The notes under the pieces were generated by a model. The model did no database searches. It was not told the origin of the DNA and saw only the letters and a program-made list of their open reading frames with translations. This document shows positions 1 to 64,000 of a stretch of 64,000 nucleotides of DNA, in pieces. Source of the stretch: Gautieria morchelliformis (taxonomy: Eukaryota; Basidiomycota; Agaricomycetes; Gomphales; Gomphaceae); assembly GCA_015179125.1 (NCBI GenBank), contig WHVA01000057.1, positions 186,001-250,000 on the forward strand, written 5' to 3'. A program made the position numbers and the translations under genes. Every line of letters starts with the position of its first letter. Position 1 is the first letter of the stretch.

Positions 1-499
1 TCGTCATAGTCAATCCCTGGTCGTTGAGTATATCCCTTTGCTACCAGACGGCTCTTGTATTTATCTAGAGAGCCATCTGAATGGAGCTTGATTCGGAAGA
101 CCCATCGAGAGCCAATGGCTTTCTCTCCAGGCGGTAGTTTTACCAGTTCCCATGTTCCATTGTCCAGGAGGGCTTGGATTTCTGCATCTGTTGAGTTCTT
201 CCACATTGGCGCATCGGAGCGTCGCATTGCTTCGGCAAATGTCTTAGGTACGCGGTCATCTTTTATTGTCGCATTCAGTGCCGCTCTGACAACGCATGGT
301 GAAATCATGTTTGTATCAGTGGTGTCCGATTCATCATAGATGAATTCTAGGGCCTGAATGACTGAAGCATTGGCTGCTGCACCCCCCTCAGGGCCTGGCT
401 CGTCATGATCGGAAGGGGGTTGGGGTCGGAGGAAGGGGTCGTGGAGGTGACGATAATCGATGCGGGCGGTTGTCCTACTGGAGCGGCGGGGTGGTGGGA

Positions 500-590
500 C
501 AGGGTCAGCTGGTGGGTCAGGGTCGACTGGTGGGTCAAGGTCGGCTGGTGGGTCAAGGTCGGCTGGTGGGTCAGGGATGGCTGGAGGAGG
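500..590. repeat. 18-base minisatellite inside the copia fossil
   Basis: The unit GGTGGGTCA(A/G)GGTCGGCT repeats about five times with small changes. It lies in the proline-rich linker that copia elements often have between integrase and reverse transcriptase. Confidence 0.7.
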
Positions 591-2685
591 GTTTGGAGCG
601 GCTGGCGGGTCAGGTTCGGCCTGTGGGCCGGGATTCACTGGGAGCTCAGCATCTTCGTCTGGTTGTCTTTCTGGTGGAGCTGTGATCTGGTCGGGAAGTA
701 GAGTGGGTGGCAGAGATGATTCAATGGCATTTCTAGTCATGGTGAGACCTGGGAATTCAGATTCATCAAAGATGACGTCCCGAGATATGAGGATACGTTT
801 TGTTATAGGATCCAAGCAGCACCAACCCTTATAACCGTCCTCAAAACCAAGATAAATGCATTTGCGAGATCTGGGTTGCAGTCCAGTTCTCTCATCCTTT
901 TGCACGTGGACATAGGCGGTGCATCCAAAAGTACGTAGCATTCCAAGGTTTGGTTTGTAGCCAAACCAGGCCTCATATGGGGTTTTGTCTACGAGTGCAG
1001 AGGTTGGAGTGGTGTTGATGATCCGAACCAATATTTTTAGGGCTTCTCCCCACATAGAAGCTGGTAGATGGGCTTGCTGTAGTAGTGTGACCGTCCCTTC
1101 AATGAGGGTTCGATTAGTCCGTTCTGAGATCCCGTTTTGCTGTGGTGTGCCCTTTGTAGTGCGTTCGTGAAGTATACCTCGGCGCTGGAAATGCTGGTCC
1201 CACTTATGACCTATGTATTCCCCACCTTTGTCGTCTCTGAAACGTTTCACTCTCGCGTTTAACTGATTTTCCGCTAGTGCTTCGAAGGCTCGGTAGGCAT
1301 CAAATGCTTCATCCTTTGTTTTCAGGAGATAAACAGTCCTGTACCTTGTGCAATCGTCTGTGAAAGTGATCCAGTATCGGTATCCTGATTGTGTGCGGAC
1401 TGGGAGAGGCCCGTGCACATCTGAGACGACAAGATCGAGCGGGTTGGATGCTCGGCTATCACTCCTCTTTGGAAATGGGTTGCGGTGTTGCTTCGCAGCA
1501 ATACACGGTTCACAGATATGGGGAATGGTCGCATCTGAATTTAAGTGTATTCCGTCGACCATGCCACTCTCTAGAAGCTTCTCCAGCCGCGCCTGTCCAA
1601 TGTGTGCTAGTCGCCTGTGCAATAATGGTCGGTCTACGACGGGCGAAGAGGTGGCAAGGGCCAGTTCTTGATTTGGGATTGTGTTCCCAGTTAAGAGACC
1701 CGTCCCGTTCCGTACTGTGGCACAGAAGCGCAGTTCGTTATCTTGGATGAATGATATGCGGCTGTTCACAATGCATACAGTGAAATTATGGTGTGAGGTA
1801 AGGTGGAGGACCGTGAGCAGATTGTTCTGTAGCGCAGGTACGTGTAGAACTTGTGAGAACAAGATATTTTGCGCCGCTTTCCCATTTATGATAGGAGAAA
1901 ATAGTACCTGCCCTCGCCCGGCTGAGTACACTATTTCATTCGTCGCTAGCCGGATGGGTACCCTGTAGTGCTCATAGTTCCGTAGCCAATGACGGTGAGG
2001 GGTCATGTGGCTGGTGGCCCCCGTGTCTGTGTTCCAACACAGGTCGGCGTCTTCGCTGGTTGATAATGAGCGCAAGGGTCGTATATCCGCATTTCTGGCG
2101 AGCTCCTCTGTGATACCATCTGACATGCTCTCTTTCACTCGCTTCGTATTCTGCCTCCTCGGTAATCGTGTTTCCTCGTTCTTCCATGCTGGTTTGAGGC
2201 ACGGGTGAGCGAACCGGCACTTTTCCGCCGAGTGGCCTTGTCTTCTGCATACTGTGCATGCTGTGGTAGTGTTCCATTTGTCTCTGGACACAGGTGGTGC
2301 TGCTGACGTGAGGGACGCTTGTCGCTTCAGGTTTTCGTTTCCTGCGGCGACGGCATTTCAATTTAGGTTGCAGCCTTTTAGCTTTTTCCACATTTCAATG
2401 GGATTCTCCATGACGTTCTCGACGTGGACGTATTGTGTCGGAGCTAGGGATTCGAGTATGATGCCAGCGGCCTCCTCCCTCTTCAGGAGCCATTTCTCGG
2501 CTTCTCTTGCGTCCTTCGGTCTCTCGAAGTCTTCGGTGACAATTCGCCATGCGTCTACTGTCACGAGCTTCTTCTGCATTTCAGTTGCCCAGGTATCATG
2601 ATTCGTGCCCGTAAGTTTGACGCTTTTCGCGTGACCTTCAATTTCTGATTTGGACATACTGAGATCTTTTCCCTCGATTATAGCG

Positions 2686-2699
2686 CGGGGCCCATAACC
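2686..2699 (-). other. copia primer-binding site, complementary to the initiator tRNA-Met anticodon loop
   Basis: On the minus strand this reads GGTTATGGGCCCCG, directly beside the LTR edge. It is the complement of the conserved initiator tRNA-Met anticodon stem-loop (GGGCCCATAACC). Drosophila copia is known to be primed by such an internal half-tRNA fragment. The same site occurs in the second copia element at 59032-59045. Confidence 0.75.
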
Positions 2700-2766
2700 T
2701 GTTGCGCGCAGAACTGAGTTCGAAGGGAGAATTGATTAGATTACTGTCTACTCGGTGAATACCTAG

Positions 2767-2987
2767 TGTAGACGCTGAGACACCTCTCCGCATCTAGCAC
2801 CAGAGCGCCTACCATTAGAGGATAACCAGTTCCCTATCCTAGGGACTGTATAGTAGCGGAGACAAGAGGAGAAAGCAGATCTTCTTAGCTTCACACTTCG
2901 TACTAGACAACGCTCCCGCGTCATCTTGCTAGTATCTACGCGATCCTCGTTTATATTATCTCCTCTCGGACCCGATCCGCGTCTACA
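2767..2987 (+). repeat. 5' LTR of the gypsy element
   Basis: It starts TGTAGACGC and ends GCGTCTACA, a 9-base terminal inverted repeat of the usual TG...CA form. The next bases (TGGTGGCAACGGTG, from 2988) are in the place of the primer-binding site. The first 66 bases recur at 9109. Confidence 0.85.
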
Positions 2988-3061
2988 TGGTGGCAACGGT
3001 GAGATCATAAATCACCAGAAGCTGCACAGCTCGAAACCCCCAAGTTCCCGATCACTCGTGG

Positions 3062-3541
3062 ATGAAAGAAGATCACCCGGACCGCACCCCCCAAAACAGC
3101 CACGACCCGGAAGCAGTAATCCCACTCGCACAGATCAGATCCATAAGAGAGCTACAAACACGAACCCTATTCGCAGTCGACCCCGAGATCGAAGTTAACA
3201 GAAACAAGAACATCTTTCACACCCAAGTCTCAGGACGAGCCCCGTTGCTAGTGTGGGCTGAAAGGTGGGACCCGATCTACGAGACCAGGATAGGCTACCC
3301 GAGCACCCTCAAGCTACGAGCGTGGAAAATCGCGACAACCGAGCTAACCGAACCAGCAGAAATCGTTAAGCTTGGCTTCCCGAGCGACCACATAGAGAGA
3401 ATAGTCTTCTCGATCACAAAAAACCACGAGAAGTGGCACTTCATTTGGATCCTCCGGACACGGTCAGAAGAACCCCTGACCCCGATCTCCAGACGCACAG
3501 TCTGTGAGAAGATAGAAGGATTCTACGGGAAACTCACATAA
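3062..3541 (+). other. first reading frame of the gypsy element, unidentified
   Basis: A 159-residue frame between the LTR and gag. I do not recognise a domain. Its place suggests a leader or accessory gag-like frame of this element family, but it could also be chance coding in the leader. Confidence 0.35.
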
Positions 3542-3923
3542 ACAGCAAACCTGGAGTCCCCCCACCAAAAGAAGAACCACACTCCGACCGAGACCCGCTA
3601 CACCTCTCATCCCCCTCTCCGACCTTGACAAGTCCGGAACAGTACTAACCCCCCACGACGCGCATTTCATCAGACGAATTCATTCGCCGAGAGAAGAGCC
3701 GACACAGACCCACAAGACGCCCAACGCTCCCTTCAAGACCCCCACCACACCTGTCCCCACACGACACTACCGCCCCCACTCGGTCAACCCTCGTTTTAGC
3801 ACCTAACTCGAGACTCGCACCACCATCCCTGATACACCCAGCGGGAACCAAAAGGACAACACCCCCGCACCCCAGCCGACAACCAGTACCACCCAACCCG
3901 TCACACAAAGAAGGCCGACCCCA

Positions 3924-5066
3924 ATGACCTCTAAAGTAAGCATCTTCAAAGGTAACCCGGGACAAGACGGAGACGAATGGCTACAGACGTTCGAAAAAGC
4001 GTGTTATGAGAGAGGGATAGACGCAGACGAAACAGAGAAGCTCAAATACCTGAAACTATGCCTGTCAGGTGAAGCAATGCGACAGTTCAGGTCATGGGAG
4101 CCTACGTGTAGATCGTCATGGTCCGCGTTCACAACGAAATGGGGAGAGGTATACCCAAGCCGCGAAATACTCCCAACCATAGCAGAGACATTCAACGACT
4201 GGCAAAAAGCGCGCATCTTGGAGAACGAGCTGCTAACAAAGACAGTAGACGAGGAGCAGAGACCAGTCTGGGCCCTGGTAAAGTTCACACACACGTTGAG
4301 CGAACTAGGGGCTAGACTCACAGGCATGGACTCCGTCACCAAATCCCACTATGTCTTCCAAAACTTGCCACTATGTGTTCAAGAGGCGCTACCGTTCGAT
4401 CACGCGAACATGCTCAGTTTCGAGGCTTTACTCCTCGCACTAAGGAACCTCGATCACCAAAGACTTGCAATGAGAGCATCAGTGGACTTCCAGGTCAGTA
4501 ACTTCGGACACCAGCTAGCCAACACCACAGCCAGGATGGAAGCGTTGGAAAGAGATAGAAGAAACACGACGACCTTGAGCCGACAGCCAACACTGAACAC
4601 TGCCCCGGGTAACCCAACCCCACGCCAACCAACCATCCCAAACGGAAGCACGACAAAACCCGCAGATCTCGTGTTTGAAGATTCCACCGAGGGCAAGAGG
4701 AGGTACGACGCAGCAGTCAAAGTGTTCTTCACTACGCACGGCCCGAATGCAACGCCCTCCCTAGACAGACCATTCCCACTGTCCCCAGGTTCTCCAAGTC
4801 CCGGCAGTCAAGAGTGCTGGACATGCGGTATCCAAGGACATCGAAAAGGAGACCCAGCTTGCGACCCCCACAGGAGCCTACCCAGACACGAACAGATCTA
4901 CCGAGAAGTCGTCGGAAAGGCAGCATCACGAGCCATGGCGAGAGCCAATAGACAGGGACAACAACGTATGTTGTTATACCTACAAACCGGAGACGCGTCA
5001 CAACTCGACACCACCGACGATGGGCTTGAAGACGAGTCGGAAAATGGTGGAGGAGAATGCGTTTGA
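3924..5066 (+). other. gag region of the gypsy fossil
   Basis: The 380-residue frame starts MTSKVSIFKGNPG and holds a retrotransposon-gag helical domain in its first half. A zinc-knuckle motif (CWTCGIQGHRKGDPAC) follows near residue 300. It overlaps the start of pol by 10 bases in another frame, as in many gypsy elements. Confidence 0.85.
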
Positions 5067-8000
5067 AGAGCCGCATTTCTCCTATAGCACAACATTCTTC
5101 ATCATTCATCTCAACAGTCTCCCGAGGAGAATCGACGTCGTCGGGAGACGAGCACACAACCCAGTCAAAAACAAGTCGACCTCCCACCCATCTGAACTTT
5201 TTTGGCACCGGTGTCTACAGCAGCACACGTCTCAGTCGGAACAATCGCACCCCTTTTCCTTTTCAATCCGTACCCGACAACCTGTCGAACAATCTAGACG
5301 TACGCAATATAAAACATTCTTGGTACGCGGGTGATGAAAGAACCCTCTTAGACATGAGAACGTCGCAAGAGGCGTTGAGAAGAGTGCCATCGAATGGCCG
5401 ACTTGTCACGGGTACAGAGGAGAGAGAAGTTGTCCAATTATTCCAACCAAGAGAGAAAGAAGACATCTTTTCCAACCCATTCCTAACGAAGGTAGACATC
5501 ACAGGAAGCAACGCTGGCACCATCAGAGTGGAAGGAACAGTCGACGATGGTGGACTGTTGTGCGCCCTTGATTCAGTCCTATGGCGACAATGGCACGCCA
5601 TCCTCGGAGCCTTGGAACCATCACCATTGGCCTGCGTAATGGGAAACGGAACAGTCACGAAGTCATTAGGCCGGACAAACCTGTTCATCAATGTGCACGG
5701 AATCGCCACAAGAATACAAGTAGAGGTGCTGGACTCGGGAGGTTCCTTCGAACTCCTACTCGGGAAAACATGGCTAGGAAGATGCTCAGCGGTCCACGAT
5801 TATGCAACGGATGAGCTGAGAGTAAAAGCAGCCAGTCAAGAGGTGATAATACCAAACTTCTTCGATCACTTGAGGTTCAAAAAACCCACCCTGAACACCC
5901 TGGGGAAGACAGAAGAAACAGTATCAGTCCAAATAGTCGACCACAACCAAGCAGACCCTGTCGAGAAAACCGAAAGCATCAGAGACCCAGCGGACAGCCT
6001 ACCTAGCCTAGCAGACACAGCGAAGCTAGTGAATCAACTGCGCCCATCGGAAACGACGATCGACAAGTTTGACCCCGACCGCATAAAGACAATCCATGCA
6101 AGCGTGACGCTAGGCGACACGCTTGACTCGGTACAAAAACAACGAGTGATGGACCTCCTTGCATCATACGCAGACATATTCGCGATGCAATTGAGTGAAG
6201 TAAAACCAATCGACTTCATTGAACACCGCATCGACATACCGGAAGAGGTCAAACTACCGAAAACTGACACGTCCCGTCCCCTCACGGTATCTCAAAGAGA
6301 GTGGCTACATCAGCACATTCACAAGCTAGTAGAAGCTGGGATCATTATGAGGATCCCCTACAACGACGTCCGATGCATCAGCCCAATCGTTCTAGCTCCC
6401 AAGCCCAAACACGACCAAGCCAGGTCACTGGAGGAGCTCAGAATCTTAGCGAACGCGGCCTGCAAAGACGCAGGAGTAGACTTACCACACCCCGAAGCAC
6501 CATCGGACAGACAACTTGTCAAACCGTTACCACCCCCAGCACCCACCCAATGGCATCTATGCAACAACTTTGGTGCCCTGAACAAACACACTAAAGCCCC
6601 ACCCTTTCCAGTTGGTGACCTAACAAGAAGGCAACACCAGATGAGCTGCTTCAAACTGTACAACGTACTTGATCTCGCCATGGGTTACCATGCATGTCTA
6701 GTTAGACAAGAAGACTGGGGACTTACGGCATTCAAAGTGGAGGACCTAGGATTTTATACGTACATTCGGATGCCGTTCGGGCTCACAGGAGCGCCAAACA
6801 CATTCCTCAAGATGATGGTTCGAGCATTCGAGGGGATGATTGGGAAGGACTTGGAACACTACATGGACGACATCTGCCAAGGGTCGAACACCTTCGAAGA
6901 TCTGTTCGAAAAGTTAGGCAGAGTCTTCCAAAGATGCAGAGAGAAGAATGTAGTCCTTGCCCCATCAAAACTGTCACTGTTCTGCCCCCGGGTCCTTTGG
7001 GCGGGAGTAGAACTCTCCGCCGACGGGATTCGCCCAGACTTATCGAAGGTTACAGCGATCCTGGAGTGGCCCACACCAGTAACAGCACACGAGACGCTAG
7101 CTTTCCTCAGCACCGTCAGCCATTTCCGTGCCTGCATGCCAGCCTTCGCAATTGTCGCCGACCCCCTATATGAAATGATCAGAGGGATTCAAGTGGCGAA
7201 ATCGGAGACAACGAAGAAACAGAAGAAAGGAACGTACAAGAGAGCACTGATAAACACGTCACTCGTCGGCAAATGGACGGCCACACAGGACCAAGCTTTC
7301 GCACAACTCAAAGGGCTACTGACACAAGCACCAGTACTATCCACGATCATCGTAGGCAAACCACTAATAGTAGGGACAGATGCCAGTGCGAGAGGATTAG
7401 CGGCGTACCTAGCACAATACCAGCCTAGGAGCGACCCAGACGGCCCCACAAAAGAAGTCCTACACCCCATCGCTTTTGCCTCTCGCAGGAATTCACTGGC
7501 AGAACGCAAGCAACACTCATTCGAGCTCGAACTGAAAGCGGTGAAATGGGCGTTGGATAAATTCCACAAGTCCGTCTGGGGCCATCAGATCATACTGAAG
7601 ACAGACGAGCCACGGAATACTTCATAAAGGACGACAAGCTCTGGAGGTTGAAAACAGGCATAGCACACCCTGTAGAAGTACTCTCAAGGGTCGAAGGTCG
7701 AGCGAAACACTCGAAGTACACAAGAACATAGGACACTGGGCAAGGGACATTCTCACACTCGAATTACGCACCCACTACGATTGGCCCCAACTGAGAAGAG
7801 ACTGCACAGACGCCCCAGCAGAGTGCCCCAATTGTCAACAGTTCGGCCCTCGCCTACGGAACTTTCTACTTCAACCGATCATCAGACTACGCCCTTTCGA
7901 CATGCTCGCAGCCGATTACCTGAAGCTCCCCAAAGGGATCGGAGGCTTCTCAGAGGCACTCATCTTTGTAGATTTCTTCACGCGCTACGTCTGGGGGATC

Positions 8001-9031
8001 ATCCTGAAGAAAACAGGAAACAACCTAACCTCGGCAACCTCGCTAAGAACGATATGTCACGAATGGCAACCTCCCAAACGCATCCTGACGGACGGAGGAT
8101 CCCATTTCAAAGGACAGCACATGACGGCAGTTTTACAGGAGTTCGGCATCGAGCACGAAGTCACCCCGGCGTATACACCACACTGTAACGGCCTCATCGA
8201 GAACGAGAATAAACAACTGCTGTGGATCTTAGGAAAAGAGTGCGCTTCAGATCAACCAGACCGGACGGAAGGCATCACCGCAAATTGGCCAAAAAAGTGG
8301 CCGAGAGCAGTCTCCTTGCTTAACGAAAGAAAACACCGGTCTTAAACACCTCACCCAAATCCATTATGTTCGGCACCATCGATGGATCCTTCGACATCGA
8401 CGATGTCATGGATCTAGACTTCGATAAAGGAGCAAGACTCGCGTTCTTGGAGGCCGACCGCGAAGTGACCAGAGACCACCTGCAATCGATCCAAGCGAGG
8501 AGAAAGGAGTGGTTTGACAAAAAAGCCAAACCCACGACGTTCGAAACGGGAGACCTCGTTCTAGTACATAACTCGAAACTAGACACATCAAGGGAGGCCA
8601 AGTACAAACTCTCAGCGCCCTGGCTTGGACCGTTCAGAATCACAGGCAGAAGCAACAATTCATATTACTTGGAGTGCTTATCTGGAAAAAAAGCAACAGG
8701 AAAAGTACATGCAAACCGCCTCAAGAAGTTCCGCCTCCAAACACATGAACCAACCCTAGATTCGAATGCCACAGTAACAGAACGACACGAAGAAACCCTG
8801 TTACGGACGCTGAACGAACTACCAGAAGTCGCCGAAGACGATCTCCCTGTTGACGTCACGCCCCTAGAGACACCAGAAGGAGCTCCCGAAGAACCACCAC
8901 CAGAGGAACCTACAGGAGACGACCTGGACAAAGCAGAAAACCCATACCAGCCGATAGGTCAGAGGCTCCACAGACGAGCAGCTGCAGCAGCGAACCCGTA
9001 TATCCACCCCAGAACCGAGTATCAGAAGTGA
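5057..9031 (+). other. pol region of the gypsy fossil (protease, RT, RNase H, integrase)
   Basis: An aspartic-protease-like stretch with VLDSGGSFELLLG is near 5730. Reverse transcriptase has the active-site box HYMDDICQG near 6860, and RNase H has VGTDASARGLAAY near 7375. Integrase follows from about 7740, with a C-terminal part ending VHANRLKKF near 8730. The region is interrupted in a few places and cannot be read as one protein, so it is treated as a fossil. Confidence 0.85.
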
Positions 9032-9098
9032 TCGTCCCAATCCAAGGTTCCCTTTCTCTTTGTTCTTGTCGCTCGCAACAACGTTGTCTCACTATTCT

Positions 9099-9172
9099 TG
9101 AGGGGGAGTGTAGACGCTGAGACACCTCTCCGCATCTAGCACCAGAGCGCCTACCATTAGAGGATAACCAGT
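9099..9172 (+). repeat. polypurine tract and truncated 3' LTR of the gypsy element
   Basis: A purine run (GAGGGGGAG) precedes TGTAGACGCTGAGAC, which matches the first 64-66 bases of the 5' LTR. After position 9172 the sequence no longer matches the LTR, so about 155 bases are missing. Confidence 0.85.
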
Positions 9173-10412
9173 CGCTTGCGCGAGGACGCAGGAAGCCGGG
9201 TGTCCCAAGGAGCGAGGTGAAGACGAAAAAAAAAAACAGGGCATACGGCTCGTCGACTATGCTGCTTGTACCGTGGTCCACGAATAGTCATTGGGACAAT
9301 TCGGTATGATGCATTGCGCCTCTGAACACGTGTACCCACCCGCGTATTGCAGCGCCGTACCCCCCTCGGCGACATCTGGGGCTCCTGCCTGGCATGGAGA
9401 CAGTCTTCGTTGAACGTGTCTGTAAAGATAGACGCTGAGATGCGGCAAGATTACTGTGTGTGCATGAGACACACGCCGTGTCTTACAAGTCACACTACTA
9501 GTAATGTTGAGGGATCGACCGGCAATGAAATGGTGCTCTATCTTTAGCCACATGTGAGTCCAAAAATAGTTATTGACTCGTTCGAAGAAGAGATGTCGCT
9601 GCGTTAACTCTGTCGTGATGCACGTTGGACGGCCCATATCCTTTAAAGAAGGAAAATGCGAGCCTTTACTTGTGATTGCTGCAGAGCTTACTATATAGTT
9701 ACTACCCGACTCGGAGAGATAGCCATTGCGGAATGCGAGACAGGCAGTTCTGCATGTGCATCCACACCCAAAGCCTAGAATCTATCTACAAGTGTTTCTG
9801 TCAGCCTAGTCATCTTGTAGTCAGCGTTCCGGACAGTAACGGAGGCCACTGAAAGTTGAAGCGCCGAGCCCCAGATTCCTGGTAGCCGGAGCGAAATAGC
9901 CTTGATCATCTTCTGTTTTCCACGGCAGTCGTCCTAGTATTGGATGTGATTCATATGTTGCAACACTGGGGTTGACGGGGGCGGGCTATTCTTACTGGAG
10001 ACTTTTCCGTCTCTAGTCTGCAGTTTGATCGGAGTGAACCCCGATAGTCACCGGAATCAGTGCAGTTAACAGAAATCTTTCAAGCGGTGGGAGCCCGGCC
10101 ACTCACACCGACTTGCGATACGTTTCATCTTACAAATGTTTTTTTTTTTTTTCCCTCCTGTGTCATCAACTACTCTATAGTTGGCGTGTGATAACCCAGC
10201 TCACATCAACATCATGCCGTACTAATGTCGCAAGCGTTCCCTTGTACCACATCAATGGGCCAGAGCGCAGTGCTACTGGCAGATAGAACAGGCAACCCAC
10301 AGCAATAAAGGACTACGTACTTCGCAACCCGATCGCATGGACGCTACTGCCGTGAAGGGAGTGCGCGAAACCCGACATCGATGCAAATGGCGACCTCAAG
10401 TATAGTGGTGCC
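9173..10412. other. intergenic, no gene seen
   Basis: No frame here looks coding on either strand. A 14-base T run lies at 10139-10152. The stretch holds the 3' flank of LIS1. Confidence 0.5.
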
Positions 10413-12222
10413 TCACGGAAGCCAGATCTTCACCGTCTAGTTATCAAATCAGCCATGACAAACGACGACGGTGTGATTCCCGCCATAATACCTTATCCGA
10501 GCTACAGGTGGCAAGGACGTTCACAGGCGTTCCTGTGACTTCTTGCGACTCCCCGCCTGCGCCTGACGCAGTCTGCCTCCCCCACGAGACGGACGCCACA
10601 AACTGGTCGTGGGCGTCGATTTTCTTCACGCAGCGCCCTGTCTTCAGATCCCAAATCCGCACTGTGCGGTCGTCTGCAGCAGAGAGGAGGTATTTCCCGC
10701 ACGGATGGAATGTGAGCGCGCGAATCCAATTGTCGTGTCCCACCTGCGCACAATAAACGAGAGACGCAGCCTCACCGTTAAATGCAACTTACGAATGTCC
10801 AGAGACACTGTCCAGAGGATGCATCCCAGAGTTTGACTGTTTTGTCCCGGGATCCGGTAACGACGAAGGCGGCGTCCACTTTAGACGTCAGCGAGGTGCC
10901 AGGCTAGTAGATGCTGAGGTTAGATGCTGAGGTCTACGAGCAAGAAGCTACCGAGTGTGAGACTCACCCTGGCGACCAGATCTCGGATAGCGGGGAGTGA
11001 AACCGACGGAACAAAGACTGCAACCTCCACAACGTTTTCATGGCCACGCATCTCCGCCTTTGCTGCGCCAGAATCGATGTTGGATATCCGAGCTGTCTAT
11101 GAATTCTCAACGTCTGCCAAATAATCACGTACGCAACGTGATACACACATGATCACTTGAACATGTGAGAATCGAACGCCCATCAGGACTTGACACCGCG
11201 CAGCGGACCCAGTCTGTGTGTGTGTTGAGGACCTTGATACAATGACTGCAAAGGATGACTCGTGGTCATCTGCAAGTGAGCATAGCTATAGATACGACAG
11301 ACGAGCATACGTGGTGGCTATGCTCCAGATTCTGACCGTCTGGTCTCGGCTCGCGCTTATAATACGATCGTCGCCTGGTAAGAATCGCGCAGAGGAGACA
11401 GAATGCTCGTGCCCGCGCAACGTCGCGATATTCTGGTAGTCGTTTTCGACATTCCACACCTTCACGAAGAGATCATACGAGCAGGACACTATCAAGGTAT
11501 GTCAGCAACATCCAAGACAAAGCGTACTGCCTCCTCAGCTGCAAGACGGACCAAGATTTTTCCCCTTTGAATCGTATTCGCAATCTGTCACAGACCTGGT
11601 ATGGCCCTTCAGCGTTCGTTCAAGCTCGCCTGTATCCCAATCCCATATCTTCAGCGTTGTATCCTCGCTTGCGGTAACAATATTGGAGAACAAAGGATGA
11701 AACGAGAGAGCGGTGACGGGAGATCTATGTCCTGTGAGTGTGTGCTTTGCGGGTGTGCGTGGCAGCCATTCGGGGTTTGCTCGCTTCGAAGTTCCGGGCG
11801 GCAGATGTGATAGATGGGACAGCTCTTCTTGAGCCTGGGAAAGGCGCGATTCGAGATCCATGATCTAAAAGCACTTCACCATCATCATATAATATCCAGC
11901 CCATCATCTTTACCTTTCGCTGCAGCCGGATCAGACCGTTCCATTTCTTGACCAGCAGCCCCGACGTCTTACTGTTTGGATCTGGCGCGAACTCCGTCTG
12001 TCGTTGATGCCGGTGAGAAATGGGGAATGCACGATCCCATAGCATAGCATACCATCCCCGGAACTTCTGCTTTCATCTGTTCGTAGGTCTGAGTAAACCC
12101 AGCGCTGAAGAAGTAGTCCAATATGGATTTATGCCTATGATCGCGGGTTTGGCTCAAACAGCGGCATGCGAGAGAAGGAACACGTACAGGTCGTCTTTCT
12201 GACGTTCTGAAAGTACTGACAT
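10413..12222 (-). CDS. nudF: LIS1/nudF/PAC1, WD40 regulator of dynein
   Basis: LIS1 binds the dynein motor with NudE and promotes nuclear migration along microtubules. The model has ten exons: 12222-12188, 12134-12053, 11997-11914, 11864-11552, 11488-11311, 11245-11149, 11096-10968, 10903-10793, 10743-10492, 10436-10413. It gives 434 residues, close to fungal PAC1. The start [12 protein letters not shown] leads into the LisH motif ([20 protein letters not shown]), then a short coiled coil and seven WD repeats (for example [19 protein letters not shown]). It ends SSDKTVKIWLP. All junctions are GT-AG and all phases agree, so the gene looks intact. One blade reads TARISNID where a Trp is usual. 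The last exon is 24 bases. The neighbouring G-alpha gene is on the other strand. Confidence 0.93.
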
Positions 12223-13613
12223 AATGGAGGGCTATCAGCTTGAGAGTGTGCTACGCAAGCACAACTAGTTGGAGTTGGGGCTCCGATCAGGGATCACGTG
12301 AGCCTACTCTGACGTATTTTTCACTACTGTCGAGGGCCGGATCTTTATTCGGCCTGGCTTGTAGCCGTGGTGCTATAGCCGTGGTGCTATTATGCGGTCT
12401 ACAGCTGGTCGTGTTCGTGTCTCTTCATTTTCCGGTGGCGCCCCTTCTGTCTTCACCGCCGGGCATGATCATCCCAAGGTTTCCTTGAGCTCTGAGTCCC
12501 CACTACATTCATGAAGCTAGGCGACGCCTCTGGTGACACCTGTGGGCTTGGGTGGGTATGAAGCATGAAACTGGGATCGCTGTGAGTATATACTTATACA
12601 CATTTTGGCGCTGAGTATGGTAGCTAAGTTACAGCCCTTCTGCATCTTCCATCTGTCGTGCTCCGAGTCGGTCTCCCGCTGTAACTGCGAATACCAGGTC
12701 TTATTGATGAGCGACGTAGTGTCAAAAACACTAAGTGGAAAGACTTCTCGTGTCTAAGGAAGCGTGGTGCAACGGCGCCACCGCTGTATTAGTGGAAGTT
12801 CCATGACCACTCATCAAGAAGCTGACTGACACCAGGTTTTACATTACGACTCCGAGCTTGCCCTTTTTCCGACTCGGACATCATATGTGCATCGCCGGAA
12901 TTCGTGATTTCGCGGCCTGTATGCTTATTGTATCTTATTCTTATTCGTTGACACTTTTCAGCCTATAGCATCTCCGCAGCGTGATGAGGAGACTTCGATT
13001 GGAGAAAAGCGGGTGTGACGCGCGTGACGTAATTCTTGCCGCAGGCCCCCGGCCACGCCTATGTGATGATGGTAAGCAATCTTTTGGCAGCTGCCATCGT
13101 TATCTCCATTACATCTGTCACAGAACCCAGTCTGAGTATGCAAACCCTTCTGACTTCAGTCTTCGAATGGCTGGTCCTAGCTCATGCACTGATTAAGAGC
13201 CTGACTGGGTTCCCAGGACGACATGTTGCAAATGCGCCATTGGACCTGTTCGGCTGCAGGGTTAGGTATGGAGCGACGCCATGGAACGGGGCTAGCTCAG
13301 AGACACCAATTTCATGTGTAAGGACCAGGTCCAGCCAACCTCGGGGAACGTGGTGTCTCCCGCATATCGCACATCTGATAAATGTCGCCTACGTGAAGCT
13401 ATGGAAGAACGTTTGCGCGTGGTACGCTCGACTTTTGCTCCAGGCACGGGGTAGGTCTCATCAGGTTTCCCATGTTTCAATCGAAGCACGGTTGATAATA
13501 TAGGGGAGTATTCGCGCTGCAAGGGGTCCTGCTTGCGTACATAATCGCGATGTGAGAATCAGGCAGTACAGCGACTAAAAGCGAGGCACTCGCACTCATT
13601 CCTTCTTCTCACC
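12223..13613. other. intergenic between LIS1 and G-alpha, divergent promoters
   Basis: LIS1 and the G-alpha gene point away from each other, so both promoters must lie here. A 155-codon open frame at 13036-13503 has no recognisable motif and is probably chance. No other gene is seen. Confidence 0.5.
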
Positions 13614-15900
13614 ATGCCTGGCGAATCGTCCATAAACAGCCCATTCCGCCGTGCCCCAGAACGCGACATGGACGACCCTCTCACCCTCGCCCTTGCCCCT
13701 CCACCTGGTGCGCCAGCCCTGTTACATGGTATATGCTTGTCTAAACTCTCACAGGAGAGACGCAGGAGCAAGCAGAGGCTCGTATTCGCGCAGAAAGGGC
13801 TGCCTTGAAGATCAGCGACGATATCGACCGCGAATTACGTCTCGAACTGCAAGCTGCCAGGAGGCACAAATGCGTAAAGGTCTTGCTACTGGGACAGAGC
13901 GAATCTGGTATGTAGACCGTTTCTTGGCCAAACTGTACACTGACATCGCTTACAAGGCAAGAGTACTGTGCTCAAAAGTTAGCATCCGGAACTCTGTGAA
14001 CGACCACTTGTTGATGATTATTCAGACTTCCAGCGTAGGTACGACCCGCTGGCTTTCGACCGCGAGCGTGCGGTGTGGCGCTTGGTGTGCCAACTCAATG
14101 TCGTTCGCTCCTTTGGAATCATCCTCGATGTTCTAAACCACGTCTTTGATGCCCAAGACCGGCACCAACAATCCGACCCGCTGACACCGCCCACATCACC
14201 CAGAGTGGACCCTGAGCATGATCGTACCGCAAATCCAGCAGCCACCGCCACATCGCAGAAAGGATCTAAGCTGACCCCCGAACACCGCCGCCTCACCATG
14301 CGCCTGGCTCCGCTTCGCCAGATCGAGCACGCACTTACCCGCCGCTTAAGATCGTGCTCATATGCTCCTATCACCCCACCGCATTCGCCTCTCAGTCGAT
14401 CTCGGTCGAACCAGGAGCTGTACCTCAGCGGGTATGCCTGGCAGCGTGTTCGGGAGCACCGGTCAGGTGCTGATCCATGTACCCAGGATGGAGACGAGGA
14501 CGAGGGGATGAATCGTGTGCTCTGTGCATGTCAAGATGATATGGTGACTCTATGGAATGACCCGTTTGTTCGAAAGCTCCTGAAGGTACAGCGCGTCGGT
14601 ATGGAGGAATTGAGTTCCTTGTAAGTGTGCCTGTTCCTCGTGATGTCATTTGTTGTTGAAACAGGCCGCAGTTTTCTGGACAGCCTAGCACGCATCGCTG
14701 TTCCCAACTATGAGCCCACGGATGGTGCGTTTCCTGCAGCTATCAAATTGGCATCTTCATATCATTCCGCAGATGATATCCTTCGAGCGCGAATCAAGAC
14801 ACTGGGCGTCACCGAGCACCGCTTCACTATCCGGCCGAGTGCGTAAATTTCTATTAGCGTCAAGCTATCTCACCGTCTACTATGCAGAGATCACGGAGAG
14901 AGAGGCCATTAGTACGGCTGATTTCCGGATATACGACGTTGGCGGTTCGGTGGGTCTTCAATTTCGTCATCAAAAATCAATTCAAATCAATTGCCAAATT
15001 CGATATAACATTCCATTGTCTATCCCTCACAACATTCTCTATTATTCACCACGTGCTAATATCATTCCCTTGATGTAGCGAAATCAGGTGCGTCAGATAA
15101 TCATGTTCATCAACTCATCTGACGCTGTAGTCTCCGTGTGCAGAGAGCGACGTGGATGCCATTTTTTGACGATGGTGCGTTATACTTCGCCTGTTTTATT
15201 CTTTCGAACGTGCTGGTAACTAATGTCGGCTTTGATATCGCAGTCAACGCCATAGTGTTTTTGGCTCCGATGAGCGCATTTGACCAGACGCTTGTTGAGG
15301 CACCTGAAGTCAATCGCTTGGTGGGTAATTGCACACCCTGAAATTCTTAATTCTTCTCATACGTGCGCCACGCTAACAGGAAGACACTTTTGGCCTGTGG
15401 AAGAGTATCTGCTCATCTAAGCTACTCGTCTCGGTTTCTCTTGTTCTTTTGCTCAACAAGCGCGATATACTGCAGCGCAAACTAGAGTCGGGTATACGAT
15501 TCGGACGCTATGTCAAGAGTTACACCGGGAAAAACCAGTGGGAGGCGGTCGCCAAGTGTGAGTCTGGCGTGTCGGCTGAGCTGGTGGACAGCACGCATAA
15601 TGACGTTGCGACTGCAGATTTGAGAACAAAGTTTAAGGCGGTGCAGCGAGAATTGTCGCCTGTCCGCCGGATGTTCTATGCACATGTCACATGCGCAACG
15701 GTGCGTGGTGAATTCGTCACAATTCTTTCACGCGTCTTTCTGTTTTATGCTTACGCTGGACGGTAGGATACGGGCCAGATGGCCATCATACTAGTAGCCA
15801 GTGCGTACGATTCTCTATCAGCCCCCTTCGCTGACTGATGTTTCTTGAAGTCGAAGACCTCGTATTGCGCAGAAACCTGGAGGAGGTTCACCTCCTGTAA
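13614..15900 (+). CDS. heterotrimeric G protein alpha subunit, long atypical form
   Basis: G-alpha subunits bind GTP and relay receptor signals at the plasma membrane. Fourteen exons (13614-13728, 13755-13907, 13957-13977, 14026-14620, 14672-14724, 14773-14838, 14888-14949, 15079-15087, 15144-15174, 15244-15320, 15380-15557, 15618-15700, 15767-15800, 15851-15900) give 508 residues, against about 353 usual. The P-loop is GQSESGKST, switch I RARIKTLGVTE, switch II DVGGSR, then NKRD and TCAT. About 150 extra residues lie in the helical domain, rich in Pro/Ser/Arg. Switch II has Ser where Gln is nearly invariant. There is no Gly2 for myristoylation (MPGES). Exon 8 is only 9 bases. All phases agree, so the gene looks intact. 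Similar divergent, long G-alphas are known in mushrooms. Confidence 0.93.
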
Positions 15901-16532
15901 CCTCCACAATCAGCTGCGCCCTAACAAGCGCAGCATTGCTATTGGCCCCTCATCTCTGCCGGAGTTGGTGTATGGCGCCCACGCCTCATACCCCACTCAT
16001 GGTTCACCGCTCGTCCCTAATACCACACACGAGAAGGTTATTATTACTTATAGGCCCCGTACTAACTGTATCTGTGTCGGAAATGCAGTATTCTTGCCAT
16101 TGTATTACATCCGGAGTGAGGTTTACTTAATTACCATTTATTGTTACTACTGTATTGGTCTATTCGAAGAGTTAGGTAGTTAATTGCCAAGGATTTTACA
16201 ACCTTGTTGAATTTCGAACTTGTTGAGCTCAACGTCCGGCCGGGTCACCTTGTGGGGAGTGGGGGCGCGTGGCATGCAGTATAAGAGGAAGACCTGATGA
16301 TAGTTTATAGTTGGGGACGTCAAGGTTACCTGCAACCATCATCGATTTTATATAGCTGAGCTGGAAACATCCCATGCCTACATGATCGAGCATGTACCCG
16401 CGGACCGCATCTCTCTGCTGATCATTCTTCCAATACATTTAGCACCAGGTCATCTCGTGGCGCAATGCAGAGAGTACTGCGCAATGTCCCAGGGATGCAA
16501 GATAAGCACCAGAATTCGGGACAGGTATGTTT
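15901..16532. other. intergenic between G-alpha and SEN54 (convergent 3' ends)
   Basis: The two flanking genes end towards each other here. I see no coding frame and no other structure. Confidence 0.5.
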
Positions 16533-18254
16533 TTAAATCATTGGCATTTCTTCGAATGCACCCATGCCAAACCGAAAGAAGCCAACGGTCCCACTGTCAA
16601 CAACCCCGATGACGATTGTCTTCTTACCACCCTTGAGAACAGCAAACGGATGTGGTTTGCGAACGGGCGTCCCTCTCTCACCGCATTTGACCACTTTGCG
16701 CCCGAAAAGCCATGGAAAGAGGCGACTTAACGTCGAGGAGGGAGGAGGCGAAGTCGAGTGACCAGGGCGAGGTGACTGGGGGTTTGACGGTGCCTTGGGA
16801 TGGCGTACACGAGGAATCGGGGGTCCGGTCTCAGGAAGGAAAGACCAAAGATAAGTCAGTTCATGGATGGAAGGTAAAGGTGTTGTTCGGGCGCTGGAGG
16901 AAAGTTTGGTTTAAAATAACTTATTCAGCAAGGTGAAGGAAAGAGATTTCTGAGATCTCACTTTACGACGACTAGTGAGTAATCTGGCGGCGGCGGCGCA
17001 CTCTTCCGGAACGGCGTATTGGGCTTATAGACATGATAAAATATCTCGTATGGCATGGGCGGCTCGATAGGCGCTGTGTCAGGGGAGGGGGCCTTTAGTG
17101 ACAAATGTGAGGAGTGGAGGGGAACTGTGTGCCCCGAGGGAATTATGCGCAGTGCCCTGTACACGGACGCTGGTTGGAATTAGGATCTGATTCTCAAGTA
17201 CGGAAGAGTCGCTCACAGTAACTGTGCGCGCAGCCAAGCCAACCGAAGTTGAGCGGCCGCCACCAGTTAATCGTTCCAAGCACCCAGCTTCGCAGTCGAG
17301 AGAATATATTCAAAAATGGATTGAAGATTCGAGCGAGTAAACGTGGTGGTGAAGGACGAGAAAGGATTGGGGAAGCAGGTACGGGGTAAAAAGTTGTAGG
17401 GGGTTTTGCACGAATGACATTGAATCCAAGACGTTTCAAGTAAGCATACGCCTTCGTTCAAGTAAACCCCACGCCAGCAACCTCGGGTCAGAAAGAATAC
17501 GGCGACTCACATGGTAGCGTTCTAAAGTCAGATCTTCTCTTCCTATCATCTCTACAAAAGCTTGCTGTACGCTCATCGGTGAACCACACATATCATGCTC
17601 CCCATCCGCCTTCTCCTCCACTTCAGCACTGCTACGGGATCGCGCGCTGGGTTCATTCTTCCAACAAAAGAGACTGCCTCGTTCAATGAGATACAGTGTC
17701 TCCTCAGGTAGGAGTTCGGTACGCCGGTGAGCTTTCTGAACGTTCCCATCTACCTTGGAACTTGCGGATGCTGTACGGGGAACAGAATGCCCCATACCAT
17801 TGAAGAGTACACCTCTCGCTTGCGTTACGTGTGCCCTAGACAAATCAGCATACCACACTGCATAACTCACAGACTTGCTGCACACACATCACAACTAAAT
17901 TGAGCAAGCATACTCATTTGAAACTGCACATACTTCGATATCCCTCGTTCTGCATCAAGAGCCCCAAACATCGCATCCCGAGCGCGGTTCAGGGAATGGG
18001 TCTGGAGATTGGTAGCACCGTTTGTCGCAGGCTCAAACTCCTTGTCGCCGCGTTTTGGAAGCGATGGTCTCGATGACGAAACAAATGACCTGCATGGAAT
18101 CAACGGTGGGAAGACATACGAGCAGCATGCATCGTAGTCACTTCAGCTTGGTCCAGTCGGGACCCTCGTCATCCTCTCCGGAGGTATCGCCACTTTCATC
18201 TTCTAGAGAAATTTTGGGTTGTGGAATAGAAGGTTGTCCGAGATTGTCGTCCAT
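16533..18254 (-). CDS. SEN54: tRNA-splicing endonuclease subunit Sen54
   Basis: Sen54 is a structural subunit of the four-protein endonuclease that cuts introns from pre-tRNAs. Six exons: 18254-18142, 18089-17934, 17877-17511, 17451-17223, 17169-16962, 16893-16533, giving 477 residues with consistent phases. The N-terminal domain includes SLPKRGDKEFEP and the stretch ETLYLIERGSLFCW. The LKRLGFNVIRAKPP segment follows. The C-terminal endonuclease-like half has VYRALRIIPSGH and YEIFYHVYKP. The last exon carries VNARTTPLPS and ends FRFGMGAFEEMPMI, a tail I recognise from other basidiomycete Sen54 proteins. Stopping at the in-frame TGA after VVVK at 16958 would lose this tail. That point is a splice donor instead. 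A tRNA gene with an intron lies just upstream. Confidence 0.9.
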
Positions 18255-18360
18255 ACTTAAAGTATACTTAGGATTAGATTTTGTCACGGTAGCCCGTTGT
18301 CAGATGAAAAAGGCAATTGCAACACAGTAACAAACAACGGAAAATTTAGTCGCAAAAAAA

Positions 18361-18444
18361 TGGCACGACCCGGGCTTGAACCGGGGACCTGCAGATATCC
18401 GGATAGGCTTCAGTCTGTCGCTCTCCCAGCTGAGCTATCGCGCC
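18361..18444 (-). tRNA. tRNA-Phe (anticodon GAA) with an 11-base intron
   Basis: The 84-base gene folds as a cloverleaf. The acceptor stem pairs GGCGCGA with TCGTGCC (one G-U), the discriminator is A, the D arm is GCTCAGCTGGGAGAGC and the T arm is CCCGG-TTCAAGC-CCGGG. The anticodon loop is CTGAAG, followed by an 11-base intron (CCTATCCGGAT) after position 37, the normal nuclear place. The anticodon stem has one A-C mismatch at its outer pair. Internal A and B box sequences (TAGCTCAGCTGG, GGTTCAAGCCC) are present for RNA polymerase III. Confidence 0.93.
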
Positions 18445-19835
18445 ATATAATTGAGGCGATTATCTTCCTATAAGATACCACTGTCTTATAAGCGCTTCCT
18501 CGGTAATGATCTTTGGCGTCACGAATGTATTCACACTAATGTATTCATTTATTCATTTCATAGATTTCCCGTCAAGCCTTGGCAGGGAATTGTGGCACAA
18601 TGGCACTGTGACTGTCAGCCGAGCGTAACTGCAAAATTATCTCAGATGCGTATCGACTGCCTATCGCAGATTATATAGAATCCAAAGTTCACCGTACAAA
18701 TTCCCGGGAGCCATAAGCTTTGTGTTAATTTGTATCATCGTTTGGTTCGATCCTCCTTGCGGGATGTCACAGAGCGGTCCGCCTTTCTACGCAAGCAAAC
18801 ACGGCGGGATTTTATCAATCGCTCCAGGACGAAGGGTAGTATACAAGATATACATCTCCCGCTCGGTTCCATTGCTGCCCAGAACGCCTTCTCGATTGGT
18901 TATTGGACGTGCATGACCGAACGACGTGAAGAGTCTATCAGCATCTATTGTCTTCATATACTAGTACTTATCGTCCCATAGCACTTTATAGTGTCGGATA
19001 TCAGCAACAGATGTGGTGATTTGAATTCGGCTCGAGTGCCACCATCATGATGCCATCAGATCATAGCCTCTGTCGCTCTCCCACGTGGAACCAGCTGTCT
19101 TATGTAAGCTGCGCTTGCCACATTCTTGCGTTCCTGGGCGAGGAGCGAGCTGAGGTCCATAGCCTCTCTGCAGTTCTCGGTGTGCAGGTTTGGTCAATCA
19201 TTTGTGCAACATCGATGGGATTAGACCCACTTATTTATCATGGAATCCACCAGGGAAATCCGAAATTGTCAGAACACAGTGGCACTTGCAGCAGAAAGTT
19301 CAAAGCAACTGCAGAAGTAACTCATACGGTGCTGTACGATCGGGTATTCGGAGATTCATATTTTTTGCCGGAGACCGAAGCCTGGCACCGACTCCGAGTC
19401 TCCCAGTCTAAGTAGCGATCTCGGCTCACATATCGTCAAGCAACCGCCCGGTTTCCAGGTCGTGCTGACTTGGTGTCTAATCGACATAGCACCTGGGAGC
19501 GCCTCAAAATGCATCAACTTGTATACCCTGGCGTCTATGTCCGCCTCTCCCCCCGTCCCCCGTCCCCCATCGCCGTTGGTTTATGTGCTCTAGAACAGCT
19601 AAACAAGCCTTCCACTCGTTAATAACACACGCTACACGCACATTTTGTGAGGAGTGGTCATCCCAGCGTGTCTCTCCAGCTCCAGATTATAACTGATTCA
19701 GTATTGTCACTTAGTGAGCTTTGCCAATTACATAAAACTTTCGACTTATTATTCTTCCACAGTACGCATCAGGTGGAATAATCGAAGCCACGCCGACACA
19801 GCCTTTCATTAACAAGCCTCACAAGCGACAATAAC
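18445..19835. other. intergenic, no gene seen
   Basis: Open frames of 60-120 codons (for example 19047-19415) have no motif, no signal peptide and no splice pattern that would make them convincing. Confidence 0.45.
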
Positions 19836-20987
19836 GTGGTATTACTGGTACCAATGCATCGGCCGAGACACGTGCGCCCGCGCATTGTCCCAGTCGGTGC
19901 CAGTACAACTTCTAGCTCCCAAAGGCCAAACTCAGTTGTTATTATATCGACCCATATTGTCATTTCGTTATCAAGTCGTACACAGCTTTCGATAGCTTCC
20001 ACCGTCTCCCCGGTATCACAGAATTCATTACAATCTTCCGCCACCCAGGTATCACCAAACCTACAGACTTCATCGACTTCGCCTGTTATCCAGATATCAT
20101 CCAGCACACAAAATCCATTCGCTGATTTGTCTGCCGCGCCAACTCCGCCGACTTCTTCGTCTATCCAGACATTATCCAACACAGAAACTTCATTGATTGA
20201 TCCTGTCATCTCGGTATTGTCTACCGCTCCGCCGACTTCCTCCATAATTCGTGTAGGTTCCTCAGTGGCCACGTCTCTCATCACCACACACACTTCAACC
20301 CCCACACCCTCAGCCTCCCAATCAACATACGATGATGATGATTCCACTGCTACATATATTATCCTCGGCACGATAGGTTTCGTGTTAACTGTTCTCATCA
20401 TCCTTACGTTCCTCCTCAAGAAATGTCGTAGACTGGTCACGTCTACAGAAATAGGCGCAGCCAAAGGGCGATGGGATATTTTCAGTCGTTTCTGCGGAGC
20501 ACGAACTACAACACCCTTCCATTTGTCCGAAACAGAAAGGGAAAGGGAAAGGGAAAGGAGTGCCCGACGAAATCCAATGCATGAGGACGAGAACGGAGTC
20601 ACGGAAAAACGTGTCTTCCCACCTTTTGGTAGACAACGATTGGTCGTCCCAGGTCCAGCTTTAGGCACGGCCCTTCATGAAAACCGAATTCAAGATCAGG
20701 TTATTTCCGATCAGCGATCCATAAACGTGAGTGTGTGCCAAGTGTTCTATGGTATTGAAACCTCCAACAGGTGCCCCGTCTACCAGGTTATTGAGAGCGA
20801 GGATTTCTTCTTTTCGTACAACGCCAGCGATGAGAACCTTGTCCGGGCGCGTGAAATTGACTGGGCATCGCAGCCCATAGAAGAAGCTCCGGGGGCAGGT
20901 GGGCAGCGTAGGGATTCTTCAGAAAATCCATTCGTTTCAGAGGACGATGATTCAATGCGAAGCACCAACAAGACATTAGTTAGTTAG
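19836..20987 (+). CDS. Ser/Thr-rich single-pass membrane protein
   Basis: The uninterrupted frame codes for 383 residues. Residues 20-165 are very rich in Ser, Thr and Pro, as expected of an O-glycosylated cell-surface stalk. A strong membrane segment (YIILGTIGFVLTVLIILTFLL, near residues 170-190) is followed by a Lys/Arg cluster, which predicts the C-terminus in the cytoplasm. The tail has an (ER)n run from a GGAAAG microsatellite near 20535 and acidic patches. This layout matches wall-sensor or mucin-like proteins common in mushrooms, but I cannot name a family. No clear signal peptide is seen from this start, so a further 5' exon is possible. Confidence 0.7.
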   Translation: MVLLVPMHRPRHVRPRIVPVGASTTSSSQRPNSVVIISTHIVISLSSRTQLSIASTVSPVSQNSLQSSATQVSPNLQTSSTSPVIQISSSTQNPFADLSAAPTPPTSSSIQTLSNTETSLIDPVISVLSTAPPTSSIIRVGSSVATSLITTHTSTPTPSASQSTYDDDDSTATYIILGTIGFVLTVLIILTFLLKKCRRLVTSTEIGAAKGRWDIFSRFCGARTTTPFHLSETERERERERSARRNPMHEDENGVTEKRVFPPFGRQRLVVPGPALGTALHENRIQDQVISDQRSINVSVCQVFYGIETSNRCPVYQVIESEDFFFSYNASDENLVRAREIDWASQPIEEAPGAGGQRRDSSENPFVSEDDDSMRSTNKTLVS

Positions 20988-21421
20988 ACAAATGGCGATA
21001 AGCAGGACTTTAGTATAGCCGTTCTTCGCAACTGTACGTGGAACATCCGGACGTTCAGATATATTAGTACAGAATTATTGCGGAAAACCAGCAGGGGCCT
21101 ACATTGATCAGATTATGAGCAGTGAGCACCCATATCTCCAACCATGCATGACTAATGAGCACAGACCTTGTGCCTCGTGAGCAATCACTACATGGTAAGC
21201 TTACTGTAAATCTACCGCTGTTCCATTGCTGTGGACACGGCCTTTGTTTGTCAAAATGGACGGATTCATGGAGTTCGTGGATTCGCATTAGATTTCACGA
21301 CGAACTCACCTCTAATTTATTAACGTGAAACGTGAAACACCCTGTTGACACCGCACATGACATTGCCGATTGGGGATTGGGCGGCCGGATCGATCTAGCT
21401 CCGCCACCGCATCGCACACGT

Positions 21422-21576
21422 CCTCCTGCAGTGTCCGGCCTTCCTGTTCCTCGGAAAGGGGAAAGACGGATGTCGTTGGGCTTGAAGTACTGGGTATGTC
21501 ATCATGCGTACCCAGTACTTCAAGCCCAACGACATCCGTCTTTTCCCTTTCCGAGGAACAGGAAGGCTGCAGGAGG
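21422..21576. repeat. long near-perfect inverted repeat (hairpin)
   Basis: The 59-base arms 21438-21496 and 21509-21567 are reverse complements with one mismatch, around a 12-base spacer. Beyond a 7-base bulge the arms continue for 9 more bases (CCTCCTGCA / TGCAGGAGG). Such a structure can come from a foldback element, a recent inverted duplication or an assembly fold-back. Confidence 0.85.
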
Positions 21577-23460
21577 ATCTGGCTTCACGGCTAGTGTCTT
21601 CCCGGGTCGGGTTTAAGCCCGGGCTGGGCCCTTGAAAGCCCGAGCCGAGCCGGGCCCAGCCCTTGGAAAGCCCGCTGCGAGGGCTGGGCTTGATATTTAG
21701 CAAGCATGGTGGTCGTGCAGTCACCGCATTGTTGAGGGATATCCCATAAGATTAGTTCATTCGTCAGACAACGGAGGCGGAGGGTGAGAATTACATGGAG
21801 AGCACGAAGACCAAGGTTACGACAGATAGCGCGAGGGGAAAGACATCCGCCCTCTCTATATCCGGCGCAGAGTGATTCAGGAGGGCGGTCACCTCCAACC
21901 GCACGCCTTGAAGAAATGAATCACTTGAAGTCCAATGGGACTCGAAGACTGGCTGAAGGCTAACCATAGACCGTGAATCCGACATAACCCACTGCTGAGA
22001 GGGCCATAATATGTTAGTCTGACGAGAAAGGACTGTGAGGTGAGCGGAGGCAAGAGGGAAGTGGTTGCATGGCGGATGCTATCTAGTAAGTATATATAAT
22101 GATCCGGCGAATTACCTCAGCTCCGGTTGCTTGCCAAGTGCAGACTAGTTATAGTTACTGCGTATATACATTTCAACACCCCGGAGAGTCGACCGTCGAC
22201 CCTGTAACCTTGACTTGAGGTACAAATTTACTTGCCAGCTAACCGATAATACTGGGTGACCAAGGTTCAAATTTGTCAAACCGTAAGACCAATTTTCAAA
22301 CGAGAGTCATAAGCCAGGCTCCTGGGTCAGCCAGCCGTTTAGACGGTGTTGATGTCCAAATTGGGCCAAATGTGATGCCGCGCGTAGATTCAGAGTGCGC
22401 GATGGGCCGAGGATCGGGCGGAGCTTTAATGTGCTTCCCTCCGGCTTAGGAAAAGGAATTTAGAATTTTAGGTCTACGGAAAGTCATCCACTTATGACTG
22501 CCGTGGCACCTCATTGCACCTCCCGTGGAGATCTGAGATCGGATGCAGTAGCCTGATGTACCTAAGTAGGGATAGCGTTCAGATGCTGATTGGGTTACTA
22601 GCTATATACGCATGGACAATGCCCGCACCACGCTGCACTAATCCCAGAACCTCTAGCCGTGGGTGCGAGCTTCTCCAGCTTCTCCATGGTAAATAGTCCT
22701 CCCACTCCTCATTTTATTTCAAAGTTCGCTGCCATCACTGCACCCGAATCGATACCAGAGCCTTGATCTCAACTCGGGGCAGCTCACCATAAGTAAGATG
22801 GGGCTCAGTGTAATCAGTGCCAGTCCTAGGGAAACATGTCATCTACGTGGACGAAGATAAGCGTCATGCAAGTATGTGGATGACTCGAGCCGCGGGGGAG
22901 TACGTGGGTGAGGTCTGGCGAAGCGCCAGCCTCGCCATCAGCTAGTTCTTCATCAAAGTCAGAATAGCCCACCGAATCCAAGGAAATCCTGACGAGCTCA
23001 CGCAAGAAGCTTCAAGAGCTGGATCGACACATGAGCACAAGCATAGCACCCAGGAAAAATTATCGTGGCGCCGATGGTATGACGCACGCCGCATCCTATG
23101 AGTCCGCTAAATATTTTCGCTGCAATTGCGGCACAAATATACAGGAACGCATAGTACATCCAATCCGGTGTCTTCCTCAAAATCTGGCGTGCATTGCCTA
23201 ATAGGGAATTAGGACCTGCGTTTTGGAGGCGACTCCTCGCACCGTAACGTGTAACGCTCATCCTAGCTTGCCATAACATTTCATGTCTGTGTCTCTTGTA
23301 CCAGGTCTCATTCGGTCCCACTCCCTCCCGGCGACACTAACCCGGCCTCGGTATTCCAGGAAGCCTCACGATCACTGAAGGTGAAAGGCAGCACGTTTGA
23401 AGCGATTGCGGATATTCTGGTATGCTTATTTGTTGTTTATCACAATCCATCGATAAGACC

Positions 23461-23503
23461 AACTTGAGAACACTGGGAACAGTGTTCTCAGTGTTCTCAA
23501 GTT
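23461..23503. repeat. compound inverted repeat
   Basis: AACTTGAGAACACT at 23461 and AGTGTTCTCAAGTT at 23490 are perfect 14-base arms. The spacer contains another AGTGTTCTC, so two alternative hairpins can form. Function unknown. Confidence 0.7.
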
Positions 23504-23918
23504 TCTCTCGCGATGTCATAGTTCGGCCACAGCACCGAGTTGTCATAATCGAAGGGTTATATATATGTATTTCTCGGCATAGATCCCTGGGTTACGGCCG
23601 CGAGATCTCTCCATGAAAGCTGGTTTGTCACTGCTGAGTTGGAACAGAGGAGACAAAGGCTTTGCAGACGCCATGTAGAGACTGCAGTCGCCGTCGACTC
23701 GGAGGAAGCTATGTGATAATAATCATATCCCCAGTGAGCCTAGGCTATTCCCTTGATGACCGCAAGCTCTATGTAGATGGCGAGTTTGTGGAAGCTAACA
23801 TGCTGACGCCATCCAGGCGGATATTTTAGTCTGGACGACCTTAGTTTGCTGTTAATGGGCTGACGCCCTTTTTGTGTCTGTTTGGCTAAATACTTCCTAT
23901 GATCTATCGCTGATCGTC

Positions 23919-25719
23919 TTAGACCGTACCAAAGTGCCTAAGATGGTACAGTGACACTCTGCCCCGATTGTTTCCGATTGCAGCATATTCACTACCCGTC
24001 GAAAAGTCCATTGATGTATAATGTCCGAGTGGTGTAGTTGACGTCGGCCAGTTGGAGAAGACAGTCAAGGAGGGGAGGCGCACCTGTGAACCGGTCCATT
24101 TAATGAAACAAATAGGAGCAGTCATGCCAGGAGGAAGGTACCAATTTTAGTTGATCCTTCCTACTCTCACTCGCAAGCGCTAGGATCTGCGCATCTTGGT
24201 TACATAAAACAGATGGTCGAAATCGACGTGGTGAAGTGGCCGATGGTCTTGAGTTTCTGCCTTCATGCTATCACGTCCGTACACGTTTACCAATCCCGTT
24301 TTTGACCTACTCCACAGGGGTCAACGCGGCACCTATAATCATATAGTCTGCACGAGAATCTCTCACCCGATTGCTAAGTATGTATTACCTCTGGCAGAGT
24401 CACGTTCATACTTCCAAAGCCTCCATCGTCTTTCCACCGCCGTATGCATCGCTTATCGCCGACACCCCATATATATACACTTCATTGTCTTCCCCAAGGC
24501 CCATTAGGTTACCATCCTTTGTCCACCAAATCTTTGACGACCACATTCATCTTGACACTTCCCACAACTTGGCCTCCACCTCTGCGCCAATCGACAATGT
24601 CGATACACGCCCTTCATCGTCCCAAGAAAGGAAGCCGCCCGTGGGCGAAAATGCACAGGTCTCCATACTGAGCTCAGTGCTATAGGGGTTCGTACCCAAA
24701 AGGCCACGGGGAGATCGGGTGCAAACCCCACTCTTCAGGTCATAGGTATAGCAGAATGGCCGGGGTCCAGTTATTAGGACTGAAGACCCTGTGGGGTGGA
24801 ATTGGGACCTAATGATTGGAAGGGATGGTATATGAACACAATGAAGAACGGGGTTAGTGTGACCGTCGATCTAATTGAATCAACAGAGTCATACTGCTAT
24901 ACTACTAGGCGGGTGTGCATATCACTTACGTTGAAAAGCCGCAGTCGACGATCCGCACTAGCTGTCAAGAGAACGGGGACAGAGGGTGAAGGATGGAACA
25001 TGACTGATCGGATCCCTCCTTCGGCCTTTGCAGACTGATTCGCATCGCGAAGCCGTTCTAGTGACAATTGGCCCCGAGGAAGAGTATTCCACCTTGTGAA
25101 GACAGGAGACCACCAGAGGTACTCAAAAACCTTGTGATACCTTCCTTATTGGCAGTGTCGGACATACATTCCGAGGCTTGGGAAACGCGTCGTCTTTTCT
25201 TTCTGTGAAGCCGGTCCCGAGCTGTGGAAGCCCACTGTGGAGCAGGATGCACTCTTCCGTACCTTGCGGTGCAAATGTAATCAGCGACTCGGACATGCCT
25301 CCGTGTCCAAAGAAGAAAGAAAACATATGTACTGGCGTCGCAGGCGGGCCTCATAGTCCCTGCCTCTTATGGCATCTTCCTGCGGCCCATCGCGTAATTT
25401 GCGAAGACGGTTGTCAGAGGCAACTGAGACCTGAACGTTTTGGTCGTTGAGATCCGCCCACGCAGCGAATGTACGGGCGTTGACTCTGAGGAGGCTACCA
25501 AGCGCAGAGTGGCTTGCACCACACGTAAGTATCATCGTTCGGCAGTCTGTCGAGGTACTCGGTAGATTCCTCCACTACATAGGCACTTGTCGCAGAGTCC
25601 GCGTCTGCACCTAGTTCTCCTTCGCCACTGCGAGGACTGGCACCGTCCGCACGATCAAATCGCGAGTCAACGCGTTGATTGAACGACAACGATGGCCCAG
25701 TTTCATCGATGTAGAACAA
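23919..25719 (-). pseudogene. UTP18: decayed copy of UTP18 (U3 snoRNA-associated WD40 protein)
   Basis: Utp18 is a WD40 protein of the small-subunit processome in the nucleolus. Recognisable blocks occur in the right order on the minus strand: FYIDETGPS (25715), RLRKLRDGPQEDAIRGRDYE (25400), VHPAPQWAS (25260), LPRGQLSLERLRDANQ (25080), VLITGPRPFCYTYDL (24760), ETCAFSPTGG (24650), VDWRRGGGQVVGSVKMN (24590), RRWKDDGGFGS (24440) and GSEYAAIGNNRGRVSLYHL (23950). They lie in different frames at about four places where no intron can explain the change: near 25090, 24620, 24545 and 24480. The acidic N-terminal exon(s) were not found. The gene is essential in yeast, so a working copy should lie elsewhere, unless these shifts are assembly errors. 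The intact host genes around it make that less likely. Confidence 0.8.
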
Positions 25720-26329
25720 CTATTTTGCGCATGTCAGCTTGCTTTTAAATCAGCGAGAAACTGGAAGGCTGGCTGACATCTGCATCCATCATAGTACCCG
25801 GTGAAGATTTACTCGGGAACGTAAATCACGTAAATGCGGGATCAAATACTTACCGGCCACTAGTATTTGATCCGATCCGCGATCACGGCGGCTCAAGCGC
25901 TCAGACTTCATCTGACGCCGAAGCATTATTGTGAGACGATCGGTAGCGGCGCAACAGCGCCCGTCCCCGACTCCGTTAATCTCTTCATAGTGCGGGATAT
26001 AAAAAGAGCACAGCCAAAAATAACGACGCGGGGGAAAATTTGATGCCGAACCCGAGATAATTATGGGAATCGCGGAAAAGTACTAATATAATATCACCTG
26101 CACAGGGAAATGAGAATAAGGACAAAGACAATCTTACAAGAGGCCGAGATAATGATGGCTGTCAACAAAAAAGCGTGAAATATGAGCGGGATAGTAACAG
26201 ATAAAGCAGGGATATTCAAAAAAGGGTAAAGCGTTTCATAGATCATAAACTTTGCATGCACCGTCGTGATCCTGACCAGGTTGTGTCGACAGGACCCTCC
26301 CCTCCTCTCAGTCGGAGTCGGGGACGACG
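25720..26329. other. intergenic with a small hairpin
   Basis: GGATCAAATACT (25839-25850) and AGTATTTGATCC (25862-25873) form a perfect 12-base stem with an 11-base loop. No gene seen. Confidence 0.5.
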
Positions 26330-29300
26330 TCATGCATCTGGACTCCTTAAGATACAATATCTATGTTCGTTGAAAGACGCCGGATTGGGTGGTTGTTTCT
26401 GCTCTAGCAGAGTTATGACCTGGTCGAGCTTGGATGTGAAGTCAGCCTGCATCTGATCTAGACGATTCTTGTGGCTGATTTTCATGTCCCTGATATACTT
26501 TCGCATGCGATCTAGTTTTTCTTCGACATTCAAAGGGGGACCTTCGTCGTCTGTATCTTCCACGTCCGAGAGTACACCCTCATTCCCGGGAGGGATCATC
26601 ACTTTTATCATGGCATGAGATGGACAATGTTCTGGTGAGCCGCTGCGCTCGCAGTCTTCACAAATATCAACCTCTAAGGCGCCGGTCTGTCACTTTACAC
26701 GGCAATCGCAGACGTATCAAGTGACGCACCAGAGCATTGTAAGCATCTGAAGTGACCCTTATTCAGGATAGCTTCCTTGCAGCAAGCACATTCCACGATT
26801 TCATTTTCAATGAACGCAGACGTCCCCTCTAGCCTACTGCATCCACAGCCAGACCTCTCATGCTTCGCCATGTGTTTTTTTGCGCGATGGTCAAACATTC
26901 CGCGGGCGAGCCGATTTGAGGTATTAAATTTGAACAATATCATTGTATGTGAGGTCGAATGGTCTGTACTGGGGTGCCTGGGGGGGTCTGCATGCTCGCA
27001 GTCATTACAAAGGTCGAAATCTACAGACACGAAGGTTGGTAGGGAAGAAGCAGAAGCAGTAAATAACGCACCCTCGCAATCAATGCAATGAAAACGTTTC
27101 CCATATATCTCAGAGTAACAACCGTCGCAAAAGAAACCACTAAATGTTGAATTTTCAGCAACACCATTAGTGCAATAGGAAATTATCTAGCCCACTCATG
27201 CCTGGAGTGCAGACGCGACTGCACATCGGCTAATGCTTCATAAAAAGCTATGTCCGCCTTTGAGATGTGGTGACTGAGAGTCAAGTTCCTGCGCTCCTTG
27301 TCATTGGATGGTTCACGTTCCTTGTACTCGTGGTCACCACTGTAAATAGTCGGTGAGCGAAGTGCAATATTCAGCCACTGCAAGCGGATTGATCGTCGAC
27401 GTTGTAGGTAATTTCGAGTTAATCGTGGTGAGATCAGCTGGACACTCTCCAGTACACGGTCTGCCGCCAACCGGAACATCTGTAGAGGTGGAACAGTACC
27501 AAATCGTATATTGAGAGGCGTCCAGGGAAAGGCCTCATCCGTCTGCAATTCCACATTTTCCTTGTAGAGGTGTCTTGAGAATGGACCATAAAAGGTAGGA
27601 TTTTTGGTGTCTTTGACGGGATCAGATAATTGATCGAGACTTGTAGAAGGTTCTGGTGCGTGCTGGTCTATAGGATGAAAAACTGTTGGCGCTGTGTCCA
27701 ATTGCGTTTCCTGGTGTACGGATCCCTGAACTGGGCTGCCAGGGTTAATTAACGTCCTTTCATCATGATCACTCATCAATAGATTCTTTCCTGCCATGAT
27801 TGGTGGGCCTGGTTCAATAGAAGACAATGGACCGGTTGCTTCAGGCTGCATCAGTGTAATTTTAGAGGACAGCTCGTCATCGTCATCAACCGTGCTGCCA
27901 TCATCCGAGTAGGTGTCGTCCAAATCGGTATCATACCACTTCATCTGTACTTCACAACCGATCCTATTGACAAACTTCCCATAGTGGTATTGTGAATACT
28001 AGGTATAACTATAAGCGAGAGGGCAGAAAAATCATAATGGTAAGAGACAAACAATACCGCAAGAGAAGCCTTTGAACTGTTCATTAACATCAAGCTTCTG
28101 CTGCCTGAATGACTCTGAAATCTGCAGTAAATTCACATCCACCTTCTCGTACGAAGAGCCCACCTTGAAGCACAGTAACCCGCTCCCATACTTTTCTGAA
28201 CGCGCTACTTAACGAGACTCCCGCCCCCTGTAATTCGCGAGAATCTAGAATGTATTCTTTCGCGAATACAATGATGTCCAGATGGCGGGAGAGCAGAAGT
28301 TCCAACAGAGGAAGTAGATACTGCTCGGAAATGAAAAGAAACTCGCAAAGCAGATCTTCACATACGCACCTTCTCAATACGGCCGGCGCCGAATAACAAG
28401 ACAATGGACCCTGGAGCATCGATATGGTATTGCGCTTTTTCCAAGGTATCTCTGATGGCTTTCTCGGTTTGGGCTCTATAGGACTTTGCCAACCACTGAA
28501 GTTCGGGTTCCGCTTCACGTGGCTGAACAACGTGGCTGATGGCGTCGATAATTGATTGTATCTCAGCAAATGCCAGCACATTCAGATAGTTCTGGACAGG
28601 CTCCACGTTTTCGCGTCTAACACGCATTTGAGCTGTTGACATTTGTGCCAAGATTTGTCGAATGCGTTGAGCATATCTGAAGATTTCGGAGGGCCATGCT
28701 GATTGCAGACAGTCAGGGACCACGTTTGTCTTGGCACAGGTGAAGCGCACCTCCGTTCCAGTAGGCGATCCATCGTAGCAGAGACCATTCTTGTGGCATT
28801 CCATCTGTGAAGGCATTAACTTCACTAACTTTGATGAACCCAGAGCCATCGTCGTCGAATGCTTCACTAATGGAGGGAAGGTACCGAATACCAAGATATG
28901 GTAGACACCATCTGTCTGCTGCATCAATTATAACAGGCGCTGATGCCTGGCTCGGAGTCACGGGAGTCTCGCCGTCAAGACTTCGTGCCCGTGATACAGT
29001 TAGATCGTGCAGGTAATGGTCATGTAGGGTGACCGTGAAATGGCGAGTTTTCACACTGACCCGCCAATTCTACTTCGAGTGGGACTGCAGTTACAAGCAA
29101 GTTTTTTTAAAACAGCGCACCATTATTTTCCATAAATGCCGGATTTCCTGGAAGGAAATGTGAACAGAAAGCTTCTAAATTGAATTGGAAGTAAAAGTGA
29201 CAAACGTACGTACCTTGTCATGAATATGCACATGATGGCCATCATTTAATTTCTTCATGATGTTATGCTCGACCTGTTTAATCTCGGATTCCAAGCGATC

Positions 29301-30476
29301 CTTGACGATTTTCAAATTCCTTTCGAAGGTCGACCGATTTTCCACAAGAAGATCTTCAATGGACGTCTGTAGTGTGCCCCATTCCTCTCTGGCCTCGCGC
29401 TTTACTTCTTGAAGGTTACCTGCTGTGTCCCCCGGTCTTCCGATTCCAGTCTTTCTGGGCCGTTCTCGAACTCCATCTCGGTAGTAAGCGGTGTATAGTC
29501 GTTCGAATTCATCCCCATTGCCGGGGAGCGCGATTTTGTTTTGTTCTTTCTTGAGAAACTCAGTTAGAAGCTTCTCCTCCCCTGTAGGGTTCTTAAACAT
29601 TTCTTTCATGAATTCGAAGACTCCATCCAGTTTGCGATCAATGGCGTCAACAGTATGCGCTGTGTGGCTGTGAAGCGCCCATAGCATAGCTTGTTTATCT
29701 TGCTGAAATTGACCTGCGAGATCTGTGAATTTATCTGACCATCGCTGAACGCGCATAACTCGATCCTATGTCGCGAGAAAGATTCAAATCCTATCTGTGA
29801 TGCAAAGGAGTGACAAATGACTCGCCCACGAATGAACTTTGCGGTACTTGTCGACCATGTTGTTAGCGGCCGTCATGTGCTCATCGGCGGTTTTTAAGAC
29901 GTTTTCCAGACCTTCTGGATTTTCCGCTGTGGGCATTTTCTCTGTTTTGTGTGTCTTATTAAGCTGAGACAAACTAAGTGAGTTATCGTGAGCATGACTC
30001 TAAATTTAGATGAAGCATTTCCATTTACTCAAGCAATGGGGTCATCATGTCCATCATCTGTATTAAGAGTGCGCCAACACGTTTATCATTGTCATTTTTG
30101 CTGGCAAAGACTTCCATCGCGGCCTTGAATGGAATGATTGCAACTGGCGACAGGGAATATCATTGTGGGGGCAGTCTAGCAAGGAGTCAGATAGACATAC
30201 GTGTGATGACAGGGTGTATGTCCTTGATAGTGTCGAGAACCGCAATGATCCCGTCAGCATGTTCAATCAATTTCCTAGCAGTGTGGCGTTTCAATGAATC
30301 GACCGTCTGAAGGTGGGCTATAGACTGCTTCAGAACATCTATTCGCTCGGCGCCATAGGGTGCCGCGGCTGACACGATCGAGGGAGCACACTCACTCAAT
30401 TATGTTTTCTCGAGCTCAAGTATAACTCACCGCGAGTAATGGTAATGTCTGGAAGGAGTCCAGTGGGAGTAGACAT
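26330..30476 (-). CDS. large EF-hand and ZZ-type zinc finger protein with helical N-terminus
   Basis: Thirteen exons with consistent phases: 30476-30431, 30368-30201, 30143-30029, 29973-29838, 29765-29214, 29069-28751, 28698-28370, 28320-28164, 28114-28058, 27949-27196, 27139-27072, 27020-26730, 26673-26330. They give 1,111 residues. Residues 1-155 are helical (KAAMEVFASKNDNDKR, QMMDMMTPLLD), of a type found at the N-terminus of many mushroom proteins and tentatively like the MLKL/adaptor helical bundle. A charged helical part follows. A canonical EF-hand loop (DDDGSGFIKVSE) is near residue 411, then another helical region and an acidic linker (residues 630-870). Two ZZ zinc fingers (FFCDGCYSEIYGKRFHC...C near 880, CACCKEAILNKGHFRC near 975) come before a C-terminal coiled coil. 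Function unknown; a calcium-responsive scaffold or signalling role is inferred. The donor of intron 4 is weak (GTTCAT). Confidence 0.8.
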
Positions 30477-31620
30477 ATTGTCTGCTGAGGTAGACAGACT
30501 AGGCGGAGAGGAAGGACCTTATAAAGACTTAAGAAGGAGGTCACGATGGTAAACAGGCGACCGATTCAAACTTAGAGCTTAGGGACCAATGCTACGCGCT
30601 CAGGAACTACTGTGCTGGATCTTGGCACACTTGCTGTGACGCTGAAAGCCAAATGTGCCAGCTGTTCTGCCAGAAGTTGTTACGGTAAACATGCATCTTC
30701 AATAGATGGACCAAATACCCGGTACAGTATGTTGCCAATCTACGAGTCAGATACATCGAAGAACGGTGGTCTCTTATCGCGTGACAGTCTTGACTCGAGG
30801 GATGTAAGTACAGCCCACACAAAGGATTTCTTTTCGAGCGACACGCAAAAACAGCAATCAGCGCCAGGATCTTCGGGGATAGACACCTCTGTGGTCCTCA
30901 GCGCTGTTGTGTTGACGGGCGTTGGATCCCGACTCGACTCGAGTGAGGAAGATAAGCAGCGCCTTTCCGACTGTACGCGCCAGTGTCCCTTGATTATCGA
31001 TTATCTCCGAATCACGTCCAGAGATACTGACGCGTCTCAAGGAAATGAAAATGTGATAGGCGACGCCTCTAAACCGTATTGCCACATCGGTATGCCTTCT
31101 GGAGATTCGGCGAAGCATGTCAGAAGATAAGAATAGCATAGAATACGTGCCAGTCGACGTGACAACGACTGCTGCCAGTGTGAAATAGTTGAATACCGAC
31201 TAGTCGTGACTCATTTTTCGTGACTCATTTACAGAACAGGCAAGCATCAAACAGCGTCCTCGCCATGATGACGGATTCGGAACCTGGTGTCTATGGGACA
31301 TGCAACGAGTTGGCCAATAGATATCATATACTGCAGATGTATACGCCATCGACACACCATGTGGGTTTCTTGAACGAGATTCGGAGAAAAAGACAATATA
31401 AACTTTGCATGATAACTTCAATTCGTGCACGAGACCCTTATAGAAATGGAATACACTCAATATGTTTACGACCGCCCTGGTACGGTCCCCCAGAGGTGAG
31501 GGAACTTTGGGAGATTCAAAATCTAGATTGGACGGAATTATGTCACGTGACTAGTTTGTGCATTTTTGCGAACGTTGTATTTGGTTATGTTTGCGGCTAA
31601 TTTTAACTCCTGTCGCGTAT
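30477..31620. other. intergenic between the EF-hand/ZZ gene and RNR1, divergent
   Basis: Both neighbours start from this stretch. Open frames at 30612-31130 and 31220-31600 show no motif. An ACGCGT box lies at 31030-31035. Confidence 0.45.
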
Positions 31621-31635
31621 TATAAATTGACGCGT
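31621..31635 (+). promoter_or_regulatory. TATA-like box and MluI cell-cycle box upstream of RNR1
   Basis: TATAAA at 31621 is followed by ACGCGT at 31630-31635, about 85 bases before the RNR1 start codon. ACGCGT is the MCB bound by MBF (Mbp1/Swi6), which drives ribonucleotide reductase genes at G1/S in yeasts. The presence here is seen. Its use is inferred. Confidence 0.55.
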
Positions 31636-31718
31636 CTCATCTGTTTCTTCCTACCTTCGACCACCACGCAGCATACCCGTTTCACCACATAACCCTTACT
31701 ACATCGATATCACTGGGA

Positions 31719-34700
31719 ATGGCTTTCGTATATAAACGCGGTATGTGTCTCTACTCTCGGTGGCAAAGGCCTCAGCAAACTGACCCTCGCCGTGGCTTTC
31801 TGTTCTGTCATAGACGGGTGAGTATCGACGCGTCATTGTTCTATCTATCCTGTTACTGACGCGTTCTTTTGGTGTCTAATGTAGACGGGCAAGTTTTTTC
31901 CGCGTCGCTGCAGCGTTAATGACGCGTTGTGCTAACACACTCCTGAGCAGAAAGAACACGTAGCATTTGACAAAGTAAGTACGACGCGTCCTCACCTCAT
32001 CTTTTCTTACTCTCTATCCTAGATCACGTCTCGAATCAGCAAGGTTTGTCCAGCGTCGCGTCGCGTTCGTGCCGGGCACTTATGCGCTTCCATATAGCTT
32101 TGCTATGGGCTTGACACGGACCATCTGGACCCCATTGAGTACGTGTTGTACATGTTATGAGTTTTTGACGCGCCTCGTGTATACTTGACTAACCATTCGA
32201 CGATTTGTTTCGTAGGATCACAAAGAAAGTCATCTCAGGTGTCTACCAAGGCGTGACTACGGTCGAACTTGACGTTCGTGCTTGTCTTTTGCCTTTTGCG
32301 CGTCTCACTCATGTGCGAATGCAGAACCTCGCGGCAGAAACTGCGGCGTATCTTACAACTTCCCATCCTGACTACGCCGTCCTTGCAGCACGAATCGCGA
32401 TTTCCAACTTGCACAAGGAAACCAAGAAGAAGTTCAGTGAAGTCATTGAAGACCTCTACAACTATGGTAAAACATTCTTTGCACGTCACCCAGCAATCGA
32501 TGAGCTCAACGTCTCCTATAACAGTGAATCCCAAGAATGGACGACCTGCGGGCATGATCTCTAAACAAATGTATGAAGTTGTTCGCGCCAACGCTGAACT
32601 CCTTGACTCGGCTATAGTATACAATCGCGATTTTGATTACAACTTGTAAGTTACTCTCGGTATCCTGACACGTCCTACTCACGACATGCAGCTTCGGCTT
32701 CAAAACATTGGAGCGCTCTTACCTGCTGAGGATTGGAGGGCGCGTAGCCGAACGTCCACAACATATGCTAATGCGTGTAGCTGTAGGGATCCACGGCAAT
32801 GACGTCGAGCGAGCTATTGAGTCGTACCACCTCATGAGCCAACGCTTCTTCACCCACGCCAGCCCGACATTGTTCAATGCTGGGACACCGAACCCACAGC
32901 TCGCATCGTGTTTCCTTGTCAGCATGCGCGAGGATTCGATTGAGGGCATTTATGATACCCTGAAGACTTGCGCTATGATCTCCAAGACAGCCGGTGGCAT
33001 TGGACTAAACATACATTGTATTCGTGCTACAGGGTATGCAGTTTCGCCGTCATTGATTCCCGATAACTGAAGTTGAGTGGCCGTGGTAGTTCGTACATTG
33101 CCGGTACCAATGGCTACTCAAACGGTATCGTGCCAATGCTCCGTGCATACGACGCGACCGCGCGATATGTTGACCAGGGAGGCAATAAGCGGCCGGGCGC
33201 GTTCACTATCTACATCGAGCCATGGCATGCCGACGTATTCGAGTTCCTTGACTTGAGGAAGAACCATGGCAAAGAGGAAGTTAGAGCAAGGGACCTATTC
33301 TACGCTTTGTGGATCCCCGACCTTTTGTGAGTTCGACGTATTATACACAATGACCTCGCTAACACCTATGCAGCATGAAGCGTGTAGAAGAAAACGGCAA
33401 ATGGTCTCTCTTTTGCCCCGACGAGGCGCCAAATTTGCACGAGGTACACAGTGCGGAGTTTGAGGCTTTGTACACAAGATATGAACGCGAAGGCCGAGCA
33501 AAGAAGACGATCGACGCGCAGAAGCTCTGGTACGCTATCACAGAGGCACAAGTAGAGACTGGTGGACCTTTCATGCTGTATAAAGATGCCGCTAATGGTA
33601 AGCACCGTTCTTGACTTCGTCGCCTTACTCTAGCTCACTGTTCCGCAGCCAAGTCGAACCAGCAGAACCTGGGTACCATCAAATCGTCAAACCTATGCAC
33701 AGAAATCATTGAGTATTCCTCGCCTGATGAAGTTGCTGTTTGCAACCTTGCCTCGATCGCCCTGCCGAGTTTCATCAACGCCAAGTCTGGCAAGTATGAT
33801 TTCCAGAAGCTACATGACGTCACCAAAGTTGTAGCGTTCAACCTCAACCGTGTCATTGACGTCAACTACTACCCTGTCCCTGAGGCGCGTCGCTCTAACA
33901 TGCGTCACCGTCCCATTGGAATCGGCGTTCAAGGCCTCGCTGACACATTCATGGCATTGCGCATGCCATTTGACTCCACTGCTGCTAAAGAACTCAACAT
34001 CCAGATCTTCGAAACCATTTACCACGCAGCAGTTGAGGCCAGCGTGGACATGGCTCAAACGGACGGCCCTTACGAGTCATGGGAAGGCAGCCCAGCCAGC
34101 CAAGGCCGGCTTCAATTTGACTTGTGGGGCGTCACCCCGACGGACCTTTGGGAATGGGACGGGCTTAAGGAGAGGGTTAAGCGTGTGGGGATGAGGAACT
34201 CGCTCCTTTGCGCTCCAATGCCCACTGCGTCGACAAGCCAAATCTTGGGCTTCAATGAGTGCTTCGAACCCTACACAAAGTGCGCTCTTTCTTGGCTACG
34301 TCGTTGAGAGTACTATGCTAATGAACACAAACCTTCAGCAACATCTATACACGTCGTGTTCTTGCTGGGGAGTTCCAGGTTGTGTGCCCTTGGTTACTCA
34401 AGGAACTTGTTGAGCTCAAGCTCTGGAATGATGACATGAAGAACCAAATCATTGCCGCGAACGGTGAGTAGCGCCCTGTTGTTCCTGGCGCCCTCGCTCA
34501 GCGAGCACTTGGATAGGCTCGATCCAGAGTATCCCTACCATCCCTGATGACGTGAAGGCCATCTACAAGACCGTGTGGGAGTTGAGTCAAAAGAAGGTGC
34601 TAGACCTCGCTGCCGACCGTGGGGCATACATCTGTCAAAGCCAGAGCTTGAATGTGCACCTGGCAAACCCGACGATGGGTCAGCTGGTGAGTAGGCATCT

Positions 34701-35264
34701 TGTTCTGGTGAGAAGATGACGCTGACGTTCAATGTTCAGACAAGCATGCACTTCTATGGGTGGAAGAAGGGTCTGAAGACCGGCATGTAGTAAGTGCTTC
34801 CTTATGGACTTCAACGCGTTATCCTAACAATACCCGCCGCTAGCTACCTGCGAACTCGTCCGGCCGCTCAAGCCATCCAGTTCACAGTTGATCAAAGCTT
34901 CTTGAAGAAAAAGACACCAGCAGTGATGCCGACACCGTCGCCCTCTCCCTCGCCAACATCCAAAGCGAAGGCTGAGCCCTCGACACCTAAAGTCAATGGC
35001 ACAGCGATCGTCAAAGCCGAACCTGTCACGCCCACCGTGTCAGCGCTGCGCGGGACACAGTCCGAGTCGCCGTCACCATCCCCGACTCCCACCACACCTT
35101 CAGACGCTGAGCTTGTTTCGCTCGACCCGAGAACGGCCAAGGCGGCAGCTGAAGACCCCGACTTTGCTGCGGCGCTGCAGAGGCAGCGGGAGCGGGAGCT
35201 CGAGGAGGCGAAGTTGATGTGCTCGTTGGAAAATAAGGAAGCGTGCACGATGTGCTCGGGATGA
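31719..35264 (+). CDS. RNR1: ribonucleoside-diphosphate reductase large subunit
   Basis: RNR1 makes deoxyribonucleotides from ribonucleoside diphosphates with the small subunit. Seventeen exons: 31719-31740, 31814-31817, 31885-31888, 31951-31974, 32023-32043, 32098-32138, 32216-32273, 32325-32466, 32525-32645, 32692-33033, 33078-33326, 33374-33597, 33649-34279, 34339-34463, 34517-34686, 34740-34789, 34844-35264. They give 882 residues, close to yeast Rnr1. The N-terminal ATP cone reads [16 protein letters not shown]. The active-site motif is FNECFEPYT, the substrate Cys is in SCFLVS, and the C-terminal redox pair is in CTMCSG. A Pro/Ser-rich linker precedes the tail. Exons 2 and 3 are 4 bases each and are needed to encode the conserved RDGRKE. 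Intron 3 is GC-AG. The gene looks intact. MCB boxes suggest S-phase expression. Confidence 0.95.
31828..31989. promoter_or_regulatory. cluster of four MluI boxes in the first introns of RNR1
   Basis: Exact ACGCGT copies are at 31828, 31859, 31922 and 31984, with near matches (TCGCGT, ACGCGC) around 32056-32062 and 32168. All lie in introns 2-4 of the RNR1 model. Six-base boxes at this density are far above chance. Confidence 0.6.
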
Positions 35265-35449
35265 TCTAATTTGGCCGTAGCCTACCCAGTCTGCTTTTCT
35301 GTTTTCGTGTTTGTTGCAACGCATGTCCCTATGTACTACCAATCTGTTACTATGGAGATTTCACTATTGAATTGAAAGGAAATATTTATTCTCGGAGGCT
35401 GCTTAGTCACATGTTTGTGGAGTATTATGGACGCGTTTAGCAGTTCTCA

Positions 35450-36350
35450 ATGTCTATACATCCGATACATCGCCCGGACGCAGCTTATGGTCAACCCGAA
35501 ATCCACACACCCTATCCAGCAGAACCTCTCAACTATCCTCCCTATTTCAGCAACCCAGACGATGACCCTGATCGCGAGAGTCTGACTGGCGAGACGAAAG
35601 GAGACGAGACGACTGCTGAAGAAAAGGCTATGCCAGTGAGTCCTTCAAATATTCATTGCGTCGACGGTGTCATTTGTCAGTTATCTTGATGCGAGATGTG
35701 TTGTGCTAGGATGCCGTGTTCAGCAACTGGGTGCTGGACAAGATTGGGATCGGACAAATTCGGAACGCCCAACCGGTGGTGTGCGAGCTGATGCTGATAG
35801 AGGAGACCGAACGCACAAGAGTCTTGCTGCCCCCCAGAAGTGCAGCGGAAGAGAAAGGTGCGCGAGTATCAAACCCTTTTTTTTCTTGCTATTTGTTCCC
35901 CTGAACTGGCGCGGGACGCGCGCTGCACTGGCAGAGCTGCACGACAGCGTCATGGCGTCGCTGCGGAAACGCGTCGCGGCGCTCGAGGAGGAGGAGCTCT
36001 TCGAAAGCTCGATGCGGCACTTCACGCAGCGGTCGCCCGGGCCGGCGGATGCGCATGGCGGGCTGGTCGCTGCGTCGGGGAACCCGAGCACGGTGGCGGG
36101 GGAGCCGAATGCGGCGGGGCTAGGGGGGCAGCCTAGGACCCGCGACGTGCGGGAGCTGTTGCGGGCGGACGTGCGGGCGGTTTTGGCGCGGGAACGCGAG
36201 AGGAGGGCGCGGGAGGGGGAGCAGGAGGGGGAGAGGGACGGGGAGAGGGAGGGGGAGAGAGGGGGGGAGAGGGAGGGGGAGAGGGAGGGGGAGAGAGAGG
36301 GGGAGAGAGGGGGGGAGAGGGAGGGGGAGGCTGCACAGGAGGGGTCATAG
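35450..36350 (+). CDS. uncharacterised protein with Arg/Glu/Gly repeat tail
   Basis: Three exons (35450-35635, 35710-35857, 35935-36350) join in phase to 249 residues. The start MSIHPIHRPDAAY is proline-rich. The middle (VFSNWVLDKIGIGQIRNAQPVVCELMLIEE) looks like a folded part, followed by a coiled-coil stretch (SLRKRVAALEEEELFE). The C-terminus is a low-complexity run of GERE units from a purine microsatellite. I do not recognise the family. It starts about 190 bases after RNR1 on the same strand. Phase-consistent splicing supports a real gene. Confidence 0.65.
36195..36347. repeat. purine-only GGGAGA/GGGGGA microsatellite
   Basis: Nearly every base is G or A for about 150 bases, in GGGAGAGGGA-type units. 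On the other strand it gives an artificial proline/serine-rich open frame. The tract could form triplex or G-quadruplex structures. Confidence 0.85.
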
Positions 36351-37289
36351 GGTGGCACGGCTGTGTTTGTAGTGGGTATCTGATGTCGGTTTGGCAGAGG
36401 GCATGGCATCGTGAACGCATGCATGTAGACCTGGTCCTCTGAGTCCTTGTACGTCCAGCTCCTTATCGCCGTGGGCATATGCTCAGCTTCCTTGAATACG
36501 GGTTTCCCTCCGAGCGTGTAGCAATCCCGGCATAATGTAGCTCGCTGGTGAGTCACAGTTCACATGCGTAGAAAGCAACCTGATGCCCCTGTGTTGTGTG
36601 TGTCGTGTTGGAATAGTTGCTTCGGACTAAGCAGATGCTTGTGATATGCCAGACAGGTATCATGACCTGAATTATGCATTATTTCCGCGCGCCATTCCAG
36701 CGTCTGATACTGCATTCTAGCGACCTTGATCCCCGTTTCTAGTTCTTGTGTGGAGAAGACAAACTCCTATCAAATGAGGCGGTGATAGACATTTATATCG
36801 TGCCACCTTAAATGTCCACGCTTGAGCCGAGAATCCTGCGGTGCTGCGCGGCCGCCCGTTTGAAGGGCAAGCAAGACACCGAAATCTAGAGGTGCTCTCC
36901 TTACTACCAGCCACCAAGGGCTCGCTCATGCTGACCATAGTACATCGTCCCCCGTACTGTATAGCATCGATTCAACATCTAATGCTTTGTTATAAGACAC
37001 TCCGATGATCATGCATCTGGTTGTCAAATGCACGCCCGGATGGTACTAGTAGGGTGCTCGATGGAAGGTACTCCTCCGTGGTAATAATCGTTCCAGCTGG
37101 TACAGTTACATAAATACATTATTCCCAAAGACAACTATGCCAAAAAACTACAACCCGTTGCAGTGACAAAAGTCTCTAGTAGGGTGACGGTGGGAAGTGG
37201 ATGACAGGCCTCTATCTTGATCATAAAGTGTCGTGAGATATATTAGCCAAGCCAGGCGCGAGTAACCTATGACACTCGGGGTATGGCAG
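36351..37289. other. intergenic, no gene seen
   Basis: No frame with coding character. It holds the 3' ends of the two convergent neighbours. Confidence 0.45.
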
Positions 37290-38276
37290 TTAGAGTCTGT
37301 GCACGGTCACGATGGCGATGAGGCCGTCTTGTGAGATGTTGTGGTTGATGCCACGGTGCCCGGGCTCCAGAAGACCAGGCTGCCATTCGACTTCGGCTTG
37401 CCACCACATGCCCTTCCAGGTGCTCCCTTCGAGCGCGCGCTCGACGAACCAGTCGCGGCCAAGGTTGTATCCATTGGGTACGATCCTATGGTTCTTAGTG
37501 CCGTCCTGTTTGAACAGTCAGTCATGAGCGTGGAGGACCAAGTGCATCTGTATGTACCATCTCCTGCGAGACACTGAGGCATGCCAAATGTCAGCGGGGT
37601 CGCTCCACGTCGTGCCAGGCTGAGCGACTGTGACTCACGAGAGAAACCACGCCTTTGTGCCGTTCTGCTGCCACGCTCGCCAATGGTGTCCACCTTTAGA
37701 TGACGTGTCAACGGGCACGGCAATTGCAGAGAGCAGACGAAGACATACCAACCACACTCTCCCAGCACGTACCGAAAATAGGGAAGTACGTCTGTCGGGC
37801 TAAAAACTGCTCGTCTTGCCACCCCTGGTCGTCGCCCAGATGCGCCTTGTGGATACGGCCATAGTGCAGGCCAAGGCACTCTTCAGCGTATCCGATCGAG
37901 CTGTGTAGGTGTAAGCTGCGAGCTGAAGGACAGATAGAGGCGCTGTGGTATACTTCGCATATTTGTGGAGGCCGGAGAGACTGAGTATACGAGGGTCGGA
38001 CCGACCCGAGATAATGACGTTAAGAGGCTCTCCGTAGCGACGGCTCACCCACTGCAACACACGTCAACTTCCAATGCATTCAATGGGGCAAGGCAAGCAA
38101 CACACGTCGAGCATGCGGCCGCCGCCGTCTCTGGGGTCAGCCCATCCGGTCGCATTGTCGGGCTCCGCATGCTGCTGGGGTAGACGATGGGCAAACTGGT
38201 CAAGGAGCTTGGGTAAGGTAGGCCAGGCGGACGCGAGCGATGCAAGTAAGGGAGTGATGAGAAGGAATGAAAGCAT
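37290..38276 (-). CDS. secreted protein of the WPTLP mushroom family, unknown function
   Basis: The start MLSFLLITPLLASLASAWP is a clear signal peptide with cleavage likely after SLASA. Six exons can be traced: 38276-38106, 38051-37954, 37900-37749, then about 37685-37630, a short one and a last exon ending at the TAA at 37290. Motifs in order are WADPRDGGGRMLD, PLNVIISGRSDP, ECLGLHYGRIHKAHLGD, FGTCWES, NGTKAWFLS, DGYNLGRDW-like NGYNLGRDWFVERAL, WKGMWWQAEVEW and DGLIAIVTVHRL. I recognise this as a conserved family of agaricomycete secreted proteins with no assigned activity. The gene looks intact. Confidence 0.85.
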
Positions 38277-38973
38277 CGCCAGCAGTGGTAGTATACAACA
38301 ACTCTACCTCCACATATGAGGTGACAGTACTGCCAGTGCGCTTGCTGAGATAAGTCCGAGTCCGAAAATAATGTATTTCCAATTGTGCCTATGAACGTTC
38401 ACTGGAGATCCCGGCTTTATTGGGATGTCTTATAACTGTCTCTCCTGCAGGTATTTACGCCTCGTCTGGCCTCAATACCTCAGGTCGTGCGGCGTCGACA
38501 TCCCGTTGATGCTGTGCTTAGGACTCAATTGGCGTGAACCGTGACGGCCGCGGCGCTCTGACTCTAGTACGTACTTGTACATACGAGTTTCTACAACGCG
38601 GACAAATGATCGGGACAAGACAATTCGCCGATAGGTATTGCAGTGAACCAGGCGAGGGTCACAGTCATGTTAGACTCACTGTGCTTGTCCCAGTTCAAGG
38701 CGTTCCGCGTTCATCTTAGTCCACTCCCTTCTCACTCCCTTCCATTCTGACACTTACTCGCCTTCCCAGAGGTACTCACTTTCCCGCCAGCTACTACCAG
38801 CCTGTCAACTCTCCCAATGCCGAGTCAGGGTGGCTGGCTGGCTCGGTGGGAGAGCTGCGCACTTCACGAGATATACGAAGGACCGGGATGTAGTTGCCAG
38901 TATTTCACCCTTATTTTGGTGCAAGATGTCGATGAGGTTACGCTGTTTACATAGCAGAATATACACCCAAAAT
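38277..38973. other. intergenic, no gene seen
   Basis: The upstream flank of the secreted-protein gene and 3' flank of the reductase-like gene. No further gene seen. Confidence 0.45.
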
Positions 38974-40415
38974 TTACGCTATAGGCGTAGAGGCAGAGTA
39001 AGCCAGCGTACGCCGAGGCCTCCGCCCTAATAAATAGTTTCGGCGTTTCGGCCAGAGCATCAAGGGTAACACCGCGACGAGGATGAACATGCTTACACCG
39101 TCCAGTGGCCCTCTGGCTCCTTCACGTTCAATGTCTAGAATCTCCTGCGCAGTCAGCGGGGCTAAGTTCCATTCCAAATGGTGAGTACGGTGCTGAAGAA
39201 GTGAAGACGTAGGGCAAGAAGAGCTCACGGAGGTCTGCTACTTCGAGATACTCTTTAAGACAATATTCCTCCGTACTTTGGCTGGTCACAAAATAGGGAC
39301 GACCATGGGACAGGGACACAAACGTCACGATAATCACTCCTTTACTCCTCACCCAGGAGAGAATAACTTGTGCAGGTGTGACGTTGAGCCTTTTTGCGGC
39401 TCGCTGGATGGGCTTGACAACTGAGCGGCGAGGCAGCTCGGTCATAGAACTTTGCGAAACACCATGACCATATGTCAGAACGCGCATGAAGTAGCCTGAA
39501 TTGATTGAACGTACGTGAGGGAGCTATAGGCTTCGGTGACAATATTGAATTTCGCGGAAAACTCCAATAGGGAGGCATTCTGAACGTATTTACATGGGTG
39601 AAACGAGACCTGTACTCCATACAAATTAGTCACTTGTGCATAGTACGCCACCGTGCTTAGACTGACCTGATCCACTGCAGGGACAACTTTCATAAGTTTC
39701 ACGAGATCCTTAATAGTGAAGGCGCTAACACCAATGCTCCTGACATTCTGGTAATAAAATACCTGTTGTGGTAAATTGAACCAACGTACTCATTTCGCGA
39801 GTCCGTCTGATTTGATTTTCTCGAACTCGGCCCAAGTGTTGTTCTTGAGCAACCCTGGGGAGCGAATCAGATATAAGTCGACATAGCTGACACCAAGCTT
39901 GCGAGAATCATGAGCGCATTGGACAAAGGTGCCATCGATAGGGATATGTATACCTTCCTGAGACTTTTCTCCATCTCCGCTCGAACGTTACCACCATCGT
40001 ATCTTGAAGCAATGTAGAGTTCCCTTCGTGTCAGCCCACTTTCACGAATGGCTATATCGGCGCTCTCCTCATTGCCGTAAACTGTCATGGCGAGGCTTAA
40101 GCAGTCACTTTCACAGTAAACGTATCAGGGGCCTCACTCGATGCCATAGATATATACCGAAAGCCGCTGTCTAAGGCTTGTTTTACAAAATCTATACCAG
40201 CCTATAAAATCACTTTTTAAAACACTTTTGATAATACAAGCTAGAACAGATGCAGTACCTGTCCACTCATTGACCAACCCCCCATTCCAAAGGCTATTTG
40301 GGGTAGCTGATAACGGTACACACCACCCTTGGATAAGGACTAGGGCAATTTCACAAGGCTAGCAAAATACCATTACCGAGTTTCCATCGTTCAACGGCGT
40401 AGAATGGAACGGCAT
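38974..40415 (-). CDS. aldo/keto reductase-like protein with altered active site, possibly a pseudogene
   Basis: Aldo/keto reductases reduce carbonyls with NADPH in a TIM barrel. The minus-strand exons begin MPFHSTPLNDGNS and continue LPQIAFGMGGW, FRYISMASIYGNEES, RRELYIASRYDG, YVDLYLIRSPG, KSDGLAKNVRSIGVSAF, AVDQVSFHPC and PAQVILSWVRSKGVIIVT. They end with GPLDGVSMFILVAVLPLMLW, a C-terminal membrane anchor usual for this fungal subfamily. Compared with the family, the tetrad Asp is Ser (ISMA for IDTA), Lys is Arg (SRYD) and His is Arg (LIRSP). Only Tyr remains. At about 39790 the donor reads AAATGAGT, with no GT where the frame needs it. The gene is therefore either a pseudoenzyme or a decaying paralogue. 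Confidence 0.7.
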
Positions 40416-40517
40416 GCCGGACAGGAGGAACAAGGGACGACCGTGGAAGTGTACATTGCATCACTAAATGTCACCTTACATAAGCACACGCTGGTCACCC
40501 CGCCACCGTTACAGCTA

Positions 40518-40545
40518 CTAGGTGGGTACCCGCGCTTCGCGCGGG
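40518..40545 (-). other. Helitron 3' terminus with hairpin
   Basis: A 7-base stem with a 3-base loop ends 7 bases before CTAG, the Helitron 3' signature that stops rolling-circle transfer. Confidence 0.85.
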
Positions 40546-40666
40546 GGTGTAGGTCAAACGCATCGGTAAGGTCAAGTGCATTGGGGAAAATAAAAGTAAC
40601 CAATTTGCATCAAGTAAAATCAAGTAACACACATAAACCATATCAAGAGAAGTGGATATAATAAAA

Positions 40667-43600
40667 TCAAGGAGCTCTAAGTAATACATCTTTATATACA
40701 ATGTTGGTTGTGTCCAAACCCTCCTCAAGCAAGACCTTCACTCTGTTCCAATTGGTCCCTCTTGATACACCAACATACAACTGACCATGTCCAAACACTG
40801 GATATCTCAGGTCCAGCCCAACCGTACCCAAAGACTGTCCTTGAGACTTGTTGATAGTCATTGCAAATGCCAAACGCACTGGAAACTGCCTCCTTTGCAG
40901 CACAAATGGCAACTCTCCCTCTGATGGCTTAATGATGATCCTGGGGATGAAAGCAATATTGCCTGCACATGGACCTGAGATGATCCTGACCTCCAACACT
41001 CTAATGTTTATCCTCACCAACCGCAACCTTGTCCCATTGCATAGTCCTTGCTTCTGATCCAAATTGCGCAACAGCATCAGAGGCACTCCAGGCTTGACTT
41101 CCAAGCGAGCAGGAGGAAGACAGCCCATCTCTATGGAATTCAGATACTCCACAGGATACCGATCTGCATCATCGGATTCTTCAATGGAATTTGCGCAGTG
41201 CAAGACCTGAGCATCACCTGGAAACTCCCTAAACACCATGGAATTGATCTCATTGACCTCAGTGTTTCTGGCACAGAGGATGGCACGCTCCAAAAAGTAA
41301 TTGTCCTGGGCAGGGACATGATTGCCAATGCCAGGGTATATTTCCTGGATCAGATCTTCAATTCCAGGGCCACAAACCATGTGAGGAGGCAGTGAGAACG
41401 TATGATCCAGTGGGAGATCCTTTCCCTGGCCCACATTCTGCAGCCATTCTGCAAATCTGGCTCTGTCAGGGTCATTTCTCACCCGCATGTTCTCTGTCAG
41501 ATGGAGGACCTTGATCTTTGGCCACAGATATGACTTCTGAAGGGTAGCTCCCACGATATCCTCCTTGGAGCCTTTAGGGCCAATTGGCAGAGTCTGCTGA
41601 AAGTCACCTCCAAAGGCGACTGTGATGCCACCAAAGGGTCTATCAGGCTGGTCAAGGAAATCCCTCAGTGTCCTGTCAATGGCCTCTATGGCATGGCGAT
41701 GCTGCATTGCAGCCTCATCCCAGATGAGGAGACTGGCCTGTCTCAGCATGTCAGCCTTGTCAGAGTTCTTTTTGATGGAGGAGAAAGAGCGCTCATGGAC
41801 AGGAATGGGAATTCCAAGCATGCTATGAGAGGTTGTACCCTTAGTGAGGATAAGGGCAGCCATTGCAGATGAGGCTACTGCAATCACAATGAGGCTCTCC
41901 GCTCTACAGGAGTGGATTAGAGTGTTCCATGTGAATGATTTCCCGGCGCCACCTGAGCCAGTGACAAAAAACATTTGTCCATCAGGTTTCCCATGAGCAT
42001 CTCTGGTCAGTGCCGACCGTAATATCTGATCATGCGCAGACCTTTGCCCCTCATTCAGCCTGGGAACCTCCTCATCAGCTATGTCCCTCTCTGCAACAGG
42101 GTCATAGTCCCTCTGCTCAGCTATGAACCTGTTTCCAATGAGGGCCTCCCACTCGCCTGCCACCCAAGGCATATCATCAAAGGTGCTCAAGGACATTCCA
42201 CCCTGCTGGAGGATTTTTTCCAAGAGAAAGAGGCCAAAATCATAAACCTGATCGTCCTGTGGATCCTGCATACCATGTCTGATTTGGAGCCGATGTCTGA
42301 GATCATCACATATGTGCTCCCTGAAGCCATCCCATAGTCTGCCGGGGCCTGATGGATTGCAATGGCCAAGGATGGTGGCAAAGAGATGTCTGAGCTGAGC
42401 ACCTGTTTTCATGCCACTGGCTTCCTGGAGACACAACCTCAACTCCTGATCATCATCCAGAAGTCCCCTTGCACGACAGGCCTCCTTGTAAGTAGCATAT
42501 TGTATGCCATCCACCGACCTAAGCTCCTCAAAGGATCTAGCCCCCTTGACCACTGTGAGGAGAGTGCGCACAAAAAATCTCTCTCCTGATCTAGGGTTTG
42601 CAAAGTGAAGGCGACCGATGCTATAACCTCCTTGGCGTGGTGTCCATACCTTTTCCTGTGAGTGCCAGGTAAAATGCTCAGGAAACTCCACATAGAGCAG
42701 ATCACGTGCTTCAGGGTAGATATCATTGGCCTCAAAGTAAGCCATGAGCGGTGTCTTTTTCGCCTCAGCCCTTTCCAGGATGTTGTCCACATCCTGGTTG
42801 GGATCAAAGATGATTGTGTGATGGTCCTTTTCATGGACTGGCAGTGCCATGACTGCAGGCACCTGGGTGTGGATTTCCCGCTCCAGCAACCTCCAACAGG
42901 CCTCATGAGCACTGACATAGCGAGCGTCCAGGTACTGCTTAATTTCATCCTGGGTGCGACCAAACTCCATGGTGGTCCGATCATGGCCCTTGTAGAGATA
43001 CTTGTGGATATACTTGATACACCTCACATTGATGGTGAGTTCAGGGTTGATGTGACACCAGAATTTGAGCAAGAGCAGGGCAGAGTATGGCACAACCCAT
43101 CTGTTGTCCAGCATGTCACCTCTGACATTGTGCAGCCTTCCATCATTGCGACGACGATATTTTGGATATCCATCCTCATTCAGACTGGTTTCCTCACAGA
43201 ATGGCTTTGGGAAGTTTTTCTTGCACTTGCCATTTTCCATGCAGGGTGCGTTTGGTTTCATTTGTCCACAGGGACCATGTGTCATCAGCTCACAGACCAA
43301 CCGGTAGAGGACAGGATGAGTCTCTGGATCAGGGAACTCTGCCAAAATCATTGAATCCACCTCATGTGCATGTCTGATCTTGGAATCTCTTTCAAACCAG
43401 ATAAGAATATGCATGTGTGGGAGTCCCCTTTTCTGGAATTCAATGGTGTGGACGCGAGCGACGGTTTCCCCAAAAATCTTTTCCTTGACGATCAAGTCAA
43501 TGAGGTATTTCTTTTTGAGCTGGAACACCCGCGACACCAGGTCAGGCCTGTCCTGAGGAGTTTGTCCGGGCAACAATGCATCCAATACCTCCTGCCAGTT

Positions 43601-45661
43601 GGGATTGGCAGTCATGGTAATAAAGAGATCTGCCACACCATACTTCCTTGAAATGGCCAGAGAGTTCTGCAGGTTTTGCTGCATGTCCCGTGTCCCCCCC
43701 TGAAATGTGGCAGGCAGAATGGATCTTATGCCCAAGTTGTTTGGATCTCTGTCATTGTCATTGCGATGAAAGGCATCCATCATCTGGTTATACATCTCAG
43801 CACGGAGAGTGTGTTGATTTGTCCTGATCCACCACAGCCTGCTTTGCTCTGCAGCGGCCCAAGAGTCTACAATGTACTGCTGGAATAATTTGCCAGCGTG
43901 CAGGAGTGTTGTAGGTTCTTCTGTTCTCTGGAAGAGACGATAGGAATGGAACTGAATTTGGGTGACATGCCCACTTCGCTCACGCCCGTCTGGTAATTGG
44001 CGATAGCGAATACCAGGTTGCCACCCCAACTCTCCCCTGGGAAAGAGCAAGACATAGTGAAGAGAGGCATAGTTTGGATTCATATCGGATACCCTTTGAA
44101 AGCGTCCACCTTTGAGCTGGACAATAACATCCCTAGGTTCAGGGTTGATGCCATCTCCAGGAAGAACCACCGCAATCTCATCCGCAGTAGGGATATTATA
44201 CCTCCTAGGATCCCTGTGTTCCCTGTATGTGAGCCTAGCCCGGATCTCACCATTCTGTCCCTGAGCTCTGAGCCTCTCAGCCGCTTGTCTATATATGGGA
44301 ACATGAGGATTGCATAAGAGGAGCATTTCCTGCAAGTCTCCCATGATAGTTGGAGACAGACCTGGGTTACGCGTGTTCCTCTGTTCCAAAGCCAATGCTG
44401 GATCATATATATAAAGTTGGGCATACTGTATCCGCCTCCCAGGGTTAGGGATGAGAGAGCCATGAATATGATACAGTTCGCCCTGCAGCTTGAGGACATA
44501 TGGACCACGACCCTCCCGAAGCAAATCTAGGTCAAAGTCGGCTCCCAAGGAAGTGAATGCAAATGCAGCATTGTACTGCCTGATGTTCTGGCGAAACTGT
44601 TTGGCCTCAGGGTCCTGGCCCTCTAAGAGCCGTCTCAATGGCTGAGGGAGCACTGGCAGCTCTGGAAGCTGCACCTTTCCTTGTATACAGCAATCACCAA
44701 ACCTGGGCCGCACATTTGAGGATTTCTGCAGGCGTTCTGCCATCCAGTGCAATGCTTTACAGTCAGGGCAGGAAATAACCATGGGACCCAAATCATGACG
44801 CTGCACATCTGCCTCGATTATTCTAGAGCGACCAAGTGGAATAGGAGGAGGAGGTTGCTGAGGACGCTGCCGAGGTGCAGGGAGTGGCTGAGGAGGCTGA
44901 GGAGGTGCAGGGAGTGGCAGAAGATGCTGAGGAGGTGCAGGGAGTGGCAGAAGACGCTGTGGAGGTTCAGGGAGTGGCTGAGGTGGCTGAGGAGGTGCAG
45001 GGAGTTGCTGAGGAGGCTGAGGAGGTGCAGGGAGTCGCTGAAGAGGCTGCAGAAGCGCAGGGAGTAGCCGAGGCATTGGTCTTATTGCATTGGCCTGAGC
45101 CGGCAATGCTGCCACTCCTGCAGAACCTACTACAGAAGGATTAGCTGCCTGTCTACCTCTTCCCAATTGCTGCAATATAGCAGACTGCTCAGCAGCCTGA
45201 GCACGCAACTGTGCAATTCCTGCAGAACCAACCACAGGAAGATTGGGAGGTGGCCGTATAGGCTCCTGCCTGTATCTTCTCACAGGCTGTGCTGCTGGGA
45301 TTGCTGCTAACTGAGCACGCAGGGCTGCCACCTGCTGTCCAGGACTGGGATCCGGAGGACGTGACGGCCCTGCAGGCATAGGAGGACGTGGTGGCCCTGC
45401 AAGGATAGGAGGACGTGATGGCCCAGCCACAGGTTGTTGAAAAGGATCAGCGACATTGCTTCTAGGAGGAGGGCGAGGGATGGCAAAAGGCTGTGGTGGA
45501 GGGGGAGGCTGGTCCTGAGCTCTGACAGCAGCAGCAGCAAGTGCACGCGCTCTCCGATCAGTGGGCGACGTCATATGACCCTCTTGCTCCTCCCTTGCCC
45601 TTTCACGCTCCTGCTGACGATTTCTCTCTGGAGTAGAAGGATCCCTGAGAAATGTAGGCAT
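40667..45661 (-). CDS. Helitron Rep-helicase transposase
   Basis: One uninterrupted frame of 1,664 residues drives rolling-circle transposition. Residues 1-300 are proline-rich and partly made of tandem PPQPPQPLPAP units. A Cys/His finger (CPDCKALHWMAERLQ) follows near residue 305. The Helitron-like N domain and HUH Rep nuclease have the metal site LPHMHILIW and the two-tyrosine motif YIHKYLYKGHD. The C-terminal half is a PIF1-type helicase with Walker A GSGGAGKS, Walker B WDEAAM, FGGDFQQTLPI and NKSQGQSLGTVGLDLR. All key residues are present and there is no intron, so it could be active. No RPA or endonuclease extra domain was seen. Confidence 0.95.
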   Translation of the reverse strand: MPTFLRDPSTPERNRQQERERAREEQEGHMTSPTDRRARALAAAAVRAQDQPPPPPQPFAIPRPPPRSNVADPFQQPVAGPSRPPILAGPPRPPMPAGPSRPPDPSPGQQVAALRAQLAAIPAAQPVRRYRQEPIRPPPNLPVVGSAGIAQLRAQAAEQSAILQQLGRGRQAANPSVVGSAGVAALPAQANAIRPMPRLLPALLQPLQRLPAPPQPPQQLPAPPQPPQPLPEPPQRLLPLPAPPQHLLPLPAPPQPPQPLPAPRQRPQQPPPPIPLGRSRIIEADVQRHDLGPMVISCPDCKALHWMAERLQKSSNVRPRFGDCCIQGKVQLPELPVLPQPLRRLLEGQDPEAKQFRQNIRQYNAAFAFTSLGADFDLDLLREGRGPYVLKLQGELYHIHGSLIPNPGRRIQYAQLYIYDPALALEQRNTRNPGLSPTIMGDLQEMLLLCNPHVPIYRQAAERLRAQGQNGEIRARLTYREHRDPRRYNIPTADEIAVVLPGDGINPEPRDVIVQLKGGRFQRVSDMNPNYASLHYVLLFPRGELGWQPGIRYRQLPDGRERSGHVTQIQFHSYRLFQRTEEPTTLLHAGKLFQQYIVDSWAAAEQSRLWWIRTNQHTLRAEMYNQMMDAFHRNDNDRDPNNLGIRSILPATFQGGTRDMQQNLQNSLAISRKYGVADLFITMTANPNWQEVLDALLPGQTPQDRPDLVSRVFQLKKKYLIDLIVKEKIFGETVARVHTIEFQKRGLPHMHILIWFERDSKIRHAHEVDSMILAEFPDPETHPVLYRLVCELMTHGPCGQMKPNAPCMENGKCKKNFPKPFCEETSLNEDGYPKYRRRNDGRLHNVRGDMLDNRWVVPYSALLLLKFWCHINPELTINVRCIKYIHKYLYKGHDRTTMEFGRTQDEIKQYLDARYVSAHEACWRLLEREIHTQVPAVMALPVHEKDHHTIIFDPNQDVDNILERAEAKKTPLMAYFEANDIYPEARDLLYVEFPEHFTWHSQEKVWTPRQGGYSIGRLHFANPRSGERFFVRTLLTVVKGARSFEELRSVDGIQYATYKEACRARGLLDDDQELRLCLQEASGMKTGAQLRHLFATILGHCNPSGPGRLWDGFREHICDDLRHRLQIRHGMQDPQDDQVYDFGLFLLEKILQQGGMSLSTFDDMPWVAGEWEALIGNRFIAEQRDYDPVAERDIADEEVPRLNEGQRSAHDQILRSALTRDAHGKPDGQMFFVTGSGGAGKSFTWNTLIHSCRAESLIVIAVASSAMAALILTKGTTSHSMLGIPIPVHERSFSSIKKNSDKADMLRQASLLIWDEAAMQHRHAIEAIDRTLRDFLDQPDRPFGGITVAFGGDFQQTLPIGPKGSKEDIVGATLQKSYLWPKIKVLHLTENMRVRNDPDRARFAEWLQNVGQGKDLPLDHTFSLPPHMVCGPGIEDLIQEIYPGIGNHVPAQDNYFLERAILCARNTEVNEINSMVFREFPGDAQVLHCANSIEESDDADRYPVEYLNSIEMGCLPPARLEVKPGVPLMLLRNLDQKQGLCNGTRLRLVRINIRVLEVRIISGPCAGNIAFIPRIIIKPSEGELPFVLQRRQFPVRLAFAMTINKSQGQSLGTVGLDLRYPVFGHGQLYVGVSRGTNWNRVKVLLEEGLDTTNIVYKDVLLRAP
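44845..45070. repeat. about 30-base minisatellite coding the proline-rich repeats of the Helitron protein
   Basis: Units of the type GAGGTGCAGGGAGTGGCTGAG recur about seven times, coding LPAPPQ-type units. Copy number probably varies between copies. Confidence 0.75.
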
Positions 45662-45734
45662 AAGCTTAGAGGAACAATCAAGCTACCCCACTTCAACTTA
45701 CATTTGCAAGCAGATGCTGTTGTTGTTAATTTTC

Positions 45735-45970
45735 CTTGGGCAAAGTCAGGGGAATTTATTAATTTCTAATTAAATAAAAGTCAGACAGCTCACACCAGAC
45801 CACAGAGAAATACATACATACCAAGGAAGGGACAGGGAGTTTGTTTGTTAGGCAAAGTCAAGGGAATTTATTAATTTCTATTTAAAAAAAAAAAAAAAAA
45901 AAATGTCAGATGGCTCACACCAGACCACAGAGAAATATATGTACCAAGGAAGGGATGGGGAATTTTTTTG
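45735..45970. repeat. tandem duplication of about 115 bases
   Basis: The stretch GGCAAAGTCAGGGGAATTTA at about 45738, continuing through CTCACACCAGACCACAGAGA, recurs from about 45852. It is diverged by a long A run (about 45882-45902). It lies upstream of the Helitron frame. Confidence 0.8.
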
Positions 45971-46021
45971 ATGAAAATATCCAAGTCTTCTTCGGCTATC
46001 CAACTGGAATAATTCCAGTAA

Positions 46022-46048
46022 AAGGTCCTGGTCCTGGTCCTGGTCCTG
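46022..46048. repeat. GGTCCT microsatellite
   Basis: About four copies of GGTCCT in a row. Confidence 0.8.
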
Positions 46049-46667
46049 GGGAGATGTCTTCTTCAGCCACCAGTAGTGCAAGTCAACACTGAAAGAACTG
46101 CAATGCAATTGTGGCTCCCTCTAAGGCAGCCTGGGATGATTACCTGGCTCCTTAGCAGAGAAAAAGCTGCCCCAATGAAGGGGTCAACCCCAATAGTTCA
46201 CAGCAGAGATCTCCCTGGGAAGAGATCTTTTGTAGTCTACACTATATAGGCTATCTATTAATTCACTCTCACGCAATTTTATTCTATCTAGAGGGCAGAG
46301 AGGAGAGGAGGGTGGTGGTGGAGTGCGCAAAAGCGGCTTCGCAGCGTTCTGCCAGCGCAGCGCGGCTTTGAGCGCTTGAGCCACCAGAACGCTGCGCAGC
46401 CTCGAGCGCTGGAGCCGGCAGACCGGCGTGAACCGCGGGTAGGGCGTAGGGCTCGCGGCTGCGCCGCTCGCGGGCTCCGCTGACAAACTAATGACCAAGC
46501 ATTGGTCAGCAGGCCCACAACCACCCACCCCCCTCGTTTAACTCTTAGATTTCGGGTACACAAGGCAGAGTCCGAAATACATGCCGCCTGCGAAGATTGA
46601 CCTGTACCTCCCCAGAAATTGACGATTAAGGGTTATACCTTGTATATATACTTTTATATGTAGTAGC

Positions 46668-46843
46668 TGTTAGACGCAGTAGATAGATAGTTAGGATTAC
46701 CAAGCGATGTCTCGGAAATTCCTATATACATGATTTTGAGTCGGAGAAAAGAAAATAGTAAGCTACCTTGAGTCATCGTGGTACACTATGGTTACATGAC
46801 TAAACTATGCATCATCGATACACTTGAGCGACGGTTATCTTAG
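46668..46843 (-). repeat. 3' LTR of the copia element
   Basis: It starts TGTTAGACGCAG and matches 59046-59226 almost throughout. It is flanked on the left by GTAGC. Confidence 0.9.
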
Positions 46844-47087
46844 CGAAAGGAAAAAGAGAAATATGGTTTAAGCCATACCCATTTTGTAGAGAAGATAATT
46901 GTGTTGCGGTAAAGGCAAAGCCTTTGTAAGAATGTCCGCGAGGTTTTCTTCAGACTCGACATACCTAATTCCTAATTCCTTGAATGCGACTAATTCTCGG
47001 ATCCAATGACACTCGACGCGTAAGTGTTTGGTGCGGAAATGATAAATAGCGTCATGGATACCAGAGATCGTTTGAAGATTGTCGCAG
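46844..47087 (-). other. end of RNase H of the copia fossil
   Basis: Minus-strand HFRTKHLRVECHWIRE and SEENLADILTKALP are the standard copia RNase H tail next to the 3' LTR. Confidence 0.85.
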
Positions 47088-47112
47088 TACGGTGCGTGAG
47101 CACCGTCACCTC
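47088..47112 (+). repeat. left terminal inverted repeat
   Basis: Matches the reverse complement of 52097-52121 at 23 of 25 positions. Confidence 0.9.
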
Positions 47113-47414
47113 TAGATTGCACATCGGAGATTTTAGAATACAGAATTTATATACCTACAATCCACGTCTTGACCCTGTGCCCATGGGCGCTATAGTTACC
47201 GTTGTTATTGCTTCCGCCCATTATGACTACTAACCAGTATAATCGGAACCCTACAGGGAGGAACCAATACACGGAGCGTCGTGCGTGCACCATCCCCATA
47301 CAACTATAATTGTACTAGTCTAAGTGAAAATCTACTGAAGCCGAGCCAAACGACGAGGTAATAAGCAATCACCTAATCGAATATCACCATCGCGGCATCA
47401 CAAGTGGAAAACAA

Positions 47415-48786
47415 ATGAGCGAGTTACAGCACCAGGTGAAAATAAGGTAAATAAACACTTTCTTCCTTTGAATAGCAACTCAGGACAATCAGTGGAACGA
47501 CTGTAGATCGTCGGCGTGCAGTATTAGGACTCACTGCTTCCGGTGCAACAACTCGTGCTCTCCCAGAGACTGTAAAGCGGCAACTTGTTTTAGATCAAAT
47601 GGCAAAGGATCCTACGCGGCGACGTGGGCCCAAACTTATCGTGGAGGCCATTGCTAGGGAGACTGGGAACCATTTAACTCAGTAAGTCAAATAGGTAGCT
47701 GTTTCGGTCTTGACTTACATTGACCGTTCAAGGGAGTATGTTAAGGATGAGATGCGGATCCAAGATCCACTAGGGTTTGAGCTTCGTGAACCTACCGCTA
47801 AGAAAATATCCCGGCAAGCGTTAGTTGTCCTTGGACCACATCATGAGTGGAGCGGGGACGGTCATGACAAACTATCAAAGATCGGGTTTCCGGTTTGGGC
47901 CCTTCGAGACGTGTGGTCAGGTAAATGGTTGGGAATCTGGGTGGTTCCCAATAATCGGTTGAAGCATGCCATCGCATATCTATATTTATCGTTGGTTGAA
48001 AGCCTCGGTGGTTCGTGACTTGTGAGACAGCGTAAACTTTGATATATTGCTTATTGGATATTAGGTATGCCAATTCAAACCACCACAGACTGTGGCAGCG
48101 AAACTATCACAGTTTTCGGCCTTGCACATGCAATGCGGTAGGTATTTATGACATGTTTTGTTGTGACCAACATATAAGTCTACTGATTGTTTAGGGAACA
48201 TTTTTCACCGCAACTCTCTACTGATGAACTACTGGCACACAAGTTCCTTAAGTCTGTTCATAATACGACAATTGAACGGGGCTGGCTTCAACTTCGGTTA
48301 CAGTGGGGTGACAACGTAAAAATATTTTGGGAAGCTGGTGATGGTATATACAATCCCTCAAATCCAAACCACTAGTTCGTCATCAATTATTCTATCTCTT
48401 AATTGGTGTACTAATAGGTTTCAAGTGAACTTGTCCAATGGCTGTGGCCTACAATGATTCAAAAGGAATTAGATGAGCTTCGAGATCGGTTCAACAATCA
48501 TGTTGTGCAAAAGGTCAATGGGAAAGTTTTACCATCAGGTGTTTCCCCTAACATTGCATATGCATTACCTGACCAATACGGCGGTGAGAATCATCTTCAG
48601 TCCGTTGACAAACTAGCGGCACAAGGGTTGATGGAAGCTATCGGTGGTAAGGAACTTATTCAGTTTGTGAGCGAAGAGTATGCTTCATGTGCAGCTGAGG
48701 TTTTTCATTCACTGGGTGTTGAGAGACTCACAATGCAAAATGTATGGGTTATCTTCAAGGATATGTTGCTGCTGATGCATCCCTAA
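47415..48786 (+). CDS. DDE (integrase-core type) transposase
   Basis: The exons code for a protein of a type widespread in mushrooms and usually annotated as integrase core. The N-terminus (TTVDRRRAVLGL, ALPETVKRQLVLDQM, RRRGPKLIVEAI) looks DNA-binding. The catalytic triad is plausible: D in HEWSGDGHDKL, D in TTDCGSET and E in NTTIERGWLQLR. FPVWALRDVWSGKWLGIWVV lies between. Introns are seen near 47436-47475, 47682-47731, 48015-48063, 48139-48194 and 48373-48420. The end QNVWVIFKDMLLLMHP is followed by TAA. Start at 47415 (MSELQHQ) is a best guess. The gene has no obvious break. Confidence 0.8.
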
Positions 48787-48908
48787 TTCAAAAAAGAATT
48801 ATTTTTTGCCATTCAGAATGAAGACAGAATGAAGATTTAAATCTTCAACAATGGGTGATTAAAGGAACCATAGTAAACTAGCGATGAAGAAACTATGCCA
48901 TCGTAATT

Positions 48909-51328
48909 TTAAAGCTCCCACTGTCGGTGAAGATTCCGAGGCTTTATAGTCGGTAACACCTCCATTTGAGGGACAGCTATATCATTAAATGGTGCCGGTA
49001 CAACGACAACCTCTGTATTGAGGCCCAACTTGCAACAGATTTTGTTGCATTTATGTTCCTTGAGAAACTGCAGAATTCCTGACTGGCCTTTGTCCCAGAA
49101 GCCCGATGAACTATCAAATCTAGTATAACAAATCAATAGTTTGCTGCAATGGAGAATAGCAACCTACGTGTGTGCTTGCGGGTCAAAAGGAACGACCCAG
49201 TTCTCTGAGTAAACAAAGCCTAACGATATGTTAAACATCATTCTGTGTTTATACCACGTGCACTTACCTTGAATGTCTACAAATACATACTCTCCCATGC
49301 TGTCAACAACCGTATGATGGGCAAATGTGTCGATCCAGATCCCAAGATAATCACTATTTTCGCCGGTGTCTCCATTACCTGAAAATTTACGTTCGGTGGT
49401 CCCAGGTTCAAGTAACGGTACAGCCAGAAATACGTTCCATATTAGACTCTGGTTTGAGTGTTGCTCCGCAGGGAGATCAGGCAGTTTATCAACCAGCGTA
49501 CCCAGGAATGCACCATCAGCATTCCACTTCATCTCTTCAGATAGACATCAAGTACTGCTACAAGTAAAACAGATACATGTACCTGGAATATTTTTGGCAC
49601 CATACTGCTGTGCACGTCATATGAATGAGTAAAGGAAAAACTTTCCCCATGCTAATAGCTTGAGTTCACATTTGAGGTCGTACTTATTCAGATATTCGGT
49701 ATTGCCGTTCAAATTTTTCGACTGAAGTACAGCAAAACTGTCGCTCGCAACACGCCCCTGTGTGACAGTTAAAATAGAATAGGACATTGGTAGAGTGCTC
49801 ACCATAAATGCAAATTTCGCATAGCCATATCCAAGGTATCCTTCTTCTCTCTTACCTGTATTGACGTATTTTCGCCAGTTCTTGGGAATCAAAATTGTTT
49901 TAATATCTATGCTGTCTTCCTTTTCCGTGACCTCCCCTTCCACATTGACAAGATAGGTTTCACAATAAAATGGGTACGCGTCGTATTCAATCTTGGGTGC
50001 ACTAGCATTCCCAAGACCTGTACCTGATCGGCGCTGATATGCACTCACGTAGCGTTTTGCTGATGGGAGGGGTTCCTCTACTAGAATTAGTATAATACTA
50101 TGTCTAAACTAAGAACATTTACCGTGTGATATAGATGAAAGCTTGTGTTTGGATGAACAAGCCACTGAGCGCATGTGGAATGGTGGTATAGGCCTTGAGT
50201 CACATTCAATATCTTCATTGGTCTTCAAAGTTTCAGCATCACTAGCCAAGAAAATATACATAAATATCACCTACAGTATCAGATTTTACTTCATAGAGAC
50301 GCAGCTGCATCATGATACATTTACCTTTGATGTCCTTGTCCGATAGCAAGCTGTCCTTCTCCAGCTTTTCATGCAGGGCTTGAACGGTGCAAAAAAGGTT
50401 AGGCTCGTCAATATCTAAGTAACTGCTCTCATGAACAGTCTTCGCAACCACAAAAACCACTTTGTCTCTAGAAATGTACACACGGCGATTCAGTATTAGA
50501 TAACACATGAATCGGTAGACAAATTTACCTCAAAAAGAACGGTTTTGGTGTGGGTTTATCAGCAATCGCAGCCTTATCATACACATTTTCAGCATGTTCG
50601 AGAAGCTGATCTATCATTTCAGTGGCAAGTGTCGTGGCAGTGAAACCTTCGACTACTGCTGGTATTTGAATCTTACCGTGATTGTGAGCAACTTACACAA
50701 AAATTCAGCACAAAATAACCTACTTGACGAGGCTTACAACCTCCCTTCGACCTTACAGCCGGATAATACCAAATCGTTAGCTTAATGCCAATGGAGTCCA
50801 TCTTGCTAAGCTTCCTCAAGGCTTGAGTTTTCTTCAGGATCTCACTACCTTTCTTGAGGCTTGGGTTCTGTGATCGTCTATTTAGATGATGGTCAGATGC
50901 AGAGCCCTCGTGCTCGGCAGTTCGCTTGAGAATATGGTTCATCACATCATCGCAGCCTATGCAATATTGTGAGAAGAGGTTTAACAGTGATAGAGAATGA
51001 CTCACCGCTGAAAAGTTGTGGCTCTATGGCGCAGTCAGTTGCAGATACAGCCAGTAATATGCTGGACTTACCCTTTTCGGCATCTTCATTGCATTTAACG
51101 CATAAATTGGATTTCAGGAACGGATAAACCACCCTGCACCCGAGGCACTGAGGAAGAACCTGTATGGATATGAGTAAAAGTAAAGATGATTCCAACATGA
51201 TTACATACTTCAATTGCTTTGCATTCGGTTTCAGACGTTGCGGCCAGCAGTTTGTCACACTTCGCACATTGAAGTAGAATCGAGTCGAGGCGAGGGAACC
51301 TATTGGAACAACCTTGACAGTGAGTCAT
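48909..51328 (-). CDS. alpha-type protein kinase with N-terminal zinc-ribbon motifs, transposon cargo
   Basis: Alpha-kinases (MHCK/EF2K family) phosphorylate Ser/Thr in helices and are expanded in mushrooms. The start MTHCQGCSNRFPRL leads to four CxxC pairs (CQGC, CAKC, CLGC, CVKC). A linker with SLKKGSEILKKTQALRKLSK and PKPFFLR follows. The kinase domain begins around 50050, with the glycine-rich GYLGYGYAKFAF and FAVLQSKNLNG. Signature motifs near the end are SMGEYVFVDIQGKC (catalytic Asp in the D-x-Q-G motif), DPQAHT and KGQSGILQFLKEHKCNKICC (zinc-binding His/Cys). About nine short introns split it. I see no certain disruption, but not every junction was verified. It converges on the transposase gene. 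Confidence 0.82.
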
Positions 51329-52026
51329 TGCAGAACAACGAAAAGAACAACACACTCGTACCAGTTTTATACCACGTAGCATAACTGCGATCTGCCCAAG
51401 AGATGAGAGAAAATTCTAAGTGAGCCAATGCTCAGCACAATACATGCATTAGTGAGACTCACCGTCAATATATATACAGTTAAAACTTCATCGTTACCGC
51501 TAATAGTGTATTAAAACTTTGTTGTTGCCACTAACAGTGTATAACGGCTGAAACAACCAGTGCACTTCAGCTCAAACAAATTTATGTGAAAGAAAGAAAG
51601 ATTACCGGGCCCATCGGGTTAAGCAGGAGGCTAGTCTAGACACAGAGTCTCCGTTGTATCAAATACAACACCGCTCCATTCCCTAAAATTTTACGACCAT
51701 ACTTGTATTCGCCGTTTCCCCCGTGATACGAGTTAACGTCAGCTCAAGTTCACTGTGATGGATCGCTCACACCGTACTTACAAAGAATTGGCCAAGTTCA
51801 ACACATCGGCGTTTGACTACCGGCCATCGTCAATAGCGGGATGTCTTCCAGTCTTTCAGCTTGCTGTAACAGTTAGGCGTTAGTTTTAATGAAACCATGA
51901 GAGTCATGGACATGGAGTCGAAGACAGTCTGAAGCAGAGCTTACGGTCGATGACAGTCAGGAGTAGACTCGCCGTTTCCTTCGGACTTTGTGTCACGTGA
52001 TGTACTGAGTTAGGTTCTTTGGGCGC

Positions 52027-52965
52027 TTAAATACATGTGGATCGCGAAACATGAATATTGGATCTTGACAATTGAAATCCTGCCCCTTGAATTTCAGAGG
52101 TGACGACGCTCACGCACCGTACGCAGTGTATATGCGCGGGGTAGTCACAGGGGAAACCGAGCTCTTGGAGTAAATGATTTACCCACAAGACGTGTTTGGC
52201 TCTGGGGACAAGAGCCATAGACTCGGATTCGGTTGTAGATAGAGCGATCCGTGTTTGCTTTTTCGATAGCCATGCAATGACGCCACTGGCATAAAGACAA
52301 ATATAGCCGCCAATTGATTTGGAATCGGCAAGATTTGCAAAGTCGGCGTCAGTATAGACTTCGAGTTGCGGGGAAAGCGCGGAACCGCGGAGGGTGATTC
52401 CTAGATCTCGGGTACCTTTAAGGTACCGAATGACACATTTAACAGCCATCCAATGTGCAACAGTATAGTCGTGAGTGTGTTGACTAAGTTGTTGTACGGC
52501 GAATGCAATATGGGGTCGTGAACCAAGAGCGGCATACATAAGAGATTCCACAGCTTGCGCGTAAGGAACATCGAGTGCCTGTTCCTGTTTGGGACGCGGC
52601 ACTAATGATTTGATGTCCTTCGCGACTGGGGTAGTTACCGGCGGTGCCTTGACCAAATTGAATCGATGCAAAATGATGTCAATATAATGGCCTTGAGATA
52701 ATTTAATGGTACCGGCGTTACGGTCAATTTCCACTCTGATTCCAAGAATTCTTTACATTTCGCCGAGATCTTTCATAGGGAAGTGAGTGTTCAATAGGTT
52801 TTTGATACGCACCATTACTTCCTCTGTACTCGTGAGGAGGCCTAGGTCGTCGACATAGACAGTGACAATAGTAATATTATCATTGTCTTTTTTGAAGAAG
52901 ATACAGTCGTCGGCATGACTGCGCGTAAACCCATCGTCAAATAGTATTTTGGACAGTCGTTCGTA
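52027..52965 (-). other. second RT part and RNase H of the copia fossil
   Basis: The RT active-site box VYVDDLGLL is near 52850. RNase H follows with EVYTDADFANLADSKS and STTESESMALV. It is bounded on both sides by the inserted DNA transposons. Confidence 0.85.
52097..52121 (-). repeat. right terminal inverted repeat
   Basis: Matches the reverse complement of 47088-47112 at 23 of 25 positions; CGCAG follows. Confidence 0.9.
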
Positions 52966-53280
52966 CTATGCCCGAGTAGGAAATGGATCGGTGCAGGATA
53001 TGGATAAAGTGTCTTAAAATATATACCTCAGCCATTTTAGGTCAGTTTTGTAGCTAGAGTTACAAGTTATACATAGTAGTTTATCCAGGCAAATTAATGA
53101 GTAACAGGAAGGAGAAGTATTCAATTACACTATACTCCTATAATATGGATTTCCTCCCATGCCGGCAAATCAAGGAGCTCTGGTTCTTGGTTTCTTCCGT
53201 CACGATCTCTTAGACAGCTTTGGCGTGACAACACACTTTTGATCTCCGATTGAATCCAAACCTTCGACATTTCGCTCCAC

Positions 53281-55745
53281 ATGTCAGTCGCGGAATGCCT
53301 GAAGTCGCCTGTTAAACAGGTGACTTTGGAGAAGGAGGAGCGCATCCAAAAAGCCCTGGGGATGGTGAGGTCAGGTATCCAGGTCTCTTTGCATGGCGCT
53401 GCTCAAAAATGCAACATTGCGTACTCGACCCTGCGAAATCGACTGCATGGATCGAAGCCTCACAAGCTGGCACACACTGAACAGCAGCACCTCAGTCCGG
53501 AGCAACAAAACATCCTGATGGCGTGGTGCAAGTATCAAGCTAATATGGCGATGCCACTCTCTCGTGCAGGGCTCCGGGAGAAGGTAAATGATATGGTAGG
53601 CCGAATCCCCAGTGACAGTTGGATACAGCAGTTCCTCAAAGCCCACGCGAAGGATATCGAAGCAGCCAGGTCCTGTGGTCTCGATCCAAAGCGTGCCCAG
53701 GCTTTCAACCCGTCGACCGTAGCCGCACACTTCGCACTCCTTGGGAAAGTCCTTGATGTATACAAGATCCCTGTGGGGAACATCTACAATTTCGACGAAA
53801 AGGGAATCCAGCTAGGTGGAGGTCGGAAGGGGCTCCAGCAACAATTTATATTTTCAAAAGGTGATCGGGATCGCTACGCACAAAAATCCGACTCGCTCGT
53901 TCTGGTCACCATAATGGAGGCCGTTAGTGCCGATGGTAATGCAGTTCCACCTGGGTTTGTCTTGCCAAAAGGTGAGACTGGTGAATGGTGGAGCGTTCCT
54001 GGCGTTGGATGGTAAGTTCGCCTGTATTCTATCTATACACTATTAATTTTTTTGTATCCAGTGTTGCAACATCAGATGCAGGCTGGACAGATGATGTCCT
54101 GAGTCTTATGTGGTTCGAAAAGGTCTTCATTCCTCATGCTGTCAAGCACAACCCAAGCGGCTCCCCAATCCTTCTCATATCCGATGGCCATTCCTCTCAC
54201 GAGACGCCAGCACTGAAATCACTCGCCTACGACCATAACGTCCTTCTCTATTCATTACCTCCACACACCACTCATAAACTGCAGCCCCTTGACGTTGGTG
54301 TGTTCGGACCACTGCAAACCGGATGGGCCAAACACTGCCAACAACGTGCCGCCACGCGCAATACTGTCACATGTGCTAATGTTGTGTTCGAGTATATGCT
54401 TGTGCGTGAGAAGTATCTTACACCACGCCCTATCGAGTCAGCTTTCCGTCGTTGTGGGATCTGGCCGTTCAACCCAAATATATTTACCGACGCTGACTTC
54501 GGACCAAGTCAGGCATCCTCAATTCAAATTGGTGCACCTATGGGCCACCCTGAAGCTATGCCATCGTCACCATTCAGTGCAGCCCTGACTGATCCCGATG
54601 ACATGGACTGGGAGTCATCATCAGTATTGGAGTTCGTAGATATCGAAGGAACGGCTGGGCTTAGCGATCTTGCAGAACCATCAGGTCACTCCCCAGTCCG
54701 CCAACCACCGATTGACTTATCGGATGGCTCCCTGGCTCCCGAATTCCCTCTTCCTATATGTCACACACATGTGTCACAGCCCCTTCATGAACCCTTGATC
54801 GCTGTCACACCACCAACGATTAGGGGTATGGACAGCCATGAAACCTCGGTCAGTCAGGCTCCTACACATAGATACAGCACTCGGAGCCGTGTCGGCCGGC
54901 TCACCCACAGCCCATTCCTCACTATATCTCGCTCTGGATCCAATTCCTCACTCACCTCCTCTTCGAATGGCAGCCTCTCTTCACGTGCTCTCCAGAATGA
55001 GAACGAGGCTCTTCGACGCAAGGTTAATGACCTTACAACAATGTATCAGAACGTGTGCAAAGCCCTCGACACCGAGCGAGTGCATTGTGAAATGGTTCAA
55101 GCCCAGCATTATGCGGCTGAAGCACACTGCACATTGCGTGCTATGGAAGCACGGGACTTGCGTCAGCAGCTCCATGACAAGTCAAAAAGTGGCAAGTGGC
55201 GCACATTGAATATGCAGGCATGGCTGCTTACTGCACCTGAGGCTAAAGCACAATTTGAGGACCAGGAACGTACTCGGCTTGGGAAGCTTGCCGCCGATAC
55301 CAGTAAATGCGAACAAAAGGAACTCGAGGAGCGGACTCGTGACCTCCAGTGGGCACATAACGCCGTCCTCAAAGTCTTCGACACTTTGGGGTCATATAAA
55401 CGCAAAGATGAGTTACTTGATATTGCTGCCGCCCTTGCCCTTGATCAAAAGGGTACCATCGCCGAACTCACTGCTCGCATCAAAGCCCACCTTCAGGGCC
55501 ACCCTCATTTAGCGGAGAACCCCAGGTTTGCTGGTCTTTACCAGACGACTCGTTGGGGGCGCAAGCGGACCATTCAAGACATGAATACGGAGGCAACACC
55601 AGTTGCTGCTGGTCCTTCAAATGATTCACAGCTGATGCAGCCTCTATTGCTACCTCAAGCCGCCACTCCTTCATATCTGCCCAGTCCTTCTAATCCTGAT
55701 ACATCAGTACACATCCATGCTTTAATTGACCCATCATTACTTTAG
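53281..55745 (+). CDS. pogo-family transposase (CENP-B HTH, DDE_1)
   Basis: Exons 53281-54011 and 54062-55745 join across a 50-base GT-AG intron at a Cys codon, giving 804 residues. Order: a psq-type helix-turn-helix (GAAQKCNIAYSTLRNRL), a CENP-B-like domain (LSRAGLREKVNDMVGRI) and the DDE_1 core. Acidic residues are in YNFDEKGIQLG, LLISDGHSSHE and LQPLDVGVFGPLQ. A Ser-rich linker, a coiled coil (NENEALRRKVNDLTTMYQNV) and a SAP-like C-terminal motif (KDELLDIAAALALDQKGTIA) follow. It looks intact. Confidence 0.93.
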
Positions 55746-55786
55746 CATCTAGTTAATTGATCAATGGAGCAACTTGTGTTTCTTGG

Positions 55787-55804
55787 GAAAAAAAAAAAAA
55801 AAAA
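55787..55804 (+). repeat. A run after the pogo transposase
   Basis: About 17 A residues, 40 bases after the stop codon; simple sequence near the end of the element. Confidence 0.6.
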
Positions 55805-56084
55805 CAGACCCCCGCCGCCTCGGCAGACCTCTTGAATATTAGGGTTTAGTGTGACAATTTACAAACAATTGTGACGATTCTTGGCCGGCATGCTGGTTCA
55901 AAGCCTCACTCGCAGCTTCTATCCTGCTGGCTCAATCACTTCGCTCAATTTATTTCTGAAAACTATAGAGCTGTATTGACTACTATCTTCTCCTTGATAA
56001 ACCTTCTGCCGGATTCACAGAAGTGGCAGCAAAGACCAGTATCAAGCTTTTATTGACTTTGGTCCATATCTCGCTGGGGCATAG

Positions 56085-58982
56085 TACCAGGCATGGCACG
56101 ATGCAATTTCAGGACTCGTCCCGATCCGTCGTCAAACCCCTCCGGTTGGCGCATATATATTTCTTCTTCCAATCTAGAGTTAAGGTACGCGCCCTTAACA
56201 TCCATCATCTCGATCCGCCACCCGTTGTGGATGCCGAGGGCAAGCAAGACGCGCAGGCTCTCAATTTTAACGACCGGGGAGGTGACCTCAAAATAGTCCA
56301 TTCCCGGATGCTGAGTAAATCCTTGGGCAACGATTCTTGCTTTGCCCAATTCAAAATTGCCTTTTGCGTCTGTTTTGACCGCAAAAACCCAATGGCTACC
56401 CACAACATTCTTCCCTGGTGGCAACTCTATCAGATCCCACGTACCAACTTCCGCATGCTGTTTCATTTCTATCTCCATCGCCCGTTGCCAAATTGGGTAA
56501 TCATCCCGATTCAGCACTTCAGTGTATGACAGTGGTTCAGTGACTATTTCAGTCGCTGATAAAGCACGATCGCCCTCGTCCATGTGGCAGTAATCTGGCG
56601 CGGGCTTAGCGGCGATTCTAGTGCTGCGACGGGGTTCCGGCGCATCGGCTGGCACCAGTGAGATGGTGGGAGCCACAGGTACAGTGGTTGTGGCGCTCTT
56701 CACTGAAGGTGTTAAAATTGGAACGGGTGTTTCATTGTCATCGTCGACTTCCGGTGGAGGGTGGAGATCCTCATTTTCATCAAATATCACGTTCCTTGAG
56801 GTCTGAATGCGATTGGAACGCGTGTTGAGGTATTTCCACGCTTTGGAATTGGCAGCACCACCAGTAAAGATATGCTGCTCCGACTTTGGTTCCAGCTTAG
56901 TACATCTCTGATCCAGTACCTTGACCCAACACCTCTTTCCAAATTCTTCTAACCTCCTGATATCAGGCTTCCTTCCAAAAAAGACCTGATAAGGGGTTAT
57001 CTCTGCCTCAAGTGCCTTCGTCGGCGATCTATTTTGATGTAGCACGCATACGCCACTGCCTCCGCCCACAACATCTTCGGCAATTTCTTGGCAAAAAGCA
57101 TGGCGCAGGCGAGCTCAAGTAAGGTACGATTGAGTCGCTCCGCGATGCCATTTTGTGCTGGAGAATAAGGTGCCGTATATTCCATGATGATGCCATTCTC
57201 AGCGCAAAATGCTTTGAACGCCGAGCTAGTATATTCACCTCCGCCATCACTATGTAGCCTTTTCAATTGAAGCCCTGTCTGGGTTTCAACAAAGGCTTTG
57301 TAATCCTTGAAGCGGTCTAGGACATTGTCCTTGGTGTGACTAAAATAGAGCATTGAATAACGACTCTTGGCATCAATGAAGGAATAAAAATAGCGTTCTC
57401 GGGCTGGACCTTCTGTACTTGCCAGTCCCCACACGTCAGATACAGTAAGATCACCAATGTATACAGCGGTGTCTTCTGCACGTTTGGGGAATGGCTCAAT
57501 GTGTTGTTTACCTTCAATACAAGGTACACACTGAGTTATCGGCGGTTTCGTGTCCACAGTCATTCCAGTGACTAAATCGCGAGATTTCATTAGTTTAATG
57601 GCACCCAAATTGATATGTCTCAACACTCGGTGCCAATTGTCCCAGGACTTTGGTCTGGCGAGGGCCGTGAAATCTGTGTCACCCATGGAATGGATGCGCA
57701 TACACATACAATATATGTGTCCAGTTTTATTGCCCTCGGCAAACACTGTACCCGATGGGGATTTGATCTTCACGATGTCATTTGTGAAGAGAGCCACATG
57801 TCCTTGATCTGTAAGCCATCTGATGCTCAAAATATTATTAGGAGCATCAGGCGCATGCTTGACGTCAGTGAGCTTGGCAGCAAAAGTGCGATCACCGATG
57901 AAGAAATCAATTGGAATTGTGCCTCGTCCTTGGGTACGCAAAATAGTCCCTGGCATGATGCCCTCGATCTCCGACGGCTCCGGAGTGAAATTAGTAAAGT
58001 AGTCTCGATTACGTGCAATATGAGTGGTTGACCCTGTATCAGCCAACCAGTCCAATGCCAATATATTGGCACAGCACGTGAGATCCTCAACTATCGCCGG
58101 GTGTTCGACTGCCGCAAAGACAAACTTGGAATCATTGTTGTTTTCATTGTTCTCCGTAGCTTGTTTTGTCGAATTCTTGGGCTGTTTTTCCTTCCACCAC
58201 TTGGGGGATTGCCCTTCTTTTCCACCACCTTTAGCCCAACAATCCTTCTTCCAATGCCCTTTCTTTCCGCAATTCATGCACTTTCCTTTTGTAGCCCCAT
58301 CATTCTTTCGTCCCTTTTTACCCTTTTCTTGTGCTTTCAAGGCTGTCTCCGCTCCAGGGGCAGATCTTTTAATACAATCCTCTTCCAAGACACAAGAAAT
58401 CAATGTGTCGGAAGATAATGTCGGTAAACCGGCAGTGGTGGCCGTAATAAAAGTGGACCATGAGGGTGGAAGTGACGTAAATAATACATTACAAAAGTCT
58501 CAGTCATTGATCAACTCGCCGAGAGAATGTAACTGTTTTTGTAGGCCCTTTAGTTTACGGATATGCTCTTCCATGTTTGCGCCCTCTTCGGCGAAGGAGT
58601 GGAAGAACTCGCGGCAAACATTGATTACACCTATTGCTCCTTTGGCCTCGAAGATCGTGAGTAAGGCTAGCCATACGCCTCGTGACGTTGAGGCACCATA
58701 TGTATAGACTAGATACTCGTCGCTGATCCAAAGACTAATGGCCACATAGGCTTGTTGGTCCTTTTTAGTCCAATCTGCAATCGCTGCCCTTTCCGGGTCC
58801 GTGATATTCCTCGGATCCGCCGGCGTCGGTTTTGATACCACGCCGTCAACATGGTCCCAAAGATCCTGTTCTATCAAGATCCATCTCATTTTCTCTTTCC
58901 AAGCCGCATAGTTGCTGCCGACGAGCGGCTCAATTCTAAAGAGCGAGCTCGGCTGTGGGACCGCTGATACAGTAGTAGACAT
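56085..58982 (-). other. gag, integrase and first RT part of the copia fossil
   Basis: From MSTTVSAVPQPSSLF at 58982 the frame shows a UBN2-type gag and a zinc knuckle (CMNCGKKGHWKKDC). The protease site is LADTGSTTHI, and integrase has HIDRD-type and DGGGEYTSSAF blocks. Reverse transcriptase begins with GSHWVFAVKTD and DVKGAYLNS. A few interruptions are present. Treated as a fossil. Confidence 0.88.
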
Positions 58983-59031
58983 GTATTGATTGTTGCAGAT
59001 TTTTTGATTGATGTGGACTGGGTTAGAGCGT

Positions 59032-59045
59032 GGGGCCCATAACCC
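59032..59045 (-). other. copia primer-binding site (initiator tRNA-Met half)
   Basis: GGGTTATGGGCCCC on the minus strand, directly beside the LTR, complementary to the initiator tRNA-Met anticodon loop, as in the copia element at the left edge. Confidence 0.75.
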
Positions 59046-59226
59046 TGTTAGACACAGTAGAGAGATAGTTAGGATTACTGAGCGATGTCTCGGAAATTCC
59101 TATATACATGATTTTGAGTCGGAGAAAAGAAAATAGTAAACTACCTTGAGTCATCGTGGTACACTATGGTTACATGACTAAACTATGCATGTGTCATCGA
59201 TACACTTGAGCGACGGTTATCTTACA
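59046..59226 (-). repeat. 5' LTR of the copia element
   Basis: It starts TGTTAGACACAG, ends CTTACA and is followed by GTAGC. The primer-binding site abuts it at 59032-59045. Confidence 0.9.
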
Positions 59227-59231
59227 GTAGC

Positions 59232-60500
59232 TACCATTTGGTATAGAAAATGTGGCTTATTCTTATAGGTCGAAGTGCTCACAGTAGATAAGATATGAAG
59301 CTTCTTGGTTTGATGATCCTGACAGCGACTCCCATCACTGTCTTATATACATGTTCTACTCTAATTGTATTATGTTCCTTTGTCAAGAATTCCCTTGTAC
59401 TTTGCTGCACTCCTTATTCCTCCCTCCTTTGTGCATCACCGGCTTATGTAAGTGCACCGAAGTGCCAGCCATCTCTATATGGCACTATCCTCTTCAGCAC
59501 TCCCCCTCACTTCGGTGAATCCTAACTTTCCCCATAAGTACTTGAATTGATGTCCTTCTAGCCCCTTTGTCATTAAGTCCGTGGGATTTTCCTTTGACCT
59601 TATGTAAGTAAGCGCTGCTTCGTCAGAATCCACTTTCTCGCAGATGAAGTGGTACACAATGTTAATGTGCTTGGTTCTGGCATGGTAGGTGGCATTGTGT
59701 GAAAGTGTGATCGCGCCCAGATTATCACATTGAATAGAAGTTGGCTGGTTCTGATCAAAGCCTAGTTCCTGGATGGCATTCCAGAGCCAAAAGGGCGATG
59801 TACTCAGCTTCCGTTGTAGATAGTGAGACCATCTGCTGTTTCCTAGCACTCCAAGCAATAGAACCTCCCCCTAACATTGCAACATACCTGCTGATAGATC
59901 TAGTGTCCTTTTCATTAGCGTAGTCAGCATCCATGTATATTCGGAGTTTGAGCCTGGCTTCCTTCCTAAATATGATGCCGCCATCCCTTGTGCCTATGAG
60001 GTATTGTAGGATGTGTCTAATTGCTGTCCAATGCTCCGGGCCATATGAGTTAGTGAATTGGCTGAGGTGTTGTACTGCAAAGGCTATATCAGAACGGGTG
60101 CTGAGAGCAGCATACATAAGTGATCCAATGGCTTGGGTGTAAGGGCCTCGGTATTGGGCCCATCATGTGGTTCAAGTGGTATGTCGAGTTTAGTGGAGAC
60201 ATTGAATGGGGTCGATACAGGATATGCATTCTCCATATGAAATTGCGTGAGTATTGTGTCGATGTAAGATCCCTGTGAGATCCGCAAAGTCCCTTTCTCC
60301 CTGTTCCTCTCAACCCTTAGTCCTAATATCTTCTTCATCTCTCCTAAGTCTGTCATTGGGAGCCTTCCATTTAGTTCTTCTTTCACCTTTACCATCTGGG
60401 CCCTTGTATTTGATACCAACCCCAGGTCATCGACGTAACTGCGATGACGTCGATGCCAGATACAGCTTTCCTGATGTATAGAGGATACCATGGGTCCCCA
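59232..60500 (-). mobile_element. third Ty1/copia fossil, RT end and RNase H only
   Basis: Minus-strand blocks RSYVDDLGLVSNT, MKKILGLRVERNREKG, MYAALSTRSDIAFAVQHL, IYMDADYANEKDTRS and ARTKHINIVYHF are the copia RT tail and RNase H. The rest of pol and gag are missing, and what remains has several breaks. The split copia element lies directly beside it at 59231. Confidence 0.85.
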
Positions 60501-60537
60501 CTGAGCGCTTACACTTAGTGGGAACCTCCTTGGGGAC

Positions 60538-60720
60538 TGTCAAGATTGATTTTTAGGTGTTAATATTGTGTATTAGTGAACACAGTGAATGCCCAAATAG
60601 CTTGTGCAACAAAGTATGTAGTTCAGTGAATGGCATGGGTGAATAAATGTTTTATAAGGTAAGAGGGCTGCCTGAACAGGGCTTGCCCTATCTACAGTCA
60701 TAGCAAAATAGCCCGTGACA
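60538..60720. repeat. possible LTR, 183 bases
   Basis: It begins TGTCA and ends TGACA, TG...CA with a 5-base terminal inverted repeat, and lies where the third copia fossil stops. No target duplication and no second copy in the window. Confidence 0.35.
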
Positions 60721-62640
60721 CTTGATGATGTAATGTTCAAGGTCTCATGGAAAGGTTGTCTAGTAGTAACAATCCTTTCGCCGGCGAGGGTGCTTCTTCA
60801 GAGCCCTTCGCCGACAGCACCAATAATAGTACGAAGGCTAAGGTAATGAAGGTGAAGTACGAAAACTCACCAGTGGTGCTTAAGTCCTCCTCTGGTCTAA
60901 GATAGGAGTCTATAGAAGAGGGCTCAAGATGATGATCACAGTGAGGTCAAGCTTTTGCACAAGATAGACGTATGATAATTGAACTGCAGAATATACATGC
61001 GAACGTAAACTACTTATACCGAATGCTCATATGATATCAGCAAATGGGAAAGAGGCCATCATGAGTCAGGGTTGGATAGGGGTGCACAGTCAAGATACAA
61101 ATAGATGAAACACATATACAATGGAGAAGGAGAGGAGTGCAAACATGAAACAACAGGGGGGAGAGAGGATAAAGGTACCTATGTAAGAAAACACGCCTTG
61201 AGACCTGCATACATGTTACCCTGCATGGACTCTTCATCTGCTGGGTTGATCCCACATGATCTACAGGTAGGACATCCCTTGAATGCATTCCAGCCATAGG
61301 AACACCTAAAGGGGGTTGAGTCGAGAAGATGATGGGGCCAGTGATGAACCATCAAGCCAGGTAAAGGATGTCGATCATGTTTGATGGTGTGCCTACTGGT
61401 GAATGATGTGAGTAGCAAATGATTGTTTGGTGAATTCAGCGAAGAGTGAATGGAGTGAACATATAATTGGAGTGATGAAAGGGAAAATGGGATACAAGAA
61501 ATAAATGAGTCATGACAGGGACCTTTGCTAAGAGTAACCAAGGTCCCCACCCGAAAACATGCAGATACTCGCCAGTGCGCCATTCGGCACATCGTGCCCC
61601 AGCAGACTCAGCTCTGGTGGAGTGGCTACACCAGACTACCATGACACGCTGGCATCCTACATTGTTCAACGAAAGCCATCATGCCCCATCGACCCAGCGT
61701 AACACCAAAGAGCAAGGGTCCATACCTCCCTCCTAGTCAAAGTAGGTGCATTCTCGTTATGGTACTATTCAGCCATTCTGAACTAATGCTTCTCAGCTTT
61801 ACCATTTCCTTGCCAGGCGCACACAGGCTCCTTTTTTTTTTGATAAGGTTCGTTCTGACCGTGACTTCAACGACGTTTGCTGATAATATCGTGCAAAAGT
61901 TGTTTCAAAACGATGCTTCTGGTCCCATATCAACCATCCCCTGGTTTCCCTCTCAAAAATTCTCAAGGAGGCCACCAGCTCTCTCGATTGCGGCAATTGC
62001 TCATTGGTTTTCAGAAAGCTGCCTGGAGAATTGTGGCATGTTTTTGCTGAATTTCTACGTAAGTCTCTTGGGCACCAAGAATGGCACCAATGCCGTTTGA
62101 ACACTATAAACGAGTGCATCCAACACCAGATGATAAGTCAATCACTGTCAATGTTATTCACGCAGATTTATTAATGTCCAACAAGAAGACGCAGGCCTTA
62201 CCATACATGCCTGAGAATCAACGGAAGTCTGTGAAGGAGGTGTGTCATTTTGCATACGAACCTTGCCGCACCACTTTCATTGCCTCTCAGAACCCAACCC
62301 AAAGCTTCTGGCTTCTGGAGATGCGAAGCTCTCCTCCCTGTTGCGGCAATTTCTGTTTCTGGTAAAATTCGCAATCTGTCTGTCTGTCCGATCAGTAGAT
62401 GTGCCTGAGTACCTTAGTAACGGCACTGGTCTGCCCTTTTAGTGTGAGTGAGCCATACTATTGTTAAACACGTCTGAATCAAAATCAAAATCAAAGAAAT
62501 TCTTATAGAATGCTATGTGATTATGTGTGATGTTGCATTGCGACTGCCACGTGATGTTTCTACACAGGCATTGACCATATTTGGATGGTGAGCTCTTTTA
62601 ATGGAATGGCCATGGTCCTCTTAAGCCTCCATCTTGTGGT
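60721..62640. other. no gene recognised
   Basis: Short frames, for example from ATG at 60747 (MERLSSSNNPFAGEG), have no recognisable domain. The stretch lies between element remnants. Confidence 0.4.
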
Positions 62641-62646
62641 GTCCCA

Positions 62647-64000
62647 ATGACTCAATTCAACGAGTTCTCCCCTCCATTTCTGGATGTGGACTCCAAAGCG
62701 GCTGCTATTGTAGCTACTGACATGAACTGCCCCTCTGGGCCGCTGTTTCCCAAGTCTCTGTGTGAGCATGCCCTTGCTAACACGGTCTTGCCTGCAGAGC
62801 CACCACACTTGATACTAGGTGGGGTGCATAAGTCCATGCATGACTTAGAAATCGAGTCCTACGCTGTAAGAGATGATATGAGGGGCAAATGGCAAACATA
62901 TATGCAGACAGAACAGACCTATGCACGCTATGTGTGTGCCTATGAGAAGTGGTGGGAAAATGACCAGTGGCTCCATATGCAGCAGACCCAGACTATGCTG
63001 CCGTTCCTGCATTTCCAATCCTGGCAAGTAAGGTAGTTCTGCTCCTGAACTATGAGACTACTTGGAAGCAGGTATGTTCACTTGACACATAAGTATACAC
63101 TGATTTGGACCTTGAGCTCACGATCAACAGTTCAAATGTGGAAGCAATGGGGAAACGAAACAAAGAACTAGCGTGGGCAAGCATGTTATCAAGAGCGCAA
63201 TATCCACCCTCAAAAACCATCGAAAATTGAACCAACACCTCTACACTAACATTCCAGGGTCTCAAATCAGGCTTCCAGATGACATCCAAATACAAGAGAT
63301 TGAACAAGCCACTGCACACAACGAGCCTGATCACCACAGAAAATCTCAGACTTTGAAGGTCACAGGTTCGTCCAGCGGTGAGTGTAGGGGTTATTATTAT
63401 CCTGATCAGTAAATTCCTAGGTTTCCACAAGACACTTATACTCATGAAGATCTTGAGGCAATCTCCCATGTCTGTCTAACAATGCCTGTGACCAAAAGGC
63501 CCTCGTTAGAAGCCTTCGAGACCGAGCAATGATACTGCTCACAGCTGGCTCAGCATACTGAGGGGACAGCCTTCACCCCTTAGAATGGTCTGACCTGGGC
63601 ATATGGAATGTCCCGAATGTCAGTGCTGGGTTTGATGCTGAAATTGCAGTAAGTTGGACTGTTGTTATTGTTTCGAGGATGGTAAGCCAACGGGAAACAA
63701 GGCCATGATTATGCTGTCCTATAATTCAAAACATAACCAAGATGGCCAACTCGATGAACATGGTGTCATTCGTCATTGGTTTTCAGTGTTATGCCCCATT
63801 GGAGCCTTGGCTCTTCATTTTTTTGCACAATTCCACATCCTAAACATTCATCGACCTTTGTTTGTACCAGATTTTTCTGACAGTGCATGTATGGCTGGGT
63901 ATGGACGGTATGGATGCAAGGCATGGTATGAGTTCAAAGTGTTCTATGCTTCAGAGATCACCAAGCCCATGTCGTATGATAGTACATGCCCGCTAGCATG
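62647..64000 (+). pseudogene. Crypton/Ndc10-like tyrosine recombinase, degraded, cut by the right edge
   Basis: Blocks in order: residues like TEQTYARYVCAYEKWWEND (62920), an N-terminal core-binding type; VGKHVIKSAISTLKNHRKLNQHLY (63170); HNEPDHHRKSQTLK (63320); then SKHNQDGQLDEHGVIRHWF and CPIGALALHFFAQFHI (63730-63840), PDFSD, AWYEFKVFY and ITKPMSYD at the edge. This is the Ndc10-domain/Crypton family common in aga­ricomycete genomes. Stops between 63470 and 63620 (for example after EAFETEQ) and unmatched frames suggest decay. The catalytic C-terminal Arg/Tyr region is outside the window. Confidence 0.7.

Follow-up and report, generated by a model that had tools for sequence, protein, structure and literature searches.

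A probable IS3EU-type DNA transposon with an alpha-kinase gene, nested in a copia retrotransposon of Gautieria morchelliformis

Complete families of IS3EU, a group of eukaryotic DNA transposons, are described as always having TA..TA ends and usually 6-bp target-site duplications (TSDs) (PMC10045372). The closest described relatives of the element reported here are the TET-carrying IS3EU families of seven rust species, which have 6-bp TSDs, terminal inverted repeats (TIRs) of more than 30 bp and TAYGG..CCRTA ends; one further TET-carrying family is given for Tuber indicum (Kojima 2025, PMC12730594). According to the same paper, all TET-carrying families contain oppositely oriented transposase and alpha-kinase genes, with the TET gene lying between the two and proposed to counter methylation-based silencing, while the alpha-kinase itself is named twice in the main text and is given no function in the relevant passages. 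Another fungal element, Styx of Zymoseptoria, is IS3EU-derived by description, has 6-bp TSDs and probably moves in a non-replicative manner; a Styx copy with a non-functional integrase gene still moved (PMC10853768). IS3EU elements have also been reported from Ganoderma, in a paper whose relevant passages do not refer to an alpha-kinase (PMC8955403). Among the literature matches listed, which were assessed mostly by title and the start of the abstract and with subscription papers largely outside, PMC12730594 is the only one in which an alpha-kinase counts among the genes of the DNA transposon itself. An earlier, sequence-only reading of the present locus knew of no eukaryotic DNA transposon with such a gene, a statement that Kojima's IS3EU families overturn: the alpha-kinase cargo itself is not new, as the same gene pair has already been published for them.

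The locus lies in a window of 64,000 nucleotides from the basidiomycete G. morchelliformis (assembly GCA_015179125.1, contig WHVA01000057.1, positions 186,001 to 250,000), within which 47088-52121 is a 5,034-bp TIR element nested in a copia retrotransposon (Table 1). Its ends and the flanking repeat are seen directly. Exact matches to the terminal 14-mer occur in the 64-kb window only at the two element ends, and with up to three mismatches there are five matches, counting both ends, where chance alone would give 4.34. The empty site can likewise be read directly: when the flanks are fused with a single CGCAG, they form one unbroken frame on the minus strand (...PAHIHCDNLQTISGIHDAIYHFRTKHLRVECHWIRE...), and since this frame is uninterrupted, the element is a real insertion. 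Symmetric TACGG..CCGTA ends imply a target repeat of 5 bp, and a perfect 6-bp repeat, CGCAGT, requires the loss of one T from the left end; both readings yield an identical empty site. The inverted ends, the flanking CGCAG and the single empty-site frame thus bear out the sequence-only reading in its view of a complete and delimited TIR element, and the joined copia frame, together with neighbouring open reading frames (ORFs) that match copia Pfam domains, agrees with its placement of the insertion within a copia gene. Two details had to be amended, namely the length of the inverted ends, which is 26 nt and not 25, and the CGCAG on both sides, which is present as claimed and extends to CGCAGT on the assumption of a T lost from the left end. 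In the rest of the 64-kb window, no second copy of the element was found by blastn (E 1e-2) or tblastn (E 1).

Table 1. Positions of the transposon, its genes and motifs, and the surrounding retrotransposon within the window.
Feature	Position	Strand	Remarks
Copia retrotransposon	46668-59226	-	LTRs 46668-46842 and 59046-59226, GTAGC outside both
Target-site repeat CGCAG, left copy	47083-47087	.	5 bp with TA..TA ends; CGCAGT (6 bp) with T 47088 included
Left TIR, begins TACGG	47088-47113	+	agrees with the right end at 24 of 26 positions
DDE transposase gene	47223-48786	+	7 exons, 417 aa, no internal stop in the model
Transposase exons	47223-47280, 47341-47446, 47484-47681, 47733-48010, 48065-48137, 48195-48374, 48426-48786	+	splice model
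Alpha-kinase gene	51328-48909	-	modelled with 11 exons; 618 codons, including one TGA, precede the terminal stop
CxxC motifs CQGC, CAKC, CLGC, CVKC	51328-51006 (exons 1-2 and intron)	-	codons 4, 21, 45 and 60
Kinase intron, position uncertain	50324-50213	-	112 nt as modelled
In-frame TGA, kinase exon 8	49617-49619	-	codon 436; kinase splice model
Kinase C-lobe motifs	DIQ 49277-49269, DPQAH 49184-49170, HKCNKIC 49055-49035	-	alignment to myosin heavy chain kinase A
Right TIR, finishes CCGTA	52096-52121	-	24 of 26 positions match the left end
Target-site repeat CGCAG, right copy	52122-52126	.	followed by T

The ORFs of the surrounding retrotransposon match RVT_2, rve and gag_pre-integrs in Pfam. 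By eye, the region of the insertion appears to correspond to the RNase H end of the copia polyprotein; in Pfam, the copia piece 52030-52734 returned no family. The two copia LTRs, with the left one taken up to 46842, differ by five substitutions and an indel of 4 bases (95.0% over 180 columns in blastn), and the kinase element is probably younger than the copia insertion. The retrotransposon hosts a second nested element at 52964-56086, whose 25-nt inverted arms match imperfectly (80%), with the CTATGCCC.. ends lying between TA on either side, and which has the domains HTH_psq, HTH_Tnp_Tc5 and DDE_1 in the ORFs 53281-54015 and 53985-55745, that is, a pogo/Tigger-like transposon with its coding sequence divided over two ORFs. 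Elsewhere in the window, an unbroken ORF of 1,664 aa with Helitron_like_N and PIF1 domains (40667-45661) encodes an apparently intact Helitron protein, and a Gypsy-like retrotransposon at 2765-9172, with reverse transcriptase and RNase H in the ORF 5057-7627, is framed by a 100% identical direct repeat of 66 bases (2765-2830 and 9107-9172), possibly short LTRs.

The frame of the transposase is seen to be open throughout our splice model, in which all introns are GT..AG and 37-60 nt long, and appears to be intact. In Pfam, the protein matched the integrase core family rva_4 (PF24764; 2.1e-7, 31.3 bits, cutoff 26). A cruder model had scored 21.4 bits against the same family, indicating that the refined splicing improves the match. 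D163, D222 and E265, assigned by eye, are the likely, putative catalytic residues. A comparison with NCBIfam gave no match at E 10; prenyltransferases were the sole matches in the PDB, at E 0.05-0.06, and were dismissed as chance.

The alpha-kinase gene is convergent with the transposase gene, an arrangement also seen directly, with the two facing each other tail to tail at a distance of 122 bp (48787-48908). Its model is open in 617 of 618 codons across the 11 exons, with the caveat that splice sites were picked partly for openness. The spliced product matched Alpha_kinase in Pfam (PF02816; 8.3e-13, 49.3 bits, cutoff 21.3) over positions 92-185 of the 185 in the profile, compared with E-values of 0.0014 and 0.00037 for two single exons, and this fall in E upon splicing supports the exon joins of the C-lobe. 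The two genes attributed to the element by the sequence-only reading, its own DDE transposase and an alpha-type kinase, could therefore both be modelled and both match Pfam above cutoff. The best PDB match of the kinase was myosin heavy chain kinase A (3lkm; 1.2e-6), and the alignment includes DIQ, DPQxHT and HKCN..C, with equal spacing from DIQ to DPQ in the two proteins. Both the C-terminal HxCxxxC motif (HKCNKIC) and the DxQ...D pair (DIQ..DPQAHT) are thus present in aligned positions, which we take to have the residue roles of the zinc motif and the DxQ...D pair in alpha-kinases. Unlike myosin heavy chain kinase A, however, the kinase described here has CxxC motifs, an N-lobe that Pfam does not recognise, a location inside a transposon and an in-frame stop.

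The span of the C-lobe motifs, 49277-49035, holds two introns of the kinase model. If intron 9 is left unspliced, DIQG is retained and the frame stays open, whereas splicing yields DIQE; the spliced reading is preferred here, since its alignment to the DIQ...D stretch of myosin heavy chain kinase A needs no gap. Of the motifs that had been noticed previously, D-x-Q-G and HKCNKIC, the latter is therefore present, while the G of the former falls on a splice junction and gives way to E in the preferred form. The N-terminal CxxC motifs noticed at the same time were located at codons 4 to 60, and this region is a probable zinc-binding one. In Pfam, the first 296 residues gave one match, below cutoff, to DUF6811 (E 0.16), and a search with the N-lobe piece at E 10 returned no kinase, only DUF3630 and DUF3460 below cutoff. 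In this putative N-lobe, no residue could be assigned as the ATP-binding lysine.

The in-frame TGA in exon 8 is unlikely to be accommodated by another choice of splice sites. With exon 8 and the frame of exon 9 fixed, there are 30 in-frame GT..AG pairs of 35-200 nt, a single one of which is stop-free, and the resulting 198-nt intron drops 49 of the 58 whole codons of exon 8. We judge it unlikely that the TGA lies inside an intron, as this sole option would delete most of the exon. The stop thus suggests that the kinase of this copy is probably defective and inactive. Further upstream, one intron is uncertain in position: its region contains 21 in-frame, stop-free GT..AG pairs, including 50274-50223 (52 nt) and 50270-50213 (58 nt), and given that the other nine introns measure 42-63 nt, the real intron may be a shorter one, for instance 50274-50223. 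A frameshift near this intron was considered and dismissed, since in-frame, stop-free introns are available there.

Comparison with the published families bears on the class of the element. The TACGG..CCGTA ends fit both the TA..TA of IS3EU and the TAYGG..CCRTA of the rust families, with TA..TA alone also fitting GingerRoot, and the alpha-kinase is oriented opposite to the transposase, as in the TET-carrying IS3EU families of rusts and Tuber indicum (PMC12730594). In contrast to these, the 122-bp gap between the genes has no room for a TET/JBP gene and contains none, placing the element outside the TET-carrying subset; moreover, the TIRs fall short of the more than 30 bp of the rust families, and the exact flanking repeat is 5 bp, or 6 bp with one end base lost. 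With Styx, the element has in common a transposase of shared IS3EU origin, by description, and the presence of several genes in one TIR element. Styx differs in its length of 7.9 kb and its four ORFs (transposase, GATA, CCHC and DUF3577), and its 6-bp TSDs compare with a repeat of 5 bp here that is also readable as 6 bp; the word 'kinase' occurs once in the main text on Styx, for a neighbouring duplicated gene (PMC10853768). On these sequence features, the element is most likely a member of IS3EU in a two-gene form, consisting of transposase and alpha-kinase without TET. Scans of the viral collection IMG/VR (four pattern matches for the transposase, one for the kinase) and of the prokaryotic GTDB genomes (22 for the transposase) confirmed none of these matches, and, being directed at close relatives only, they say nothing on rarity.

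An assignment to GingerRoot, Ginger2 or another of the related integrase-like superfamilies instead is improbable. GingerRoot elements mostly have TA..TA ends and 6-bp TSDs, and the published tree does not set them apart from IS3EU, and the 4- or 5-bp TSDs of Ginger2 would fit the 5-bp reading of the repeat (PMC10045372), but TACGG..CCGTA ends and an opposite alpha-kinase both agree with the fungal IS3EU families (PMC12730594). We have good confidence in the explanation that the locus is a cut-and-paste transposon of the IS3EU type, whose kinase would be a long-standing second gene working for the element. The DDE transposase, whose core is of integrase type, would bind to the TACGG..CCGTA termini, cut out the element and reinsert it via a short staggered cut, 6 bp being usual for IS3EU. 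The kinase would have belonged to the fungal IS3EU lineage for long; its most likely phosphorylation targets would be the transposase itself or else a host protein involved in chromatin or silencing, and the CxxC region would provide a docking or nucleic-acid-binding module. As the kinase of this copy is probably inactive, any kinase activity that is needed would have to come from another copy.

The in-frame stop, together with the single copy seen and the existence of ordinary host alpha-kinases such as those matched in the PDB, could also be expected if one transposon had recently captured a host gene by chance, with no role in transposition. The same gene, however, is reported from other fungi for every TET-carrying IS3EU family, with its orientation relative to the transposase unchanged (PMC12730594), and because published families with matching ends carry the same gene pair, a chance capture by this single copy seems unlikely; the similar codon-position GC of the two genes, with no sign of a recent foreign origin, weakly argues against it as well. 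A possibility to which we give more room, while still considering it the less probable course, is that the kinase counters host silencing, in parallel to TET, rather than acting on the transposase. The TET gene that lies between the two genes of related families has a proposed function of this kind (PMC12730594), and other accessory genes of these elements may serve a similar end, but the substrate of the kinase is purely conjectural and the kinase occurs here in an element without TET. Least probable of all is that the kinase is a cargo beneficial to the host and merely spread by the transposon. Rust alpha-kinases are numerous (PMC4469406, PMC5295586), and one appears in a list of 46 genes of wheat stem rust that are under diversifying selection (PMC4150398); an expansion, however, would equally be expected from transposon-borne genes, and the kinase gene described here is decaying inside a retrotransposon.

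To our knowledge, kinases are an unusual gene content for DNA transposons. Among fungi, rusts have a greatly expanded set of alpha-kinases and Microbotryomycetes have none, as stated in PMC4469406 with reference to a 2011 rust genome paper, and a comparison of wheat rusts with eight other basidiomycetes gave an enrichment ratio of 2.34 (q 0.035; PMC5295586); single rust alpha-kinase genes are mentioned in PMC4150398 and PMC4164029. According to the sequence-only reading, the transposon may have partly driven an expansion of alpha-kinases in mushrooms, and the kinase may act in the life cycle of the element; the expansion in rusts fits a transposon-driven origin without being proof of it. Tentatively, and with somewhat less than even confidence, we propose that transposase and alpha-kinase form the ancestral two-gene core of a fungal IS3EU lineage, predating TET, and that the expanded alpha-kinases of rusts and other basidiomycetes would in large part be transposon genes, their product being required for transposition or regulating it; the kinase would then be a working part of the DNA transposon that encodes it. 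The occurrence of the transposase/kinase pair without TET suggests that the kinase, and not TET, is the basic second gene; if so, the alpha-kinase expansions of fungi would be read differently.
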